DNA of 64,000 bases from Herbinix sp. (lineage in GTDB: Bacteria; Bacillota; Clostridia; Lachnospirales; Lachnospiraceae): NCBI GenBank assembly GCA_029256105.1, contig JAQSYO010000012.1, positions 1 through 64,000 of the forward strand. Reading direction: 5' to 3'. Shown piece by piece: positions 1 through 64,000 of this stretch; within the stretch, counting starts at the first letter, position 1; each line of letters opens with the position of its first letter. Position numbers and translations under genes: made by a program. The notes beneath the pieces were generated by a model, which was given only the letters and a program-made list of their open reading frames with translations, ran no database searches and was not told where the DNA came from.

Positions 1-59
1 TGTCTGAATGCAAGACGGCCGATACGTCCAAAACCATTAATTGCTACTTTTACTGCCAT
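1..59 (-). CDS. gap: Glyceraldehyde-3-phosphate dehydrogenase, N-terminal fragment (truncated by window edge)
   Basis: Minus-strand translation from ATG at 59: MAVKVAINGFGRIGRLAFR, the GAPDH Rossmann N-terminus; SD-like AGGAGGA just upstream. Missing from the ORF track because it runs off the window. Confidence 0.93.
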   Translation of the reverse strand, partial: MAVKVAINGFGRIGRLAFR

Positions 60-286
60 GATAATATTCCTCCTAATTGTTTAAATTTATAATATACTGT
101 CTAGTGACAGCAATTAATCCAAATATTTACTTGGTTACATTGACAAAATTTTCTCAATCCAGATTTATTTTACCTAATTTAAGATAAAATATCAAGAGCT
201 TATTTCACTATTTCTTTAATATTATGAAAAAGTTTATATTTCATATGAAAAATTATGTTTTTTTGTGCATTATTAAAGTATCATTT

Positions 287-1951
287 TTATTGTAATTCAC
301 TTTCTACGTAGTTTACAATATTCAAGGAATGATCTGATATTCTTTCAAGATTTATTATTGCATCTATAAATACAACTCCGTTTTCTGGTGTACATAAGCC
401 TTGTGACAATCGATCTATATGCCGTTGTCTTAATTTGTCTTTCATATTGTCAACCTGTTCCTCTAGCCGTTCAACTTCTCTGATAAAATCAATATTCTCT
501 GTTTCTCTTGCTCTGATTGCATAATCAAAAGAATCAACAGCTGCGGTACACATCTCACTTAATTCATTATAAGCTTCCTCAGTCAAATAAACATTATTTT
601 TAATTTTTTCCAAAGCAAGATCTGCAAGGTTTTCTGCATGGTCTCCAACTCTTTCTATATTCGTAATGGTGTAAAATAGATTGTTTACTACCAAGTGTTG
701 TTTTTCTGTCAATGAAAGATTATTTATTTTAACCAAATACTCAGTTATTATTCTTTGGTGGGCATCAATAATTTTCTCAATTTCCAACACCTTCTCTGCT
801 TTTTCCTTATTATTCTTAAGAAGGGCTTCAACTGCTTCTCTTGCATTATCTAAAGTAATTTGTCCCATATGAACTACTTCTTTTACTGAGTTTTCTACAG
901 CAAAGGACGGGGTTTCGAGTATTCGTTCATCCAAATGTCGAAGTGTCACATGAATTTCATCATCATCAACCGTCTCGATTTTTGAATCATCAATAAATAA
1001 ACCAGATAATTTAACTAAATAATTAGCAAACGGGAAAAGTAAAATTGTATTACCTACATTAAATAAGGTATGGAATATGGAAATCTGTATACTATTAATT
1101 TTAGAAGCTGCAAATTCTTGATTAACTTTGAAAATAATAAACATTGCCGTACCAAAAACTACTGTACCTATAACATTAAAGGATAAATGTATAAAAGCCG
1201 CACGTTTTGCTGTTTTATTTGCTCCAATTGAGGATAAAATAGCAGTAATACATGTTCCAATGTTTTGTCCTAATGTTATAAATATTGCAGAGTTCCAATT
1301 TACTACACCTGTCATTGCTAAGGTCTGAAGAATTCCGACCGAAGCTGATGAACTTTGGATTATTGCAGTAACAATTGCACCCGCTATTACACCCAGAAAT
1401 GGATTTGTCCCAAGAACACGAAAGGCATTGACGAATATTGGTGCATCACTATAGGGTTTAATAACATCGGACATAAATTTGAGTCCAACAAATAATATAC
1501 CAAAGCCTATTATTATTTCTGCTATATCCTTCTTTTTTTGATTTTTAGTTATTAATACAGTAAATGCACCTACCGCAATCAATGCTGGTGCAAAAAAGTC
1601 GGGTTTAAAAACAGAACTCCATTCATTCATAGATACGAGCCAAGCTGTAACTGTAGTACCAATATTGGCACCCATAATTACACCAACCGCTTGTCCTAAA
1701 TTCATTATACCTGCATTTACGAACCCAACTACCATAACCGTAGTTGCTGAAGAGCTTTGAATAATACCTGTTACTACCGTACCTACAATGACTGCAACAA
1801 ATCGATTATTTGTCAAATACCCCAGCAAACGTTTCATTTTGCTACCAGCCGCTTTTTGGAGTCCATCCCCCATCAGATTCATACCATATAAAAACATACC
1901 CAATCCGCCGGCAAAAGCAAAAACTAATTTTAAAATCGTAAGAATACTCAT
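287..1951 (-). CDS. Na/Pi cotransporter family protein with C-terminal PhoU-like domain
   Basis: Repeated QSSSATT / QSSSASVG motifs of Na/Pi cotransporters plus a helical PhoU-like tail. Confidence 0.93.
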   Translation of the reverse strand: MSILTILKLVFAFAGGLGMFLYGMNLMGDGLQKAAGSKMKRLLGYLTNNRFVAVIVGTVVTGIIQSSSATTVMVVGFVNAGIMNLGQAVGVIMGANIGTTVTAWLVSMNEWSSVFKPDFFAPALIAVGAFTVLITKNQKKKDIAEIIIGFGILFVGLKFMSDVIKPYSDAPIFVNAFRVLGTNPFLGVIAGAIVTAIIQSSSASVGILQTLAMTGVVNWNSAIFITLGQNIGTCITAILSSIGANKTAKRAAFIHLSFNVIGTVVFGTAMFIIFKVNQEFAASKINSIQISIFHTLFNVGNTILLFPFANYLVKLSGLFIDDSKIETVDDDEIHVTLRHLDERILETPSFAVENSVKEVVHMGQITLDNAREAVEALLKNNKEKAEKVLEIEKIIDAHQRIITEYLVKINNLSLTEKQHLVVNNLFYTITNIERVGDHAENLADLALEKIKNNVYLTEEAYNELSEMCTAAVDSFDYAIRARETENIDFIREVERLEEQVDNMKDKLRQRHIDRLSQGLCTPENGVVFIDAIINLERISDHSLNIVNYVESELQ

Positions 1952-2128
1952 AAATCCTCCCTGTTAAAATATCGTTATATGTGTTTTTATAACATACATT
2001 TTTATTCTAACACATTATTTATTGTATAATCTACGTATAATTTGTAAAGTCTGTGTAAAGTTTCAATTAGGGAGGTATGTATTCCCAATGACAATATATG
2101 TCATCAGGGATTGATTTCTAATAAATAC

Positions 2129-2593
2129 TTAATTTGTCTTACCTGAACTACTTGAATTATTTGAACTTACTTTATTCAATGTTTTTCCGGAACTACCTGA
2201 GCCTCCAGCATTACCTGACATATCAATACCATTTAAATTACCTGGACTCCCAGAACCTCCAGGGCTTCCAAAATCACCTTTATAGCCAGCACCACCAATC
2301 ATTCCCATGCTACCAGCATTTACAAATGCATCATCTATTCCAGACATGCCCTTATCTCCAAACATTCCTGTATTGGCTGAAAGTCCTGAACTACCTGTCA
2401 AACCTAAACTTTCTTGACTTGCGGTTAGACCAGATTCATTATAGGAATCATCAGCTCCAATAGACCCATTTGAATCTCCCGATAATCCAGAACCTCCAGG
2501 GCCACCAGTCTTTCCTGAATTCCATGATTTAATTGAATTAACTGATTTGTCCGAATCATTTGTCATTCCTGAGGGCCTTGAATTACTTGCCAT
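2129..2593 (-). CDS. Gly/Ser-rich low-complexity protein, putative spore coat/surface component
   Basis: Dense GGSGxSG-type composition; start overlaps the stop of the upstream CotF-like gene (TAATG). Confidence 0.6.
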   Translation of the reverse strand: MASNSRPSGMTNDSDKSVNSIKSWNSGKTGGPGGSGLSGDSNGSIGADDSYNESGLTASQESLGLTGSSGLSANTGMFGDKGMSGIDDAFVNAGSMGMIGGAGYKGDFGSPGGSGSPGNLNGIDMSGNAGGSGSSGKTLNKVSSNNSSSSGKTN

Positions 2594-2982
2594 TACTGAA
2601 GACCCCCTGAGCTGCTTGACATTCCTGAGCTCCCGGAGCCACCTGACATACCTGCTCCAGTACCTTTTGACAAGCCCATATTTTCCGAGCCTGCAGCACT
2701 AGCACCCATACCCGCGCTTCCTGACCATCCTGAACTTCCTGAAAAAACAGATTTTAGGGTATTAATCTCATTTTGAGATGCTTGTCCGGACGGTTGATAA
2801 TAATTTTTGTTTTTCGCAATTGTATATAGCTCATATTGAGATGTTTCAGCTTCATTTCTCATTTGTTGCAAAGTTGATCTTAAATTTTGATTTTCTGTCT
2901 GAGATATCATATCAGTATAAGTTTTTAAACCTGAATTTAGTGTATTCAACGCATCTGAAACCATTGCTTTTTCTTGCATCAT
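2593..2982 (-). CDS. CotF-like spore coat protein with Gly/Ser-rich C-terminal tail
   Basis: Helical N-terminus (MVSDALNTLNSGLKTYTDMISQTENQNLRSTLQQMRNEAETSQYELYTIAKNKNYY) typical of coat protein CotF-like families; SD AGGAGGT upstream. Confidence 0.75.
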   Translation of the reverse strand: MMQEKAMVSDALNTLNSGLKTYTDMISQTENQNLRSTLQQMRNEAETSQYELYTIAKNKNYYQPSGQASQNEINTLKSVFSGSSGWSGSAGMGASAAGSENMGLSKGTGAGMSGGSGSSGMSSSSGGLQ

Positions 2983-2996
2983 AGTTCGTGTACCTC

Positions 2997-3182
2997 CTAT
3001 TGTAAAAACTGTAAGATTGTTTGTCTGTTTTTTTCACAAGATTGTGCTGATTTTTCAAAAAATTGTTTTACATTTTGATCCTGAGCATTTTGAGCATAAT
3101 TACGATATTTCTCGACATCCGCTTCACCAAATTGTAATAAATGTCTTACGTTTTGTAATTCAACTTCACTTAGATTTGTCAT
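2997..3182 (-). CDS. Small helical protein, putative coat-associated; start trimmed to MTNLSEVE
   Basis: ORF track starts at 3209, but ATG at 3182 follows the SD GGAGGAAATTATC; same orientation as the CotF-like gene. Confidence 0.65.
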   Translation of the reverse strand: MTNLSEVELQNVRHLLQFGEADVEKYRNYAQNAQDQNVKQFFEKSAQSCEKNRQTILQFLQ

Positions 3183-3285
3183 GATAATTTCCTCCTTTTT
3201 ATTTGTCATACAGAAATTATTATCTCTAGCCAGTTAAAAAATTATGTATTAACTTGAAGTCATATATTGGATAGTACATTCAAAT

Positions 3286-3330
3286 AAAAAAAGAGTAGGC
3301 AGCATTTATTAATGCATGTCCACTCTTTTT
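3286..3330 (-). terminator. Rho-independent-like terminator downstream of spo0A
   Basis: AAAAAGAGT...GCAT ttatta ATGC...CACTCTTTTT hairpin with T-tracts. Confidence 0.7.
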
Positions 3331-3368
3331 ATCCCCAATTTAACTTATTATTAATATATTATTGCCTA

Positions 3369-4169
3369 TTACATTCTTAATTTATATTCCAAACGGATTT
3401 TATCAGCAATTAATGCTACAAATTCTGAATTTGTCGGTTTGCCCTTCCCATTGCTAACCGTATAACCAAATAATTCATCAATCGTATCCATCTTACCTCT
3501 GCTCCATGCAACCTCAATAGCATGACGAATCGCTCTTTCGACTCTGCTTGGTGTTGTCTTATGACGTTTTGCGATGGAAGGATATAATAGTTTTGTAATG
3601 GAATTTAACATTTCCGCGTCGTTGACTGACATCATAATTGCGTCACGTAAGTACTGGTAGCCTTTAATATGTGCTGGTACACCAATTTCATGAATGATAT
3701 TTGTAACATCTGATTCTAAATTTCTTTCCATATAAGCACTCTTATTTTCATAAGCGCTAACTCTATGATTATCAATAAGTTTATTGTGATAGTCACCTTT
3801 TATCTGCTTAATTCTTGACAAAATAATATTATTGTCAAATGGTTTCATAATGTAATAATTTGCACCTAGTTCAAATGCATTTTCTGTTACCCCTTCTTGT
3901 CCAATTGCTGTGATTACTATAAAAGAAGGAGTTTTCTTGAATTCCGAGTCTCTTCTTACCTTTTCCATTACACCAAGCCCGTCTAGCTTTGGCATAATTA
4001 AATCTAAAAGTACAACATCCGGTTTTTTCTCCTTGATCATGTCTAAAGCATCAAGTCCATTTTCCGATTTTCCAACAACCTCGATATCTGAATCCTCTTT
4101 TAAGATATCCTCGAGTAGATTCACCATCCTCTCATTGTCATCAACGATAGCTACATTAATTTTACTCAT
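3369..4169 (-). CDS. spo0A: Sporulation transcription factor Spo0A
   Basis: Receiver domain ([20 protein letters not shown]) plus the conserved Spo0A DNA-binding tail ([20 protein letters not shown]). Confidence 0.98.
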
Positions 4170-4729
4170 TTACTTTTCAACCTCCATTACATTTTTTTGT
4201 TCTTCTCCATAAAATAGTTCCTTATTGTCCCCATTCCCATTTTGATTCTATGCCTAGGGTTGTCCGTATTTCAAATTTCACTTATCGTGAACAATTGTGT
4301 AGCACTTTTGGTTTCATGTTGTTTTATGATATTATTATACATCTTGCACAATAGAGCGTCAATAATTATCGCAATAGCAAATTAAACAAAATATGGATAA
4401 CATAATATGACTTTTATTATTAATATTTTACATTAATAGTCATTAAACAACAATAAAACCATAAAAACTACATCTTAAGTGACTTTTTTCTTTCTAAGCA
4501 TCTGTAAATATTTGCCATACATGAATTATATATATAACATTTCAAACTATCAAACGTTTCTTGTCGCACCATTCGACACCGAAATAAGGGAAAATATGGA
4601 TGATAAAAACGTAACCACAACATTTTGTATTATTGGAAAATATAAACAATTAATATGCTGTAATTTTGGAATAAATCGACTTGTATTATAAATTATTTCG
4701 TCGACTTCTTTTTATAACAAAAGATATCC

Positions 4730-6013
4730 TTATTCTAAATTATTTACCATGTTTTCTATGAAAGTACCGTAACCTTTCGTTGAATCCTGTATAAATACAT
4801 GCGTAACTGCACCTATTATCTTATTATTTTGTATAATTGGGCTACCACTCATTCCCTGTACAATTCCTCCTGTTAATTCAAGTAATCTTTTATCTGTAAT
4901 TCGAATTACGATTCCTTTACTATGATTACTGTTGCTCATATCCACGCTTTCAATTTCTATTTCATAATCCTCTACTTTATCTTCAATAGTACAGCGAATT
5001 AAAGCTTTACCCTTCTCAACTTCTTGTTTTAGGCCTATTTTCATTGGTTCCACAGTCAAATTTTCATCATATTCGTTACCAACTCTTCCGAAAATACCTT
5101 GATACGTGTTTTCCTTAATACTACCGATTTTGTATTTATCGCTTTGTCTAATCATACCGATTAATTCACCTGGTTCACCTTCTTTTCCTTTAATGATGGA
5201 CATTATCTCAGCTGCATAGATTGACCCATCTTTTACATCCATAAGTAAACCAGTATCAATATCAGTTATTCCATGTCCCAATGCTCCAAACTGTCCATCT
5301 GTAGATACAAAAGTTAGTGTACCAATGCCCTGTGTATTATCACGAATCCAAGCTCCTATCATATATTTGCCACTCGTCGTTTTGACTGGAGATATCCTTA
5401 CTGTGAATTCTTCTTTATTTCTACGTATTAATAAGGCTACATCTTTCCCATTACATTTTTGGATTTCATCAATTAAATCCTTTTTCTTATTCATCCCCTT
5501 ACCATTAATCGCCAAGATATAATCACCTGATTTTAATTTATTATTGATGGGTTCGTGATTAAGGCCATCATCTCCTGTAATTTTACCGCTCCCTAAGACT
5601 AAAATACCATCCGTCTCAACATATATTCCAATGGGATAACCACAGGGAATTAACTCTGCAGTTTCAATAACATCTAGTGAGATGTTCTTAAAATCAAACA
5701 GTCCGAACAATTTTAAACTAACATTGTATTTACCGGTCTGTGAGGATTCCAATGTAAAGGGTCTGTTCATATCAATATTGATTTGATTTGAAGGAACTCT
5801 TAAATCATTAACACTGATAACTCCAAGATCATCCGTTTCAATATTTGCTTTAAATGGCATATTAAAATCGAAACTTTCTTGAGTACCTACTAACATTTTA
5901 ATTTCATCCGGTATACTTTTTTCTATTTTATAAATAGCAAAAAATCCGATTGCAAAAATATTTACAATGAAAAGGTAAATCAAAACCCTTCTATATATTT
6001 TACGTCTCCTCAT
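4730..6013 (-). CDS. spoIVB: SpoIVB peptidase (S55 family)
   Basis: N-terminal TM segment, PDZ-like region, FGALGHGITD and GMSGSPIIQNNKIIGAVTHVF motifs; adjacent to spo0A. Confidence 0.97.
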   Translation of the reverse strand: MRRRKIYRRVLIYLFIVNIFAIGFFAIYKIEKSIPDEIKMLVGTQESFDFNMPFKANIETDDLGVISVNDLRVPSNQINIDMNRPFTLESSQTGKYNVSLKLFGLFDFKNISLDVIETAELIPCGYPIGIYVETDGILVLGSGKITGDDGLNHEPINNKLKSGDYILAINGKGMNKKKDLIDEIQKCNGKDVALLIRRNKEEFTVRISPVKTTSGKYMIGAWIRDNTQGIGTLTFVSTDGQFGALGHGITDIDTGLLMDVKDGSIYAAEIMSIIKGKEGEPGELIGMIRQSDKYKIGSIKENTYQGIFGRVGNEYDENLTVEPMKIGLKQEVEKGKALIRCTIEDKVEDYEIEIESVDMSNSNHSKGIVIRITDKRLLELTGGIVQGMSGSPIIQNNKIIGAVTHVFIQDSTKGYGTFIENMVNNLE

Positions 6014-6209
6014 CCTTTCACCTCATACCTTTTTCCTAGAAATTTAGTTTTTCATTCTATACATAGAAACATGGCTCTTCAAAATTTCATGGAAATTTTG
6101 GTTTTAAACATTTATTAAAAGCTTTTGTTTAACAAAATTATTGTCATTCGTAACTTTTTTGATGATCGCGCAATCTTTGGCATTATTCCACTTTTAAGCA
6201 ATCAAAAAA

Positions 6210-6233
6210 GGATATACATAGTATTGTATATCC
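6210..6233 (-). terminator. Terminator hairpin downstream of recN
   Basis: GGATATACA ... TGTATATCC flanked by A-rich and T-rich runs. Confidence 0.6.
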
Positions 6234-6263
6234 TCACTTTTAGTATTCTGCATTTTTCAATTT

Positions 6264-7949
6264 TTAAAGCTTGTATTTTTTAGTAGCTAGTGCTAATTCT
6301 TTCATTTCTTTTGCACTTTCTCTCACACGCTCCGTAATTTCAGCACCTCCAAGAATTCGAGATAACTCATTAATAGAATTTTCTTCATTTAATTCCATTA
6401 TCATTGTCTGGGTAGAAATACCATCTGTTTGCTTTTCGATAATATAATGTGAATCTGCCATCGCTGCTATTTGTGCAAGATGTGTAATACAGATTATTTG
6501 ATGATGCTTCGCAATGATTGATAGCTGCTCCGATACCTTTTGAGCTGTTCTTCCACTAATGCCCACATCTATTTCATCAAAAATCAAAGTTTCAATCTCA
6601 TCCTTATCTGCTAAAACTGATTTGATGCCTAGCATAATTCTGGAAAGTTCACCACCAGAGGCAACTCTTGACAATGGTTTCAAAGCTTCACCGGGATTCG
6701 TCGAAATAATAAATTCACCATCATCAAAGCCATTGGCTGAATAATGACCAGTCTGTTCAAATGTCATCTCAAACTTTACATCTAAAAAGTTTAAAGCAAT
6801 CAGTGCTTCACTAATTTTTTCGGTAAGTTCCTTCGCTTTTCTTTTTCTAATTTCGGATAACTGTTGAGACAAAAGATTTAATTTAGACTCAGCTTCTGTT
6901 AACTCTTTATTTAGCTTTTCCATATATACATCATAATCCCGATATTTATCTAATTTTAATTCGCAATCATGACAATAATTGATAATCTGTTCAATTGAAT
7001 TACCATATTTAGATTTTAAATGATTGATCGTATCTAAACGTTTTGTTACCTCCAATAGTTCCTCTTCCGGACTTTCCATATCAGATATATATTGTGACAA
7101 ATCTCTGTTTAAATCATTCAAAAGTTCGTCAATATCTGAAACTTGATTAAAAATCCCATTGATAGCCTCATCATACTCTGCTATCTTCGTTAGTAGACGT
7201 AACGCTCTTCCTACTGCATCACCTGCTGCAGTGGAATCATATCCGGTCAAACGATAAGCATTCTGCAACCCTTCAGAGATAGTATTCGAATTTGATAATT
7301 TCTTATACCGTATTGCTAGTTCAACATCCTCACCAGATATTAAAGCTGCTTTTAATATTTCATTTATTTCATAATCTAAAAAGGATATCTCTCGTAAACG
7401 CTTTTCCTCATCAATTCCCGCTTGATCATATTCCTGTTTTAATTTTACATAGTCTTTATAAGAATGCTCTAGTTCTTGCTTTATTGACCCGATTTCATCC
7501 TTTGCAAAACGATCTACAATCTCCATATGCTTTGCTTTATGTAAAAGAGACTGATGCTCATGTTGACCATGAATATCAATTAATAATCCTGCAATCGTAG
7601 TTAGTGCTGATGCAGTAACATTCTCACCATTAATTTTACATATACTTCTACCCGACATAATCTTCCTTGAAATGATGATTTGTTCGCCCTCAATCGGTAC
7701 ATCCAATTCTCTCATTGCAGCAAATATTACTTCATCCTTTGTTTCAAATACAAGCTCAATCAATGCATATTCTGCACCACTTCGAACGATATCCTTGTTA
7801 ATCTTCCCGCCAAGTGCCGCATTTACTGAACCAATGATGATTGATTTTCCGGCACCTGTTTCACCGGTCATAATATTTAGATGATCCTTAAAATATACTT
7901 CCACTTCATTAATAATAGCGAAATTTTTAACGTGTAGGCTGATTAACAA
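6264..7949 (-). CDS. recN: DNA repair protein RecN
   Basis: N-terminal MLISLHVKNFAIINEVEVYFKDHLNIMTGETGAGKSI, coiled coil, C-terminal VASGGELSRIMLGIKSVLADKDEIETLIFDEIDVGISGRTAQKV. Confidence 0.98.
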   Translation of the reverse strand: MLISLHVKNFAIINEVEVYFKDHLNIMTGETGAGKSIIIGSVNAALGGKINKDIVRSGAEYALIELVFETKDEVIFAAMRELDVPIEGEQIIISRKIMSGRSICKINGENVTASALTTIAGLLIDIHGQHEHQSLLHKAKHMEIVDRFAKDEIGSIKQELEHSYKDYVKLKQEYDQAGIDEEKRLREISFLDYEINEILKAALISGEDVELAIRYKKLSNSNTISEGLQNAYRLTGYDSTAAGDAVGRALRLLTKIAEYDEAINGIFNQVSDIDELLNDLNRDLSQYISDMESPEEELLEVTKRLDTINHLKSKYGNSIEQIINYCHDCELKLDKYRDYDVYMEKLNKELTEAESKLNLLSQQLSEIRKRKAKELTEKISEALIALNFLDVKFEMTFEQTGHYSANGFDDGEFIISTNPGEALKPLSRVASGGELSRIMLGIKSVLADKDEIETLIFDEIDVGISGRTAQKVSEQLSIIAKHHQIICITHLAQIAAMADSHYIIEKQTDGISTQTMIMELNEENSINELSRILGGAEITERVRESAKEMKELALATKKYKL

Positions 7950-8045
7950 ATAATATCCCTCATTTCTATAGGAAAGTTTTTCGTAACAATATAATTTACC
8001 TTAAATTATAGCTTATAATACACAACTCATAAATGAGTCAAAGCT

Positions 8046-8140
8046 CATATTTCATATCTCACATCTCACATCTCACATCTCACATCTCACATCTCATATC
8101 TCATATCTCATATTTCATATTTCATATTTCATATCTCATA
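8046..8140. repeat. Heptanucleotide tandem repeat, 13 units of CA(T/C)AT(C/T)T plus partial
   Basis: Direct reading: catattt catatct (cacatct)x5 catatct catatct (catattt)x3 catatct cata. Confidence 0.95.
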
Positions 8141-8324
8141 AATCTATCTCTCGAATTAGAAACATATGTTCTGAATATATTGTATCATAATGGAAAAGTA
8201 GAATCAATCCTAACTTTAATTCCTTGTAGGAATTAACAAAAATAAGTATCTTTATTATTCAATATACCCATATTGCAACAAAACTAGTGAGGTAAAAACC
8301 CATTAATCAATTTAAAATAAAAAA

Positions 8325-8391
8325 ATTACTGCCGATAGAAAATGCAAGAAACGAGATATTCGTTATAATGCCTTTCGACTCAGCAGTAATT
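8325..8391 (-). terminator. Hairpin downstream of the Big_2 protein gene
   Basis: AATTACTGC ... GCAGTAATT with nested AACGA gatat TCGTT. Confidence 0.5.
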
Positions 8392-8400
8392 CTTATTCTA

Positions 8401-11400
8401 CTAATCTATTTTTACTACTTTTAACTTACAAGTGAGTTTCCTTCCATTTACAGTAGCTGTGATCGTCGCTTTCCCAACTGCTCTTGTACTTACATTTCCA
8501 TTTGTCACAACTGCAACCTGCGGATTATCGATACTCCAATTTACTGTTGTAGTCGCTCCTTCAACCTGAAGCGGATATGGATATGTTGTGTACTGTTCTA
8601 AGACTAGTTCCGTCATATTTAAACCAATTACGATAACTTCAATATTCGCAGTTTTCCCAGAATCAGTCATAACCGTTATATTCGCAGTTCCTGTTGATCT
8701 TGCGTAAATCTTTCCTGTCTTTTTATCAACTCTGGCGATTGCAGCATTATCCGAACTCCAGGTTGTAGAATCTGTTGACTCAGCAGGGTTAAGACGTACT
8801 TCAACTAGTTTATCTTCACCAGGTACCATAACCAGTCTTTTATCCATTAATGTAATTGCTGTTGATGGTAAACGATCACGAACTGCAACATAACAAATCG
8901 CTTTCTTACCTGTATTATCTTTTGCTTCTGCAACTATCGTTGCACTGCCCGCTTTTAATGCAGTTACTACTCCATCCTCATCTACGATTGCAACACTTTC
9001 ATCACTAGAGGTCCATCTTGCTGTTCGATAAGTAGAATTATTCGGCCTAATTGATACATTAAGTTCCTTACTATCCCCAACTAACATCGCCAGATATGCT
9101 TTGTCCAGAGTGATACTGTCAACCGGAGTAACAACCCTTACCTCACAGGTTGCTTCTACATCACTGCCATCCATAGCAGTTGCAGTAATTGTAGCATACC
9201 CGACTGCAATACCTGTGATTTTACCTTTTTGATTTACCGTTGCAATTCTATCGTTACTTGTACTCCAATGAACCTTTGGATTTGTAGCGTTTTCGGTCAT
9301 TACTGTAGCTTTTAATGTAGCGGTTTTCTTAATACCTATATTGTAGGTTTCATAATCAAGTTTAATTGTAGTGACACTCTCTCTTACGGTAACTACGCAG
9401 GTGCTTGAATATCCTCCATCAAGTGTAGTACAAGTAATTACTGTTACTCCACCCACTAAAGCGGTTATTTCGCCTTCCGCTGATATCGTTGCAATCTTTG
9501 GATTAGAACTTTTCCAAGTAACTCCTAGTTGCGTAGCTTCACTTGGCGACACTGATACCTTTAATTTAAATTCATCACCAACAAAAATAGTTTTTTCTGT
9601 GAAGTTTAGTATTAGTCCATCTACCGGCTCGGTGACGGTCACCTTACAATATGCAATTCCTCCTGCTTCTGTTCTAGCCATAATAACAGCAGAACCAGCA
9701 GCTTTTGCTGTAACTTTACCGTTTTCATCAACAACTGCGATCTTGGTCTCACTGGATTCCCATACCAAATTATTATCGGTACTATCCTTTGGAGTCAAGG
9801 TTGTCTTTATATAATAATATTCACCTGTTTTTAGGTTTAATTCTGTTTCATCAAATTTAACGGCTGTAGCAACTCGTTTTACTGTAATCGTACAGTATAC
9901 AGAATAACCACCATCTAACGATTTCAATATAATTACTGAAGTACCAACATTCTTGGCCGTAACCTTACCGGTAGCATCAACTGTGACTACGCTGGAATTC
10001 GTTGATGTCCAGGTTACTGCATTTGTACTGGCGTTGTTTGGAAGGATTACATAGGAAAGTCTTGCTGACTGTCCGACATACATTGTCTTTTCTTTCTCAT
10101 CTAGAGCTAAGGAAACAACAGGTATCTGAATTGTTATATTACAGATCGCCCTTGCTTTCGCATTATCGTCTGAGGTTGCAATAATCGATACCGAACCTGG
10201 CTTTAACAATGTAACTAAACCATTTGCATCTACCTTTGCCTTCGTCTCATCGGTAGAGCTCCAAGACACCGCCTTATTTATTGCATTTTCAGGATATACG
10301 GTGGCACGAATTTGTAAATGTTTCATAGATAAATCTACGATTACATCTGACTCTGATAATACAACACTCGTAACTGATTGTTGTATATTAACATGGCAAT
10401 AACCAACAACTACATTATCTTGATTAATTGCAGATATTACAGCATGTCCACCTGCAACACCCTGAATTGTGGTTGTCAAAGCACTTGACTCGACTATTTT
10501 TACAAGCTTTTCATTTGATGATTTCCAGGTTAGTGTTACACCACTTAAATTTTTAGGTGTTATTGTTGCATGTAAGGTAGTATATCCACCAATCGGTAAG
10601 GTTATTTCCTCCGGATCAACTACAATTGTCGCAACGGATTGCTGTACGGTAATTTGACAGGTTGCTTTTTTCACAATACCGTTAATCGTCTGCTTTGCTG
10701 TGATGGTTGCAACACCTGCTTTTACACCAGTTACTAAACCACCTTCTACCGATGCTATACTGGCATCACTAGTGGACCAAGTAATCGGCTCCGTGGGATC
10801 CGTTACGATGGCATTTAGCAATAAGGTTCCTTTCGTAAATAAAGTAGCACTGGTTTCACTAAGTGAAATCCCATCTATTACAGTGACATCAATATTAATG
10901 TTAATCGGATCAGTAGTATCAAAAAGATCATATTGGGATAAGTAGGATAAATGGATTGTTACATTACCCTTTTTTTTGGCAGAAATGATGCTTGTATTTG
11001 TATCAATAGCTGCAATATTGGCATTATCTGACGTATAGGAAAAAATCCCTGCAGCAGGTATATTAGAGTTTTCTAAAATACTATAGGTATCCCCAACTGT
11101 CATTACAAGGTTAATATCTCCAATATTAATTGGAACAACTATTTTCATATATGCATAAGGAGCATTCGTACTCCTAGTGTAACTTTCATTGGCAAATGCA
11201 TACACCTCATAAGTACCTGCTTTTACTTTGGTAAAGGATACTGCACCACTGATCTCACTGACGGAATATGACATCTTGCTGGAATCTCCCGCCGGAAGTT
11301 TTTTCTTCGTACTAACGTCATATACTTCCCACTTAAGATTAGCAGCTCTTGTTGCATTGGACTCAATTACAAAATTAGAGGGTACTCCATTGGCGACAGA

Positions 11401-12189
11401 GGGCGCTGTATAGTCCGCTGAAGAATTAACAGGGCCGGTGGGTAAACCATAATCTAAACTAAATTTGGGCTTCACTACTACTCTCATAGTTATCTTCATC
11501 GGTTTATCCTGTGTGGACATCGTATTACTGGTCGCCGTAATCGTAGTACTACCAGCACCGACGGCTTTCACCTTACCCTCCGCATTAACCGTGGCCACTC
11601 CTTCTTTATCACTCTCCCAGATTACTGCCGAAGTTGCAATAGCAGCTCCTGATACCGGAACAACGGAACCATCCGGATTATAATCAACATATTTTAAAAA
11701 TATTGGTTTTTCATCGTTTATCGTATCAATGACCAAGATTTGCTCATTCGTGGTTGTTGCAGTAACCATTCCGGTTTTTTGATAGTCAAACTCAAGATCA
11801 ACTTTAACAGAACAGTTAATGGTATAAGAAAGTGTACCCGAAGTTACAATAGCGGTAATTGTGGAATAACCGGGTCCTTTCCGAATTAATTTCACAAAAT
11901 TTGAGGGAGTAGAGGGGTCTGATTCTAGAGTAACAACTCCTGGTTCAGATGAAATCCATTTAACAGTGGAGGAATCAGCCCAACCCACCGCCGTAACATT
12001 AAGCAAAACCTCTGGCCGCGTTAACACATATTCAGATCCAGCATTTTTAATTGTACTATTAAATACAAAATAATAATCCGGTAGTGTAGCACTTGATGCC
12101 TGCTCACTAGCTCCACTAAAATTTAAAAGTACAATTGTTAAAAGTAGGCTGAACACAAAAGTAAAGCCAATTTTTTTTGTTATTTTCAT
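8401..12189 (-). CDS. Large secreted multi-domain bacterial Ig-like (Big_2) protein
   Basis: Signal peptide MKITKKIGFTFVFSLLLTIVLLNFSG; about 13 WxSSxxxIAxVDxxGxVTAxxxGxxxIxA motifs. Start moved from TTG at 12204 to ATG at 12189 after GGGAGG. Confidence 0.92.
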   Translation of the reverse strand: MKITKKIGFTFVFSLLLTIVLLNFSGASEQASSATLPDYYFVFNSTIKNAGSEYVLTRPEVLLNVTAVGWADSSTVKWISSEPGVVTLESDPSTPSNFVKLIRKGPGYSTITAIVTSGTLSYTINCSVKVDLEFDYQKTGMVTATTTNEQILVIDTINDEKPIFLKYVDYNPDGSVVPVSGAAIATSAVIWESDKEGVATVNAEGKVKAVGAGSTTITATSNTMSTQDKPMKITMRVVVKPKFSLDYGLPTGPVNSSADYTAPSVANGVPSNFVIESNATRAANLKWEVYDVSTKKKLPAGDSSKMSYSVSEISGAVSFTKVKAGTYEVYAFANESYTRSTNAPYAYMKIVVPINIGDINLVMTVGDTYSILENSNIPAAGIFSYTSDNANIAAIDTNTSIISAKKKGNVTIHLSYLSQYDLFDTTDPININIDVTVIDGISLSETSATLFTKGTLLLNAIVTDPTEPITWSTSDASIASVEGGLVTGVKAGVATITAKQTINGIVKKATCQITVQQSVATIVVDPEEITLPIGGYTTLHATITPKNLSGVTLTWKSSNEKLVKIVESSALTTTIQGVAGGHAVISAINQDNVVVGYCHVNIQQSVTSVVLSESDVIVDLSMKHLQIRATVYPENAINKAVSWSSTDETKAKVDANGLVTLLKPGSVSIIATSDDNAKARAICNITIQIPVVSLALDEKEKTMYVGQSARLSYVILPNNASTNAVTWTSTNSSVVTVDATGKVTAKNVGTSVIILKSLDGGYSVYCTITVKRVATAVKFDETELNLKTGEYYYIKTTLTPKDSTDNNLVWESSETKIAVVDENGKVTAKAAGSAVIMARTEAGGIAYCKVTVTEPVDGLILNFTEKTIFVGDEFKLKVSVSPSEATQLGVTWKSSNPKIATISAEGEITALVGGVTVITCTTLDGGYSSTCVVTVRESVTTIKLDYETYNIGIKKTATLKATVMTENATNPKVHWSTSNDRIATVNQKGKITGIAVGYATITATAMDGSDVEATCEVRVVTPVDSITLDKAYLAMLVGDSKELNVSIRPNNSTYRTARWTSSDESVAIVDEDGVVTALKAGSATIVAEAKDNTGKKAICYVAVRDRLPSTAITLMDKRLVMVPGEDKLVEVRLNPAESTDSTTWSSDNAAIARVDKKTGKIYARSTGTANITVMTDSGKTANIEVIVIGLNMTELVLEQYTTYPYPLQVEGATTTVNWSIDNPQVAVVTNGNVSTRAVGKATITATVNGRKLTCKLKVVKID

Positions 12190-12315
12190 TACATTCCCTC
12201 CCAAAAAACCTAGTCATATAGAATATATCGGCAATTAAAATGGATTTAATTAGTTTAATTACCTATAATTTTAAATGTAATTTTTGGCACTTTTGTGTCA
12301 ATATAGTAAGAAAAA

Positions 12316-12349
12316 TGGGAATGTCGGAAAGAGTTCTCCGGCATTCCCA
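12316..12349 (-). terminator. Terminator of the heavy-metal ATPase gene
   Basis: ATGGGAATGTCGGA aagagttc TCCGGCATTCCCAT stem. Confidence 0.75.
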
Positions 12350-12353
12350 TCTT

Positions 12354-14501
12354 TTATTTTATACGCATGGCTCTCATTGCATTAAAAAGTGCTATCAATG
12401 CTACACCAACATCGGCAAAGATTGCAAACCATATGGAGGTGATATCAAGAAAGGCTAGAACCATGATTAAGGCCTTAATTCCAAGTGCAAAGATTATATT
12501 TTGTGTTACGATACTTTTTGTTTTATGAGCAATCTTGATAGCTGTTGCAATCTTACTGATTTCATCATTCATGATAACAACATCCGCTGCTTCAATTGCT
12601 GCATCGGAACCGATACCGCCCATAGCAATACCAATATCTGCACCAGCAAGTACCGGAGCATCATTTATTCCGTCTCCGACAAATACGATCTTGCCTTTAC
12701 CAGCCGCCTGCTTCTTGTATTTCTCAAACCAGGCAACCTTATCTTGTGGTAATAGCTCAGCTTGATATTCATCCACTTGACAAAGTTCAGCGATTTCTTT
12801 GGCTGTATTTGTATGATCCCCGGTCAACATAACGGTATGTTTTACTCCTAATTGCTTTAGGGCAATCATGGTTTCTTTCACTCCAGATTTAATCTCATCC
12901 GATATCAAAATATAACCAAGGTATTTGTTATTCTTCGCTACGTGAACAATACTACCGGTGGCCTCGGTAAGGGGTGTGAGAATATCAAATTTACGCATCA
13001 GCTTTTCATTTCCTGCGTAAATGACATATTCTCCACACTCAGCAACTACTCCGTGCCCCGCCAGCTCGGTGATTTGCGCTGTCTCAATGCTTAAGGTCTC
13101 TATATCATTAGAATTATTATTTTTATTATAATAAGATAGGATTGACTTCGCGATAGGATGTGTGGAATGATTTTCTGCAATCGCTGCGCTGTAAATCAGC
13201 TGATCAATATCCACTCCCTCTGTCGGGCATACCTTAGTAACTTTGAAAACTCCCTTTGTAAGGGTTCCTGTCTTATCAAATACAATGGTATCTACCATTT
13301 TTAAGGCATCTAGATAATTGCCACCTTTGATTAAAATGCCTTGTTTCGCTGCACCACCAATACCACCAAAGAAGCTGAGTGGAATGGAAATAACGAGGGC
13401 ACAAGGGCAGGATATAATTAGAAAGCTTAATGCACGATATAGCCAATTCGTAAAGGTACCATATCCCAGCAATGGTGGAACTACTGCAACAGCAACTGCA
13501 GCAAATACTACAATCGGAGTATAATATCTAGCAAATTTGGTGATGAATTTTTCACTCTCTGCTTTTTTACTGCTTGCATTTTCTACTAACTCTAATATTT
13601 TGGATACCGTCGCTTCTCCAAAGGGCTTTGTTACCTTAATTTCCAATACACCACTCGTATTGATAGTTCCGGATAACACAGTATCTTCAACCTCTACCTC
13701 TATCGGTACACTTTCACCGGTAAGTGCTCTCGAGTCAATGAAGCTGGTTCCTTTTACAACAATTCCATCAAGTGGAACTTTCTCACCCGGTTTTACTAAT
13801 ATAAGATCGCCAACTTCAATCTGTTCCGGTGCTACAACACTTATGGTATCACCTGTTATTTTATTGGCATAGTCAGGTCGGATATTCATTAAACCTGCGA
13901 TGTCTTTCTTCGATTTATTAACTGCTTTCTCCTGTAGTAGTTCACCTACTCCGTAAAACACTAGGACAGCGATTGCTTCTACTCTCTCACCAATGAGAAA
14001 GGCACCCAGGGATGCAATTCCCATAAGGAAATTTTCATCAAATATATCGCCTTTACGAATGTTTTTTATCGCAGCAGATAGTACTTCATAACCAGCTAGT
14101 ATATATGCAACAATAAAGAAAGCAGTTTTCATACCATTTGATACATTAACTACCGAAAATATAATTGCCAAAGCGACTGCTATTCCCAGACGTAGAAAGT
14201 ACGTTCTCATCTCTTCCTCCGCTTCCTGCTTCTTATTAGATGCAGGCTGTTTATCCATCTCCTCCTTCTCCGTTAAATCCAGGACTTTTACTGAGGGTTC
14301 GTGGGAGGCAACAATCGTTTTAACCTTTTTCGTAATATCTGTGACTCCTGTATCTTGTAGTGCGATGCTTAGTTTATTATTCATCATATTAATACTGGCT
14401 TCTGTTACCCCTGATAGATTACTGACCTCTTTTTCAATTTTTGCTGCACAGTTTGCACAGCATAGACCATCTAAAATATATTCCTTATTCTCCATACCCA
14501 T
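12354..14501 (-). CDS. Heavy-metal-translocating P1B-type ATPase (Zn/Cd/Pb-type)
   Basis: HMA domain CCANCAAKIEKEV, SCPCALVISIPLSFFGGIG, DKTGTLT, GDGINDAPVLAGADIGIAMGGIGSDAAIEAADV. Confidence 0.96.
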   Translation of the reverse strand: MGMENKEYILDGLCCANCAAKIEKEVSNLSGVTEASINMMNNKLSIALQDTGVTDITKKVKTIVASHEPSVKVLDLTEKEEMDKQPASNKKQEAEEEMRTYFLRLGIAVALAIIFSVVNVSNGMKTAFFIVAYILAGYEVLSAAIKNIRKGDIFDENFLMGIASLGAFLIGERVEAIAVLVFYGVGELLQEKAVNKSKKDIAGLMNIRPDYANKITGDTISVVAPEQIEVGDLILVKPGEKVPLDGIVVKGTSFIDSRALTGESVPIEVEVEDTVLSGTINTSGVLEIKVTKPFGEATVSKILELVENASSKKAESEKFITKFARYYTPIVVFAAVAVAVVPPLLGYGTFTNWLYRALSFLIISCPCALVISIPLSFFGGIGGAAKQGILIKGGNYLDALKMVDTIVFDKTGTLTKGVFKVTKVCPTEGVDIDQLIYSAAIAENHSTHPIAKSILSYYNKNNNSNDIETLSIETAQITELAGHGVVAECGEYVIYAGNEKLMRKFDILTPLTEATGSIVHVAKNNKYLGYILISDEIKSGVKETMIALKQLGVKHTVMLTGDHTNTAKEIAELCQVDEYQAELLPQDKVAWFEKYKKQAAGKGKIVFVGDGINDAPVLAGADIGIAMGGIGSDAAIEAADVVIMNDEISKIATAIKIAHKTKSIVTQNIIFALGIKALIMVLAFLDITSIWFAIFADVGVALIALFNAMRAMRIK

Positions 14502-14502
14502 C

Positions 14503-14868
14503 CTAACCCTCCTCGATATGCTCTAGTCCAACCTCTAATATGCTCTTCACATGTTCATCCAATAGTGAATAGTATGTGACCTTTCCATCTCTTCGATATT
14601 TCACCAGATTAACTTGTCGTAACGTCTTTAATTGATGCGAAATCGCTGACTTTGTCATATTTAAAAGAACTGCCAAATCACATACGCACATTTCTTCATT
14701 GTCAAGTGCCCATAATATTTTGATACGAGTACTATCACCAAACATCTTAAAAAAATCAGCCAGATCATACAACTTCTCATCCTCTGGAATAAGCTTACTG
14801 ACTTTTTCTACCACTTCCGCATGAATAACTTCACAATCACATATTGCAAATTTATTATCTTGATTCAT
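14503..14868 (-). CDS. ArsR/SmtB-family metal-sensing repressor, CadC-like
   Basis: EMCVCDLAVLLNMTKSAISHQLKTLR wHTH; N-terminal CDC and alpha5 DEH(x10)HIEE ligand pattern; start trimmed to MNQDNK after GGGAGG; adjacent to the metal ATPase. Confidence 0.92.
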   Translation of the reverse strand: MNQDNKFAICDCEVIHAEVVEKVSKLIPEDEKLYDLADFFKMFGDSTRIKILWALDNEEMCVCDLAVLLNMTKSAISHQLKTLRQVNLVKYRRDGKVTYYSLLDEHVKSILEVGLEHIEEG

Positions 14869-15001
14869 CGATAACCTCCCTTTCTTTGATTTCATTCGGC
14901 ATTTTCTACTTGTGGAAATCACTACTTATTTGCAAGTACTTATACTGACCATAATCAATTGACTGATAATATGATCATAATCATTATATCCCTCAGTTGT
15001 T

Positions 15002-15023
15002 CAGTTGAGTAATTGTTCAACTG
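15002..15023. promoter_or_regulatory. Candidate ArsR/SmtB operator upstream of the regulator-ATPase operon
   Basis: Perfect inverted repeat CAGTTGA gtaattgt TCAACTG, upstream of a TATAAT-like -10 on the minus strand. Confidence 0.55.
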
Positions 15024-15403
15024 TTTGATTGTATTATATTCCATCTTTGTTAAAAATGCAACTTGTTTTTAAAAGAAATTACAAGAAAGTAGACTTTTAA
15101 TACAAAGCAGACGAGTTACATATTCTTTAAAGATCGTTCTTCTTCATCTTCTTCATCTTTTTCTTCTGCAAATGATATATTTACAATAAACGCTGGGCTT
15201 TGTCTCATTCCGAGGACTCTACGTCCGCTATTTTATTCAATGGAAGTATGGGGTTAAAATAAACTCATAAAAAAGCCAAGTTAATAGGTTTCTCTAAAAT
15301 CGTATTGACTTAGCCTTTTTCAAAATGTATCCTTGGCGACAGACTTGCAAGATTATTTGATTATAATTACGGTATACTCGAGGGAAAAAACAAGGAGGAA
15401 CAA

Positions 15404-15826
15404 ATGATTAATTTAACTAATTTGAATAAACAACATGGCACGATTACAATTGAAATACAAAGCATATTATCCGAAGTAGAGAAGGATGTAGCTCACATAG
15501 ACGCAGCTGCGGCGGCTTACCATATCAGTATCTTGGCTGGTCAACTAAAGATGCATCTACTGCATGAAGATAAATTTTTATACCCGGAATTGTTATTAAG
15601 TTCTGATGTGCATATGAAGGAATTGACTGATCTGTATATAAAAGAGATGGGTAGTTTGGCAGAGGTATATACGAAATATAAGAATTGCTATAATACAAAG
15701 AATAAAATAAACGAGAACATTCCACTGTTCCAGCAAGATACCATAAAAATCATGAAAGTCTTGAAAAACCGTATTGAAAAAGAAGACACTGAATTATACC
15801 GCTTAATACAGGAGAAAAATATATAA
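15404..15826 (+). CDS. Hemerythrin HHE-domain-like protein (degenerate second motif)
   Basis: LNKQHG and LKMHLLHEDKFLYP motif; SD aaggaggaa; plus-strand gene. Confidence 0.75.
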   Translation: MINLTNLNKQHGTITIEIQSILSEVEKDVAHIDAAAAAYHISILAGQLKMHLLHEDKFLYPELLLSSDVHMKELTDLYIKEMGSLAEVYTKYKNCYNTKNKINENIPLFQQDTIKIMKVLKNRIEKEDTELYRLIQEKNI

Positions 15827-15903
15827 TAAATAGGAACAAGCAAAACCCAATATAGGACACGCAGAAAACTAATCTGTGATTGCTATACTGGGTTTATATT
15901 ATA

Positions 15904-17229
15904 TTACATCATAGACATCCCTCGATACTTCTCCTTGTGGAAGCGGGTCAGGAAACAGATGGACCGAAATACCCAGTCAATTGTCATCGCAACCCAGACA
16001 CCCAATACCCCCATATGAAGGAGAATAGCAAGTACATAACTTAATCCAATTCTCCACAGCCACATAGAGATCATTGAAACCCACATAGTGAATTTTACAT
16101 CGTTTGCAGCACGTAATGCATTCGGTAATGCAAAGGATAGTGGCCAAACAATTGAAGAAAGTATACAATGATAAATAATTAGATTAGTTGCTATTTTAGC
16201 TGTTTCATCCGTGACATCATAGATTTTTAAAATTATTGGTATTAGGAAAATTAGAATAACATTCAAAGCACTCATAATCATCATTGATATCTTTATAAGC
16301 TTGTAGGTATAATATTTTACAGCATCATAGTCAAAGGCACCAACACAGCGACCGACAACTGTGATCAACGCTAAACCCATTGCTGAACCCGGTAATACAC
16401 TAATTCCACCAATTGAACCTGCAATCGCATTCGCAGTAATTGCTGAGGTACCTAAGCTAGCCGTTATGCCTTGTACCAATATCTTACCAACTTGGAACAC
16501 ACTATTCTCCATACCATTCGGGATGCCAATTTGAAGTATTCTTTTTATCATTACGATATTAATATGAAAGCTACGGATTGCTTTTATATGAATGGGATGT
16601 TTCTTATTCCTTAAAAGAATAAACAATACAACAGCTGCAAAAGATCTGGATATCAAGGTTGAAATTGCCGCTCCCGCAACTCCCATGTTAAATCCAAATA
16701 TTAAGATAGCATTAACGATTATATGAATTACGTTCATGAAAAAGGCTACCTTCATAGAAACCTTGGAATTACCCATGGACCGAAATAATGCTGCACATGC
16801 GTTATAAATTGCAATAAAAGGATATGACATTGCAGAATAAAAAAGATAGATTCTGGCATTTGCCATAACATCCTCACTTACTTCTCCAAAGAGTAAATTC
16901 AAAGCAGAATTACCAAATATAAATGCAATCGCCAATAAAACAAAGGATAATGATAATATAGTAGCAATCAGTTGTTCGCCGGCGATACAGGCAGATTTCT
17001 CATCTTTGTGGCCTAAAAATTGAGCTGAAACAACGGCACCTCCAGTTGCCAACGCACCGAATAAGCCAATAAGCAGTACGTTCAAAGAATCCACTAGTGA
17101 TACGCCTGATACTGCTGCCTCTCCCACTCTTGTTACCATCATACTGTCAGCCAACCCAACTGTCACCGCCAGCATCTGTTCAATAATTAACGGAACTATA
17201 AGCCTTAATAAATCTTTTCTAGTAAACAT
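15904..17229 (-). CDS. MATE family efflux transporter
   Basis: 12-TM protein with MATE signatures (ADSMMVTRVGEAAVSGVSLVDSL, LFRSMGNSKVSMKVAFFMNVIHIIVNAILIFGFNMGVAGAA). Confidence 0.95.
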   Translation of the reverse strand: MFTRKDLLRLIVPLIIEQMLAVTVGLADSMMVTRVGEAAVSGVSLVDSLNVLLIGLFGALATGGAVVSAQFLGHKDEKSACIAGEQLIATILSLSFVLLAIAFIFGNSALNLLFGEVSEDVMANARIYLFYSAMSYPFIAIYNACAALFRSMGNSKVSMKVAFFMNVIHIIVNAILIFGFNMGVAGAAISTLISRSFAAVVLFILLRNKKHPIHIKAIRSFHINIVMIKRILQIGIPNGMENSVFQVGKILVQGITASLGTSAITANAIAGSIGGISVLPGSAMGLALITVVGRCVGAFDYDAVKYYTYKLIKISMMIMSALNVILIFLIPIILKIYDVTDETAKIATNLIIYHCILSSIVWPLSFALPNALRAANDVKFTMWVSMISMWLWRIGLSYVLAILLHMGVLGVWVAMTIDWVFRSICFLTRFHKEKYRGMSMM

Positions 17230-17523
17230 CCTATCGCCTCTATGTATTCATATTTAAATATAAAAGGGGGAAACCTCCCTTCACTATAAGTCGGCTGCCC
17301 CCGTATACCCTCTAGAAAGTATACTATATAAAGTATCGTTTTATCACTTTTTGTTCTGTTATGACTAGCTTCTAACGATTGAATCCTCTTACATGGCTAT
17401 TTTCAATCATATAAATTATGTCATATTTTATTAATTGTTCTTAAGTCTACCATAGTGCTTTGGTAAAATCAAGGTTGAACTCCTGTTTCGACAATGTTTA
17501 GTTAATCCTCTTTCCGATGTTCG

Positions 17524-18195
17524 TTAAGTCGTACTGAGGAGCTTACTAACGGAATTACACCTCAAAGCATGCACTAATTCACTAGATGTCTGAAGCTCGT
17601 TTACGAAAACGATTCCACCCCTAGCCAAATCCTCGGTCTGATGAAAATCAGAGCCAGAACTCATCAATAATCCATTATCTACGGCAAATTGATGGGCTTT
17701 ATCATTCCTAGAATTATGTCTCGGGTTTCCATTATACACTTCAACTCCATGAAGGTCCTGAGGATCTGCCACTATCATCCCCATCCGATAGGGATGCGCT
17801 TGGAATATCAGAATATCTTCTTTCGCGATAAGTCTTTTAAAGTTTTTTATGCCTAATTTATATAGCTCCGGATTTTCAATTAAAAATTCCTTTGTTATTC
17901 CAAAAACCAAATAGTCACTTGGATTTTCTGTAAACCGAAGTTCTATTCCCAGTAATACCTTCAATCCTAATTTATTACCTTCTTCTCTTGCGTTCCGATA
18001 TCCTTGAAGATAACGGTTTATCTTATATTCCCAAGTAGTTTCCCCCAAATTGTCGAATAGCTCCTGGTAATAATGATCTGTAATAACAATTCCATCATAT
18101 CCTGCCTCTTTATATAGCCTGACAGCATCTCTGGCACCAATTTGTGCGCAAAGGCTCGTCTCCGCTGTATGAACATGTGTGTCAAATTTATACAT
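17524..18195 (-). CDS. PHP-domain metal-dependent phosphohydrolase
   Basis: FDTHVHTAETSLC, GIVITDHYY, FQAHPYR, GSDFHQTED; start trimmed to ATG at 18195 (MYKFDTHVH). Confidence 0.9.
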   Translation of the reverse strand: MYKFDTHVHTAETSLCAQIGARDAVRLYKEAGYDGIVITDHYYQELFDNLGETTWEYKINRYLQGYRNAREEGNKLGLKVLLGIELRFTENPSDYLVFGITKEFLIENPELYKLGIKNFKRLIAKEDILIFQAHPYRMGMIVADPQDLHGVEVYNGNPRHNSRNDKAHQFAVDNGLLMSSGSDFHQTEDLARGGIVFVNELQTSSELVHALRCNSVSKLLSTT

Positions 18196-18241
18196 TACTC
18201 TTTCCTTCCCCTTTCTCTTTCCATAAATATATGAATAAACT

Positions 18242-18273
18242 GAGAATGACATTTCGATTGAAATGTCATTCTC
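18242..18273. repeat. Perfect 14-bp inverted repeat with 4-nt loop between the MCP and PHP genes
   Basis: GAGAATGACATTTC gatt GAAATGTCATTCTC. Confidence 0.9.
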
Positions 18274-18300
18274 GTATCCTTGCTTATGTGTTTATTACAG

Positions 18301-20481
18301 CTAATCGACCTTAAATACACGAACTGTTTCTTCTAATATGATAGCATCATTGCTTAACTGTTGTACTACATTATTTAACTTGTTCACTTCTTCTAATTGC
18401 TTTTCCGCTGTGACACTAAGCTGTTCTGCTGCCGCTGCAGTTTCCTGTGCTGTTGCTGATATGCTCTCAATGGCACCCAAGGTATCATCCTTTGCATGTT
18501 CAATCCCTTCAACTCCAAATGCAATCTGATTCAGATTATCGGATAGATTTTCCACATGCTTATTAATATCTGTAAATACATTAACAGTACTATTTAATGC
18601 TTCTTCCTGAGATAGCACGATGCTTTGGGCGTACTTTGCAGTATCTACAGTCTTCTTTGTTTGGTCTTCGATTTTATGAATAATCTTACCAATCTCATTG
18701 GAGGCTTTCAAGGATTGCTCCGCTAATTTTCGGATTTCATCTGCAACCACAGAAAAACCACGACCGTATTGACCAGCTCTGGCTGCTTCAATGGAAGCAT
18801 TCAAGGATAACAAATTAGTCTGTGCAGATATCTCATTAATCGTTCCAATAATGCCGACAATCGAGGAGGATTCCTTTTCCAGGTTCTCAATCGCTACAAT
18901 AACATTGCGCGTAATCTCCGTTGTGTCCTTGACCTTCCTACCCAGATTATCAACAATCCCGATTCCGTTATTTACAATTTCTTTTGTATTACTTGCAATT
19001 TGTTCTATGCTATGTGTATTGCTATATAATGAATTAATTCGCTCTGCCAAATCTGCCATTTGATGTAAGCAGCTCTCTGCATCTACCGCTTGTTGCGTTA
19101 CCCCCTGCTCAATATCACCAACAGCCTCCGAGATGTTTTGTGTTGCTGTAACTAAGATATTAGAGCTTTCTGATACGTTCGCAGCCGATTGTGACACGGT
19201 ATTACTTATTCCTGCCATCTTCTTAATCAGTCTCATCATGCTACCAATCATATCATTAATACTCTTGCCAAGAATCTGAAACTCATCTTTTCTTTTTATC
19301 GAAGTTACAATCGTCAAATCCCCAGTTTCTGTTTTCTGCAGAACCTTATTGATTCTTTGAATTGTACCACTAAAACCTGTTGCCATAAAGGTACCGAGTG
19401 CAATGGCAATGATACTTGCTAAAATAACAACAATTAATGTGATATTTCTAACCTCTTCTGCCTGCTTTACGATTACTCCCTTCGGGATAACAGCACATAA
19501 GAGACTACCACTCGTACTTATTTTTGAATAGGCAAATAAATATTCGCCATTGTCAAAATCAACATACTCGTACCCTTCATTACCCTCTACATTTTTCAGA
19601 GCTTTCGCATAATAATCCTGCTCTGTAAACTTATAATTCTCTGGCACGGTTCCATTTACAATTTCTCTGCCATCGCTCGTAATAAATGCTATGACACTTC
19701 CCTCTGGTAAACCGCTTCCTGCCAGTGTATCCTTTACATAGCTATAGGATACATCAAGTACTATACAACCGATAGGTTTATTCGATGCACTATTTAAATA
19801 TCTCATATAACTAATCGCATACTTATCTTCAGAAGTCATCGATTGTAAATCCAGATATGGATGTCTCCCTACCCATATGTCTTTCCCATTACTTTCGGCA
19901 AAGATTGCACCTTCTTCACCAGCAACAAAATCATCATATACCAGCCTGGCACTCAGTGTTCCATTTCCGGAAATACCGGTTCCATAATTGGCAAGTAGAT
20001 AAATATTAGCAACATAATCTTCTGACAATATATTTGTAGTGATCGAGGCTTGTATTTCTCGAAATCTGCTTATCTCTTCCATATTGTCCTTCTTATATTG
20101 ACCGGAATAATAGCTTTGCAATATCTTATCAGAATTAAGCAGCGCTGCCTTGGAAGAGATAATATCAAATCCAAAGTTAAGATACTTCGTCATATTTGAC
20201 ATATTTGAAAGAGTAGAATTTTCATAGCTTCCAATGAGGCCATCCGAGGCTTTTGAATAGGATAACGTACCCAGAACAATGATTAAAATAACCGGTACTA
20301 GAAATGCCATAATTAATTTTGACCGAATGCTGGTTAAACCTTTCAAAACATACTTTGTCATATATTTATTTATCTTCTCATTTCTTATACTATTTGGTTT
20401 ATCCTGTACAATATTCTCTGTTCTCTTCTCTGTTCTCTTATCGTTTCTTATGTATTTTGTAATTTTCATCCCCAAGTTCAT
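18301..20481 (-). CDS. Methyl-accepting chemotaxis protein (Cache-type sensor, HAMP, MCP signalling domain)
   Basis: Two TM segments, extracellular Cache-like region, [41 protein letters not shown] hairpin. Confidence 0.97.
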
Positions 20482-20543
20482 TCTAATTTATCTTGTATGA
20501 TTTCTGTTAGTACAAGCTCATACTTCTCCTTCCCTAACTAAGG

Positions 20544-22046
20544 TTAAATCGTACCGTCCCAAGTCGAAACTTTTGTATTCTTCATCTCATCTTCATTGAA
20601 CCAACGGGTAGTTACACATTTACATTCTGTAAAAAAGCGAATACCGTCCTTACCCAGGCAATGTAAATCTCCGAAAAATGAATTCTTATGACCGGAAAAC
20701 GGAAATACACCAATCGGTACCGGAATTCCCACATTAACTCCTACCATACCACCATGAGTTCTGGTAGCAAATTCTCTTGCGTAATAGCCATTTTGCGTAA
20801 ATATTACAGAACCATTGGCAAACGGATTATTATTCATAATCGCTAAGCCTTCTTCAAAATTCTTAACTCGCTTGATGCATAGCACTGGACCAAATATTTC
20901 AGAGGTACCAATCGACATATCCTCGGTGACATAGTCAAAGATGGAAGGCGCCAGATAGAAGCCGTTTTCATAATTGTCGACCTTAATGCTTCTTCCATCG
21001 AGTACAAGTTTCGCACCCTCGTCTATTCCCTTTTGAATCCAGTTCAGGATATTGTCCTTATGCTGCAGATTAATTACCGGTCCTAAATCAGAGGACTTGT
21101 CATATGCTGGTCCTATCTTTAATTGCGTTGATAATTCAACTAATTTTGCAACTAGCGCATCGGCAATTGACTCTTCAACAACAACTACAGGTAATGCCAT
21201 GCAACGTTCTCCGGCACAACCAAAGGCTGAATTAATAATTCCTGCTGCACTTCGATCGATAGGCGCATCACTCAGCACTAATGCATGGTTTTTCGCTTCA
21301 CATAGAGCTTGCACTCGCTTACCATGTTCTGCAGCAATCGAATAGATGTGTTTTCCAACTGCAGTCGTGCCTACAAAAGAAATTCCATTAATATCCGGAT
21401 GTGTTAGGAATAGTTCCGCTTCTCTTCTGCTACAGGTTATGATATTTAGCACACCATCCGGTAGACCAGCTTCTTTGTATAGCTCTGCAAATCGTAATGC
21501 TGTTCTGGGTGTTGAACTGGATACCTTTAAAATTATTGTATTACCTGCAGCAATACACATCGGTGCCATCCATCCCATTGGGATCATCGCCGGGAAGTTA
21601 AACGGTACGATCCCTGCAAATACACCGATGGATTCCCGATATAATGAGGTGTCAAAGCCTGTTGAAGTATCCATCATTGCGTCCCCTAGGATGAGACTAG
21701 GTGCAGAGCAAGCGAGCTCCGTTCCTTCCTTGGCTTTTAATACGTCTCCCATAGCTTCTTCCCATACTTTTCCGTGCTCTTGTGCCACTAAATAAGTCAA
21801 TTCAGCCATATGCTCTTCAATTAATTGACGTAATTTATATAAAACCTGTACACGCTTTACAATGGGAACTTTTGACCAACTCTTATATGCATTCTTTGCA
21901 ATTTTTATTATTCCTTCTACTTCTTCGGCAGTACAGCAGGGTACCATTGCTGTAACTTCTCCTGTGCTTGGATTGTATACTTCAGTATAGTTGTTCGTTT
22001 TTGATTCCAGATACTGGCCACCAGCAAAATATTTTAATTTTTCCAT
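20544..22046 (-). CDS. iolA: Methylmalonate/malonate-semialdehyde dehydrogenase (CoA-acylating)
   Basis: MMSDH motifs (NPSTGEV, GIVPFNFPAMIPMGWMAPMCIAAGNT, FGCAGERCMALPVVV) and iol cluster context. Confidence 0.95.
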   Translation of the reverse strand: MEKLKYFAGGQYLESKTNNYTEVYNPSTGEVTAMVPCCTAEEVEGIIKIAKNAYKSWSKVPIVKRVQVLYKLRQLIEEHMAELTYLVAQEHGKVWEEAMGDVLKAKEGTELACSAPSLILGDAMMDTSTGFDTSLYRESIGVFAGIVPFNFPAMIPMGWMAPMCIAAGNTIILKVSSSTPRTALRFAELYKEAGLPDGVLNIITCSRREAELFLTHPDINGISFVGTTAVGKHIYSIAAEHGKRVQALCEAKNHALVLSDAPIDRSAAGIINSAFGCAGERCMALPVVVVEESIADALVAKLVELSTQLKIGPAYDKSSDLGPVINLQHKDNILNWIQKGIDEGAKLVLDGRSIKVDNYENGFYLAPSIFDYVTEDMSIGTSEIFGPVLCIKRVKNFEEGLAIMNNNPFANGSVIFTQNGYYAREFATRTHGGMVGVNVGIPVPIGVFPFSGHKNSFFGDLHCLGKDGIRFFTECKCVTTRWFNEDEMKNTKVSTWDGTI

Positions 22047-22164
22047 ATTGATTCCATGCCTTTCGTTGTTTATTCTTATCCCTAAAAGTAACTATATTTA
22101 ACTATCTATTTTCATTAGCATTTAATTTCTATTTTCATTACAAATAACATTTTAGATTTTTAAA

Positions 22165-23061
22165 TTATAACTCAATCATTTTGCTTATATAATTGCGTGC
22201 CATCTTCGCATATTGAAATGGATTTGCCTTCGCTGGATCTTGTTCTGCCTCTATGAGCAGCCATCCTTCATAACCACATTTCTCTAATTCTGCAAATACG
22301 GATGTAAAATCGACACAGCCATCTCCCGGAACGGTAAAGGTTCCTTCGCGTACTGATTTTAAAAAGGACCATTTACCCTGTGTTGCCTTATTCAAAACAT
22401 CTTCTCGAACATCTTTTAGATGTACATGACCAATTCTATCCGGATACTTCTTTAATATGTAAAGCGGGTTTTCTCCCGAGAAGGTAAAATGTCCTGTATC
22501 ATAGCATAAAAATACAAGATTTTTATCCGTATTCTCCATTAAACGTTCTGTTTCTGCGATTGTCTGAACACCGGTACCCATATGATGATGAAAACATAGT
22601 TTGAAACCACGATTTACTGCAACTTTACCAAGCTTATTCAATCCTTCACATAATCTATTCCATTCTGCATCCGTGAAATATACTTTATTATCAAAGATTG
22701 ATAGTTCTTCCTTCCCCTGCACAGAATAGCTCTGCTCTGAAATATTTATGCGGTTTGCTCCAAGGGCTTCAAGATAATCCAATTCTTTGATAAATTCCTG
22801 CTCCGTCTCTTCGTAAGGTTTTGTAACTAAAAAAGAAGAAAACCATTTACTAGCTATTCTCATTCCCCTAAGATCCAAAGCCTCCTTCAGAACGGCGGTA
22901 TCCTTGGGATATTTATTACCAACTTCACATCCGGTAAAGCCTGCAAGCGCCATCTCACTGATGCACTGTTCAAAGGTATTGTCGCCTCCTAATGCGGGCA
23001 TATCATCATTCGTCCATCCAATGGGTGCAATTCCAAGCTTAATATTATCTTTACACAACAT
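22165..23061 (-). CDS. iolE: Inosose dehydratase (2-keto-myo-inositol dehydratase)
   Basis: IGWTNDDMPALGGDNTFEQCISEMALAGFTGCEVGNKYP and TIM-barrel motifs; iol context. Confidence 0.96.
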   Translation of the reverse strand: MLCKDNIKLGIAPIGWTNDDMPALGGDNTFEQCISEMALAGFTGCEVGNKYPKDTAVLKEALDLRGMRIASKWFSSFLVTKPYEETEQEFIKELDYLEALGANRINISEQSYSVQGKEELSIFDNKVYFTDAEWNRLCEGLNKLGKVAVNRGFKLCFHHHMGTGVQTIAETERLMENTDKNLVFLCYDTGHFTFSGENPLYILKKYPDRIGHVHLKDVREDVLNKATQGKWSFLKSVREGTFTVPGDGCVDFTSVFAELEKCGYEGWLLIEAEQDPAKANPFQYAKMARNYISKMIEL

Positions 23062-23160
23062 ATTTTTGTCCCTCCATTATTATGAATATGGTCAATTCAT
23101 TGCTAATTCCTTATAAAATAAAAAAACAGCTTTATTCCTTATTCTTTATTACTATAGCTA

Positions 23161-23300
23161 AATCCATATTAATGTAGCTTGATCCTTATTTATGTAGCTT
23201 GATCCTTATTAATTTAGCTTGATCCTTATTAATATAGATTGATCCTTATTTATTTATCTTGATCCTTTTAAAATAGTGTAATCCTTATTAATATAGCTTT
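23161..23300. repeat. 20-bp tandem repeat (about 7 degenerate units, GATCCTTATTwATdTAGCTT) between iolD and iolE
   Basis: GATC at 23181, 23201, 23221, 23241 and 23261, exactly 20 bp apart. Confidence 0.92.
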
Positions 23301-23304
23301 ATCA

Positions 23305-25236
23305 TTAATACATTCTTGCATTTTTTAAATGTTGCTCTTTCTCTTCATAAGCGGACTTAATATTTTTATTCGTGTCACTGTCACCGATTCCAACATGCCA
23401 CCAAGAACCATAACCATCCGTCATTGATTTTGGTAAAACCTTAATATCAATTAGTACTGAGTTATCGATATTTTTAGCTTCCTCTAAGGCAGTGATCAGT
23501 TCATCCATCGTTCTTGCTGAATAGGTGGTCATGCCGTAGCCTTGCCCAATCATAGCGTAATCAGTCGCTATCAAATTGCCGTCCTGTTTGTGCGATTTAT
23601 CATTACGATAGCGAAACATTGTCGCCAAACTGCCAATGCCTTTTCCCATTTGTAGATTATTAATACAGCCAAACCCACAATTATCAAAAAGTAAAACCGT
23701 AATCTTCTTGTCTTCCTGAAGTGCGGTTGCTATCTCAGAATGAAGCATCATAAAGGAACCATCCCCTAACATTGCATAACAAGCGCGGGTAGGCTCGGCT
23801 AGCTTTGCCCCTAATGTGGCAGCGATTTCATATCCCATGCAGGAATACGCATACTCCATATGATAGGAATCCTTCGCCTCCGTGGTCCACATTCGTTGCA
23901 AATCTCCCGGCAGACTTCCGGAAGCACCTACAATAATTGCATCCTTTTCAATATGTTCACGAATAGCACCAATCGCTGCCGTCTGGGTAATGCTACCTCC
24001 GGTAGCCTTAATAAATTCCTCTTCTACTCCTGCTTCCTTGGCTTTCACTAGAGAACTGTAGCTGCTATCATAGGTCAGTGCTGTTAAAAGTTCCATTTCC
24101 TTCTCCCAGCTTTGCTTTGCATCCAGAATTTCTGTAGTATAAGTGGTTTTATAATCTGTTTTATCTAGTAATGATGTAATTGCTTCGATGCCTTTTCTTG
24201 CATCTGCGACAATTGGAAATGCATCTAATTTCTCAGCATGATATCTTGATACATTAAGGAGCACAAATTCGACCTCCGGATTTCGGAATAATTCCTTAGA
24301 TCCAGTGGTAAAATCCGTTAGTCTAGTACCAATACCGATGATTAAATCTGCACCAGAAGCAATCATATTAGCCGCATAATTACCGGTTACTCCTACTCCC
24401 CCAAGATTTAAGGGATGGGAGGAAGAAATCACACTCTTACCTGATTGTGTCTCAGCAAAGGGTATATTATATTTTTCACATAGCTGAACTAATTGTTCCC
24501 CTGCTTCTGAATATCGTACTCCGCCGCCGAGGATTACCATCGGTTTTTTCTTTTTTTGAATTAAATCAACAGCTTCCTTAATCTCATATTCATCCGGTGA
24601 TATTCTAGCGATCCTATGAACTCGTTTCTTGAAAAAATAATCCGGAAATGCAATTGTTTCTCCCTGTACATCTTGCGGTAAGGTAATACATACACCACCT
24701 GTTTTCTCCGGATCCGTTAGAGCACGCATGGCATTCAGCAAAGCGCTCATTAATTGTTCCGGACGATTAACACGGTCCCAATACCTTGATACCGGTCGAA
24801 ATGCATCACTGGTTGTTATCGTGGCATCATGGAACTGTTCGATTTGTTGTAATACCGGATCTGGTTGTCTGGTAGAGAAGGTATCTCCTGTGAACACTAA
24901 TAAAGGTACATTATTCGCTGTTGCATCTGCAACTGCAGTAATCATATTCGCTGCTCCCGGACCAATGGAGGATGCGCAGGCGATAATTCTTCTGCGATTG
25001 CTTTGTTTTGCAAAGCCAGCAGCGGCGTGAGCCATTCCCTGCTCATTTCGACCTTGGTACACCTTTAAGCCCTGCGGATTTTCATCCAGAGCTTGGCCTA
25101 ATCCACATACAATCCCATGACCAAAGATGGTAAAAATGCCTTCGACAAACTTTTCCTCCTTACCATCCAAGCTAATATACTGATTATCCAGGAATTTAAC
25201 CAACGCCTGGCCTACTGTCATTGTTAATTTAACCAT
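23305..25236 (-). CDS. iolD: 3D-(3,5/4)-trihydroxycyclohexane-1,2-dione hydrolase (ThDP-dependent)
   Basis: ThDP-enzyme architecture ([45 protein letters not shown]); iol context. Confidence 0.96.
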
Positions 25237-25254
25237 CGTAGCTCCTCCTTCATA

Positions 25255-26019
25255 TTATTCCGATAATAACCATTCGTGTAACGGATCATTGTCACGTGTT
25301 GTCCAAGGATTATTATAAAGATGACGAATCATCCAACAATAATACATGTTATATCCCGGTGCAGATGCTTGCGGGTGTGTTAATCCACCCGGAATGGAAG
25401 TTGCACATCCGTCTGCCACCTTATACACGTTCTCTCCTATAAATGCAGCTCCAAAACCCTGTGGTCGGTCAAATTTATAATAATAAACTTCTGGTTGTTC
25501 ATGGCTGTGAGGAATATAGCTGGACCATCTACCCGCCTTCGTTATTACCTCACCCATTACCATATTGGAATAAGGAGCATTTTTATAATCAAACACCGTA
25601 AGCACTTCTCTCTTCGCCGTGCCTTCCCACTGAGTTTCTCCCATTAATTCAATTTTACAATCCTCTGGTTTATAGTAATGAGGAGAAAAGGTAGTACCAT
25701 TCGTTGTAGACTGCACTAATATTTCACTGTTATGTAAGGCTGTTATCTTTATTTTTGTGTCCTTGCAAACATGCAAGCAATATGGCGGTTGCTTAAAAAC
25801 CTCCGATCGTTCTGCCACTTCGGTACTTGATAACCATTGGTATTCCACCATACCTTCTAATAATAAAATAGCCGTTTCCTTCTCTTTTTCTTCAAATTCC
25901 AACACGTTACCCTTGTTCATTCGATAGATTGTGATATCCATCAGCATTTCCTTATTGATTCCATTCATGCGGGATACAATTTTTTCCCCTTTCGAATCAA
26001 ACTTCAAATAATCCAGCAC
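25255..26019 (-). CDS. iolB: 5-deoxy-glucuronate isomerase
   Basis: Cupin-like with SSYIPHSHEQPEVYYYKFDRPQGFG; probable GTG start at 26019 after GGGAGG. Confidence 0.94.
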   Translation of the reverse strand: MLDYLKFDSKGEKIVSRMNGINKEMLMDITIYRMNKGNVLEFEEKEKETAILLLEGMVEYQWLSSTEVAERSEVFKQPPYCLHVCKDTKIKITALHNSEILVQSTTNGTTFSPHYYKPEDCKIELMGETQWEGTAKREVLTVFDYKNAPYSNMVMGEVITKAGRWSSYIPHSHEQPEVYYYKFDRPQGFGAAFIGENVYKVADGCATSIPGGLTHPQASAPGYNMYYCWMIRHLYNNPWTTRDNDPLHEWLLSE

Positions 26020-26088
26020 AATTACACCTCCCATAAATATTGGCGAGCATTCTTCTGACAGATAATTTTCTTGCCTGTCTATACAAGA

Positions 26089-27105
26089 CTACACTCTAGC
26101 TATCATATCCCCATACTTTAATTTACTGTCTATAATAAAACTTTTCACCATTTCTACCGAGGGCATATCCTCCGAGCAGGCATGGCTAGCTACCAATAGT
26201 GCTGCTGAGGCACTACCAAATTCTAAGCAGTCAATGATATCCCATCCCTCAAACAGTCCATAGAGGAAGGCCGAAGCATATCCATCCCCCCCACCAAAGG
26301 ATTTTAGCAGCTTAACCGGAAACGGTTTAATTCCATAATTACTACCATCCTTCAAGTAAGCAGTTGATCCCTTCTTACCATGCTTTATAACAACAATCTT
26401 AGCACCTTCTTTATGCCAAAAAGCTGCTGTTTGAGCATCCGTACAATCAGGAGCTATAAGCTTTTGCGTCAAATCAAACTCTTCTCGCGAACCAAGAATA
26501 ATATCACTACTCCTTGCAACCAGAGAATAGTAAATTGCAATTTCATCTGCATTCTTCCAGTTATACGGTCGGTAATCAATATCGAATACGATTATGGTAT
26601 TATGCTTTTTCGCAAGTGACATTGCTTTTAATGCTGCTTCTCTACTCGGACTCATAGCCAAAGCTGTTCCCGATATTAAAATAGCTTTCGAATTCTTTAT
26701 GTATTCCTCCTCAATGTCAGCTACCTCCAGCTGTAAATCTGCAACCTCATTCCGATACATCAAAATACTGCTTTGTGTTTCACTCAGTATCTCCGTAAAG
26801 GTAAGTCCTAACTTTTCCCCGTTCTTGCACCTGCTAATATGTTCTGTGTCAATTCCTTCTTTACGAAAGTAATTTACTACAAAATCACCAAACTGGTCAT
26901 CAGAAACCTTTGCAATAAATCCCACTTTCCTTCCAAGTCTTGCCATTCCAACCGCAATATTGGCTGGGGAACCTCCAAGATACTTCTTAAAGGTGGTACT
27001 TTCCGAAAGAGGTTTGAAGTAATCAACCGGATTAAAATCAATTGCAATTCTTCCAATCGGTATAATGTCTAATAATCTGTCTTTTGGAAATTCGATAACA
27101 CCCAT
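26089..27105 (-). CDS. iolC: 5-dehydro-2-deoxygluconokinase (PfkB family)
   Basis: GRIAIDFNP, KYLGGSPANIAVGMARLG, SFGGGDGYASAFLYGL; start trimmed to ATG at 27105 after GGAGG. Confidence 0.95.
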   Translation of the reverse strand: MGVIEFPKDRLLDIIPIGRIAIDFNPVDYFKPLSESTTFKKYLGGSPANIAVGMARLGRKVGFIAKVSDDQFGDFVVNYFRKEGIDTEHISRCKNGEKLGLTFTEILSETQSSILMYRNEVADLQLEVADIEEEYIKNSKAILISGTALAMSPSREAALKAMSLAKKHNTIIVFDIDYRPYNWKNADEIAIYYSLVARSSDIILGSREEFDLTQKLIAPDCTDAQTAAFWHKEGAKIVVIKHGKKGSTAYLKDGSNYGIKPFPVKLLKSFGGGDGYASAFLYGLFEGWDIIDCLEFGSASAALLVASHACSEDMPSVEMVKSFIIDSKLKYGDMIARV

Positions 27106-27109
27106 CACA

Positions 27110-27970
27110 TTACCTCCACGCTTTTCCATTACTATTAAAAATATTGATATGATTTGTAACATTTTTATACATTCCATCTACCATTCTAGAACTAAGCTTA
27201 AAGTAATCTCGTTTTTCCTCACTACAATAGTGACGAGCTTCTTCTTCCACTGCCAGGAAACTAGCTGTTGCAATATTGATTTTGCGGATGCCTAATTCAA
27301 TACTCTTTCGAAAATCCTCCGCACTTATACCGGAACCCCCATGTAATACCAGCGGGACTGGAACCAATTTCTTCGTTTCTGATAATATATTAAAATTAAG
27401 CTTTGGTTCTTTTGTATATAAGCCATGGGCATTTCCTATTGATAAAGCAATTGCATCTACTTTGGTACTCTCATATAGTAGCTTTACCTCTTGTGGGTTT
27501 GAGTAAAACATTCCGTTATCTGTGGTACCGTCTTCACTCCCGCCAAGTTGACCGACTTCCGCTTCCACTGATGCGCCATAATCATCCGCCATAGCCTTAA
27601 CTTTCACTACCATTTCTATATTCTGCTCGATTGGTAAATGTGAGGCATCAATCATAACTGAAGTAAATCCCAGTTCCAGTGCAGCTCTAATAGCAGTAAG
27701 GTCAAGTCCATGGTCAAAATGTACTGCTATTGGAACCGAAGAATTCTTTGCTGCAGCAATCATCATGGGTCCAATGAGGTGTAATGGCGAATAGGGAAGC
27801 CTTACTTGAGCAATTTGCAAAATTACAGGGGAAGCCTTTTCTTCCGCAGCTCGTATAACTCCCATAACCATTTCCATATTAGCAACACTAAAAGCACCAA
27901 TACCATAATTCACTTGTTCTGCATTTATCAAAAGCGATTTCATATTTACTAGAGACACATATACACTCAC
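27110..27970 (-). CDS. iolJ: Class II fructose-bisphosphate aldolase family, probably DKGP aldolase
   Basis: NYGIGAFSVANMEMVMGVIRAAEE, HFDHG, GSEDG, LHGGSGI; true start probably GTG at 27958 (MSLVNMK). Confidence 0.9.
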   Translation of the reverse strand: MSVYVSLVNMKSLLINAEQVNYGIGAFSVANMEMVMGVIRAAEEKASPVILQIAQVRLPYSPLHLIGPMMIAAAKNSSVPIAVHFDHGLDLTAIRAALELGFTSVMIDASHLPIEQNIEMVVKVKAMADDYGASVEAEVGQLGGSEDGTTDNGMFYSNPQEVKLLYESTKVDAIALSIGNAHGLYTKEPKLNFNILSETKKLVPVPLVLHGGSGISAEDFRKSIELGIRKINIATASFLAVEEEARHYCSEEKRDYFKLSSRMVDGMYKNVTNHINIFNSNGKAWR

Positions 27971-28241
27971 CTTTCTTCCTTTTTGAGGAACATATTAGCT
28001 CCTTTCGCAGGAACTTATTTATAACTTATTAATCATTTAACAATAAGTTAACATATATATCATCATTAGTCAATTAAAATCAAATTTTTTAGTGCGTATT
28101 ATTAGCATATAACAACGAATTAATAGTATTTTATAGTAAAGTTAATAAAAGCTCCTTAATTCAAAAGTATAAGTGTTATACTGAACTAGGAGCTTATATA
28201 GTCTTTTCTGTATATTGAATAGGAATGCAACCTTTATTGTA

Positions 28242-29036
28242 TTATATTTCGTCCGTTATTTGCGCTATCATGACTTCTACTTTCTTTTTCTCACATAGAT
28301 CAAGCAGTTGTGTATCTACATAACTGTCAACGATAACTTTACTCAAATCAGATACATTTGCATAAGTGAGCATACCACTCTTCCCATACTTTGAAGAATC
28401 AATTAGTAGATATACTTCTTTGCATTTCGCAATCGCTGCCTTTTTTATCTCATACTCCAGTGGTGATGCATTTGTCACCATACCATTTACATCAATACCG
28501 GAAGAAGCCATAAAAACTTTTTTAATATTATATCGCTCTAAGGTGCGGATTGTATCTGCTGAAACAAAGGAATTTGTTTTTCTTTCAAGGGTACCTGGTA
28601 AACATATCACATTAATATCCGGTAAGGATATTGCTCGATTAATTGCATTCAGATTATTGGTTAATACGGTAACATTCTTACATTCTCCCATATAATCCAC
28701 CATATACATGGTTGTTGTCCCTGAATCGATATAAATGATATCACCATCTTCAACTAGTGATGCTGCCGCTCTACCTACTGATTTCTTCCCTTGGATATTC
28801 TTGTTTTGCCTTTCATCAAACGGAATAAGACTCCCCTTTTGATTACTGCATACGCCGCCATAAACCTTTCGAATAATACCCTTACTCACGAGTTGTGCGA
28901 CATCCAAACGAACGGTATTCATTGATATATCAAAGGTAGTACGCAATTCTTCCATAGACACCAAATCATGTGCTAATATATACTCTTCCATTTGTTTAAT
29001 ACGAAATGATTTCATCCCCATTAAGCTATCCTCCAT
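28242..29036 (-). CDS. iolR: DeoR-family transcriptional regulator (IolR-like)
   Basis: DeoR HTH (MSMNTVRLDVAQLVSKGIIRKVYGGVC) and sensor domain; divergent from iolG in an iol cluster. Confidence 0.85.
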   Translation of the reverse strand: MEDSLMGMKSFRIKQMEEYILAHDLVSMEELRTTFDISMNTVRLDVAQLVSKGIIRKVYGGVCSNQKGSLIPFDERQNKNIQGKKSVGRAAASLVEDGDIIYIDSGTTTMYMVDYMGECKNVTVLTNNLNAINRAISLPDINVICLPGTLERKTNSFVSADTIRTLERYNIKKVFMASSGIDVNGMVTNASPLEYEIKKAAIAKCKEVYLLIDSSKYGKSGMLTYANVSDLSKVIVDSYVDTQLLDLCEKKKVEVMIAQITDEI

Positions 29037-29202
29037 TTACTTTTGATCCTTAGTTATAATAAACACTAATATAACCAACATGTTTTAGCAAGTATTTTCT
29101 AATTCTTTCGCAAATTTAATTATATCTTACCATATTTCACATATAAATCAATACATGACAATATAATTTGTTATATTTTTAATATATTCTTGTTAATTCT
29201 TA

Positions 29203-29248
29203 TTGATGTTCTAAGATTATTATGCTATAATCTTATTGTTATTAACAA
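29203..29248 (+). promoter_or_regulatory. Sigma-A-like promoter of iolG with overlapping TTGTTA-T-TAACAA palindrome
   Basis: TTGATG (29203-29208), 17-bp spacer, TATAAT (29226-29231), then TTGTTATTAACAA (29236-29248). Confidence 0.7.
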
Positions 29249-29282
29249 AAACATACCAATTTAAACGAAAGGATATGAAAAT

Positions 29283-30296
29283 ATGTTAAATATCGGTATT
29301 ATTGGCGCTGGAAGAATCGGTAAAGTCCATGCGGAAAGTATTACTTATCATGTAAAGGAGGCTAGGGTTGCTGCTATTGCGGATCCTTTCATGAATGAAG
29401 CAACGATTTCGTGGGCTACTAGCTTAGGTATTCAAAAGGTAACGACGAACTATCAGGATATTTTAAATGACAATAACATTGATGCTGTGTTGATTTGTTC
29501 CTCTACAGATACTCACGCTGATATCGCAATTGAAGCTATAAAAGCAAATAAACATGTCTTCTGTGAAAAACCTATTTCTCAGGATTTATCTAAAATTAAA
29601 GCAGTTATGGACGCACTAAAGAGTTCTAATGTAAAATTCCAAGTTGGGTTTAATCGTCGTTTTGATCATAACTTTGAGGCAGTACATGCTGCAGTTGCAG
29701 CTGGTACAATTGGTGATGTACATATTGTTAAGGTAACCTCTAGAGATCCTGATGCTCCACCCGTGGAGTATGTAAAAGTATCCGGTGGTATGTTCTTAGA
29801 CATGACGATTCATGATTTTGATATGGTTCGTTATTTAACTTCTAGCGATGTGGTTGAAGTTTATGCCAATGGCACTTCCTTAGTAAACCCTGCAATCAAA
29901 GAGGCTGGCGACATCGATACCGCAATCATCACAATGAAGCTTGCAAATGGTGCCCTTGCTGTAATTGATAACTCTCGTAAGGCAGAGTATGGATATGATC
30001 AACGTGCGGAAGTATTTGGTTCAAAAGGTCAAGTTGCAGTTACAAATGATTCAAATTCTACTGCTGTAATTAGTACCGCCTCCGGTGTGGCTGGTGAAAA
30101 ACCGTTATATTTCTTCTTAGAACGTTATATGGCTTCCTTCTCGAAAGAGGTCTCATTATTTGTGCAGGCAGTTATTCATAATACCGATGTTCCGGTTAAT
30201 ATAAATGACGGTTTACAGCCCGTTCTTATTGCGAAAGCAGCAAAAAAATCCTTGGATGAAAATCGTCCGGTTTTGCTTTCGGAAATCATTATGTAA
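29283..30296 (+). CDS. iolG: Inositol 2-dehydrogenase (Gfo/Idh/MocA family)
   Basis: NIGIIGAGRIGKVHAESI, VFCEKPISQD, FQVGFNRRFD, GGMFLDMTIHDFDM. Confidence 0.95.
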   Translation: MLNIGIIGAGRIGKVHAESITYHVKEARVAAIADPFMNEATISWATSLGIQKVTTNYQDILNDNNIDAVLICSSTDTHADIAIEAIKANKHVFCEKPISQDLSKIKAVMDALKSSNVKFQVGFNRRFDHNFEAVHAAVAAGTIGDVHIVKVTSRDPDAPPVEYVKVSGGMFLDMTIHDFDMVRYLTSSDVVEVYANGTSLVNPAIKEAGDIDTAIITMKLANGALAVIDNSRKAEYGYDQRAEVFGSKGQVAVTNDSNSTAVISTASGVAGEKPLYFFLERYMASFSKEVSLFVQAVIHNTDVPVNINDGLQPVLIAKAAKKSLDENRPVLLSEIIM

Positions 30297-30335
30297 TTTA
30301 CTCATCTTTGATTTTTTGCCCTTCCTATTCTTTGA

Positions 30336-30371
30336 CAGTAGAGTGCGGTTTGTAGAAACCGCACTCTACTG
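30336..30371. terminator. 16-bp perfect hairpin between iolG and mgtC-like gene (convergent terminator)
   Basis: CAGTAGAGTGCGGTTT gtag AAACCGCACTCTACTG followed by TTGTTT. Confidence 0.85.
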
Positions 30372-30439
30372 TTGTTTGAGGGTTTATTTTATTTCACCCC
30401 ATAATCATAATGTTTTTCCCAAATTTGTCCTTGATCCGA

Positions 30440-31120
30440 CTATACTTCTTCAATAAAGTTTATACCTTCAGCACAATTAAGCAGATTTACGATTGATGTA
30501 TGTGGCTGTTTCTTTGGAAGCCGTAATGTAATCAATGCTGCAATTCCAATATCATCAACTGCATTGGATCTTGTAATTTCCAGATCATTTACCTTAATAT
30601 CACGCTCTTTTAAATATTCTACAAACTTACCAATATAAGAAAGCTTTTCAAATTCTACATATAGATTTAATACTTTTGTATCCGCCATTACACGTTCATC
30701 TATATTATGTAATGCAGCCATTGCCACAAATATCATAAAACAGCCAATGATTGCACCGCTGTAATATCCAATTCCAATTGCAAGTCCTATGCAAGCAGCA
30801 GCCCATAGTCCAGCAGCCGTTGTCAAGCCTTTCACACGATTATGTCCCGTTACTATAATTGTTCCTGCACCCAAAAAACCAATTCCACTGATTACTTGTG
30901 CTCCCATTCTTGCCGGATCTCCGGAGCCATATACTTTACATATATATTCGTTGGTCATCATAACTAAGGCAGCACCTAAACATACTAACATATAGGTTCG
31001 AAAACCCGCCGGCCTTTTCTTTCTACCTCTCTCAATTCCGAGAACGCCACCACACAAAAGCGCAAGCACTAATCTTAATAAGGTAGTCAATATTTCTAGC
31101 AAAGATAATTGCTCAAGCAT
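30440..31120 (-). CDS. MgtC/SapB family membrane protein
   Basis: ALLCGGVLGIERGRKKRPAGFRTYMLVCLGAALVMM and GAGTIIVTG signatures. Confidence 0.95.
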   Translation of the reverse strand: MLEQLSLLEILTTLLRLVLALLCGGVLGIERGRKKRPAGFRTYMLVCLGAALVMMTNEYICKVYGSGDPARMGAQVISGIGFLGAGTIIVTGHNRVKGLTTAAGLWAAACIGLAIGIGYYSGAIIGCFMIFVAMAALHNIDERVMADTKVLNLYVEFEKLSYIGKFVEYLKERDIKVNDLEITRSNAVDDIGIAALITLRLPKKQPHTSIVNLLNCAEGINFIEEV

Positions 31121-31265
31121 TCCATTACCCTCTTTCTATTTGCTTGTTTTTATATGATTGTTAATGTTTTATATAAACCTTTTTGTAACTCCGGGGCTGT
31201 TTCACAACAACCCCAGCTTCAACTATTAATAGCGATTGACTAGTTAAATCATAAGCTTATTTCTC

Positions 31266-33449
31266 TTAGATCGCTACGATATGAATTAATTTACCCAGAT
31301 AATCTCCCCACATATTTGCAATGTTGATTCCTGCGTACATTAAAGCTCCACCGCTAAGTTCTTCACCCGTTTCTTCAATTCGGTATATCGTGTCTTTTAA
31401 TAGCCCCTTTAGGTAAACTCTTCTTGTTCGATAATTTGGCCGTGCCGATACTTGTATATACGTAATCAGTGCTTCTTTTCCATCCTTTGATACCACACCA
31501 TAACAATCATATTCGTGATTATCATGATAAGAAGCAATGCGATAATAATTACCATTACGCACCAAATCATTATATTTATGATACATTGCTACCTGCTCCG
31601 GAATCATATCCCTATCTTCCTTTGGAATCTTAGTGATATCCAGTTCGTATCCAAACGTTCCAGCAAGCGCTACATAGCCTCTTGTTGAAAAAGGAGTACT
31701 TCTTCCGTTGGAATGACTCGGACAATCAGCAATATGTGATCCCATAGAAGATAGCGGGTAGATAAGAGCAGTTCCTTCTTGTATTCTTAAGCGCTCAATT
31801 GCATCCGTATCATCCGAGCACCAGATTTGAGGGCTGTAATATAGCATACCGGGATCAAATCTTCCTCCACCACTGGAACAGTTTTCAAGTAGTATATGGG
31901 GAAAATCGTGTGTGAGTCGTTCTTGTAATTCATATAAGCCAAGCACATAACGATGGTATAGTTCTCCCTGTCTATCCTCTGCAAGACAAATGCTTCCAAG
32001 ATCAGTAAGAGCACGGTTCATATCCCATTTAACATATTCAATATTCGCATCGGTTAGTATCTTGGATAAACTGCAATAGATGGCATCCCGAACTTCTTTT
32101 CTGGAGATATCAAGAACAAGTTGATTTCTTGCTAATGCGCCGGTACGGCCAGCTATCTGAATGGCATAGTCCGGATGAGCACGGTATAAGTCTGAATCCG
32201 GGGAAATCATCTCTGGTTCGAACCAGATACCTAATTTCATACCCAACTTGTTTACTTCTTCCGTAAGGTGTTTTAGCCCACCCTTTATTTTATTTTCATT
32301 TACTACCCAGTCACCTAGTGCGCAATTATCATCATTTCTTGTGCCAAACCACCCATCATCAATGACAAGCATCTCGATACCAACTTTGGAGGCTTCTTCG
32401 GCTATACTTAGTAATTTATCCGTATCAAAGTCAAAATAGGTTGCTTCCCAGTTATTAATCAATATCGGACGTTTTTTGTCCTTATATTCTCCACGGATTA
32501 AGTGATTACGGTATAAATCATGATAGGTTCTTGTCATACCGCCAATTCCCTCAGAGGAATAAACAAGCACCACTTCCGGAGCAGTAAAAGACTCTCCCGT
32601 CTCTAATTTCCAAGAAAAATCAACCGAATTAATTCCGATTGCTGTCCTGAGCATATTGAATTGAGTAATCTCTGCTTGAGCCATAAAATTACCGGAGTAT
32701 ACCAAATTAAGACCAAATACTTCACCTTGATCCTCATTGGCATCCGGTTCTAAAATGGCCATAAAAGGCTGCTCCTGATGGGAGGATACGCCACGCAAGG
32801 AGGATATCATCTGTTTCCCATCGGTAATCCTTTTTCGGTTAATCATACGTTCCTTCGACCAAAGACCATATAATGTCAGCATATCAAAATCTTTATTATC
32901 CATATCCAGGCACGCCGATAATACTTTCGTTAAATAGATTGCTTCCTTCGAAACATTCACAACTCGAACACTTCTTGCGATTACATCCAAGGCTTCAAAT
33001 ACGGTATATACCAATACAATCCGAAGCTGTAGGCTCTTATCCTCACAGGTTAATTCCAAAGTAGTGCAATCTTTCTCATCGCCAAAGGTCGCCGGGAGGT
33101 CTTGAAGCAACGGTTTTCCCTTATAAATCTCGTGCGATACATAGGATAAGCTGCAAGCCGAATGGCCGGACTTTGTTTTCACACTAAGGCAGGACTCACG
33201 AAAATCTCCAATTCCATGTGTTGAAAATTCCATAGGTAAGGAGTCCATAAATGACACCCTATCTCTATTGTTTTTCGATGGTACAATTTCCTCGCTACGC
33301 ATTAAATAGCGCATGTCCGTATCGATAATGGTTTTACCATAATAGATGTGACCAATAAAATTTTCTTCATCCACAATACCGATCATATAAGTAGATTTTG
33401 GTGTGTCAAGTTTAAAGACACGATTCTTTTCATAATATTGAATTCCCAT
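31266..33449 (-). CDS. GH36 alpha-galactosidase
   Basis: VIDDGWFG, KLGIWFEPEMISPDSDLYRAHPDY, YVKWDMNR nucleophile motif, CSSGGGRFDPGMLYYSPQIWCSDDTD; start at ATG 33449 after GGAGG. Confidence 0.95.
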   Translation of the reverse strand: MGIQYYEKNRVFKLDTPKSTYMIGIVDEENFIGHIYYGKTIIDTDMRYLMRSEEIVPSKNNRDRVSFMDSLPMEFSTHGIGDFRESCLSVKTKSGHSACSLSYVSHEIYKGKPLLQDLPATFGDEKDCTTLELTCEDKSLQLRIVLVYTVFEALDVIARSVRVVNVSKEAIYLTKVLSACLDMDNKDFDMLTLYGLWSKERMINRKRITDGKQMISSLRGVSSHQEQPFMAILEPDANEDQGEVFGLNLVYSGNFMAQAEITQFNMLRTAIGINSVDFSWKLETGESFTAPEVVLVYSSEGIGGMTRTYHDLYRNHLIRGEYKDKKRPILINNWEATYFDFDTDKLLSIAEEASKVGIEMLVIDDGWFGTRNDDNCALGDWVVNENKIKGGLKHLTEEVNKLGMKLGIWFEPEMISPDSDLYRAHPDYAIQIAGRTGALARNQLVLDISRKEVRDAIYCSLSKILTDANIEYVKWDMNRALTDLGSICLAEDRQGELYHRYVLGLYELQERLTHDFPHILLENCSSGGGRFDPGMLYYSPQIWCSDDTDAIERLRIQEGTALIYPLSSMGSHIADCPSHSNGRSTPFSTRGYVALAGTFGYELDITKIPKEDRDMIPEQVAMYHKYNDLVRNGNYYRIASYHDNHEYDCYGVVSKDGKEALITYIQVSARPNYRTRRVYLKGLLKDTIYRIEETGEELSGGALMYAGINIANMWGDYLGKLIHIVAI

Positions 33450-33547
33450 TGCAACCTCCATTTAATTACTATCTCACCTACACAAGTTTGAGTAAGAATA
33501 GTCAATTATGTTTATACAATACACTTACTCGTTCCAAAGGGATTATC

Positions 33548-34378
33548 CTAGATTTCGATTGACATACCATCGTAAGAAACAAGGAAACCATATTTATCCG
33601 CTTCAGTAACCATTTGGTCATGAAGCCAAAGTCCATTATGGGAAAAATGATTTACAACCCATACCGTGTTCTCATCCCCAAGTCCAAGCTCCGTCAGACG
33701 TTGTTTTTCCTTAACCGCATCAATTAATCCCATGTGATTTTTCCCATCCGGCTCGCTTTGCGTTGTGCAATCCAAGCTTACCAAATCAAGATGAACCTTA
33801 TTTGCTTTCAAATATTCAATGGTTTGTTCCGGAAATGCTCCTGTATCGTGTGCATAAAGTATCGTTTTACCATCCTGGGTAACTTGATAAAATAAACACT
33901 CTTCCTTTTTATCATGTAAAGCTAAAAGCGGAACGACAATATAATCTTTTATGGCGATAGGTTGAAAGGGTTCAGCATAATGAAATTTGAATTTGGATTT
34001 ATCTTCTCCCTCCTCAACACCAGGAACATCCATCCATATTTTTTCCTTCACTCTGTTGTTACCATAGACTTGAAAGATATTCGGTCTTTCGTGAGCAAAG
34101 GGATCTCGTAACAATTCGATCTCTGATGCATTAAAATGGTCCGAATGACTATGTGTTACCAAAAGGTTATCAACGGTACTAAGATCAAGCCCATAAACTA
34201 TACAATGCATATTGGTATCCGGTGTAAGATCAATTAATAGATCCTCATTAATCAAAGCTTGAGACCTTGTTCTTATATTTTTCCCTTTTAAATCTCGAGC
34301 AGCTTTGCATAAATCACAATTGCAAAACAAACCCGGCCAACCCTCTCCGGCTGCCGTTCCATAATAAGTTAATTTCAA
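33548..34378 (-). CDS. MBL-fold metallo-hydrolase (PhnP-like)
   Basis: THSHSDHF metal motif; N-terminal GTAAGEGWPGLFCNCDLCKAARDL. Confidence 0.85.
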   Translation of the reverse strand: MKLTYYGTAAGEGWPGLFCNCDLCKAARDLKGKNIRTRSQALINEDLLIDLTPDTNMHCIVYGLDLSTVDNLLVTHSHSDHFNASEIELLRDPFAHERPNIFQVYGNNRVKEKIWMDVPGVEEGEDKSKFKFHYAEPFQPIAIKDYIVVPLLALHDKKEECLFYQVTQDGKTILYAHDTGAFPEQTIEYLKANKVHLDLVSLDCTTQSEPDGKNHMGLIDAVKEKQRLTELGLGDENTVWVVNHFSHNGLWLHDQMVTEADKYGFLVSYDGMSIEI

Positions 34379-34499
34379 TATTTTCTCCTGCCTTTCCGCA
34401 TATAAGTAACCCTGTTCCTTATTTAAAACAAACAGTAGAATGAAAGTATCACTAGCATTCTACTGTCACAATTTGAACATATCCTATGTTCTTATTATT

Positions 34500-37025
34500 T
34501 TAAACCTTTTTTGTTAGAAGAAATGAATAAATTCCATATGGTTTCACATGAAAAGCATGTTCGTCTAAAGAGATTATTCCATCAACTCTATTCATTAAGT
34601 CAATCGGTGTGATCGAATAATTATTTATATGGAATTTTCTCCATGCCTCTTCTCCTAAAAGATCTTTAAATCTTAATATGATATTACCATCCTCTACTCT
34701 CGCGTTAATTAATTGCATATGTTCAGGGAATATACCAAACTCTTTGGTTAATTGATTTCCCGTAAGTTCAATACCTTCTTTTATCATTACTGCTTTTTCC
34801 AAGTTAAGGACTTCTTGCTCTTTATCATATCCGAACAACACATAACGATAACATAGGTCTCCACCAATCCATTGAGGAAAATTCGTTCCCCACATATTAT
34901 TGAACAGATTGAAATACATAACTGGTTCTACCGGAGTTTTATATTCTTTCAAATATTTATAAATTCCAGTGTCACCTAGCGAAACCAGAGGAGAATCCTT
35001 CGATACCACACATATTCCATTCTGATTTCCCATAGCAGAGATATAATTTTCCAAGCAATAAAACACGTGATTTGCGTCTTCTTGAATGTCATTCGCTGGA
35101 TCTAATACTACATTCGCTTTATTTATGAGATAGTGGGGTGAATTCTCCGCTAAGGGAATTAGGAAGGAGCCTGATTCTATGTATGGGGTTTCCTTTTTAT
35201 TCTTTAACCTCAAATTAACATATAATTCGTCCCCAGCTGGTGGCAAGGTCACCTCTATCGTAATCTGCTCAGCATCTCCATATTTCTCGACACTCTCCGT
35301 ATTTACATAGCGGAAAATAACAGTATCATTTTCAATTGAAAAGGATTGATACGTCGGGTTATAAGTTTTATGTTCACATTCCGGATAAGCTTCTCTTCCA
35401 TAATCTTGAACTCCCCAGGTAGAAAAGCGATATGCATAATCTTTTAAGTAGGTTGTTATCTCACTAATTCCATATCGATCATATTGATAAGAAAAGATTG
35501 ATTTTTGATTGCATTGTTTTAATACAACTGCATTCATTTTCTTATCATATAATTGTACGATATCACCGGTAATCTCCGAAAACCTCATGGAATAACGATG
35601 ATTCTCAATCGTAACAAAATTATCCATTCTTTTTATTGCAAGCTTTCCCTTCGGGGAATAGGTATCAACAATACGAAAGGGGATTGTGATAAACGAAGGT
35701 ATTTTCTTTACAAAACAAGCCCATTCTCCATCTATTTTCGTGATTTGAAGTATCTCGTTATTCATTTCTATAGCACAATCGGTAAAGTCTCGGTTCAAAT
35801 CTTTGAGTGATACCCAACCGGTAAATTCACTGCTATTAGGATTAAACATGGAGCTTACAGAATTACTTTTACTTTCCACCAGTAATTTCAACTCTTGAAC
35901 GGCAAGATCACTTTGGTACACTCTATCTCTCTGCTCCTGCCAGGAAGCCTCCATAAATTGATAGTTCTTTGCACTTTTTTCCTTTAAAAAATCCTTCTTA
36001 CGATACACACGGTCTTTGCCAAGCCACGTTTTTACATCCGCACCCCAGGTATGCTCCTCAAACAGACTGACCTCTTCGTAATACCGATTTAGTATCTCAG
36101 CAGCTTGATCCGTCTTATGTTCAGAATTCTCCAAATATTGTTTTGCTACCATCGCTTGAAGTCTTTTGCTTTTTTCTCTTTCCTCTCGAATTTTGCCAAC
36201 TTCCGCCGGATAGGAGCCAATCCCGTGAATCCAAGTATCCGCCAAATCCTTTGTTATCGTAGGAAGATCCTTTAAGTCACACTTTGATAAATCATTATAG
36301 AAATCATCCATAGTACCACATACGATTTCTGCCTCAGGATATTTTTTCTGTATGCGTTTCACCAAACTTTCAATCACTTCAACTGATTGAGGACCACAAT
36401 TATCTTGTGTCTGCATCAAGGCCATCCACACTGGATAATCCCAATCTTCAGGAGGAAGCAGCGAAGTTCCATATCCACCCTTGCTATACATTGTCAACAC
36501 ACGCTCACCACTTACCGCCTGCCAATGAAACAGGAAGGGCAGCTTTGGTGGATTGGCAAATTCATTACATCCAAGATGCAGAAATTTCACTCCTGCTCCG
36601 CTTAAAATAGCCGGCAGCATGATCCCATGCCCTGGAACATCCGTCATTTTAGCAGAAATTGAATAAGGTTTTTGATAGACATTCGAGAGTTCTCGTCCGA
36701 AACGAAGACCCTCAATATATTCCTCCGCACTGCAAAAATCGGTATGGGAGGTAAATGGTAACGCATGCCATACAATTTGACCTCGTGTTATTAATAAGTC
36801 CAGTTCGTTTTTCAAGTCTGCACTGCATCGCTCCGTTATTATCTTAAGAGGCCATGCCGGCATAGTCCATACATATTGCAGCTTGCCCATATGTTGCGTT
36901 GCTTTGCAGGTGGCGATTACCTCTTTTAACATTGAATTAGCATAATTATCAATTACCCTTGAGGATAAATCGGTAAATCCAATATCAAAATGTGTTTTAA
37001 ATACAAGTATTATTTTCTTAACCAT
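34500..37025 (-). CDS. DUF5054-like protein with GH38-type fold
   Basis: N-terminal FKTHFDIGFTDL; TDVPGHGIMLPAILSGAGVKFLHLG parallels the GH38 [25 protein letters not shown]; start trimmed to MVKKIIL. Confidence 0.7.
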   Translation of the reverse strand: MVKKIILVFKTHFDIGFTDLSSRVIDNYANSMLKEVIATCKATQHMGKLQYVWTMPAWPLKIITERCSADLKNELDLLITRGQIVWHALPFTSHTDFCSAEEYIEGLRFGRELSNVYQKPYSISAKMTDVPGHGIMLPAILSGAGVKFLHLGCNEFANPPKLPFLFHWQAVSGERVLTMYSKGGYGTSLLPPEDWDYPVWMALMQTQDNCGPQSVEVIESLVKRIQKKYPEAEIVCGTMDDFYNDLSKCDLKDLPTITKDLADTWIHGIGSYPAEVGKIREEREKSKRLQAMVAKQYLENSEHKTDQAAEILNRYYEEVSLFEEHTWGADVKTWLGKDRVYRKKDFLKEKSAKNYQFMEASWQEQRDRVYQSDLAVQELKLLVESKSNSVSSMFNPNSSEFTGWVSLKDLNRDFTDCAIEMNNEILQITKIDGEWACFVKKIPSFITIPFRIVDTYSPKGKLAIKRMDNFVTIENHRYSMRFSEITGDIVQLYDKKMNAVVLKQCNQKSIFSYQYDRYGISEITTYLKDYAYRFSTWGVQDYGREAYPECEHKTYNPTYQSFSIENDTVIFRYVNTESVEKYGDAEQITIEVTLPPAGDELYVNLRLKNKKETPYIESGSFLIPLAENSPHYLINKANVVLDPANDIQEDANHVFYCLENYISAMGNQNGICVVSKDSPLVSLGDTGIYKYLKEYKTPVEPVMYFNLFNNMWGTNFPQWIGGDLCYRYVLFGYDKEQEVLNLEKAVMIKEGIELTGNQLTKEFGIFPEHMQLINARVEDGNIILRFKDLLGEEAWRKFHINNYSITPIDLMNRVDGIISLDEHAFHVKPYGIYSFLLTKKV

Positions 37026-37142
37026 AGGAACCTCTCTTTTCACTTCTTTATCTTTTCTCTTTCTGACATGGTTCATATCGTAATATTACGAAGATATTGT
37101 TTCCTTTGGCCTATCTGTCAAATGTATTTAGATGGTCTGGGC

Positions 37143-37802
37143 TTATAACAAACCCAAACCCTTTAGCAATTTGTTAATTCTTCCGGGAATAATTACAACA
37201 AGCTCTTCCCAGGACACAATAATATTCTCCTCATATGGCACCAGATAAAATTCATGTTTTGGTTCAAAAGAAAACTGTTCTCTGATATAGGAGCACACTT
37301 GATAATCTATGTACGAATTTTTCATTATCAAGCCTTTAAACATATCCTTCACCAATAAACCATCAATTCCTGCCAGCTTATTACAAGAGGCTTCATATTC
37401 ACCGAACAACTTAAATAAATTTCCATCCGGAAACATAGCATGCTTCCCTGGCTGTACATAAATTGGCAAATGGGTCTCATCCTCGATAGCCCTCGTATAA
37501 CGATAACAATTCATATAGGATCCGTGTGCGCTTGCTTCACCATCACACACTTTGCCTTCATGGTCAACATATACCCAAAAATGTTCCAAATCGTACATAT
37601 GCTGAATGTCATAATCATAATAAAGCTGATATTCAATCACAAAAGAAACCTTTTCTTCCTCAATCCAAATATCACGATCAAAGGATGGACTTCTTTGGGA
37701 CTTGTGAAGCACACTGTATCCAATCTGATCGATTGAAAACGGTTCGTTTTTATCAAAATAAAGATGTGGTGCATACATTATTGCTAATTCTTTATCTGTC
37801 AT
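37143..37802 (-). CDS. Conserved hypothetical protein (219 aa), glycan-locus associated
   Basis: Long ORF in the same-strand cluster; HFWVYVDHEGKVCDGEASAHGSY motif not confidently assigned. Confidence 0.7.
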   Translation of the reverse strand: MTDKELAIMYAPHLYFDKNEPFSIDQIGYSVLHKSQRSPSFDRDIWIEEEKVSFVIEYQLYYDYDIQHMYDLEHFWVYVDHEGKVCDGEASAHGSYMNCYRYTRAIEDETHLPIYVQPGKHAMFPDGNLFKLFGEYEASCNKLAGIDGLLVKDMFKGLIMKNSYIDYQVCSYIREQFSFEPKHEFYLVPYEENIIVSWEELVVIIPGRINKLLKGLGLL

Positions 37803-37818
37803 TTATACCTCCGTGTAC

Positions 37819-38385
37819 TTACGAATTTTTCACTAAGGATTTTGTCAAGATTAACCTGTTTTTGTACTGTAGATCCAATTGCTCCAGCAAATCATACAGC
37901 TCGGTAGGCTTTGCTGCTACGTAGTCTGGTGTTTCTTCTTCTTTTTCCGGCTGCATTACATAGCGCGGGCTGCAACTAAGTAAAATCGAGGTAATCCCTA
38001 TTCTATTAGCTCCTACAATATCTCTTTTGATATTGTTTCCAATCATAACAATGCGGGGTTTATCACATTCCTTTAGTCCTAACTCCTTCATCGCATGCAA
38101 AAACATTATCTCGGAAGGTTTTTCATAACCTAATTCTCCGGAAATTGCCTTGGCAGCAAAACAATAGTCCAAACCATTTTCGGTATAGATATTGTCAAAG
38201 GATGTTTTTGTTCCGTCTGCTACCAAGGCAATGGTATATCCGCTTTGATGCAGTTTTACCAGTGTCTCGCCAGCTCCTTCCAGCATTTTCGCATGAAGGA
38301 CTGTTCCATTTTCATCTTTTATCTCGGTAGATTCATCGACAATGGTATCTCCACTGTCAATAAATACGATCAGATCTTTTCTCAT
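37819..38385 (-). CDS. HAD-superfamily protein with atypical motif I
   Basis: FIDSGDTIVDE motif I, ELGYEKPSEIMFLHAMKEL, MIGNNIKRDIVGANRIGI motif IV. Confidence 0.85.
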   Translation of the reverse strand: MRKDLIVFIDSGDTIVDESTEIKDENGTVLHAKMLEGAGETLVKLHQSGYTIALVADGTKTSFDNIYTENGLDYCFAAKAISGELGYEKPSEIMFLHAMKELGLKECDKPRIVMIGNNIKRDIVGANRIGITSILLSCSPRYVMQPEKEEETPDYVAAKPTELYDLLEQLDLQYKNRLILTKSLVKNS

Positions 38386-38424
38386 ATAAGTTCAACCCGT
38401 ATCCTGTAATGTACAATCAATATC

Positions 38425-39417
38425 CTATTCATGTACAATGCCAACCAGCTTCAATTCATCTGCTCTATGGCATGCCACAAGATGTCCCGGCTCCTTTTCT
38501 ATAAATTCAACCTCGTCGGTTTTACATTTGTCGATGCAATATTGGCATCTCGTGTGAAAAAAACATCCTGATGGAGGATTCGCTGGATTAGGTATCTCTC
38601 CTTGCAGCGGAATGCGCTCCATTATAATTGTAGGATCCGCAATTGGTACTGCTGATAATAACGCTTGGGTATAGGGATGAAGTGGAGATTTAAATAACTG
38701 TTCCGAAGACGTGTATTCCACCATCTTACCAAGATACATTACTCCAACTTTATCCGATATATGCTCAATAACAGATAAATCATGGCTTATAAATAGATAG
38801 GTTAATTGCAATTCCTCTTGCAAGTCCTTAAGTAAATTAACAACCTGAGCTTGCACCGAAACGTCAAGTGCAGATACCGCCTCATCACACACGATCAAAC
38901 GCGGATAGAGCACCAATGCTCTGGCGATTCCAATCCTTTGCCTCTGTCCACCCGAAAAAGCATGTGGGTAACGTTTTAGGTAACTGGGATTTAACCCCAC
39001 CTTAACAGCAATGCTTTTCACTCGCTCTTCAATTTCCTTCTTCGTAAGCTTGTAATTTGCTTTCAAGGGTTCTGATATAATATCAAAAACCGTCATACGT
39101 GGATCCAAGGAAGAAAACGGGTCCTGAAATATCATTTGTATTTCTTTTCTCACGGTTTTCATTTCTTTTTGATCAATTTTTTGTAAATCATATTCATTTC
39201 CGTCTTCTGCCAAATAGAGTACTTCGCCTTCTGTCGCTTCGATAGCACGGACAATACAGCGTCCAAGCGTCGTCTTGCCACAACCAGACTCCCCAACGAT
39301 ACCAACGGTTTCGCCTCTTTTTACTTCGAAGCTAACCTTATTAACCGCTTTCACATTCACTTTTTTTGAGGAGAATGTCTTGCTCATTTCCTTAATCTTT
39401 AAAATTGTCTCCGGCAT
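38425..39417 (-). CDS. Oligopeptide/oligosaccharide ABC transporter ATP-binding protein (OppF-like)
   Basis: Walker A GESGCGKTTLGR, FSGGQRQRIGIARAL, C-terminal Cys-containing Opp extension. Confidence 0.96.
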   Translation of the reverse strand: MPETILKIKEMSKTFSSKKVNVKAVNKVSFEVKRGETVGIVGESGCGKTTLGRCIVRAIEATEGEVLYLAEDGNEYDLQKIDQKEMKTVRKEIQMIFQDPFSSLDPRMTVFDIISEPLKANYKLTKKEIEERVKSIAVKVGLNPSYLKRYPHAFSGGQRQRIGIARALVLYPRLIVCDEAVSALDVSVQAQVVNLLKDLQEELQLTYLFISHDLSVIEHISDKVGVMYLGKMVEYTSSEQLFKSPLHPYTQALLSAVPIADPTIIMERIPLQGEIPNPANPPSGCFFHTRCQYCIDKCKTDEVEFIEKEPGHLVACHRADELKLVGIVHE

Positions 39418-39429
39418 AACAAACCCTCC

Positions 39430-40440
39430 TTACTTGCTATTTTGCTTTAATAATGATGGCAGATCCCGATAACAGGCAACGAAATGTCCTTCTTCTACTT
39501 CTCTCAGACAAGGTTCCGCAGCACTACATATCTCTGTATCACGGTAGATACAACGATCATAAAAACTACATTTATTCTCTAAATTCATAGCCAGTGGTAC
39601 CGTGCCTTCAATCGAGAATAAACGCTCGTGTCCACCACCTATTTTATGGACCGATCCTAGTAAACCAATGGTATAGGGATGCAATGGATTCTTGAAGATA
39701 TCTTTTACCGGCGCTATCTCAACAATTTTACCTAGGTACATAACAGCTACTCTGTCACAAATCCTTGCAACAGTGCCCAGATCATGTGTGATATACAGAA
39801 TCGCCATGTTATATTCCTTTTGAAGTTGTTTCATCAATTCCAGAATTTGTGCTTGGATAGTTACATCCAAAGCTGTTGTAGGCTCATCCGCAATTAGAAG
39901 CTTTGGATTACAAATCAGCGCCATTGCAATCAATGCTCTTTGTAACATACCACCGGAGAACTCGTGAGGATATTGATTAAATCTCTTTTCCGGATTGGCA
40001 ATACCAACCCTGCGCATCGCTTCAATCGAAATCTCTTTTGCCTTTTTCTTATCCTTGGTAATATGTATCCGTACAAATTCAGATATCTGATGACCGATCG
40101 TAAAAAGTGGAGAAAACGAACTCATTGGCTCTTGAAATATCATGGAAACACTCTTTCCTCTGATACTTCTAATTTCCGTTCCACCAAATTTCATTTCCAG
40201 TAGATTTCTTGATTCACCTTCCTCGATAAAATTGATTTTACCCGTTGTAATACATTTCTTGTCATTAATTCCCATAATCGCTTTACTGGTTAAACTTTTA
40301 CCGCAGCCGGATTCTCCCACTAGACCAAGGGTTTCATTTTCGCGGATTGCAAAGCTTATGTCACGCACTGGGGTAAGTATACCTTCATCCAGTTTAATTT
40401 CTATTTTCAGATTCTCAACTACAACCACGTTATTTTCCAT
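39430..40440 (-). CDS. ABC transporter ATP-binding protein (OppD-like)
   Basis: GESGCGKSLTSKAIMG, FSGGMLQRALIAMAL, ADEPTTALDVTIQAQIL. Confidence 0.96.
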   Translation of the reverse strand: MENNVVVVENLKIEIKLDEGILTPVRDISFAIRENETLGLVGESGCGKSLTSKAIMGINDKKCITTGKINFIEEGESRNLLEMKFGGTEIRSIRGKSVSMIFQEPMSSFSPLFTIGHQISEFVRIHITKDKKKAKEISIEAMRRVGIANPEKRFNQYPHEFSGGMLQRALIAMALICNPKLLIADEPTTALDVTIQAQILELMKQLQKEYNMAILYITHDLGTVARICDRVAVMYLGKIVEIAPVKDIFKNPLHPYTIGLLGSVHKIGGGHERLFSIEGTVPLAMNLENKCSFYDRCIYRDTEICSAAEPCLREVEEGHFVACYRDLPSLLKQNSK

Positions 40441-40452
40441 TCCGTACCTCGC

Positions 40453-41646
40453 CTACTTATATGGGTCTGCAGCATCACGCAAACCATCGCCTAAAAAGTT
40501 AAATGCCAAAACTGCAACTACAACGTACAAAACCGGTATCAGCTTCCATGGACAGTTCGCAATATTACTGATACTTTGGCATTCTTGGAGTAAAACACCC
40601 CAACTGGTAGCTGGTGCACGCATACCCAACCCAAGAAAACTCATGGAAGTTTCACCTAAAATCATATTTGGTATACCTAAGGTCAAGCTCACAATCAGAT
40701 AACTCATAAATCCCGGTACCAAATGCTTTGTAATTATCTTGATGTCGGAAACTCCTGCGAGCTTTGCCGCCATGACATAATCTTCTTTCTTAAGTGATAA
40801 AAATTTACTTCGAACTGTTCTCGCTAAACTTGGCCAGCTTAGTAATGACATAATGATGGTAATGAACACAAAAACCTTTGTTACAGAAATACCAGCCGGG
40901 ATAGCTGCCGATAGTGCCATCCATAACGGCAATGTCGGGAATGACGAGATTACCTCAATAATTCTTTGTACCACCATATCAATTACGCCGCCATAATATC
41001 CGGATAAACCGCCAATAATGATCGCCAGTATAAAAGATATTACAGTTCCCAAAAGCGGGACTGTCAAGGAAACTTGACTACCAATTAAAATTCTCGAAAA
41101 TAAGTCACGACCCAATTTATCAGAACCAAAAACCATGAGACTGACCGGATCCTTACCCTCGGGTAAATTAGAATTGTCTACTCCAAATAGATGGAGATTA
41201 CTTTTGATTAGGCCCAAAAATTTATAAGAACTACCCTTTACGAAGAAGTCTATCGGGTAGGTTTGATCTTTATTCTCTTCAAACTTTTTATTTTGAAATT
41301 TGTCATAGGTTACATCATAATGATAAACGAATGGACCTACAAATTCGCCATCATGTACAAAATGAATTTTACTCGGCGGCGCGTTTGAATATGTTGCAGA
41401 ATAATCTTCTAATCCTTGTGGAGCAATAAAATTACCAAAGATAACTCCTAAATATAAAATGGCTAATAAAATAAAACTTATCACCGCCAACTTGTGTCTC
41501 AAAAGTTTGCGTCCCATCAACTGCCACTGAGAGGACATATAATATTTTTCCTGTTTTGCTCTCTTTTTTTCCAATTTTCGATTTTCTTTTTCTTCGTAAG
41601 TGGATTTTTTAAGAGCAGAACGTAATGTTTGTTCGTCTCGGCTCAT
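40453..41646 (-). CDS. ABC transporter permease (OppC-like)
   Basis: TM protein with EDYVMAAKLAGVSD EAA loop and FGSDKLGRDLFSR. Confidence 0.95.
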   Translation of the reverse strand: MSRDEQTLRSALKKSTYEEKENRKLEKKRAKQEKYYMSSQWQLMGRKLLRHKLAVISFILLAILYLGVIFGNFIAPQGLEDYSATYSNAPPSKIHFVHDGEFVGPFVYHYDVTYDKFQNKKFEENKDQTYPIDFFVKGSSYKFLGLIKSNLHLFGVDNSNLPEGKDPVSLMVFGSDKLGRDLFSRILIGSQVSLTVPLLGTVISFILAIIIGGLSGYYGGVIDMVVQRIIEVISSFPTLPLWMALSAAIPAGISVTKVFVFITIIMSLLSWPSLARTVRSKFLSLKKEDYVMAAKLAGVSDIKIITKHLVPGFMSYLIVSLTLGIPNMILGETSMSFLGLGMRAPATSWGVLLQECQSISNIANCPWKLIPVLYVVVAVLAFNFLGDGLRDAADPYK

Positions 41647-42641
41647 TATTTACTTTCCTCCAGATATTTAATCCTTGGATCTAACACTGCCAGTAGCAAA
41701 TCGGAAATCAGCGTACCTGATACTACCAGTATCGCAGAGATCAATAACATGCCGCCTGAAAGATATACATCCTGTGATTGCAGTGCCTTGAGTAATATCG
41801 GACCCTGCGTCGGAAGCATCAGCACAATTGCAGTGATGGTCGAGCCATTAAATACACCCGAAATCATAGGTCCCAATCCACTAACGACCGGGTTAAGAAC
41901 CGCTCGCATTTCATACTTATAGGTTATTGTTTTTTCACTTACACCTTTTGCTCTTGTACACAATACATAGGGGCGTTCCTGTTCATCCAGCATTTGTGCA
42001 CGAATACTACGGATAAGTCCGCAGGTTCCAGACATACTGATCACGATGACCGGGATAACCAATTTTGATAGAAATTCCAAAAACGAAGACCAGGAGTGAA
42101 TACCACCTTCAGGAAACAGTCCCATCAGCGGTTTGCCAAACCATTTGTAGGATAGGAACATCAAAACGATTGCTAGTAAAAAGTGTGGAACCGCCATACC
42201 GATAAACCCAACGAAGGTATAGATATAATCACTTATTTGATACTGATGCTTCGCGGCATGTATCGCTATCGGAATGGAAATTGCATAAGTTACAACCAAA
42301 GTAATTAAGGAAATCATTAGTGTTGCACCGAGAGTCTCACCGATTTTTACTAACACACTTTGATTATAGTAGAACGAAACACCCCAGTCTCCTGTTGCGA
42401 TACCCTTAAGCCAATCCCAATATTGCACCAAAAATGGTTGGTCCACATGATACATTGCTCTTAAATTTGCTATGTCAGTTTGAGTTACCGTTTCTCCCTG
42501 CGCAACCATATTGTTCACTATGTTATCTACAAAGTCACCCGGAGGAAGCTGTATCACAAAAAACACAACGAATGTTATCATCAGCAATGTGAAAAAGGCT
42601 AAAATCAGCCTCTTACCAATATAGCTCCATTTATCATTCAT
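41646..42641 (-). CDS. ABC transporter permease (OppB-like)
   Basis: N-terminal RLILAFFTLLMITFVVFF, RPYVLCTRAKGVSEKTI EAA loop. Confidence 0.95.
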   Translation of the reverse strand: MNDKWSYIGKRLILAFFTLLMITFVVFFVIQLPPGDFVDNIVNNMVAQGETVTQTDIANLRAMYHVDQPFLVQYWDWLKGIATGDWGVSFYYNQSVLVKIGETLGATLMISLITLVVTYAISIPIAIHAAKHQYQISDYIYTFVGFIGMAVPHFLLAIVLMFLSYKWFGKPLMGLFPEGGIHSWSSFLEFLSKLVIPVIVISMSGTCGLIRSIRAQMLDEQERPYVLCTRAKGVSEKTITYKYEMRAVLNPVVSGLGPMISGVFNGSTITAIVLMLPTQGPILLKALQSQDVYLSGGMLLISAILVVSGTLISDLLLAVLDPRIKYLEESK

Positions 42642-42685
42642 AATTCATCACCGTTAAAACCCTTCTCGAACATTCGTTTAATTAA

Positions 42686-42731
42686 GCAAAAAGATTGTAC
42701 AGCCCTATGCAGAGCTGTATAATCTTTTTGC
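42686..42731. terminator. Intercistronic 18-bp near-perfect stem-loop between SBP and oppB-like gene
   Basis: GCAAAAAGATTGTACAGC cctatgcaga GCTGTATAATCTTTTTGC (17/18 pairs). Confidence 0.75.
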
Positions 42732-42754
42732 ATTAACTGCCATTACAACTTGTA

Positions 42755-44857
42755 TTATTTTGCTAAATATAACTGTTCCGGACGCATCATGCTTACAAAT
42801 CTGTATTCGTCTGCATTGATAATGTTCGAAGGGAAGTTCTTTACATTATTATTAACAACCCAATTCACAGGTAATGGTGAAAGGAAACCAATAACCCAAA
42901 TATTATTCTTATGAAGATCATAAATCTTTTGAACATTCTCTGCCACTACCTGATCTCTCGTTGCACCTGAAGCTGTCTTTATCGCATCATAAGCATTGAT
43001 GAGTTCTAACATATCGCCAGTAGGTTCAATTCCGCCATTTGTAGTAGTCTTGCCATCCTCATACCATTTGCCATATGCACCATACCAGCAAGAGAAATTA
43101 CGCATCGGAACAATTGCATCAGGACGAATAGCAGGTGTTGATACACTTAATTTTGTAAAAACTGCTTCAACATCATTCGTAAGTATGGATTGTGGTTGTT
43201 CTGCATCCACTTTATCGGTTATTTTAACACCGATTGCTTTGTATGCAGACTGAAGCATTGCGATCCAATCGCCTTGAATAGATACATCACTATCTTTAAT
43301 ATTAATTATAATCTCAACATCTTTACTTGTGCCTTTCATCTTACGGTAAGTACCATCAGTACCATCCCAAGGCTCTGTTATTTCATCCAATAAGCTATTT
43401 GCTTTTGCTACGTCAAACTCTGTCCACTTATTCTGCCATTCAGCGTCATAACCAAAAGCGCCTTCCGGAACTGAAGCCTGTGCTGGCTTAGATTGATTGT
43501 TAAACAAAGTAGCGTTTACTAGATTTCTATCAACACTGATGGAAAGTGCTTCTCTGAAGCGAATATCCTGAAATAAAGCTCGCTTGTCCAAATCTTTCAC
43601 TGTCTGACATAAATCCAAGGACATATCATTGGACCAGTCAGTTGATATCCATTGCACCGGTGTATGTGTAGCTTGCGTTGCAGTTACAACGGTTGCATAA
43701 TCTGCAGGTTCCACTGTTGATAAATCAATCTCACCAGCAGTTTGCTTTAAAACTTTTTGATCATTATCATTGACAATTACGAATTTAAGGCTGTCAAGAT
43801 AAGGCAATTGACGTCCTTCGCTATCTGTCTTAAAGAAATAAGGATTTCTTACCAACTCATAGGTCTCGCCAACTGTATTCCAATTATCTTTCACTGCGAT
43901 AAAGCTTCTTACTTGAGGAACGATTGCATAATCCCAATTGTAATAACCGATATCCTTGCCCATGGTGCTATAATCTTCCCAGACTTTACCAAAGTCTGTA
44001 TTTGCATTTGCAATAGCCTGTTCTTCTGTAATAAGAGGGAAAGTCGGGTCATCTGCTACACCGTCTTTACGTGCAACATAATTTATGTAGAAATGTTTTG
44101 GTAGAAACATCCATTTATTATCTACCGCAACTGCAACCGGGAAATCTGGCTTCGGTGCTGCGAAAGTTACTGTAAAGGTGGTCTCATCTACTTTATCGAA
44201 CTTTGCCCAATAGCTCTTACCATCTTTCAATACTTGGTAGCAATTGTAAGGCTTTGAGGTATATGCTGGATAATAGCCTTCTGCATCTACCGCTACCGCT
44301 GTACGATCTTCATTCAATGCAGGTGTTGATACATGATCATAATAGAATATAACATCATCAACTGTAAAAGGTTCTCCATCCGACCACTTCATGCCTTCTC
44401 GAAGCTCAATGGTCCAAACAGTTGAATCTTCATTCGGATAAAAGTCCTTCGCAACGTTTGGTTCAACTTGACCAGAACCATCTTGTTTGAAACGGAAGAT
44501 ACCCTGCTCTGTAAAAGGTCCCCATCCCCAACGCGCTTGGTCATTTTGTAAATTTGTAATACTGCCACCATATTCACCAAGTGACATTACATCTGTTTCA
44601 ATCATTACATCATCTGCAACAGGGATACGTTCTGCCAATGCAGGAAGTGTTCCTGCAGCAACTTGTTCTGCTAACATCGGAGCTTCCTTCGCATCTGCAT
44701 CCGTAGTGCTTCCACCTGCATCTGTATCCGTATTCTCTCCCGCAGCTTTGGTTGGTGATGTAGTTTCATTTCCATCCTTTGTCGAATCTTTACCACATCC
44801 CGACAACATACTAATGACAAGAACTACTGATAGTATGAGTGCTACTACTTTTTTCAT
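42755..44857 (-). CDS. Family 5 extracellular solute-binding lipoprotein (large, probably glycan-binding)
   Basis: Lipobox MLSGC, SBP_bac_5 motif (WTIELREGMKWSDGEPFTVDDVIFYY), next to opp-type genes. Confidence 0.93.
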   Translation of the reverse strand: MKKVVALILSVVLVISMLSGCGKDSTKDGNETTSPTKAAGENTDTDAGGSTTDADAKEAPMLAEQVAAGTLPALAERIPVADDVMIETDVMSLGEYGGSITNLQNDQARWGWGPFTEQGIFRFKQDGSGQVEPNVAKDFYPNEDSTVWTIELREGMKWSDGEPFTVDDVIFYYDHVSTPALNEDRTAVAVDAEGYYPAYTSKPYNCYQVLKDGKSYWAKFDKVDETTFTVTFAAPKPDFPVAVAVDNKWMFLPKHFYINYVARKDGVADDPTFPLITEEQAIANANTDFGKVWEDYSTMGKDIGYYNWDYAIVPQVRSFIAVKDNWNTVGETYELVRNPYFFKTDSEGRQLPYLDSLKFVIVNDNDQKVLKQTAGEIDLSTVEPADYATVVTATQATHTPVQWISTDWSNDMSLDLCQTVKDLDKRALFQDIRFREALSISVDRNLVNATLFNNQSKPAQASVPEGAFGYDAEWQNKWTEFDVAKANSLLDEITEPWDGTDGTYRKMKGTSKDVEIIINIKDSDVSIQGDWIAMLQSAYKAIGVKITDKVDAEQPQSILTNDVEAVFTKLSVSTPAIRPDAIVPMRNFSCWYGAYGKWYEDGKTTTNGGIEPTGDMLELINAYDAIKTASGATRDQVVAENVQKIYDLHKNNIWVIGFLSPLPVNWVVNNNVKNFPSNIINADEYRFVSMMRPEQLYLAK

Positions 44858-45373
44858 TATTCTCCTCCTTTTTATTATACTTATCTATATACCTTTATAT
44901 AGAATAAGTAATGAGCATTGATTTCAAAGCATTGAATTACAGTATCAATTCATAATTTTGTATCGTGTTAGTTTATTTAAGCGTTCCCCTTAACATTTAG
45001 CGCTTTTCTTTCTCCCTCCTTATCGATTAATTACTTGTTGAACTATAATTACTTTTTTCATTAAATATATTTAACTTACATATTAATCATATCATAATAA
45101 ATATAATTTGTAAACAATAACTGAATTAATTTTATGTAATTTTGTTGTTATAATTACGTATATATTTCGTTAATTACATTCTGTATAGTCATTTTATACA
45201 ATTTATCACTATTATTTAACATATATTTTACTTTTTGAGTCACTAAGTATGTTTATTATACTTTTCATTAATCATAATTATAGTATATTATTAAAACAAA
45301 AAAAGCTCAGATAAAAGAACCAAATTCTCCTATCAAAGCTTTCTTTCATTGTATAATAAATTGGACCTTTCTT

Positions 45374-46468
45374 TTACTGTTGACCATTAACGAGTATCGC
45401 TGGTACCATAAAATCAGTTTCCGCAGTTGTACCATTAATCTGTGATAGCAATAATCCGACAATTTTTCTCGCCATTTCAACTTCATTCTGCTTCATATGT
45501 GTAATATCAAGCTCTTCCGGACCATCTACACAGCAAATCTTAATTTTCTCGCCAACCTCAGCCGATGTTCTTTTTGAAGCTTCCAGGATGGTAGACATCA
45601 GACTATATTCGGCACATACAATCCCATCGATCTCGTCTTTATGTTTATTTAAAAATTTTACTACGTTTTCAATATTTTCATCAACTGGTGGATGCTCATA
45701 TATATTCTCATCAAAGACTAATGCACATTCTGGTACGGTTGCAATAGAAAATTCGCTTGCCGCTTCATAAAAACCACTTTTTCTTTCTTGCAAGGAAGAA
45801 GTACCAATTATTTCGGAAGATATAAATCCCAAATTTCTGCAGCCTTGTTCCCAAAGATGTCTTACTAAGGTTTTTATAGCTTGTTTATTATCCGTTCTGA
45901 CTGACGGAACAGATATTCCCTCTAGCTTCTTGTCGATTACTACTACCGGAAAACCCTCTAATATCAATTTTAGGATTTTTGGATTATAATATACGCCATG
46001 ACAAGGCATAACAATAAGTCCGGCTATCTTTGATTTTACCAAGAAATCAATTTCTTCCGTCTCTTTATCTCTATTATAATAAGAAAACCTCATAATCGTT
46101 TTATAACCGTTCTCTTCTGCCATGCGATCAATTTTATAAAGCAAATCCAAGCCAAAAGAACTCGATACATGTTCCATAACCAGACCAATTTTTTTTACTA
46201 CGGGGCCGGAATTTTCTTCTACCGTTTCAGAAAAGGAGGTGCGTTCTTTCACAAAGGTTCCTACTCCAGGTATTCTTTGAAGTAAGCCATCATCTCTCAA
46301 CATGCTTAATGCTTTTTTGACCGTAATCATGCTAACGCCAAACTTATTTTTGAGTTCGTCGTCCGAGGGTATTTTCGTCCCTTCACCATAGACGCCTTCC
46401 TCTATTTTGTTTTTTAAATCTTCATATAATTGCATATATAAAAAATTGTCTCTGGCCAAGATTCGCAC
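45374..46468 (-). CDS. GntR-HTH / LacI-type ligand-binding transcriptional regulator (AraR-like architecture)
   Basis: GntR N-terminus (LYEDLKNKIEEGVYGEGTKIPSDDELKNKFGVSMITVKKALSML) plus LacI-like effector domain; GTG at 46468 or TTG at 46459. Confidence 0.92.
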   Translation of the reverse strand: MRILARDNFLYMQLYEDLKNKIEEGVYGEGTKIPSDDELKNKFGVSMITVKKALSMLRDDGLLQRIPGVGTFVKERTSFSETVEENSGPVVKKIGLVMEHVSSSFGLDLLYKIDRMAEENGYKTIMRFSYYNRDKETEEIDFLVKSKIAGLIVMPCHGVYYNPKILKLILEGFPVVVIDKKLEGISVPSVRTDNKQAIKTLVRHLWEQGCRNLGFISSEIIGTSSLQERKSGFYEAASEFSIATVPECALVFDENIYEHPPVDENIENVVKFLNKHKDEIDGIVCAEYSLMSTILEASKRTSAEVGEKIKICCVDGPEELDITHMKQNEVEMARKIVGLLLSQINGTTAETDFMVPAILVNGQQ

Positions 46469-46527
46469 CTCATTTATAATATTTAATATACTTTATTATA
46501 CAACATTATGTAAAAATTGAAAAGAAA

Positions 46528-47874
46528 TTATTGTATATTATGGTATCTTATTCTCTTTCCCGCGTGTGCCCAAGTGTTTTTCACAATAATGCAAACCACG
46601 GAACCAACTATCGCTAGGAAAAACCAAATAAAAATTGTCGTATTCCAATTATATATCTGAGATATTACACCAATCCCATAGCTTGACAAAGCGCTTCCTA
46701 CATAAGCCATGGAGTTAAGAATTCCTGTCACCGTTGAAACTTTACCTACACTTGTAAAATACAACGGTAGCAAACTGATAAACATAGTATTCGCACCAAT
46801 CATTCCTGTGGTAGTTACAGCTAGTAATAAAACTGCGATTAATACATGATACCTGCCGAATAAAATCAGCAGTAGCAGAGCTAATGCAGCAACCATAAAG
46901 CAAACTCCGGATGTTTTAATCTCATTCTTAAAATAATGCGTATTAAAATAGTTTGCAGCATACACTCCTCCCAAGTTAACGATTGGTAATAGCGTAGTAG
47001 CGAGTATGGAGGTCACTGAACCTAGGTTAAATATCTCCGAGATATAAGTTGGTACCCAGGTCATAACTCCATCCTTAAGTATACCTTGAAGGATAATACA
47101 AAACATAATTGGGAGCATACCTACCGATAAGAATATTTTCCATAGCTTTACCCGTTCCGTCTTTGTCCCCATATTACTTTCAATTATCTCTTCAGTAAAG
47201 CCTTCTTCGTCAGCTACTCTCTCAAATCTTCCAATTGCAATTAGCCATACAAATGATATCAAACTAATGATAACAAAGGAGGCCAAAAATACATTTCTCC
47301 AATTACTTAATCCAATTACAGCTGCTGCCATTAAATAAGCAGACAGTGTTCCTGCCGCCACTGTAGTGGACATAAAAATACAGGCTTTTTTGCATTGCTC
47401 CTTTGATAATCGATCAGATAAAATTTTAATAATTGGTGACCAGGTAAGCGATTGCGTAAAGCCATTGATACACCACAACAGTAGCATAGAATTACTGTTA
47501 TTAGCAAAAGTCATCATCAGATTGACGATTGCTGAACCGAAGATTCCTGCAAAGCCCATCCACTTTGAAGGAATACGATCCCCTAAAAATCCACTAATCA
47601 GCTGACCAAACCCATAGCAAAAAAAGAATCCGGTTCCTATCATTCCAGCTATCGGCTTTGTGAGAAAACCAACATCCACAATCTCATTCATCGATGCGGC
47701 ATAATTAAGCCTTCCTAAATAGGTGGAAAAATAAGCAATCCAACAAATCATTACGAAATATCGAATACTTGCCGGTGTCGTCAGCTTTTTTTTCATCTGT
47801 CTTATTCTCTTTGGTTTGGTTAGCTTATCAATATCTAATTGCGGATGCGAACGTTTACTGTTACGTATATTCAT
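46528..47874 (-). CDS. MFS transporter (GlpT/UhpT-like organophosphate:Pi antiporter group)
   Basis: YLGRLNYAASMNEI, FFCYGFGQLISGFLGDRIPSK; start trimmed to ATG at 47874 after GGGGGAGG. Confidence 0.88.
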   Translation of the reverse strand: MNIRNSKRSHPQLDIDKLTKPKRIRQMKKKLTTPASIRYFVMICWIAYFSTYLGRLNYAASMNEIVDVGFLTKPIAGMIGTGFFFCYGFGQLISGFLGDRIPSKWMGFAGIFGSAIVNLMMTFANNSNSMLLLWCINGFTQSLTWSPIIKILSDRLSKEQCKKACIFMSTTVAAGTLSAYLMAAAVIGLSNWRNVFLASFVIISLISFVWLIAIGRFERVADEEGFTEEIIESNMGTKTERVKLWKIFLSVGMLPIMFCIILQGILKDGVMTWVPTYISEIFNLGSVTSILATTLLPIVNLGGVYAANYFNTHYFKNEIKTSGVCFMVAALALLLLILFGRYHVLIAVLLLAVTTTGMIGANTMFISLLPLYFTSVGKVSTVTGILNSMAYVGSALSSYGIGVISQIYNWNTTIFIWFFLAIVGSVVCIIVKNTWAHAGKRIRYHNIQ

Positions 47875-47895
47875 CGCCTCCCCCTGCCTCATCGT

Positions 47896-50800
47896 TTAGT
47901 AGTTGACCTTCAGTGTAATAATCTCAAAAGCTTTGAAGTTTAATTCAATTTCTTGCTGTAATTCAATCTTATTTTCTACTTCTTCCAGCATATTTGTAAC
48001 AGCCAATCCTTTTATTTTATCTGTAAAATTTAATTTGGCTGTTGTATAGGTCCCTTCTGCTTCGTAAAGTCTTAAAATAAATGCTTTTTCATTCTCTTCT
48101 AGAGGTTTTACCGCTTCGATAATAATGTTATCTGCACTGATCTTTACAAGGCTAGCCTCATCATGTATTCCTGATACCACAATCGGTTTAATATTAAGCT
48201 GATATGCAGGCTTAATTACAGCATTTGCACTAAAGCCCTCCGTATGAGGGAAGAAGGAATAGCAGCAAGCATGTATCCCTTTATCTCCCTTGTAATCCGG
48301 TCTACAGCCACCCTTATGAAGCGACAATCTGATCTGTGATGCATTTACAGAAACTCCATATTTACAATCATTTAATACTGCAACACCATACCTAGTTTCA
48401 GATAAATCGGTATATTTATGATTGGATACTTCGAATTTTGCTTTTTCCACTGCCGTATTCCGATTGGTCTGACGCTTAATATATCCAAACTGTACTTCTT
48501 GCCTAACAAAATCAGAATGTATCGAGGTATCAAATGCAGTCTTTAAAAATCTGTGATTATCCTGCCAATTCATGATGGTATCAAACCTGACTTCGCCGCT
48601 ATCCGCATAAAAAATCATATCTTGTTGTAACGTAGAATTAGCCGTAAGTTTGTATTCACTTCTGATTCGGAACTCTACCTCACCATCAGCGACAACTTCT
48701 CTCGATATTAACGAAGCTTCATCTTTAAATTTTCCTTCGCAATCCGCATCCAAATCCCAGTTATCCCAGTCTTTCGGCACATCCTCAGCAATCAGAAGGG
48801 TATTGAAGGCATATCCTTCCCCTTTTAATTCGCGTTGTATTCTCTTATCAATAAATGAACTTATATAACCTTTTTCATTGAAGTTAGCAAGAACACAAGG
48901 TGTTTCTAGCTGGTTATCTTTCAACTCAAATACGGTTGCCTTCTGGATATATCCAGGTGTTAATTCCAAAACGATACTGGAAAAAGCAGGTATTACTACC
49001 CCGAATACTGCAAGCTTTTTATTACCGGAAAGTTCTGTAACAACTTGTTGTTTGTAGTCGCCTTTCACAATATAGCCTTCGAGATAGTCAAGATATAATA
49101 CGTCTGTTCTATCAAAGGATAATGTATTTATAATGGATACTGTGTATTCTTTCTGCGCCGGTCTCAATATATCCTTGATCAAAGATCTTGCATGTTCGAT
49201 CACTCCCGTAGTTTCCCTTATGGATTGTTCATGTGCTTGAGGTATACAGGTACCCGGTAAAATGTCGTGGAATTGATTTACTAACAAATCCTTCATAAGA
49301 GGATGAATTTTATCATCAGACGCAATCTTTGCGTTATTTATAGCATCTCTGACGGTTACATACTCAAGATTTCTCAACTCAATTTCTGCAAGGCGATTAT
49401 TCCTCTTGATGGTATGCTGATTGGTCAAGGTACCACGATGTAGTTCCAAATATAACTCTCCACTATAAGTAGAAGGATCTGTAATTGTTTCCTCCAAGCG
49501 GTTCATAAATTCACTTACGGTTATATGACTTGACTTCGGAAGACCTTCCACATCCCCCAGACGATTTGCCATTTCAATCATTTCAAACTCAGGACCACCA
49601 CCGCCATCACCAACACCATAAGAAAGCAGTCGCATATTTGAAACTGTTTTTTCTTTAATCGAATTCTTGCCACCACTCAGTATATTTTCCATCATATTTC
49701 TCGGATCCGGTCCTGAATGAGTTACATTAAAGTGAACCAGCACCTTTGTACCATCAAGTCCCTTCCAATAAAATGTATTATACGGGAAATCGGTGGTATC
49801 ACACCACGCCATTTTTGTTGTAAGAAAATACTTTACCCCACAGCCCTTCATAATCTGGGGTAGTGAAGCACTATAACCAAAGGTGTCTGGAAGCCAGAAG
49901 CAATCCGAGGTATAGTTAAAATTCTCTCGCGTAAATCGCTGCCCCCATAAAAATTGACGGATCATCGATTCACCCGATGGTATATTACAATCACATTCTA
50001 TCCACACTCCACCATTCGGCTCATATCTTCCTGCCGCCACCTGCTCTTTTATGTCTTCAAAGAGTTTTGGATAATACTCTTTCATCATTGCAGAATGATA
50101 TGCCGAACTCTGAACAAATTTATACTCCGGATATTGCTCCATTAAATTCATTTGATTGGAATAGGTTCTCGCACATTTCTTAATAGTTTCATTGATATCC
50201 CAAAGCCAAGCAGTATCCATATGAGAATGACCAATGAGTCCAGCATAAGGTGCCGACGCAGAGTTCTTCTCTTGGAGTACGATTTTTAGCAAATAGTTCG
50301 CTTCTTGTAATGCCTTCTCGAACGTAATTCTATCAATGCTTTCATAATCATAATATAAGATTTCATGTACCTGCTTTAATGTTTTTATTAGTTCGGCACG
50401 TCGAAAACTATTCGCATCCAATACAGCAACCATTTGATTCACTATTTTAAGGTTATAATATACATCACCAATGAAATCATTCTTTACGCATATTTCAACT
50501 TCTTGATAAGTAATTTTAAAATCATCATTTGGATTTGTTTCAAAAGGCTGAGTTCCAATTACATAATGGTGTGCATAATACTCAAGTGCAATCCCTATTA
50601 CCTCATTCTTTTTTACCTCTTGCTTTAACAGATCGCAATAATGATTGCCATGGTTCGCCTTACTAATTTTCGTACTAAAATTACCAAAAGGTTTGCCATT
50701 TACCCATAGTAATCCCTCATATCCATGAATTTTAGGATAGATAAATAATGTTTTTCCTTCACATTGTTCCGGAACGCTGTATTGGCCGAGAAACCAGCAA

Positions 50801-51000
50801 TAGGTCCCTTCGCCTTCCCAGGTATCTCCCATTTTACAGGGTGTAAAACAAGAATTATCCGGTATGGAATGGTATCTCCCATCCGTGTGAAACGCTCTCA
50901 TTGTTACATTATCAACTTTTTCAAATAATAATTGTTCTAATGTGGTTTCAAATCTGGTTAATTTACTTAACATCACGTCAATTTGTTTTTCTGTCAGCAT
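47896..51000 (-). CDS. GH38 alpha-mannosidase
   Basis: GHSHMDTAWLW zinc motif, GGVWIECDCNIPSGESMIRQ nucleophile region, FWLPDTFGYSASLPQI, LVNQFHDILPGTCI. Confidence 0.96.
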   Translation of the reverse strand: MLTEKQIDVMLSKLTRFETTLEQLLFEKVDNVTMRAFHTDGRYHSIPDNSCFTPCKMGDTWEGEGTYCWFLGQYSVPEQCEGKTLFIYPKIHGYEGLLWVNGKPFGNFSTKISKANHGNHYCDLLKQEVKKNEVIGIALEYYAHHYVIGTQPFETNPNDDFKITYQEVEICVKNDFIGDVYYNLKIVNQMVAVLDANSFRRAELIKTLKQVHEILYYDYESIDRITFEKALQEANYLLKIVLQEKNSASAPYAGLIGHSHMDTAWLWDINETIKKCARTYSNQMNLMEQYPEYKFVQSSAYHSAMMKEYYPKLFEDIKEQVAAGRYEPNGGVWIECDCNIPSGESMIRQFLWGQRFTRENFNYTSDCFWLPDTFGYSASLPQIMKGCGVKYFLTTKMAWCDTTDFPYNTFYWKGLDGTKVLVHFNVTHSGPDPRNMMENILSGGKNSIKEKTVSNMRLLSYGVGDGGGGPEFEMIEMANRLGDVEGLPKSSHITVSEFMNRLEETITDPSTYSGELYLELHRGTLTNQHTIKRNNRLAEIELRNLEYVTVRDAINNAKIASDDKIHPLMKDLLVNQFHDILPGTCIPQAHEQSIRETTGVIEHARSLIKDILRPAQKEYTVSIINTLSFDRTDVLYLDYLEGYIVKGDYKQQVVTELSGNKKLAVFGVVIPAFSSIVLELTPGYIQKATVFELKDNQLETPCVLANFNEKGYISSFIDKRIQRELKGEGYAFNTLLIAEDVPKDWDNWDLDADCEGKFKDEASLISREVVADGEVEFRIRSEYKLTANSTLQQDMIFYADSGEVRFDTIMNWQDNHRFLKTAFDTSIHSDFVRQEVQFGYIKRQTNRNTAVEKAKFEVSNHKYTDLSETRYGVAVLNDCKYGVSVNASQIRLSLHKGGCRPDYKGDKGIHACCYSFFPHTEGFSANAVIKPAYQLNIKPIVVSGIHDEASLVKISADNIIIEAVKPLEENEKAFILRLYEAEGTYTTAKLNFTDKIKGLAVTNMLEEVENKIELQQEIELNFKAFEIITLKVNY

Positions 51001-51230
51001 AACTTTCTCCTTTTCACTACCCTTACATATTCTTTATCATAATTTTTATTTCGCTTATAATTGCATTTCACTCAACTAAGAAATACATGTATTTATGAGA
51101 TTATAAACACATCTTTATGCATCATTATATATTTAATATATTTAATATGTCAATGTTTTTATATAAGCTTTGTAAAATTTAAAACTTATTATTTCTTGCT
51201 GGATTTACATAGTTTTATACCAATAGAAAG

Positions 51231-51263
51231 AGATACCTTATATATAAAAGGTATCCCCTTTTT
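51231..51263 (-). terminator. Hairpin GATACCTT...AAGGTATC with T-tract between GH38 and anti-sigma-like gene
   Basis: gatacctt atatataa aaggtatc cccttttttt-like tract. Confidence 0.5.
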
Positions 51264-51538
51264 TAATACAAAAGGATCAAATTGTAAAGAATTAATATTA
51301 CATGTACGAAACATATATGGCTACTCTATCCCTATTTCTCAACGTAAAAAGGTATTGCGATATGCCCCAAACATTTTTCTATTATGTAGATATTACATTT
51401 CCTGTTAAGCTGTCCACCCATTTTCCTTGAAGCTTACGTTCATATTTCGTCACGAAATAATTAATTATAAGGAGATACAATCTACACCATGTACCTCCTT
51501 CTGATTATACTATATTTATTAAAATACTCCGAATTTAA

Positions 51539-52324
51539 TTATAATATCCGTATCTCAATTTCAGTGAATGCATCTTCTCCCGAATGAACAAGAAGCTTCT
51601 TTTTTACAACCGATCCGTCCCTTAATTTTATTTCAGCTTTAATAACAAAATCCTCAAAATGATAAGTCCCCTTCTCGTCGGTAGTTGAAGCAACAACAAT
51701 TCCATACTGTTTATTCGCTTGCTCAGCGTACGTCACTGTATACGAGTTTCCGACTAATCTTGTTAAATGTGCAATTTCTTCACCCTCTCCATAAAATCCC
51801 GAAAGAAATTTCTCATCCTCTTGTATTTTATAATTTTTATATTCCTCCACTGGCATTGTAATGTTCTCAACATAATAAACGATTGAACTAGTTATATTGC
51901 CTCTCGTCACTTCCTTATCCGAACAGGTATAGGTAATCGTTTGAATCTCTTGCCCTTCCAGCCCTTCACAGGTAATATTGATGTTAAAATTAACCATAGA
52001 ATCAAAATAATTACCTTGAGTATCAATTGTAGAGGAACCCATCAATGGAATAGCATTCGTTTTTATATTGACATACTCATTACTTAACGGAATTCCATCA
52101 TTATCTGCAGCATAAACAGTCATCAATATCATAGGCTCAGTGGCTGGGAGTCCCTGCAAAAACAAAAAGACAAATACAGCAATTACTGCTATTGCATAGG
52201 ATGGTATCCATTTTTTATATTTATTTTTTTCGTTCTTATTGAGTTTCTTATATAGCATTTCCTCTATGCCAGCTGTCTTTACAACTATTTCACTCATTGC
52301 ATTTTTATACTCGCAAATATTCAT
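51539..52324 (-). CDS. Single-TM protein encoded with ECF sigma factor (putative anti-sigma/cell-envelope sensor)
   Basis: Overlaps the sigma gene; short cytoplasmic N-terminus, one TM helix (SYAIAVIAVFVFLFLQGL), extracellular domain. Confidence 0.7.
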   Translation of the reverse strand: MNICEYKNAMSEIVVKTAGIEEMLYKKLNKNEKNKYKKWIPSYAIAVIAVFVFLFLQGLPATEPMILMTVYAADNDGIPLSNEYVNIKTNAIPLMGSSTIDTQGNYFDSMVNFNINITCEGLEGQEIQTITYTCSDKEVTRGNITSSIVYYVENITMPVEEYKNYKIQEDEKFLSGFYGEGEEIAHLTRLVGNSYTVTYAEQANKQYGIVVASTTDEKGTYHFEDFVIKAEIKLRDGSVVKKKLLVHSGEDAFTEIEIRIL

Positions 52325-52802
52325 ATTCTACCTCCAACATTTTTTTCAACAACTTTCTTCCTCTATGAAGTGTAGATCTGACAGTGTTTTCATTCATCTT
52401 TAAAATACTACTGATTTCCTTTATTGACATATCTTCATAATAAAATAAATGTATCGCAAGCCTATAATTAACAGGTAGCTTCATGACAGCATAAAATATA
52501 TCATTTTTTTCTGCATCTTCAAACGTATAAATATCTTCAAGTGGAATTTTTCTCGCATTCCATACGGAACGAAAAAACCTTTTGCATTCATTAATTGTTA
52601 CTCGTATCAGCCACGCCTTTTTATGTTCCTCCCCTTGAAATTCGGTTGCATCAGTCATGTATTTAATTAAAACATCCTGCAGGATATCCTCTGCAGTTGC
52701 CTTATCTTTTGTATAGGAAAGGGCTACTTTAAAAATTCTATCCGAATGTTGATCGATTGTTTCCGTAATTTCGCTTTGAGTACGTACTCTCTCCTTTTTC
52801 AT
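52305..52802 (-). CDS. ECF-type RNA polymerase sigma factor
   Basis: Sigma region 2 (DRIFKVALSYTKDKATAEDILQDVLIKYM) and region 4 (MSIKEISSILKMNENTVRSTLHRGRKLLKKML). Confidence 0.95.
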   Translation of the reverse strand: MKKERVRTQSEITETIDQHSDRIFKVALSYTKDKATAEDILQDVLIKYMTDATEFQGEEHKKAWLIRVTINECKRFFRSVWNARKIPLEDIYTFEDAEKNDIFYAVMKLPVNYRLAIHLFYYEDMSIKEISSILKMNENTVRSTLHRGRKLLKKMLEVEYEYLRV

Positions 52803-52941
52803 TGCAGCCTCCTTTCATTAGTAACATCCTTTATAAAGTTATAATGTTGCACTAGAGCATCAAAATTATTTAATACATTTTCGATTATAACAAGGTTTCC
52901 ATTATATAACAATAATGTCAATTGAACTTACTGTCGTAAAA

Positions 52942-52971
52942 AGAGATACCTTTTATCGCAAAGGTATCTCT
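52942..52971. terminator. Perfect 12-bp hairpin upstream of sigma gene / downstream of DUF975 gene
   Basis: AGAGATACCTTT tatcgc AAAGGTATCTCT then TAAAATTTTT. Confidence 0.7.
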
Positions 52972-53082
52972 AAAATTTTTGTTTCAGATAATCTTAATTC
53001 CATTTCAAATCTTCTTGCTAGTAGAATGATGATGATCCTCTTCATATCATTAACGTAGGTTTAGGCGTAGGTGTCCTCCTAG

Positions 53083-53772
53083 TTAATATGAAAAATTGGT
53101 TTCACTACCGGAAACCTCAAGATAAAAAGCTGCTACTGCCGCATTGATATAAGGATGCAGCCATAAAATTCCAATCCCAAAGGTAAATAAGCAAAGAATA
53201 AACCATCCGATAAAGCTAATCTCAAGACAGAAAAGTCGCCATTTATTTCCTCTCATCATTTCCTTTGACTGATTAATCGCATCTAAGATACCCATGGAAG
53301 GATTCTCTTCTAGTATATAAAACGCCATAGAATAGCTATATGCTGCAATAATTCCAGGGATGATAAACAGCAACGACCACAAAAAAGTAAAGATTGCAAT
53401 AACGATACGTAATCCCAAAGCTTTCCAAAACAAATCAAACTTCGAAAACAAATCATTAAATTGCGGATTTCTCCCATTAATTAAATTCTTATTAAAACGG
53501 CAATAACCGAGTTCAATTGCTCCTCCAAAGAAAAATGTAATTAAAAACCAAATACTTATAAAAGCTACTAATCCTATGAAAAAAGGGAATAGAAAACTAC
53601 CCAAATCAATATTAAATATTTGATCAGATTCCCTCCATTCGTGGTTCGAAGAACTTCCTCCTCTGGAACTGGCACCTAATAATGCTGCGATAAAGCCTGT
53701 GCCTATGGCAAGTGCCCAGTTACCCCTAAGAGCTTCTCTTGCCTTTTTACGAAAATCAGCTGCATACGACAT
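53083..53772 (-). CDS. DUF975-family integral membrane protein
   Basis: MSYAADFRKKAREALRGNWALAIGTGFIAALLG; start trimmed to ATG at 53772 after AGGGAGGG. Confidence 0.88.
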   Translation of the reverse strand: MSYAADFRKKAREALRGNWALAIGTGFIAALLGASSRGGSSSNHEWRESDQIFNIDLGSFLFPFFIGLVAFISIWFLITFFFGGAIELGYCRFNKNLINGRNPQFNDLFSKFDLFWKALGLRIVIAIFTFLWSLLFIIPGIIAAYSYSMAFYILEENPSMGILDAINQSKEMMRGNKWRLFCLEISFIGWFILCLFTFGIGILWLHPYINAAVAAFYLEVSGSETNFSY

Positions 53773-53796
53773 GTTGTTACCCTCCCTATTATTTAA

Positions 53797-53810
53797 TGAA
53801 AGCGTTAACT
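53797..53810. promoter_or_regulatory. Candidate CcpA cre site upstream of DUF975 gene
   Basis: TGAAAGCGTTAACT fits TGWAARCGYTWNCW. Confidence 0.45.
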
Positions 53811-54010
53811 TTACTTTTAACATATTCATAGTAGCAGTTTTTTACTACCATTTCAATAAATGCAAGAAGTTCTAATGTTTCTAACCAAGGTTTAATACTT
53901 TATATGAACAAAGGAAGAGACCGACTTCATAGTTGTGAAATTAACCTCTTTCTTCGTTACTTTGCTAAATTTGAGATACACTACAATTTATAGTCCTTGG
54001 TGTAAATCTA

Positions 54011-54820
54011 TTAACCAATAAATTTCGCTAACACATCATTGAACTCATCCTTCTGGTCATAGAAGGATCCATGCCCACTAAATTCAAATGGGATTAGTTT
54101 GGAATTTTTAATTAATTGATTTTGTATTTCACCCATTTGAAATGAAACAACTTTATCATGAATGCCATGAATAATCAAAGTTGGAACACGAATTGCTTCC
54201 AGATCAGTAAATAGTACTTCCTTTAACCATGTATTTACTATCGCAGCTGTTGCCCAGCCAGCTGCTTGTAATCCCAATTGTAAAAACCAATCAGAAAACG
54301 CTTCGGAGGTATGCTGGTAAAAAAACATATCGCCAAAATCTCGAAGCATTTTAGGCCGATCCGTATAGGTTCCTTGAATTAATTGTAATATTGCTTCTTT
54401 GTCTGCTCCATATGGAAAGTTAGGACGTTTGATAACGCTTGGAGCCCCTGCAGCAAAAAGAGCGAGCTTTGATACCCCATAGCCTTTATGGCGAGCCATA
54501 TATTTAATCGCAATTGCTCCTCCGTTGGAATGCCCGGCTAAGGTAATATTTGATAACTTTAAAGTATCGATCACTGCTCTAACATCATCTGCTAAGGTTT
54601 CATAATCGTAACCGTGAAACGGCTTGTCTGAATTGCCAAATCCTCTAGTATCTATACCGATACATCGATACCCTAGCTTCGGAAGCTGGTTAAATTGATA
54701 CTCAAACAATTTATAATTTCCAGGCCAACCGTGCAGAAATAAGATAACCTTCTTACTCTCAGGGTTAAGATCCTCAACATATATATTTACGTTAGGTTCT
54801 ACCGCAACATAATAACCCAT
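54011..54820 (-). CDS. Alpha/beta-fold hydrolase
   Basis: LHGWPGNYKLFEYQ, GHSNGG nucleophile elbow, IIHGIHDKVV, FSGHGSFYDQ. Confidence 0.94.
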   Translation of the reverse strand: MGYYVAVEPNVNIYVEDLNPESKKVILFLHGWPGNYKLFEYQFNQLPKLGYRCIGIDTRGFGNSDKPFHGYDYETLADDVRAVIDTLKLSNITLAGHSNGGAIAIKYMARHKGYGVSKLALFAAGAPSVIKRPNFPYGADKEAILQLIQGTYTDRPKMLRDFGDMFFYQHTSEAFSDWFLQLGLQAAGWATAAIVNTWLKEVLFTDLEAIRVPTLIIHGIHDKVVSFQMGEIQNQLIKNSKLIPFEFSGHGSFYDQKDEFNDVLAKFIG

Positions 54821-55037
54821 TATATATCCTCCATAAATGATATTCCTTTAATATTTTATTCAATAAACATAAAACGGTGAAATCTTACTAACTTAAGAAT
54901 ATAGTAGAATTATGTTGATTCTTAGGTACTAGTTCTTCAAACATTTTATAACGCTTATACTTACCAAAAAACCTCCTATTCTATCGTAGAAACTTCGATA
55001 AAATAGGAGATTAAGTTGAAATTTGACAGTAACATGA

Positions 55038-55114
55038 CTATGGTCTGTCAGTGGTTTGTCTGTGGTTTGTCTGTGGTTTGTCTATAGTTTAGCTGTAGTT
55101 TGGCTGTAACCTCT
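55038..55114. repeat. 11-bp tandem repeat, about 6-7 units of CTGTGGTTTGT
   Basis: ctatggtctgt cagtggtttgt ctgtggtttgt ctgtggtttgt ctatagtttag ctgtagtttgg ctgtaacctct. Confidence 0.92.
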
Positions 55115-55197
55115 AATTTATACTAATCATCCAAATTTTTACTTCAATTCAATGATTAACACTTTCCTTAATAGATCTCATAGACTTTTGTATCATT

Positions 55198-56022
55198 TTA
55201 GATATTATTGCCATCCCCATAATTATTCCAATTATTATTGTTGAATTTATTAACATTATCATTATATAGTATAAAAATTGCAGGAAGAATGACAATGCTT
55301 ATCATAGAAAGTAATATTAAAATTATATAATAACTAGGTGTAAAGATTATCCCTCTCGACACCTTATTAAAATTAATCATTACATTCGTAAACGTAGGAA
55401 TACATAATAACAATATTACTAATAATAGCTTCCAATAATTTTTTACACCTGCTTTTGCTCCATTTTTCAACCCTTGAATCACCCCTATATCATCTATAAA
55501 GATCGATGGGAACCATAATATAATAAACGGACTGGTAACGCAAACTAAAGCAGTGGTAATCGAAGTAGTTATTATGCTTACGGAATAAATCGACTCTGCA
55601 CCGTGAACCATCATTATTAATGTAACCGGCACAATCATTATCGACAATACGACAGATATGCCTACAGAAAATGCTATGAGTAAGAGCATCGCAAGTAATA
55701 CCCTAACAAAATATTTTTTAAGTCCGGGCAAAAAGGAATTTATGGAAGTCTTTCCTTGCACAACTGCTTCAGTAATCATATTGCCATAACCGGCAAAGAA
55801 TAATAAACCCAATATACTTATTAATGCTAGTGCAGTTAGTAACTTCATCATCGTTATGCCATAAGCAATAAAATCAAAATTAGTTGGATTCGTATTATAG
55901 AACTGGCTCATATCCCTTGGATAAAGTGCAAATACTATCAGGAACATGACTACCAGATATCCTACGTAAAGAATGATTATGCTAGGATTCCTCTTAAGAA
56001 GATTGATTGATTTTTTTAACAT
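55198..56022 (-). CDS. Hypothetical integral membrane protein
   Basis: Multiple TM segments from MLKKSINLLKRNPSIIILYVGYL; start trimmed from 56208 to ATG at 56022. Confidence 0.75.
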   Translation of the reverse strand: MLKKSINLLKRNPSIIILYVGYLVVMFLIVFALYPRDMSQFYNTNPTNFDFIAYGITMMKLLTALALISILGLLFFAGYGNMITEAVVQGKTSINSFLPGLKKYFVRVLLAMLLLIAFSVGISVVLSIMIVPVTLIMMVHGAESIYSVSIITTSITTALVCVTSPFIILWFPSIFIDDIGVIQGLKNGAKAGVKNYWKLLLVILLLCIPTFTNVMINFNKVSRGIIFTPSYYIILILLSMISIVILPAIFILYNDNVNKFNNNNWNNYGDGNNI

Positions 56023-56048
56023 ATAAATACCCATGCCTTTCCTCAAAA

Positions 56049-56108
56049 CCTGCAAGCTTTGGGCTGCAGGCACAAATTTGCGTGTGAAAAATCTTGATTT
56101 TTCACACG
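56049..56108. repeat. Two adjacent inverted repeats just upstream of the membrane protein gene
   Basis: CCTGCA agctttgggc TGCAGG and CGTGTGAAAAATC tt GATTTTTCACACG (13-bp perfect arms). Confidence 0.85.
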
Positions 56109-56222
56109 ATACCTCTTTTTGAATGTTATTACTTCTCGATTTATTCTGTTTTATTTTTCTCGCACTTACATTATTATTGTACAACGAATGATTGTAAAAT
56201 AATACCATTAAATGCTTAATTA

Positions 56223-57041
56223 TTAATTTCCTACGCTCTCATACAGTGTCAGACCCTTGCGAAAAAGTTTAATGGATAGATATACACTATAAACTGAGAC
56301 AATGGGAACAAACCACATAATCTTTGCCCCTAGGCCTTTGTCCAATAGTAGTGAAACAGGGAAAAAGCTTACAAATGCATAGGGTACAAGAAAAGTTACA
56401 ACAAATTGGATTGCTTTGGGGTAGATTGTAATCGGATATTTCGTATATTCTCCAACATTATGTATTAAGTTTCCGAATGCATTACCTGGAGCCTTTGTCC
56501 AAAAGGTGATACAGTTTGATGCTAAGATAACAGCTCCTCTGATTGGCAGCGCTAGAATAAATAATAAAAAACACAACAGAATACTAGTCAACGTGATCTT
56601 ATCGGAGCAATGTAGGAATGCTGTAATAAAAATAACCGTCCCAGATATCAAATTACCAATTCCATGTAATCCTATCTTTGAAGCAAATACTTGAAATACC
56701 ACCGGCAACGGTTTGATCAACAGATAGTCCATATCGCCACGCAGATAAAGACCATTAATCGTCCAAGGACCCTCAAAGAATATCTCTCCAAATCCAATGG
56801 TAAAATTCATCATGGAATATACCAATACAATTTCCCAGTATCCCCATCCATTAATCTCGTGCACGTTAGTAAATATTCCCCATATCGTAACTAACCCAGC
56901 AAATTGCATTATAAAAGATGCAACAAACTGAACGAAAAAGTCTAGCTGATACTCCAGCAGCCTCTTCAGCTCTTGACTGATATATCGTTTGTATAAATAA
57001 ACGTATCGTTTAAATTTTTGTCCCATACTTATCTCCTTCAA
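56223..57041 (-). CDS. ABC-2-type transporter permease (DUF990-like)
   Basis: 6-TM ABC-2 permease; GDMDYLLIKPLPVVFQV; adjacent to second permease and ATPase. Confidence 0.9.
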   Translation of the reverse strand: MKEISMGQKFKRYVYLYKRYISQELKRLLEYQLDFFVQFVASFIMQFAGLVTIWGIFTNVHEINGWGYWEIVLVYSMMNFTIGFGEIFFEGPWTINGLYLRGDMDYLLIKPLPVVFQVFASKIGLHGIGNLISGTVIFITAFLHCSDKITLTSILLCFLLFILALPIRGAVILASNCITFWTKAPGNAFGNLIHNVGEYTKYPITIYPKAIQFVVTFLVPYAFVSFFPVSLLLDKGLGAKIMWFVPIVSVYSVYLSIKLFRKGLTLYESVGN

Positions 57042-57086
57042 TGAACTGAATTGAATATAGTAACTCTTTTCTCTATCAGGTATAGT

Positions 57087-57884
57087 TCAACCACCATATA
57101 TCGTAACTTTTCTAATGCAGATAGAAAACAAGACTTTTCCAAGCAAAAACAAAATAATAATCCATGCAATTTCCTTCAAAAACATAACTCCTATTTGTGA
57201 AAGCTGCACCTGATTTAGAAAAATGGATGCCGGAACGGATACGATATATTGGAACGGCATATTCTTTAAAATACTTTGGCACCATTCCGGGAAAAATAAT
57301 ATTGGTACCAAACCTCCTGAGCACAGGTTTGTAATTGCAGCCCTTGCCCATTGTATACCCATATAGGAGGTTGTTATAAAGGTAAGTAAGGAAAACAAGT
57401 AAACGACCCCAAATTTAATAATTAATGCAAAAACAATACTTACAAGAAAACAAATCCAGGTCAGGAAATCCTCCGGCAATGGAATTTGAAGTGTTATTAT
57501 TAAAGCAATCGATGCAACTGTTATCACAAGAGCCTCAAATATTGACGAACCAATTGTTTCTGACAATCGTGCAAAGTAAAAATTAAATGGTTTGATTAAA
57601 TCCATGGCTACGCTACCATCTAATATCTTTCTTGATATGGCAGACTCGGAATACCAGGACAATAAGGTATTGCACATAAAAGCCACCAACAAATATCCTT
57701 TCATACTTTCCCAAGAATAAATGGATACCATATCCTTACCCGCAAATACTGCTTTCCATAGAAAAAAAGAAGAGATAAATAATAGTACCGTAACCATCAT
57801 TGATATAAAAAAGTTAGATCGATAAGCAACCGTCTGCTGTGTAGAGGTTTTAATTAACGTTATGTATTTTTTATATTTCCGCAT
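57087..57884 (-). CDS. ABC-2-type transporter permease (DUF990-like)
   Basis: ILDGSVAMDLIKPFNFYFARLSE; similar topology to neighbouring permease. Confidence 0.9.
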   Translation of the reverse strand: MRKYKKYITLIKTSTQQTVAYRSNFFISMMVTVLLFISSFFLWKAVFAGKDMVSIYSWESMKGYLLVAFMCNTLLSWYSESAISRKILDGSVAMDLIKPFNFYFARLSETIGSSIFEALVITVASIALIITLQIPLPEDFLTWICFLVSIVFALIIKFGVVYLFSLLTFITTSYMGIQWARAAITNLCSGGLVPILFFPEWCQSILKNMPFQYIVSVPASIFLNQVQLSQIGVMFLKEIAWIIILFLLGKVLFSICIRKVTIYGG

Positions 57885-57920
57885 TTAGACTTCTCCTCTG
57901 GTGAAAAATTATCAAACATT

Positions 57921-58946
57921 TCATAAATCACAAGTTGCCTGCATTGCTTGCGACAAATTACCGGAATACATCTTCATGATAACTGTTTCTATCTTAGGTT
58001 CGTCAATTTTAAAATCTAAAACCTCATAATCCTGTGTAAAAATATTTAATAACTGAGTAGCCCTTGTCTCAAATCTGTTAAAATTTATCTTAATCATATT
58101 AGTATTTTCTAGAATCTCGTATTGAATTGTCGGATAATCCTGAAGCCGTTTTTTTGCGTCCAGAATGGGAGTTGTCGTTTCTATTGTAATGGCTCGTTCC
58201 TTGGCATAAGTATCCTTCATTTCTGCAAGATTACCATCATAAATTAAGGATCCTTTATCTATAATTACAATCCGTTCACAGATGTCCTCAATGTCCTCAA
58301 GATCATGTGTCGTCAAAAGTACAGTTGTATGATTGGAATGATTTAACTCCTTAAGAAACTGGCGAATCTTTTTCTTAATAACGATATCCAGCCCAATGGT
58401 AGGCTCATCCAGATACAGAATCCGTGGCTTATGAATAAGTGCTGCGGCCAAATCCGCACGCATTCTCTGTCCAAGAGATAATTTCCTTGCTGGTAAGTAC
58501 AAAAATTCCTCCATATCAAGAAGTGTAACTAACATATCTAGTTGATCGCGAAACTGCGCTTCCGACAATTCATAAATATCACGAAGCAGTGTGTAGGTTT
58601 CTCTAATCGGGATGTCCCACCAAAGTTGGGTTCGCTGCCCAAAAACTACACCGATATTCTTCGCATTTTCTATCCGCCTCTTAGAAGGTTCTACCCCACA
58701 TATACGTACCACACCTGAAGTTGGATGTAAAATACCTGTCATCATCTTGATTGTGGTGGATTTCCCTGCTCCATTCGGTCCTACATATGCAACAGCTTCA
58801 CCCTCATTAATATTAAAATTAATATTCTTTACCGCTTCCTTTGTAACATATTCCTGTGTAACAATATGTCGTAAGGCTCCTGCTAAACCTGGTTTTTTCA
58901 CTGCTTGTTTAAAAACCTTATTCAACTGTTCCACTTCAATTATCAT
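57921..58946 (-). CDS. ABC transporter ATP-binding protein
   Basis: Walker A GPNGAGKSTTIKMMTGIL, KLSLGQRMRADLAAALIHKPRILYLDEPTIGLD. Confidence 0.96.
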   Translation of the reverse strand: MIIEVEQLNKVFKQAVKKPGLAGALRHIVTQEYVTKEAVKNINFNINEGEAVAYVGPNGAGKSTTIKMMTGILHPTSGVVRICGVEPSKRRIENAKNIGVVFGQRTQLWWDIPIRETYTLLRDIYELSEAQFRDQLDMLVTLLDMEEFLYLPARKLSLGQRMRADLAAALIHKPRILYLDEPTIGLDIVIKKKIRQFLKELNHSNHTTVLLTTHDLEDIEDICERIVIIDKGSLIYDGNLAEMKDTYAKERAITIETTTPILDAKKRLQDYPTIQYEILENTNMIKINFNRFETRATQLLNIFTQDYEVLDFKIDEPKIETVIMKMYSGNLSQAMQATCDL

Positions 58947-59237
58947 TAGTTCAATTCCCCCGAATTTCTTATTTATTGTAGTTAATATTTAACACGATTC
59001 TTCAATAATAGGAACAAATATTCTATTACTCATTTAATAATTTTAGCAGATAATGTATAAATTGCAAACATTTTTTCCCATTCCGTCTACGATTTACTTA
59101 AATTTACATGCTTTAATTTTATGAAACAAGAAGGTTCAGGCATTAGTTCAATACTATTCCTGCCTTCTGAAGAAATGCCACTAGCAATTAAAATGAAAGA
59201 ATCCGAAATTATAAAAACATTATGATAGTAATCGTAC

Positions 59238-59296
59238 GAAAAAAACTTCTATTTTGCTCGTATAAATAACATTTAGCATTAATAGAAGTTTTTTAC
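59238..59296 (-). terminator. Hairpin AAAAAACTTCTATT ... AATAGAAGTTTTTT downstream of GH94 ORF
   Basis: 14-bp complementary arms with A/T tracts. Confidence 0.7.
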
Positions 59297-59375
59297 ATTA
59301 TCCTATATTTAATCGTTTGATGAATCAATTCAAATAATTCTATTTCCTAATCGTAACTGCTTCTTGCTCATGCTC

Positions 59376-61811
59376 CTATACAATAATGATATGCGTTTTT
59401 CCATCATCCATAAGTTTTATCTTGTTTCCTATTACTTTTTCATTGTCAAGCATTACTTCCTGTGTAGACAATACTCCTTTACTTCTACTCTGTATTTTTA
59501 TATCGTATACAGTTGACCTGTATTTATACTGTATTGAATAGTCGCCAAAGCTTATCGGTGTCGCAGGATCAATCACAAGATAACCCTCCTCTTTTCTTAC
59601 CCCCAAAAACCAGTTAACCAAACCTTGATACATCCAACCTGCCGAACCGGTGTACCAGCTCCACCCACCTCTTCCCGTATAAGGAGGGCTTAATGATATG
59701 TCAGCTATCATTACATAAGGTTCTTTTTCATATCTCATGGAATCTCTTTTATTCAATGTGATGTGAATCGGATTTAACATGGTAAATAGGGTATGTGCCA
59801 TTTTATAATCTCCTATCATCGCACTGGCTATGGCAAGCCATACAGCAGCGTGGGTATACTGACCGCCATTTTCTCTAATTCCAGGATAATAGTTCTTGAT
59901 ATACCCAGGATTTTTACTGGTTTTATTAAAGGGTGGAGCCAGAAGCAGGGAGATTGATTCTTCTTCCTTAACTAAATAACGCCAGGCAGATTGCATCGCG
60001 GTTAAGGCTCTATCTTTGTTAGCACCTTTCGATATCACGCTCCAGGACTGACTTATTGAATCAATTCTGCATTCATCATTTTCTTTCGAGCCCATCTTAG
60101 TTCCGTCATCATAAAATGCTCTAAGATACCATTCTCCATCCCAGGTATGCTCCTCAATGCTATGGATTAAAGCTTCTCTTTTTTGTTCCAGTTCCTTTGC
60201 ATATTCTGGGTCATTTTCATAATAACAAAGTGGTATAAAATCCCCAAGCAGGGTGTATAAAAACCATGCCAGCCACACGCTTTCTCCGGTTCCCTCTATT
60301 CCCACTTCATTCATGCCATCATTCCAATCACCGCCACCCATTAAGGGTAGACCATGTATCCCAAACCTGGTAATTTGGATTGTTTTCTTGCAATGTTCAT
60401 ATACGTTATCTACCACATCAGAAATTTCTGGCGTAAACATGATATCATGTTGATTTTCTTCAAGTACCGGGCCTTTAATGTAGGGAACATTGTCTTTTAA
60501 TACATTGTAATCCCCTGTACCTCGAATATACGCTGCAGTGGCATAAGGCAACCATAATAAATCATCGGTTATTCTTGTACGAACCCCAACCCCCATAGGA
60601 GGATGCCACCAATGTTGAACATCACCCTCTACAAACTGCCGGCTGCAGGCGATGAGAATTTGGTTTCTTAAGGCACTTGGATTCGTTAATATCAGGGATA
60701 GGGTATCTTGAAGCTGATCTCTGTATCCATAAGCACCTCCACACTGGTAAAAGGCTGCTCTCGCATTTATTCTACAAGAAATTGTTTGGTATAAAAGCCA
60801 CCCATTTACCATAATGTCTATCGCTCTATCTTTTGTATTAACCTGGATGGTTCCTAAGGTCTCTTCCCAATAAGCTCTAACCTTTTCTAGCTCTTTTGGA
60901 ATCATTGAAATATCCTTATACTTATGACGAAGCGCATGTATTTGACCAAAATCACTACTCTGCCCAAGCCCAAATACCACAGTTTTACTTTCCTTTGGTC
61001 CTATTGCAACGGATACCTGTATGGCACCACAGGAGTCATAGCATACTCCTGTATTACAGGACAGCTTTGTATCTGCACCCTGTGGATTTAATATAGATCC
61101 TTTCGGTCCAAGGAATTCTTGTCTATCGCCGGTATACCCCTTTATCATCTCACTTGAGAAGATAAAAGCATTACTATTATTAAAATTAAAGGTATATAAA
61201 TTTTTAGCATTTAAATATTCATGCTCATTGTTATATGAGGTTAAAATATATGGATTCGTGTGCTCCCTTTGCGTGCCTAGAACCCACTCCACATAATAGG
61301 AAAGGCACAGATATTTCACCTTATCCGAATTATTCGTCAGCTTAAGTTCCCAAAGTTTTAGCGGTTCCTCCAGAGGAGTGAATACGGTAAGTTCTTGACT
61401 GGTGTTCGCTTCCTCATGTAGAAATTTGGTATACCCAAAGCCATGTCTCGTAAGGTAGGTTCCCCGATCTGTTCTTCCAAGGGATACGGGAGTCATGATG
61501 TCTCCCGTTATTTCGTCCAATATATAGATTGCTTCTGAGGCTTTGTCGCTCACCGGGTCATTGGACCATGGTGTTATCTTATTCTCTCTACTATTATAAG
61601 CCCAAGTAAACCCGGCTCCTGATTCCGATATATGAAACCCAAAGTTCTTATTTGCTATAACATTAATCCAAGGAGTCGGTGGTTTATTGCTTCCTTCCAG
61701 AAGAACTTCATATTCTCTTCCCTCCTCTATAAAACCGCCAAATCCATTGAAAAATTCATAGTTTTGACCTGCTTCTTTACTTTGTTGTATTGGTATATTC
61801 ACAGAATCCAA
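59376..61811 (-). CDS. GH94 phosphorylase-like protein, equivalent to the C-terminus of cyclic beta-1,2-glucan synthase
   Basis: YEFFNGFGGFIEEGREYEVLLE, CRINARAAFYQCGGAYGYRDQLQDTL, MGGGDWNDGMNEVG (GH94 acid region). ORF track ATG at 61841; TTG at 61811 has a strong SD AAGGAGG with 8-nt spacing. Confidence 0.88.
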   Translation of the reverse strand: MDSVNIPIQQSKEAGQNYEFFNGFGGFIEEGREYEVLLEGSNKPPTPWINVIANKNFGFHISESGAGFTWAYNSRENKITPWSNDPVSDKASEAIYILDEITGDIMTPVSLGRTDRGTYLTRHGFGYTKFLHEEANTSQELTVFTPLEEPLKLWELKLTNNSDKVKYLCLSYYVEWVLGTQREHTNPYILTSYNNEHEYLNAKNLYTFNFNNSNAFIFSSEMIKGYTGDRQEFLGPKGSILNPQGADTKLSCNTGVCYDSCGAIQVSVAIGPKESKTVVFGLGQSSDFGQIHALRHKYKDISMIPKELEKVRAYWEETLGTIQVNTKDRAIDIMVNGWLLYQTISCRINARAAFYQCGGAYGYRDQLQDTLSLILTNPSALRNQILIACSRQFVEGDVQHWWHPPMGVGVRTRITDDLLWLPYATAAYIRGTGDYNVLKDNVPYIKGPVLEENQHDIMFTPEISDVVDNVYEHCKKTIQITRFGIHGLPLMGGGDWNDGMNEVGIEGTGESVWLAWFLYTLLGDFIPLCYYENDPEYAKELEQKREALIHSIEEHTWDGEWYLRAFYDDGTKMGSKENDECRIDSISQSWSVISKGANKDRALTAMQSAWRYLVKEEESISLLLAPPFNKTSKNPGYIKNYYPGIRENGGQYTHAAVWLAIASAMIGDYKMAHTLFTMLNPIHITLNKRDSMRYEKEPYVMIADISLSPPYTGRGGWSWYTGSAGWMYQGLVNWFLGVRKEEGYLVIDPATPISFGDYSIQYKYRSTVYDIKIQSRSKGVLSTQEVMLDNEKVIGNKIKLMDDGKTHIIIV

Positions 61812-61843
61812 ATCATTTGCCTCCTTTCCTTTCTGAATCATCT

Positions 61844-64000
61844 TTATTCTTCAATAATTTCAGTTAGATTATCCTTGACATTTCTAAAGTAGATTCCTGT
61901 TTTTTCGGAAAATACAACCCTAGCGACCGTTAAGAGCAAATCAATCTCTGCGGGAATCATCTGATAAGAATGCAACATGAAAAGACTTGGCCTTTCGTTG
62001 CTCGTCTCGTAAATTCTTAGGGAGGTGGTAATATCATTAATCAAATCATCCACTTCCTGCATATAACCATGCTTTGCATCACTTAAAATAATAAGATCCA
62101 CAATAACACGATTAATTCTCAAATATTCATAAGCCTTCAGAACATCCTTTATGACGCCCGCTTCCTCTATCGATTTTACTCTAAGAAGTAGAATAGGATT
62201 ATCACCTGATACACCAAATCGCCATAGGAAACTTTGATTTTTAAAGTTTCTCCTTATATTTTCATCCGGACCTCTGTAATAACCGGAAGGATAGAAGATT
62301 GGACTGATTAAATCCTGAAAAGCGTTCATCTGCGGCCTCGAGATTTCAAGGTATTTCAGTTCAATCTCCGTTTGCAGTCTAAACTTCTCAAATATATCAT
62401 CAATTCGATAAGCAATTTTTAACTCTTCTCCAATTTTTATTGCTTCCTCCTTGTTTTGACACACGCCCGTTATAAATGAAATACAAGCCGTTTCACCCAC
62501 TCCTAAGGAAATACTAACACGCAAGCTCATAATCGGATCGTTACAAAAACCGGAAAGATTGGAAAGTGATATGCTGTTTACAATCGCATCCGGGTTTTCA
62601 AGTGAATTATTTCTCCCGATAAATTTAAGTCTATCATTCTCGTATTCCACTCTTTTTATTGGTATCGTTTGTGATTTGACCATATGCATAAGGTATGGAT
62701 TGCCACTATCCTTTTTACTTCGTCGCTTTGAAAGGAAGATTGATTGTTCTTCTAAAAATTCGCTTTCAATAAAAAGCTTATTAAACGCAGGATGACTTAA
62801 TTCTGCAAGATGGCTATCACCCACAACTTCAAGATAACTTGTGATTTCAAATTGCTTTCCCTCTTTTCCATTATTCGTTAAGGTAACTTTACGTATCTCT
62901 ATATTATGATTAGGATCAAGGCTGACCACTGTACACGAAGTAATATCCCCATCTCTTCTCTTAAATTCAGCTTGATGAGGAGAAAATATAACCTGATATT
63001 CATCCGGCTCTGTTCTTGTCGGATGATAAGCTGTGCTCCAGTACTTCCCTTTATTGATATCCTTTATATAAATATAGTTCCCCGTATTCGCATAAAGATC
63101 TGCTCTCCAGCGGTAGAGCATCATATTCTTGTAACTGCTAAAACCATCTCCGTCTGAAGTGATCATTAGGGAATATTTATTGTTAGAAAGGTAGTTTGCT
63201 ACGGGTATTTTCGGTGTAACACTGTTGACATAGCGGTTACTAAACACGTCTTCTCTGAAATATATCTTACCAATTTTAATTGTATATCCCCGCTTCGCAA
63301 TCGATATTAAATGGGATTGCCGCTTTTCTTCTAGCAGAACTTCAGTAGCTTTTACCATAGCTTCAGAATGGAATCTTTTCCGTATGATACCATGATTTAG
63401 AAAATTATTAATTGCCACTAAATTCATACCTTGATGGTGAGCCATAAAAGACCTTACAATGCAATACGGTGTCATTTCCACAGCATCCGGTCCATTAAAA
63501 TCAATTGCTTCATAAAATCCATATTCACCAAATGCACCTAACTCACTTAATTTTCTAAGATTTGATAAGCAGTCCTCACTCCCATATTCAATCGCTAGCA
63601 TGGTAGCATAAGGAGCTACCACTAGGGAGTTTTTACGTACCGGTTGTAATCTTAGTTTTGGAACTCCAAAAGCTTTATATTGGTAATTTGAATTAAGGTC
63701 AAAACGAAAATACTGAGATTCAGAGATACCCCATGGTATTCCCATTTCTTTTGCATAATTCATTTGTTGCAATACTGCCGCTTTTGATGATTCCGCATAT
63801 ACCGAACCTTCAAACTCTTTTAAAACCAGATTTGGCATTAAATATTCAAACATCGTCCCACTCCAAGAAACAAAGCATGGGATACCTTTTACTATTGTAA
63901 GTGGTCTTGCTAGCTTGTACCAATGTCTTAAGGGCACTTCGCCCATCGCTATTGCCAAAAAACTTGTTAATGAGGATTCAGACGCCATTAAATCATAGCA
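61844..64000 (-). CDS. Cyclic beta-1,2-glucan synthase-like protein: glucoamylase-like domain plus GH94-type N-terminal region (5' end beyond window)
   Basis: Frame continues past the tracked Met to the window edge (CYDLMASESSLTSFLAIAMGEVPLRHWYKLARP); CFVSWSGTMFEYLMPNL, FMAHHQGMNLVAINNFL. Confidence 0.9.
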   Translation of the reverse strand, partial: CYDLMASESSLTSFLAIAMGEVPLRHWYKLARPLTIVKGIPCFVSWSGTMFEYLMPNLVLKEFEGSVYAESSKAAVLQQMNYAKEMGIPWGISESQYFRFDLNSNYQYKAFGVPKLRLQPVRKNSLVVAPYATMLAIEYGSEDCLSNLRKLSELGAFGEYGFYEAIDFNGPDAVEMTPYCIVRSFMAHHQGMNLVAINNFLNHGIIRKRFHSEAMVKATEVLLEEKRQSHLISIAKRGYTIKIGKIYFREDVFSNRYVNSVTPKIPVANYLSNNKYSLMITSDGDGFSSYKNMMLYRWRADLYANTGNYIYIKDINKGKYWSTAYHPTRTEPDEYQVIFSPHQAEFKRRDGDITSCTVVSLDPNHNIEIRKVTLTNNGKEGKQFEITSYLEVVGDSHLAELSHPAFNKLFIESEFLEEQSIFLSKRRSKKDSGNPYLMHMVKSQTIPIKRVEYENDRLKFIGRNNSLENPDAIVNSISLSNLSGFCNDPIMSLRVSISLGVGETACISFITGVCQNKEEAIKIGEELKIAYRIDDIFEKFRLQTEIELKYLEISRPQMNAFQDLISPIFYPSGYYRGPDENIRRNFKNQSFLWRFGVSGDNPILLLRVKSIEEAGVIKDVLKAYEYLRINRVIVDLIILSDAKHGYMQEVDDLINDITTSLRIYETSNERPSLFMLHSYQMIPAEIDLLLTVARVVFSEKTGIYFRNVKDNLTEIIEE

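Follow-up and report, generated by a model that had tools for sequence, protein, structure and literature searches.

A putative cyclic beta-1,2-glucan synthase encoded by two adjacent genes in Herbinix sp.

Two genes in place of one

Cyclic beta-1,2-glucan synthases are very large enzymes, and nearly all the others that we examined are encoded by a single fused gene. Why, then, does a Herbinix contig carry what looks like one such enzyme in two consecutive reading frames, and do both frames yield functional proteins? We addressed this question in a stretch of 64,000 nucleotides (the window; positions 1-64,000 are used throughout), where both genes lie on the minus strand, and followed the upstream gene to its end on the whole contig (C39).

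The upstream gene, ORF1, is a predicted membrane synthase chain of GT84-GH189-GP1-RFL architecture. Its C-terminal 718 codons occupy 61844..64000, and it runs beyond the window to C39:67963, giving a full length of 2039 aa (C39:61844-67963), of which residues 109-2023 matched the Agrobacterium tumefaciens Cgs (At Cgs) in the PDB. Its TAA stop (61844..61846) is followed 2 nt later by the ATG at 61841 that opens ORF2 (59376..61841), as the first-pass annotation had reported. ORF2 encodes a putative GH94 glycoside phosphorylase subunit (GP2-GP3) of 821 aa from this ATG, or 811 aa from a downstream TTG, and lacks a transmembrane segment. Pfam domains PF10091 and PF06165 were detected in ORF1, and a second PF06165 and PF17167 in ORF2.

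The two ORFs align consecutively to At Cgs, with ORF1 residues 109-2023 on 80-1997 and ORF2 residues 16-789 on 2032-2808. The RFL subdomain of At Cgs spans 1847-2012 (PMC10901819), and ORF1 ends at about position 2013 of that protein, i.e., at the end of RFL. Judged by this alignment, the cut is at the RFL/GP2 boundary, which in canonical synthases lies within the phosphorylase half and just ahead of the GH94 catalytic part, so that GP1 remains on ORF1. The earlier placement of the break directly before GH94 thus holds for the catalytic part, but not for the phosphorylase half as a whole. L071, the closest relative with a fused gene, has a linker of 33 residues at the split position.

Domains and catalytic residues

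The residues expected of each activity were found on the two chains. For GT84, ORF1 carries D658/D660, D772, R806, and Y727, and its hydrophobic segments match expectation. The part of the GH189 cyclisation domain inside the window (63284..64000, minus strand) was delimited by alignment to 8wy1 and a residue check across 35 other loci. The GH189 residues comprise E1329, E1373, E1415, and the histidine pair H1509/H1510, in which E1329 and E1415 are the equivalents of the catalytic E1356 and E1442 of the Thermoanaerobacter italicus enzyme TiCGS, whose roles were described previously (PMC10834661). GP1 (62354..63268, minus strand), the first, non-catalytic GH94-type beta-supersandwich subdomain, was recognised by PF06165 and by a predicted fold that matched Cgs structures 8rfe/8rf0 with a TM of 0.82-0.83. 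The Rossmann-like RFL subdomain closes ORF1 (61847..62353, minus strand), as indicated by alignment to At Cgs and by a structure model in which the last predicted strand lies about 21 residues ahead of the stop and the tail is disordered.

Meanwhile, ORF2 comprises the GP2 beta-supersandwich (PF06165, residues 55-293; 60963..61679, minus strand) and the (alpha/alpha)6 catalytic domain with the motif GGGDWNDGMN (PF17167, residues 324-747; 59601..60872, minus strand). The putative general acid D508 (60318-60320, minus strand) is the equivalent of At Cgs D2528 and is unchanged in every locus checked, split or fused. Compared with an AF2 model of ORF2, Cgs 8rf0/8rfe gave a TM of 0.88 and cellobiose phosphorylase one of 0.85. 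The GT, primer-tyrosine, GH189, and GH94 residues are kept in almost every locus checked, whether split or fused, with gaps confined to truncated or damaged copies.

Conservation and origin of the split

The window clade, from a group of Clostridia, consists of 15 loci, namely the window pair, a second copy in its genome, and one orthologous locus in each of 13 other genomes, every one of them split at the same place. The single-chain architecture, which is usual in the family and not a requirement for catalysis, was found in none of them. Split loci include those of the cultured strains Anaerocolumna aminovalerica DSM 1283 and Herbinix hemicellulosilytica T3/55T. The second pair in the window genome, on contig C40, is diverged (79% identity between the GH94 proteins of the two copies) and has the same split, with products of 2034 and 818 aa. 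With 7.48% contamination in this genome, the two pairs might belong to different strains.

These observations bear on one alternative, namely that a fused gene was broken by an indel introduced during sequencing or assembly. Within the 33-residue linker, one indel or stop codon would be enough to produce the split, and several of the surveyed MAG loci (L231, L239, L240, L242, and L243) do have likely frameshifts inside domains. Against it stand the same split in 15 loci, cultured strains and the second copy among them, an intergenic spacing that ranges from -4 to 61 nt across the clade, and a Shine-Dalgarno and start codon unit at the cut, and we give this explanation practically no weight. 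The comparison of split and fused orthologues proposed by the first-pass annotation came out the same way: all clade orthologues are split, and the contrary outcome, fused close relatives together with an indel at the junction, was not found.

Decay of a duplicated gene into a pair of pseudogenes might be suggested by the presence of two copies in one genome and by the patchy presence of the genes within the family (6 of the 397 genomes sampled). Yet dN/dS was 0.04-0.14 for both ORFs, showing that purifying selection acts on both genes, the catalytic residues are intact, and in all complete clade loci both ORFs keep their full length (about 2000 and 800 aa). Decay is therefore extremely improbable.

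In phylogenetic trees of 135 and 53 rows, the split clade is nested inside fused synthases as sister to L071. The trees require at least six changes of fusion state, implying that fission recurred, and the cut at this same boundary seems, from these sequence comparisons, to have arisen several times independently. The splits at L086, L088, L094, L212, L230, and L238 each come from a single genome, and the number of independent fissions is provisional to that extent. The parts of the enzyme are thus evidently able to work without covalent linkage. That one cut recurs in separate lineages also indicates that modules genuinely meet at the RFL/GP2 boundary.

Signals for separate translation of ORF2

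The first-pass annotation had located a Shine-Dalgarno sequence 8 nt before a TTG and read it as a sign of separate translation. Both elements are exactly there, AAGGAGG at 61820..61826 and the in-frame TTG at 61809..61811, on the minus strand. The TTG, which would encode the first methionine of MDSVNIPIQ..., aligns with the starts MDTVSIP, MENTIIP, and MDNMMIP of L072, L075, and L076. Of the 15 split clade loci, 13 have the motif (A)AGGAGG 7-9 nt ahead of an in-frame start codon (TTG or ATG), and ten of these 13 have TTG at the matching position, while AGGAGG lies 5-10 nt upstream of just 3 of the 1993 internal in-frame start codons of these genes. Hence, TTG 61811 is more likely to be the start of ORF2 than ATG 61841.

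Programmed ribosomal frameshifting or stop-codon readthrough could instead yield a full-length fusion, as the 2 nt distance between the stop and ORF2 would allow; in the orthologue L078, the two ORFs even share a frame with only TAG between them. However, relative frames 0, 1, and 2 are all present among clade orthologues, ruling out frameshifting or readthrough common to the clade. Neither the constant frame relation nor the shared overlap expected of a programmed frameshift was seen: ORF1 ends in TAA, TAG, or TGA depending on the orthologue, and overlap between the frames is limited to a few nt in many loci and absent from L010, L075, and L076. Together with the strong Shine-Dalgarno sequence and own start codon at the junction, this renders production of a fusion very improbable. 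The conserved initiation unit, the varying frames, purifying selection, and the intact residues checked all favour separate translation of ORF2 over a simple frameshift, as originally suggested.

A proposed two-chain synthase

We consider it likely that the two chains are translated separately from one transcript and reassemble non-covalently into one cyclic glucan synthase. Complex formation and the action of the GH94 subunit on beta-1,2-glucan are proposed from homology, and co-transcription and product identity are likewise inferred. The membrane chain ORF1 would prime itself on a tyrosine, elongate beta-1,2-glucan from UDP-glucose by its GT84 domain, and close the ring by GH189, its GP1-RFL part serving as a docking platform. 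ORF2 starts directly behind the ORF1 stop, and its translation from its own Shine-Dalgarno sequence and TTG would thus probably be a coupled reinitiation. The resulting soluble, cytosolic phosphorylase chain would dock non-covalently on GP1/RFL, trim the growing glucan by phosphorolysis, and act as a scaffold. In At Cgs, a truncation at 1846 abolished function and a GP catalytic mutant was nearly normal, suggesting that GP2-GP3 is needed as a body; ORF2 should therefore have to dock.

Alternatively, the freed GH94 may be an independent soluble beta-1,2-oligoglucan phosphorylase that acts apart from the synthase and recovers glucose 1-phosphate from glucan that is linear or of the wrong size. 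Its complete GH94 fold, close to that of cellobiose phosphorylase, and its lack of a membrane segment would suit this role. Nevertheless, ORF2 lies directly behind ORF1 in all 15 loci, an adjacency kept although other neighbouring genes are not common to the clade; it is closest to Cgs GH94 (E-value of 5e-214 versus 4e-85 for cellobiose phosphorylase); and At Cgs requires this part as a scaffold. We regard an independent enzyme as quite unlikely, and the docked subunit as the better account.

The neighbourhood was also surveyed. A hairpin with a T-run separates ORF1 from the upstream PEP-phosphotransferase gene (ptsI family), a finding compatible with the ORF1-ORF2 pair being its own unit; promoter and terminator scans after ORF2 yielded nothing that exceeded shuffles. 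ABC-2 type transporter genes just downstream (56223-58946) were considered as a glucan exporter, but they occur at no other orthologous locus and we claim no link. No ChvA-type exporter exceeded the family cut-off in the genome, and the generic ABC exporters below it gave a signal also seen in all controls; this result counts against the proposed reading.

Significance

Gram-positive cyclic glucan synthases are already known (PMC10834661); what is unusual is the split, of which a search of openly accessible literature returned no description. The comparison supports the first-pass reading of a split synthase whose GH94 chain is translated separately, although a Gram-positive host in itself is not new. 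The window pair would represent a naturally occurring two-chain form of a polysaccharide synthase of great size that otherwise consists of a single chain. Agrobacterium Cgs can dispense with phosphorylase catalysis but needs its C-terminal part, and a scaffold role has been invoked to account for this puzzle. A separate GH94 gene could be removed, titrated, or swapped without truncating the membrane chain, and split-gene strains such as A. aminovalerica and H. hemicellulosilytica are culturable. A possible but doubtful extension is that the repeated fission just ahead of GP2-GP3 is an innovation favoured by selection, making the phosphorylase an exchangeable, separately dosed subunit, the amount of bound GH94 tuning ring size or switching between cyclic glucan synthesis and phosphorolytic glucose 1-phosphate recovery. 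Annotators should bear in mind that a GH94 gene standing alone downstream of a glucoamylase-like one can represent half of a cyclic glucan synthase.

Comparison with known systems

Other splits were found elsewhere among Clostridia and in a single gammaproteobacterial MAG (L081-L085, L088, L089, L091, L093, L095, L212, and L238), with a separate downstream GH94 gene and the same boundary; L095 is in three pieces. In the trees, which left out L238, they branch apart from the window clade. L080 (G037, 39% GH94), tried as a far split orthologue, has no GT84 or GH189 in the 19 kb examined and was set aside as a free-standing GH94.

ORF2 shares its fold with free-standing GH94 enzymes, namely cellobiose phosphorylase (TM 0.85) and the 1,2-beta-oligoglucan phosphorylase LpSOGP (PDB 5H3Z; TM 0.72). 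By structural alignment, however, it is 41-43% identical to Cgs versus 26% to cellobiose phosphorylase and 14% to LpSOGP (5H3Z/5H42). LpSOGP has its own GP1, whereas that of ORF2 sits on ORF1.

The CGS of T. italicus, the GH189 founder (PDB 8WY1; PMC10834661), comes from a Clostridia-type host, like the window clade, and its E1356, E1400, E1442, H1536, and H1537 all have equivalents in ORF1. Its GH189 (1005-1591) was treated as a mid-chain domain (PMC10834661), whereas GH94 is a separate protein in the window clade. Read in sequence, the two ORFs reproduce the domain order of At Cgs, NTD-GT84-GH189-GP1-RFL-GP2-GP3 (PDB 8RF0, 8RF9, and 8RFE; PMC10901819), and conserve its checked catalytic and primer residues. 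At Cgs is a single chain of about 2820 residues, whereas the window clade has two chains, cut at RFL/GP2.

Layout and domain content of the synthase genes

The cyclic glucan synthase of the window is encoded by two genes on the minus strand. ORF1, the membrane synthase chain (2039 aa; GT84, GH189, the phosphorylase subdomain GP1 and the Rossmann-like domain RFL), enters from outside the window, occupies C39:61844-67963 in the whole contig (the window being G000:C39:1-64000) and ends with a TAA at 61846-61844. ORF2, the downstream GH94 chain (821 aa; subdomains GP2-GP3), runs from a possible ATG start at 61841 to 59376. Pfam assigned PF10091 and PF06165 to ORF1, and PF06165 and PF17167 to ORF2. 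Reading the sequence bore out the first-pass annotation in that ORF1 ends at 61844 and that an AAGGAGG (61826-61820, minus strand) lies 8 nt ahead of TTG 61811, in frame with ORF2.

The single-chain synthase of Agrobacterium tumefaciens (Cgs) has the domain order NTD, GT84, CY (979-1535), GP1 (1536-1846), RFL (1847-2012) and GP2-GP3, as determined by cryo-EM (PMC10901819). Counted from alignment ends, ORF1 finishes near Cgs residue 2013 and ORF2 begins near 2027, which places the cut at the RFL/GP2 border. The cut originally proposed before the GH94 domain is real, but it lies inside the phosphorylase half.

The AlphaFold2 model of ORF1 residues 1540-2039 (pLDDT 74.7) displayed the GP1 sandwich and an RFL of alternating helices and strands, with the last 15 residues disordered, and matched the Cgs structures 8RFE, 8RF9 and 8RF0 with TM-scores of 0.82-0.83. 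ORF2 was modelled as a complete GH94 fold (pLDDT 81.4); its TM-score was 0.88 against Cgs and 0.85 against cellobiose phosphorylase. T. italicus 8WY1 also matches the GH189 of the window synthase. Apart from the window, 26 split and 9 fused loci kept the GT motifs (the LDADT aspartates are D658 and D660 in the window synthase), the primer tyrosine, the GH189 Glu pair and HH, and the GH94 Asp. Alignment gaps were confined to L093, which a contig end cuts (one GT position), and to L087, a broken locus (E1400).

Conservation of the split among orthologues

All orthologues of the clade were split, in the genus, the family and beyond: 13 loci, or 15 with the two of the window's genome. They occurred in G004, G006, G009 (counted as split although a contig end cuts its ORF1), G012, G014, G019, G022 (Herbinix hemicellulosilytica), G023, G281, G341 and G523, in A. 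aminovalerica DSM 1283 (L136, whose lengths equal those of G450/L229) and in a mixed MAG (L139). The L139 contig (JAKOTN010000100.1) is labelled Pseudomonadota bacterium, yet its synthase (63% GH94 identity) belongs to the split clade of the Lachnospiraceae; the contig is probably mis-binned. The G281 orthologue (L070, 7336-13140) lacks about 100 residues mid-GH189 (domain query 218-315), a stretch over which fused enzymes are also often unaligned.

The second pair of the window's genome (G000:C40:247054-255632; L010:7055-15633) encodes 2034 and 818 aa, 17 nt apart. It is 79% identical to the window pair in GH94 and 70-83% domain by domain. This second pair could be a paralogue or could reflect a mixture of strains; since genome contamination is 7.48%, the two pairs may come from two strains. 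Purifying selection was strong on both ORFs (dN/dS 0.04-0.14 in four pairs, two with dS near 1.9).

Beyond the pair itself, the orthologous loci had no generally shared neighbouring gene. Between ORF1 and the PEP-phosphotransferase gene upstream stands a hairpin with a T-run. Directly behind the window pair, on the same strand, 55198-58946 encodes an ABC ATPase and three membrane proteins, two of them of the ABC-2 type; these ABC-2 genes were not syntenic and not kept beside the pair in relatives. A free-standing 795-aa GH94 (L080, G037, 6656-9043), with no synthase found nearby, is 37-39% identical to ORF2 and thus nearer to the synthase type than to the cellobiose phosphorylases.

Translation of ORF2

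At 13 of the 15 loci, AGGAGG or AAGGAGG precedes by 7-9 nt an in-frame start codon (TTG in 10, ATG in 3) just past the ORF1 stop. Of the 1993 in-frame ATG, GTG or TTG codons within these genes, only 3 had an AGGAGG at 5-10 nt. The exceptions were L070 (ATG without a good Shine-Dalgarno) and L139 (GGAGG 5 nt upstream of ATG). The starts of L072, L075 and L076 align with the window's TTG.

Relative to ORF1, the ORF2 frame is 0, 1 or 2 depending on the locus, the stop is TAA, TAG or TGA, and the spacing ranges from -4 to 61 nt. This variation rules out a common frameshift or readthrough as the mechanism, and the suggestion of separate ORF2 translation instead of a simple frameshift was upheld. 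Coupled termination-reinitiation is the simplest reading of these junctions.

Distribution and recurrence of split synthases

GH189 matches were found in 149 of 391 genomes of a class-wide sample, most in frames of 2400-3150 aa, indicating that most of these synthases are fused, and in 47 of 300 genomes of a phylum sample, nearly all fused. Among the best 80 matches over many phyla, the complete loci were all fused, save the window clade and L212. L201 (Ensifer sp. Root278, 8534-12385) was left out of this tally because its locus contains no GT84 or GH189; its 1283-aa protein, comprising GP1 and GH94 parts, is an isolated phosphorylase half of the Cgs type in a rhizobial relative. In the family sample, only 6 of 397 genomes had a synthase, four of them split (the window genome and three others); the other two are fused and, at 39-41% identity, seem to belong to a different lineage.

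The split clade formed one group in both GH189+GH94 trees, with 13/13 members in the FastTree tree of 135 rows and 9/9 (support 100) in the IQ-TREE mixture-model tree of 53 rows. Its neighbours were the fused L071, then L096/L097. On the first tree, 8 switches between the fused and the split form are required, and on the second 7; supported branches force at least 6. In these unrooted trees, the nesting points to a direction from fused to split.

The same RFL/GP2 cut recurred in all four genomes looked at of family f54 (L081-L084), all three of f62 (L085, L087, L095), three of f31 (L089, L091, L093), and the single genomes of L088, L212 and L238. Other cuts lay between GT84 and the rest (L086, G425, 5140-13333), between GH189 and GP1 (L094, G381, 4011-12063) and inside RFL (L230), while L095 (G105, 6241-13610) is in three pieces, GT84, GH189-GP1-RFL and GH94. 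Single-genome cuts, including L086, L094 and L095, may contain assembly errors. The breaks in L231, L237, L239, L240, L242 and L243, and the GH189 break of L087, were not counted as fissions, being intra-domain breaks with overlapping frames that look like assembly errors.

A probable two-chain cyclic glucan synthase

ORF1 carries everything needed for priming, elongation and cyclisation. In Agrobacterium Cgs, the D2528A mutation of GP catalysis is nearly harmless, whereas truncation at 1846 is not (PMC10901819), so GP2-3 are needed as a body. Hence, ORF2 should bind GP1/RFL of ORF1, on which it would dock. By analogy with Cgs, in which length control by GH94 phosphorolysis is established (PMC10901819), we infer that the GH94 of the window synthase may act likewise. 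Our literature search found no description of a split cyclic glucan synthase. The window pair is best regarded as a two-chain form of this known enzyme, in which the split itself would be new.
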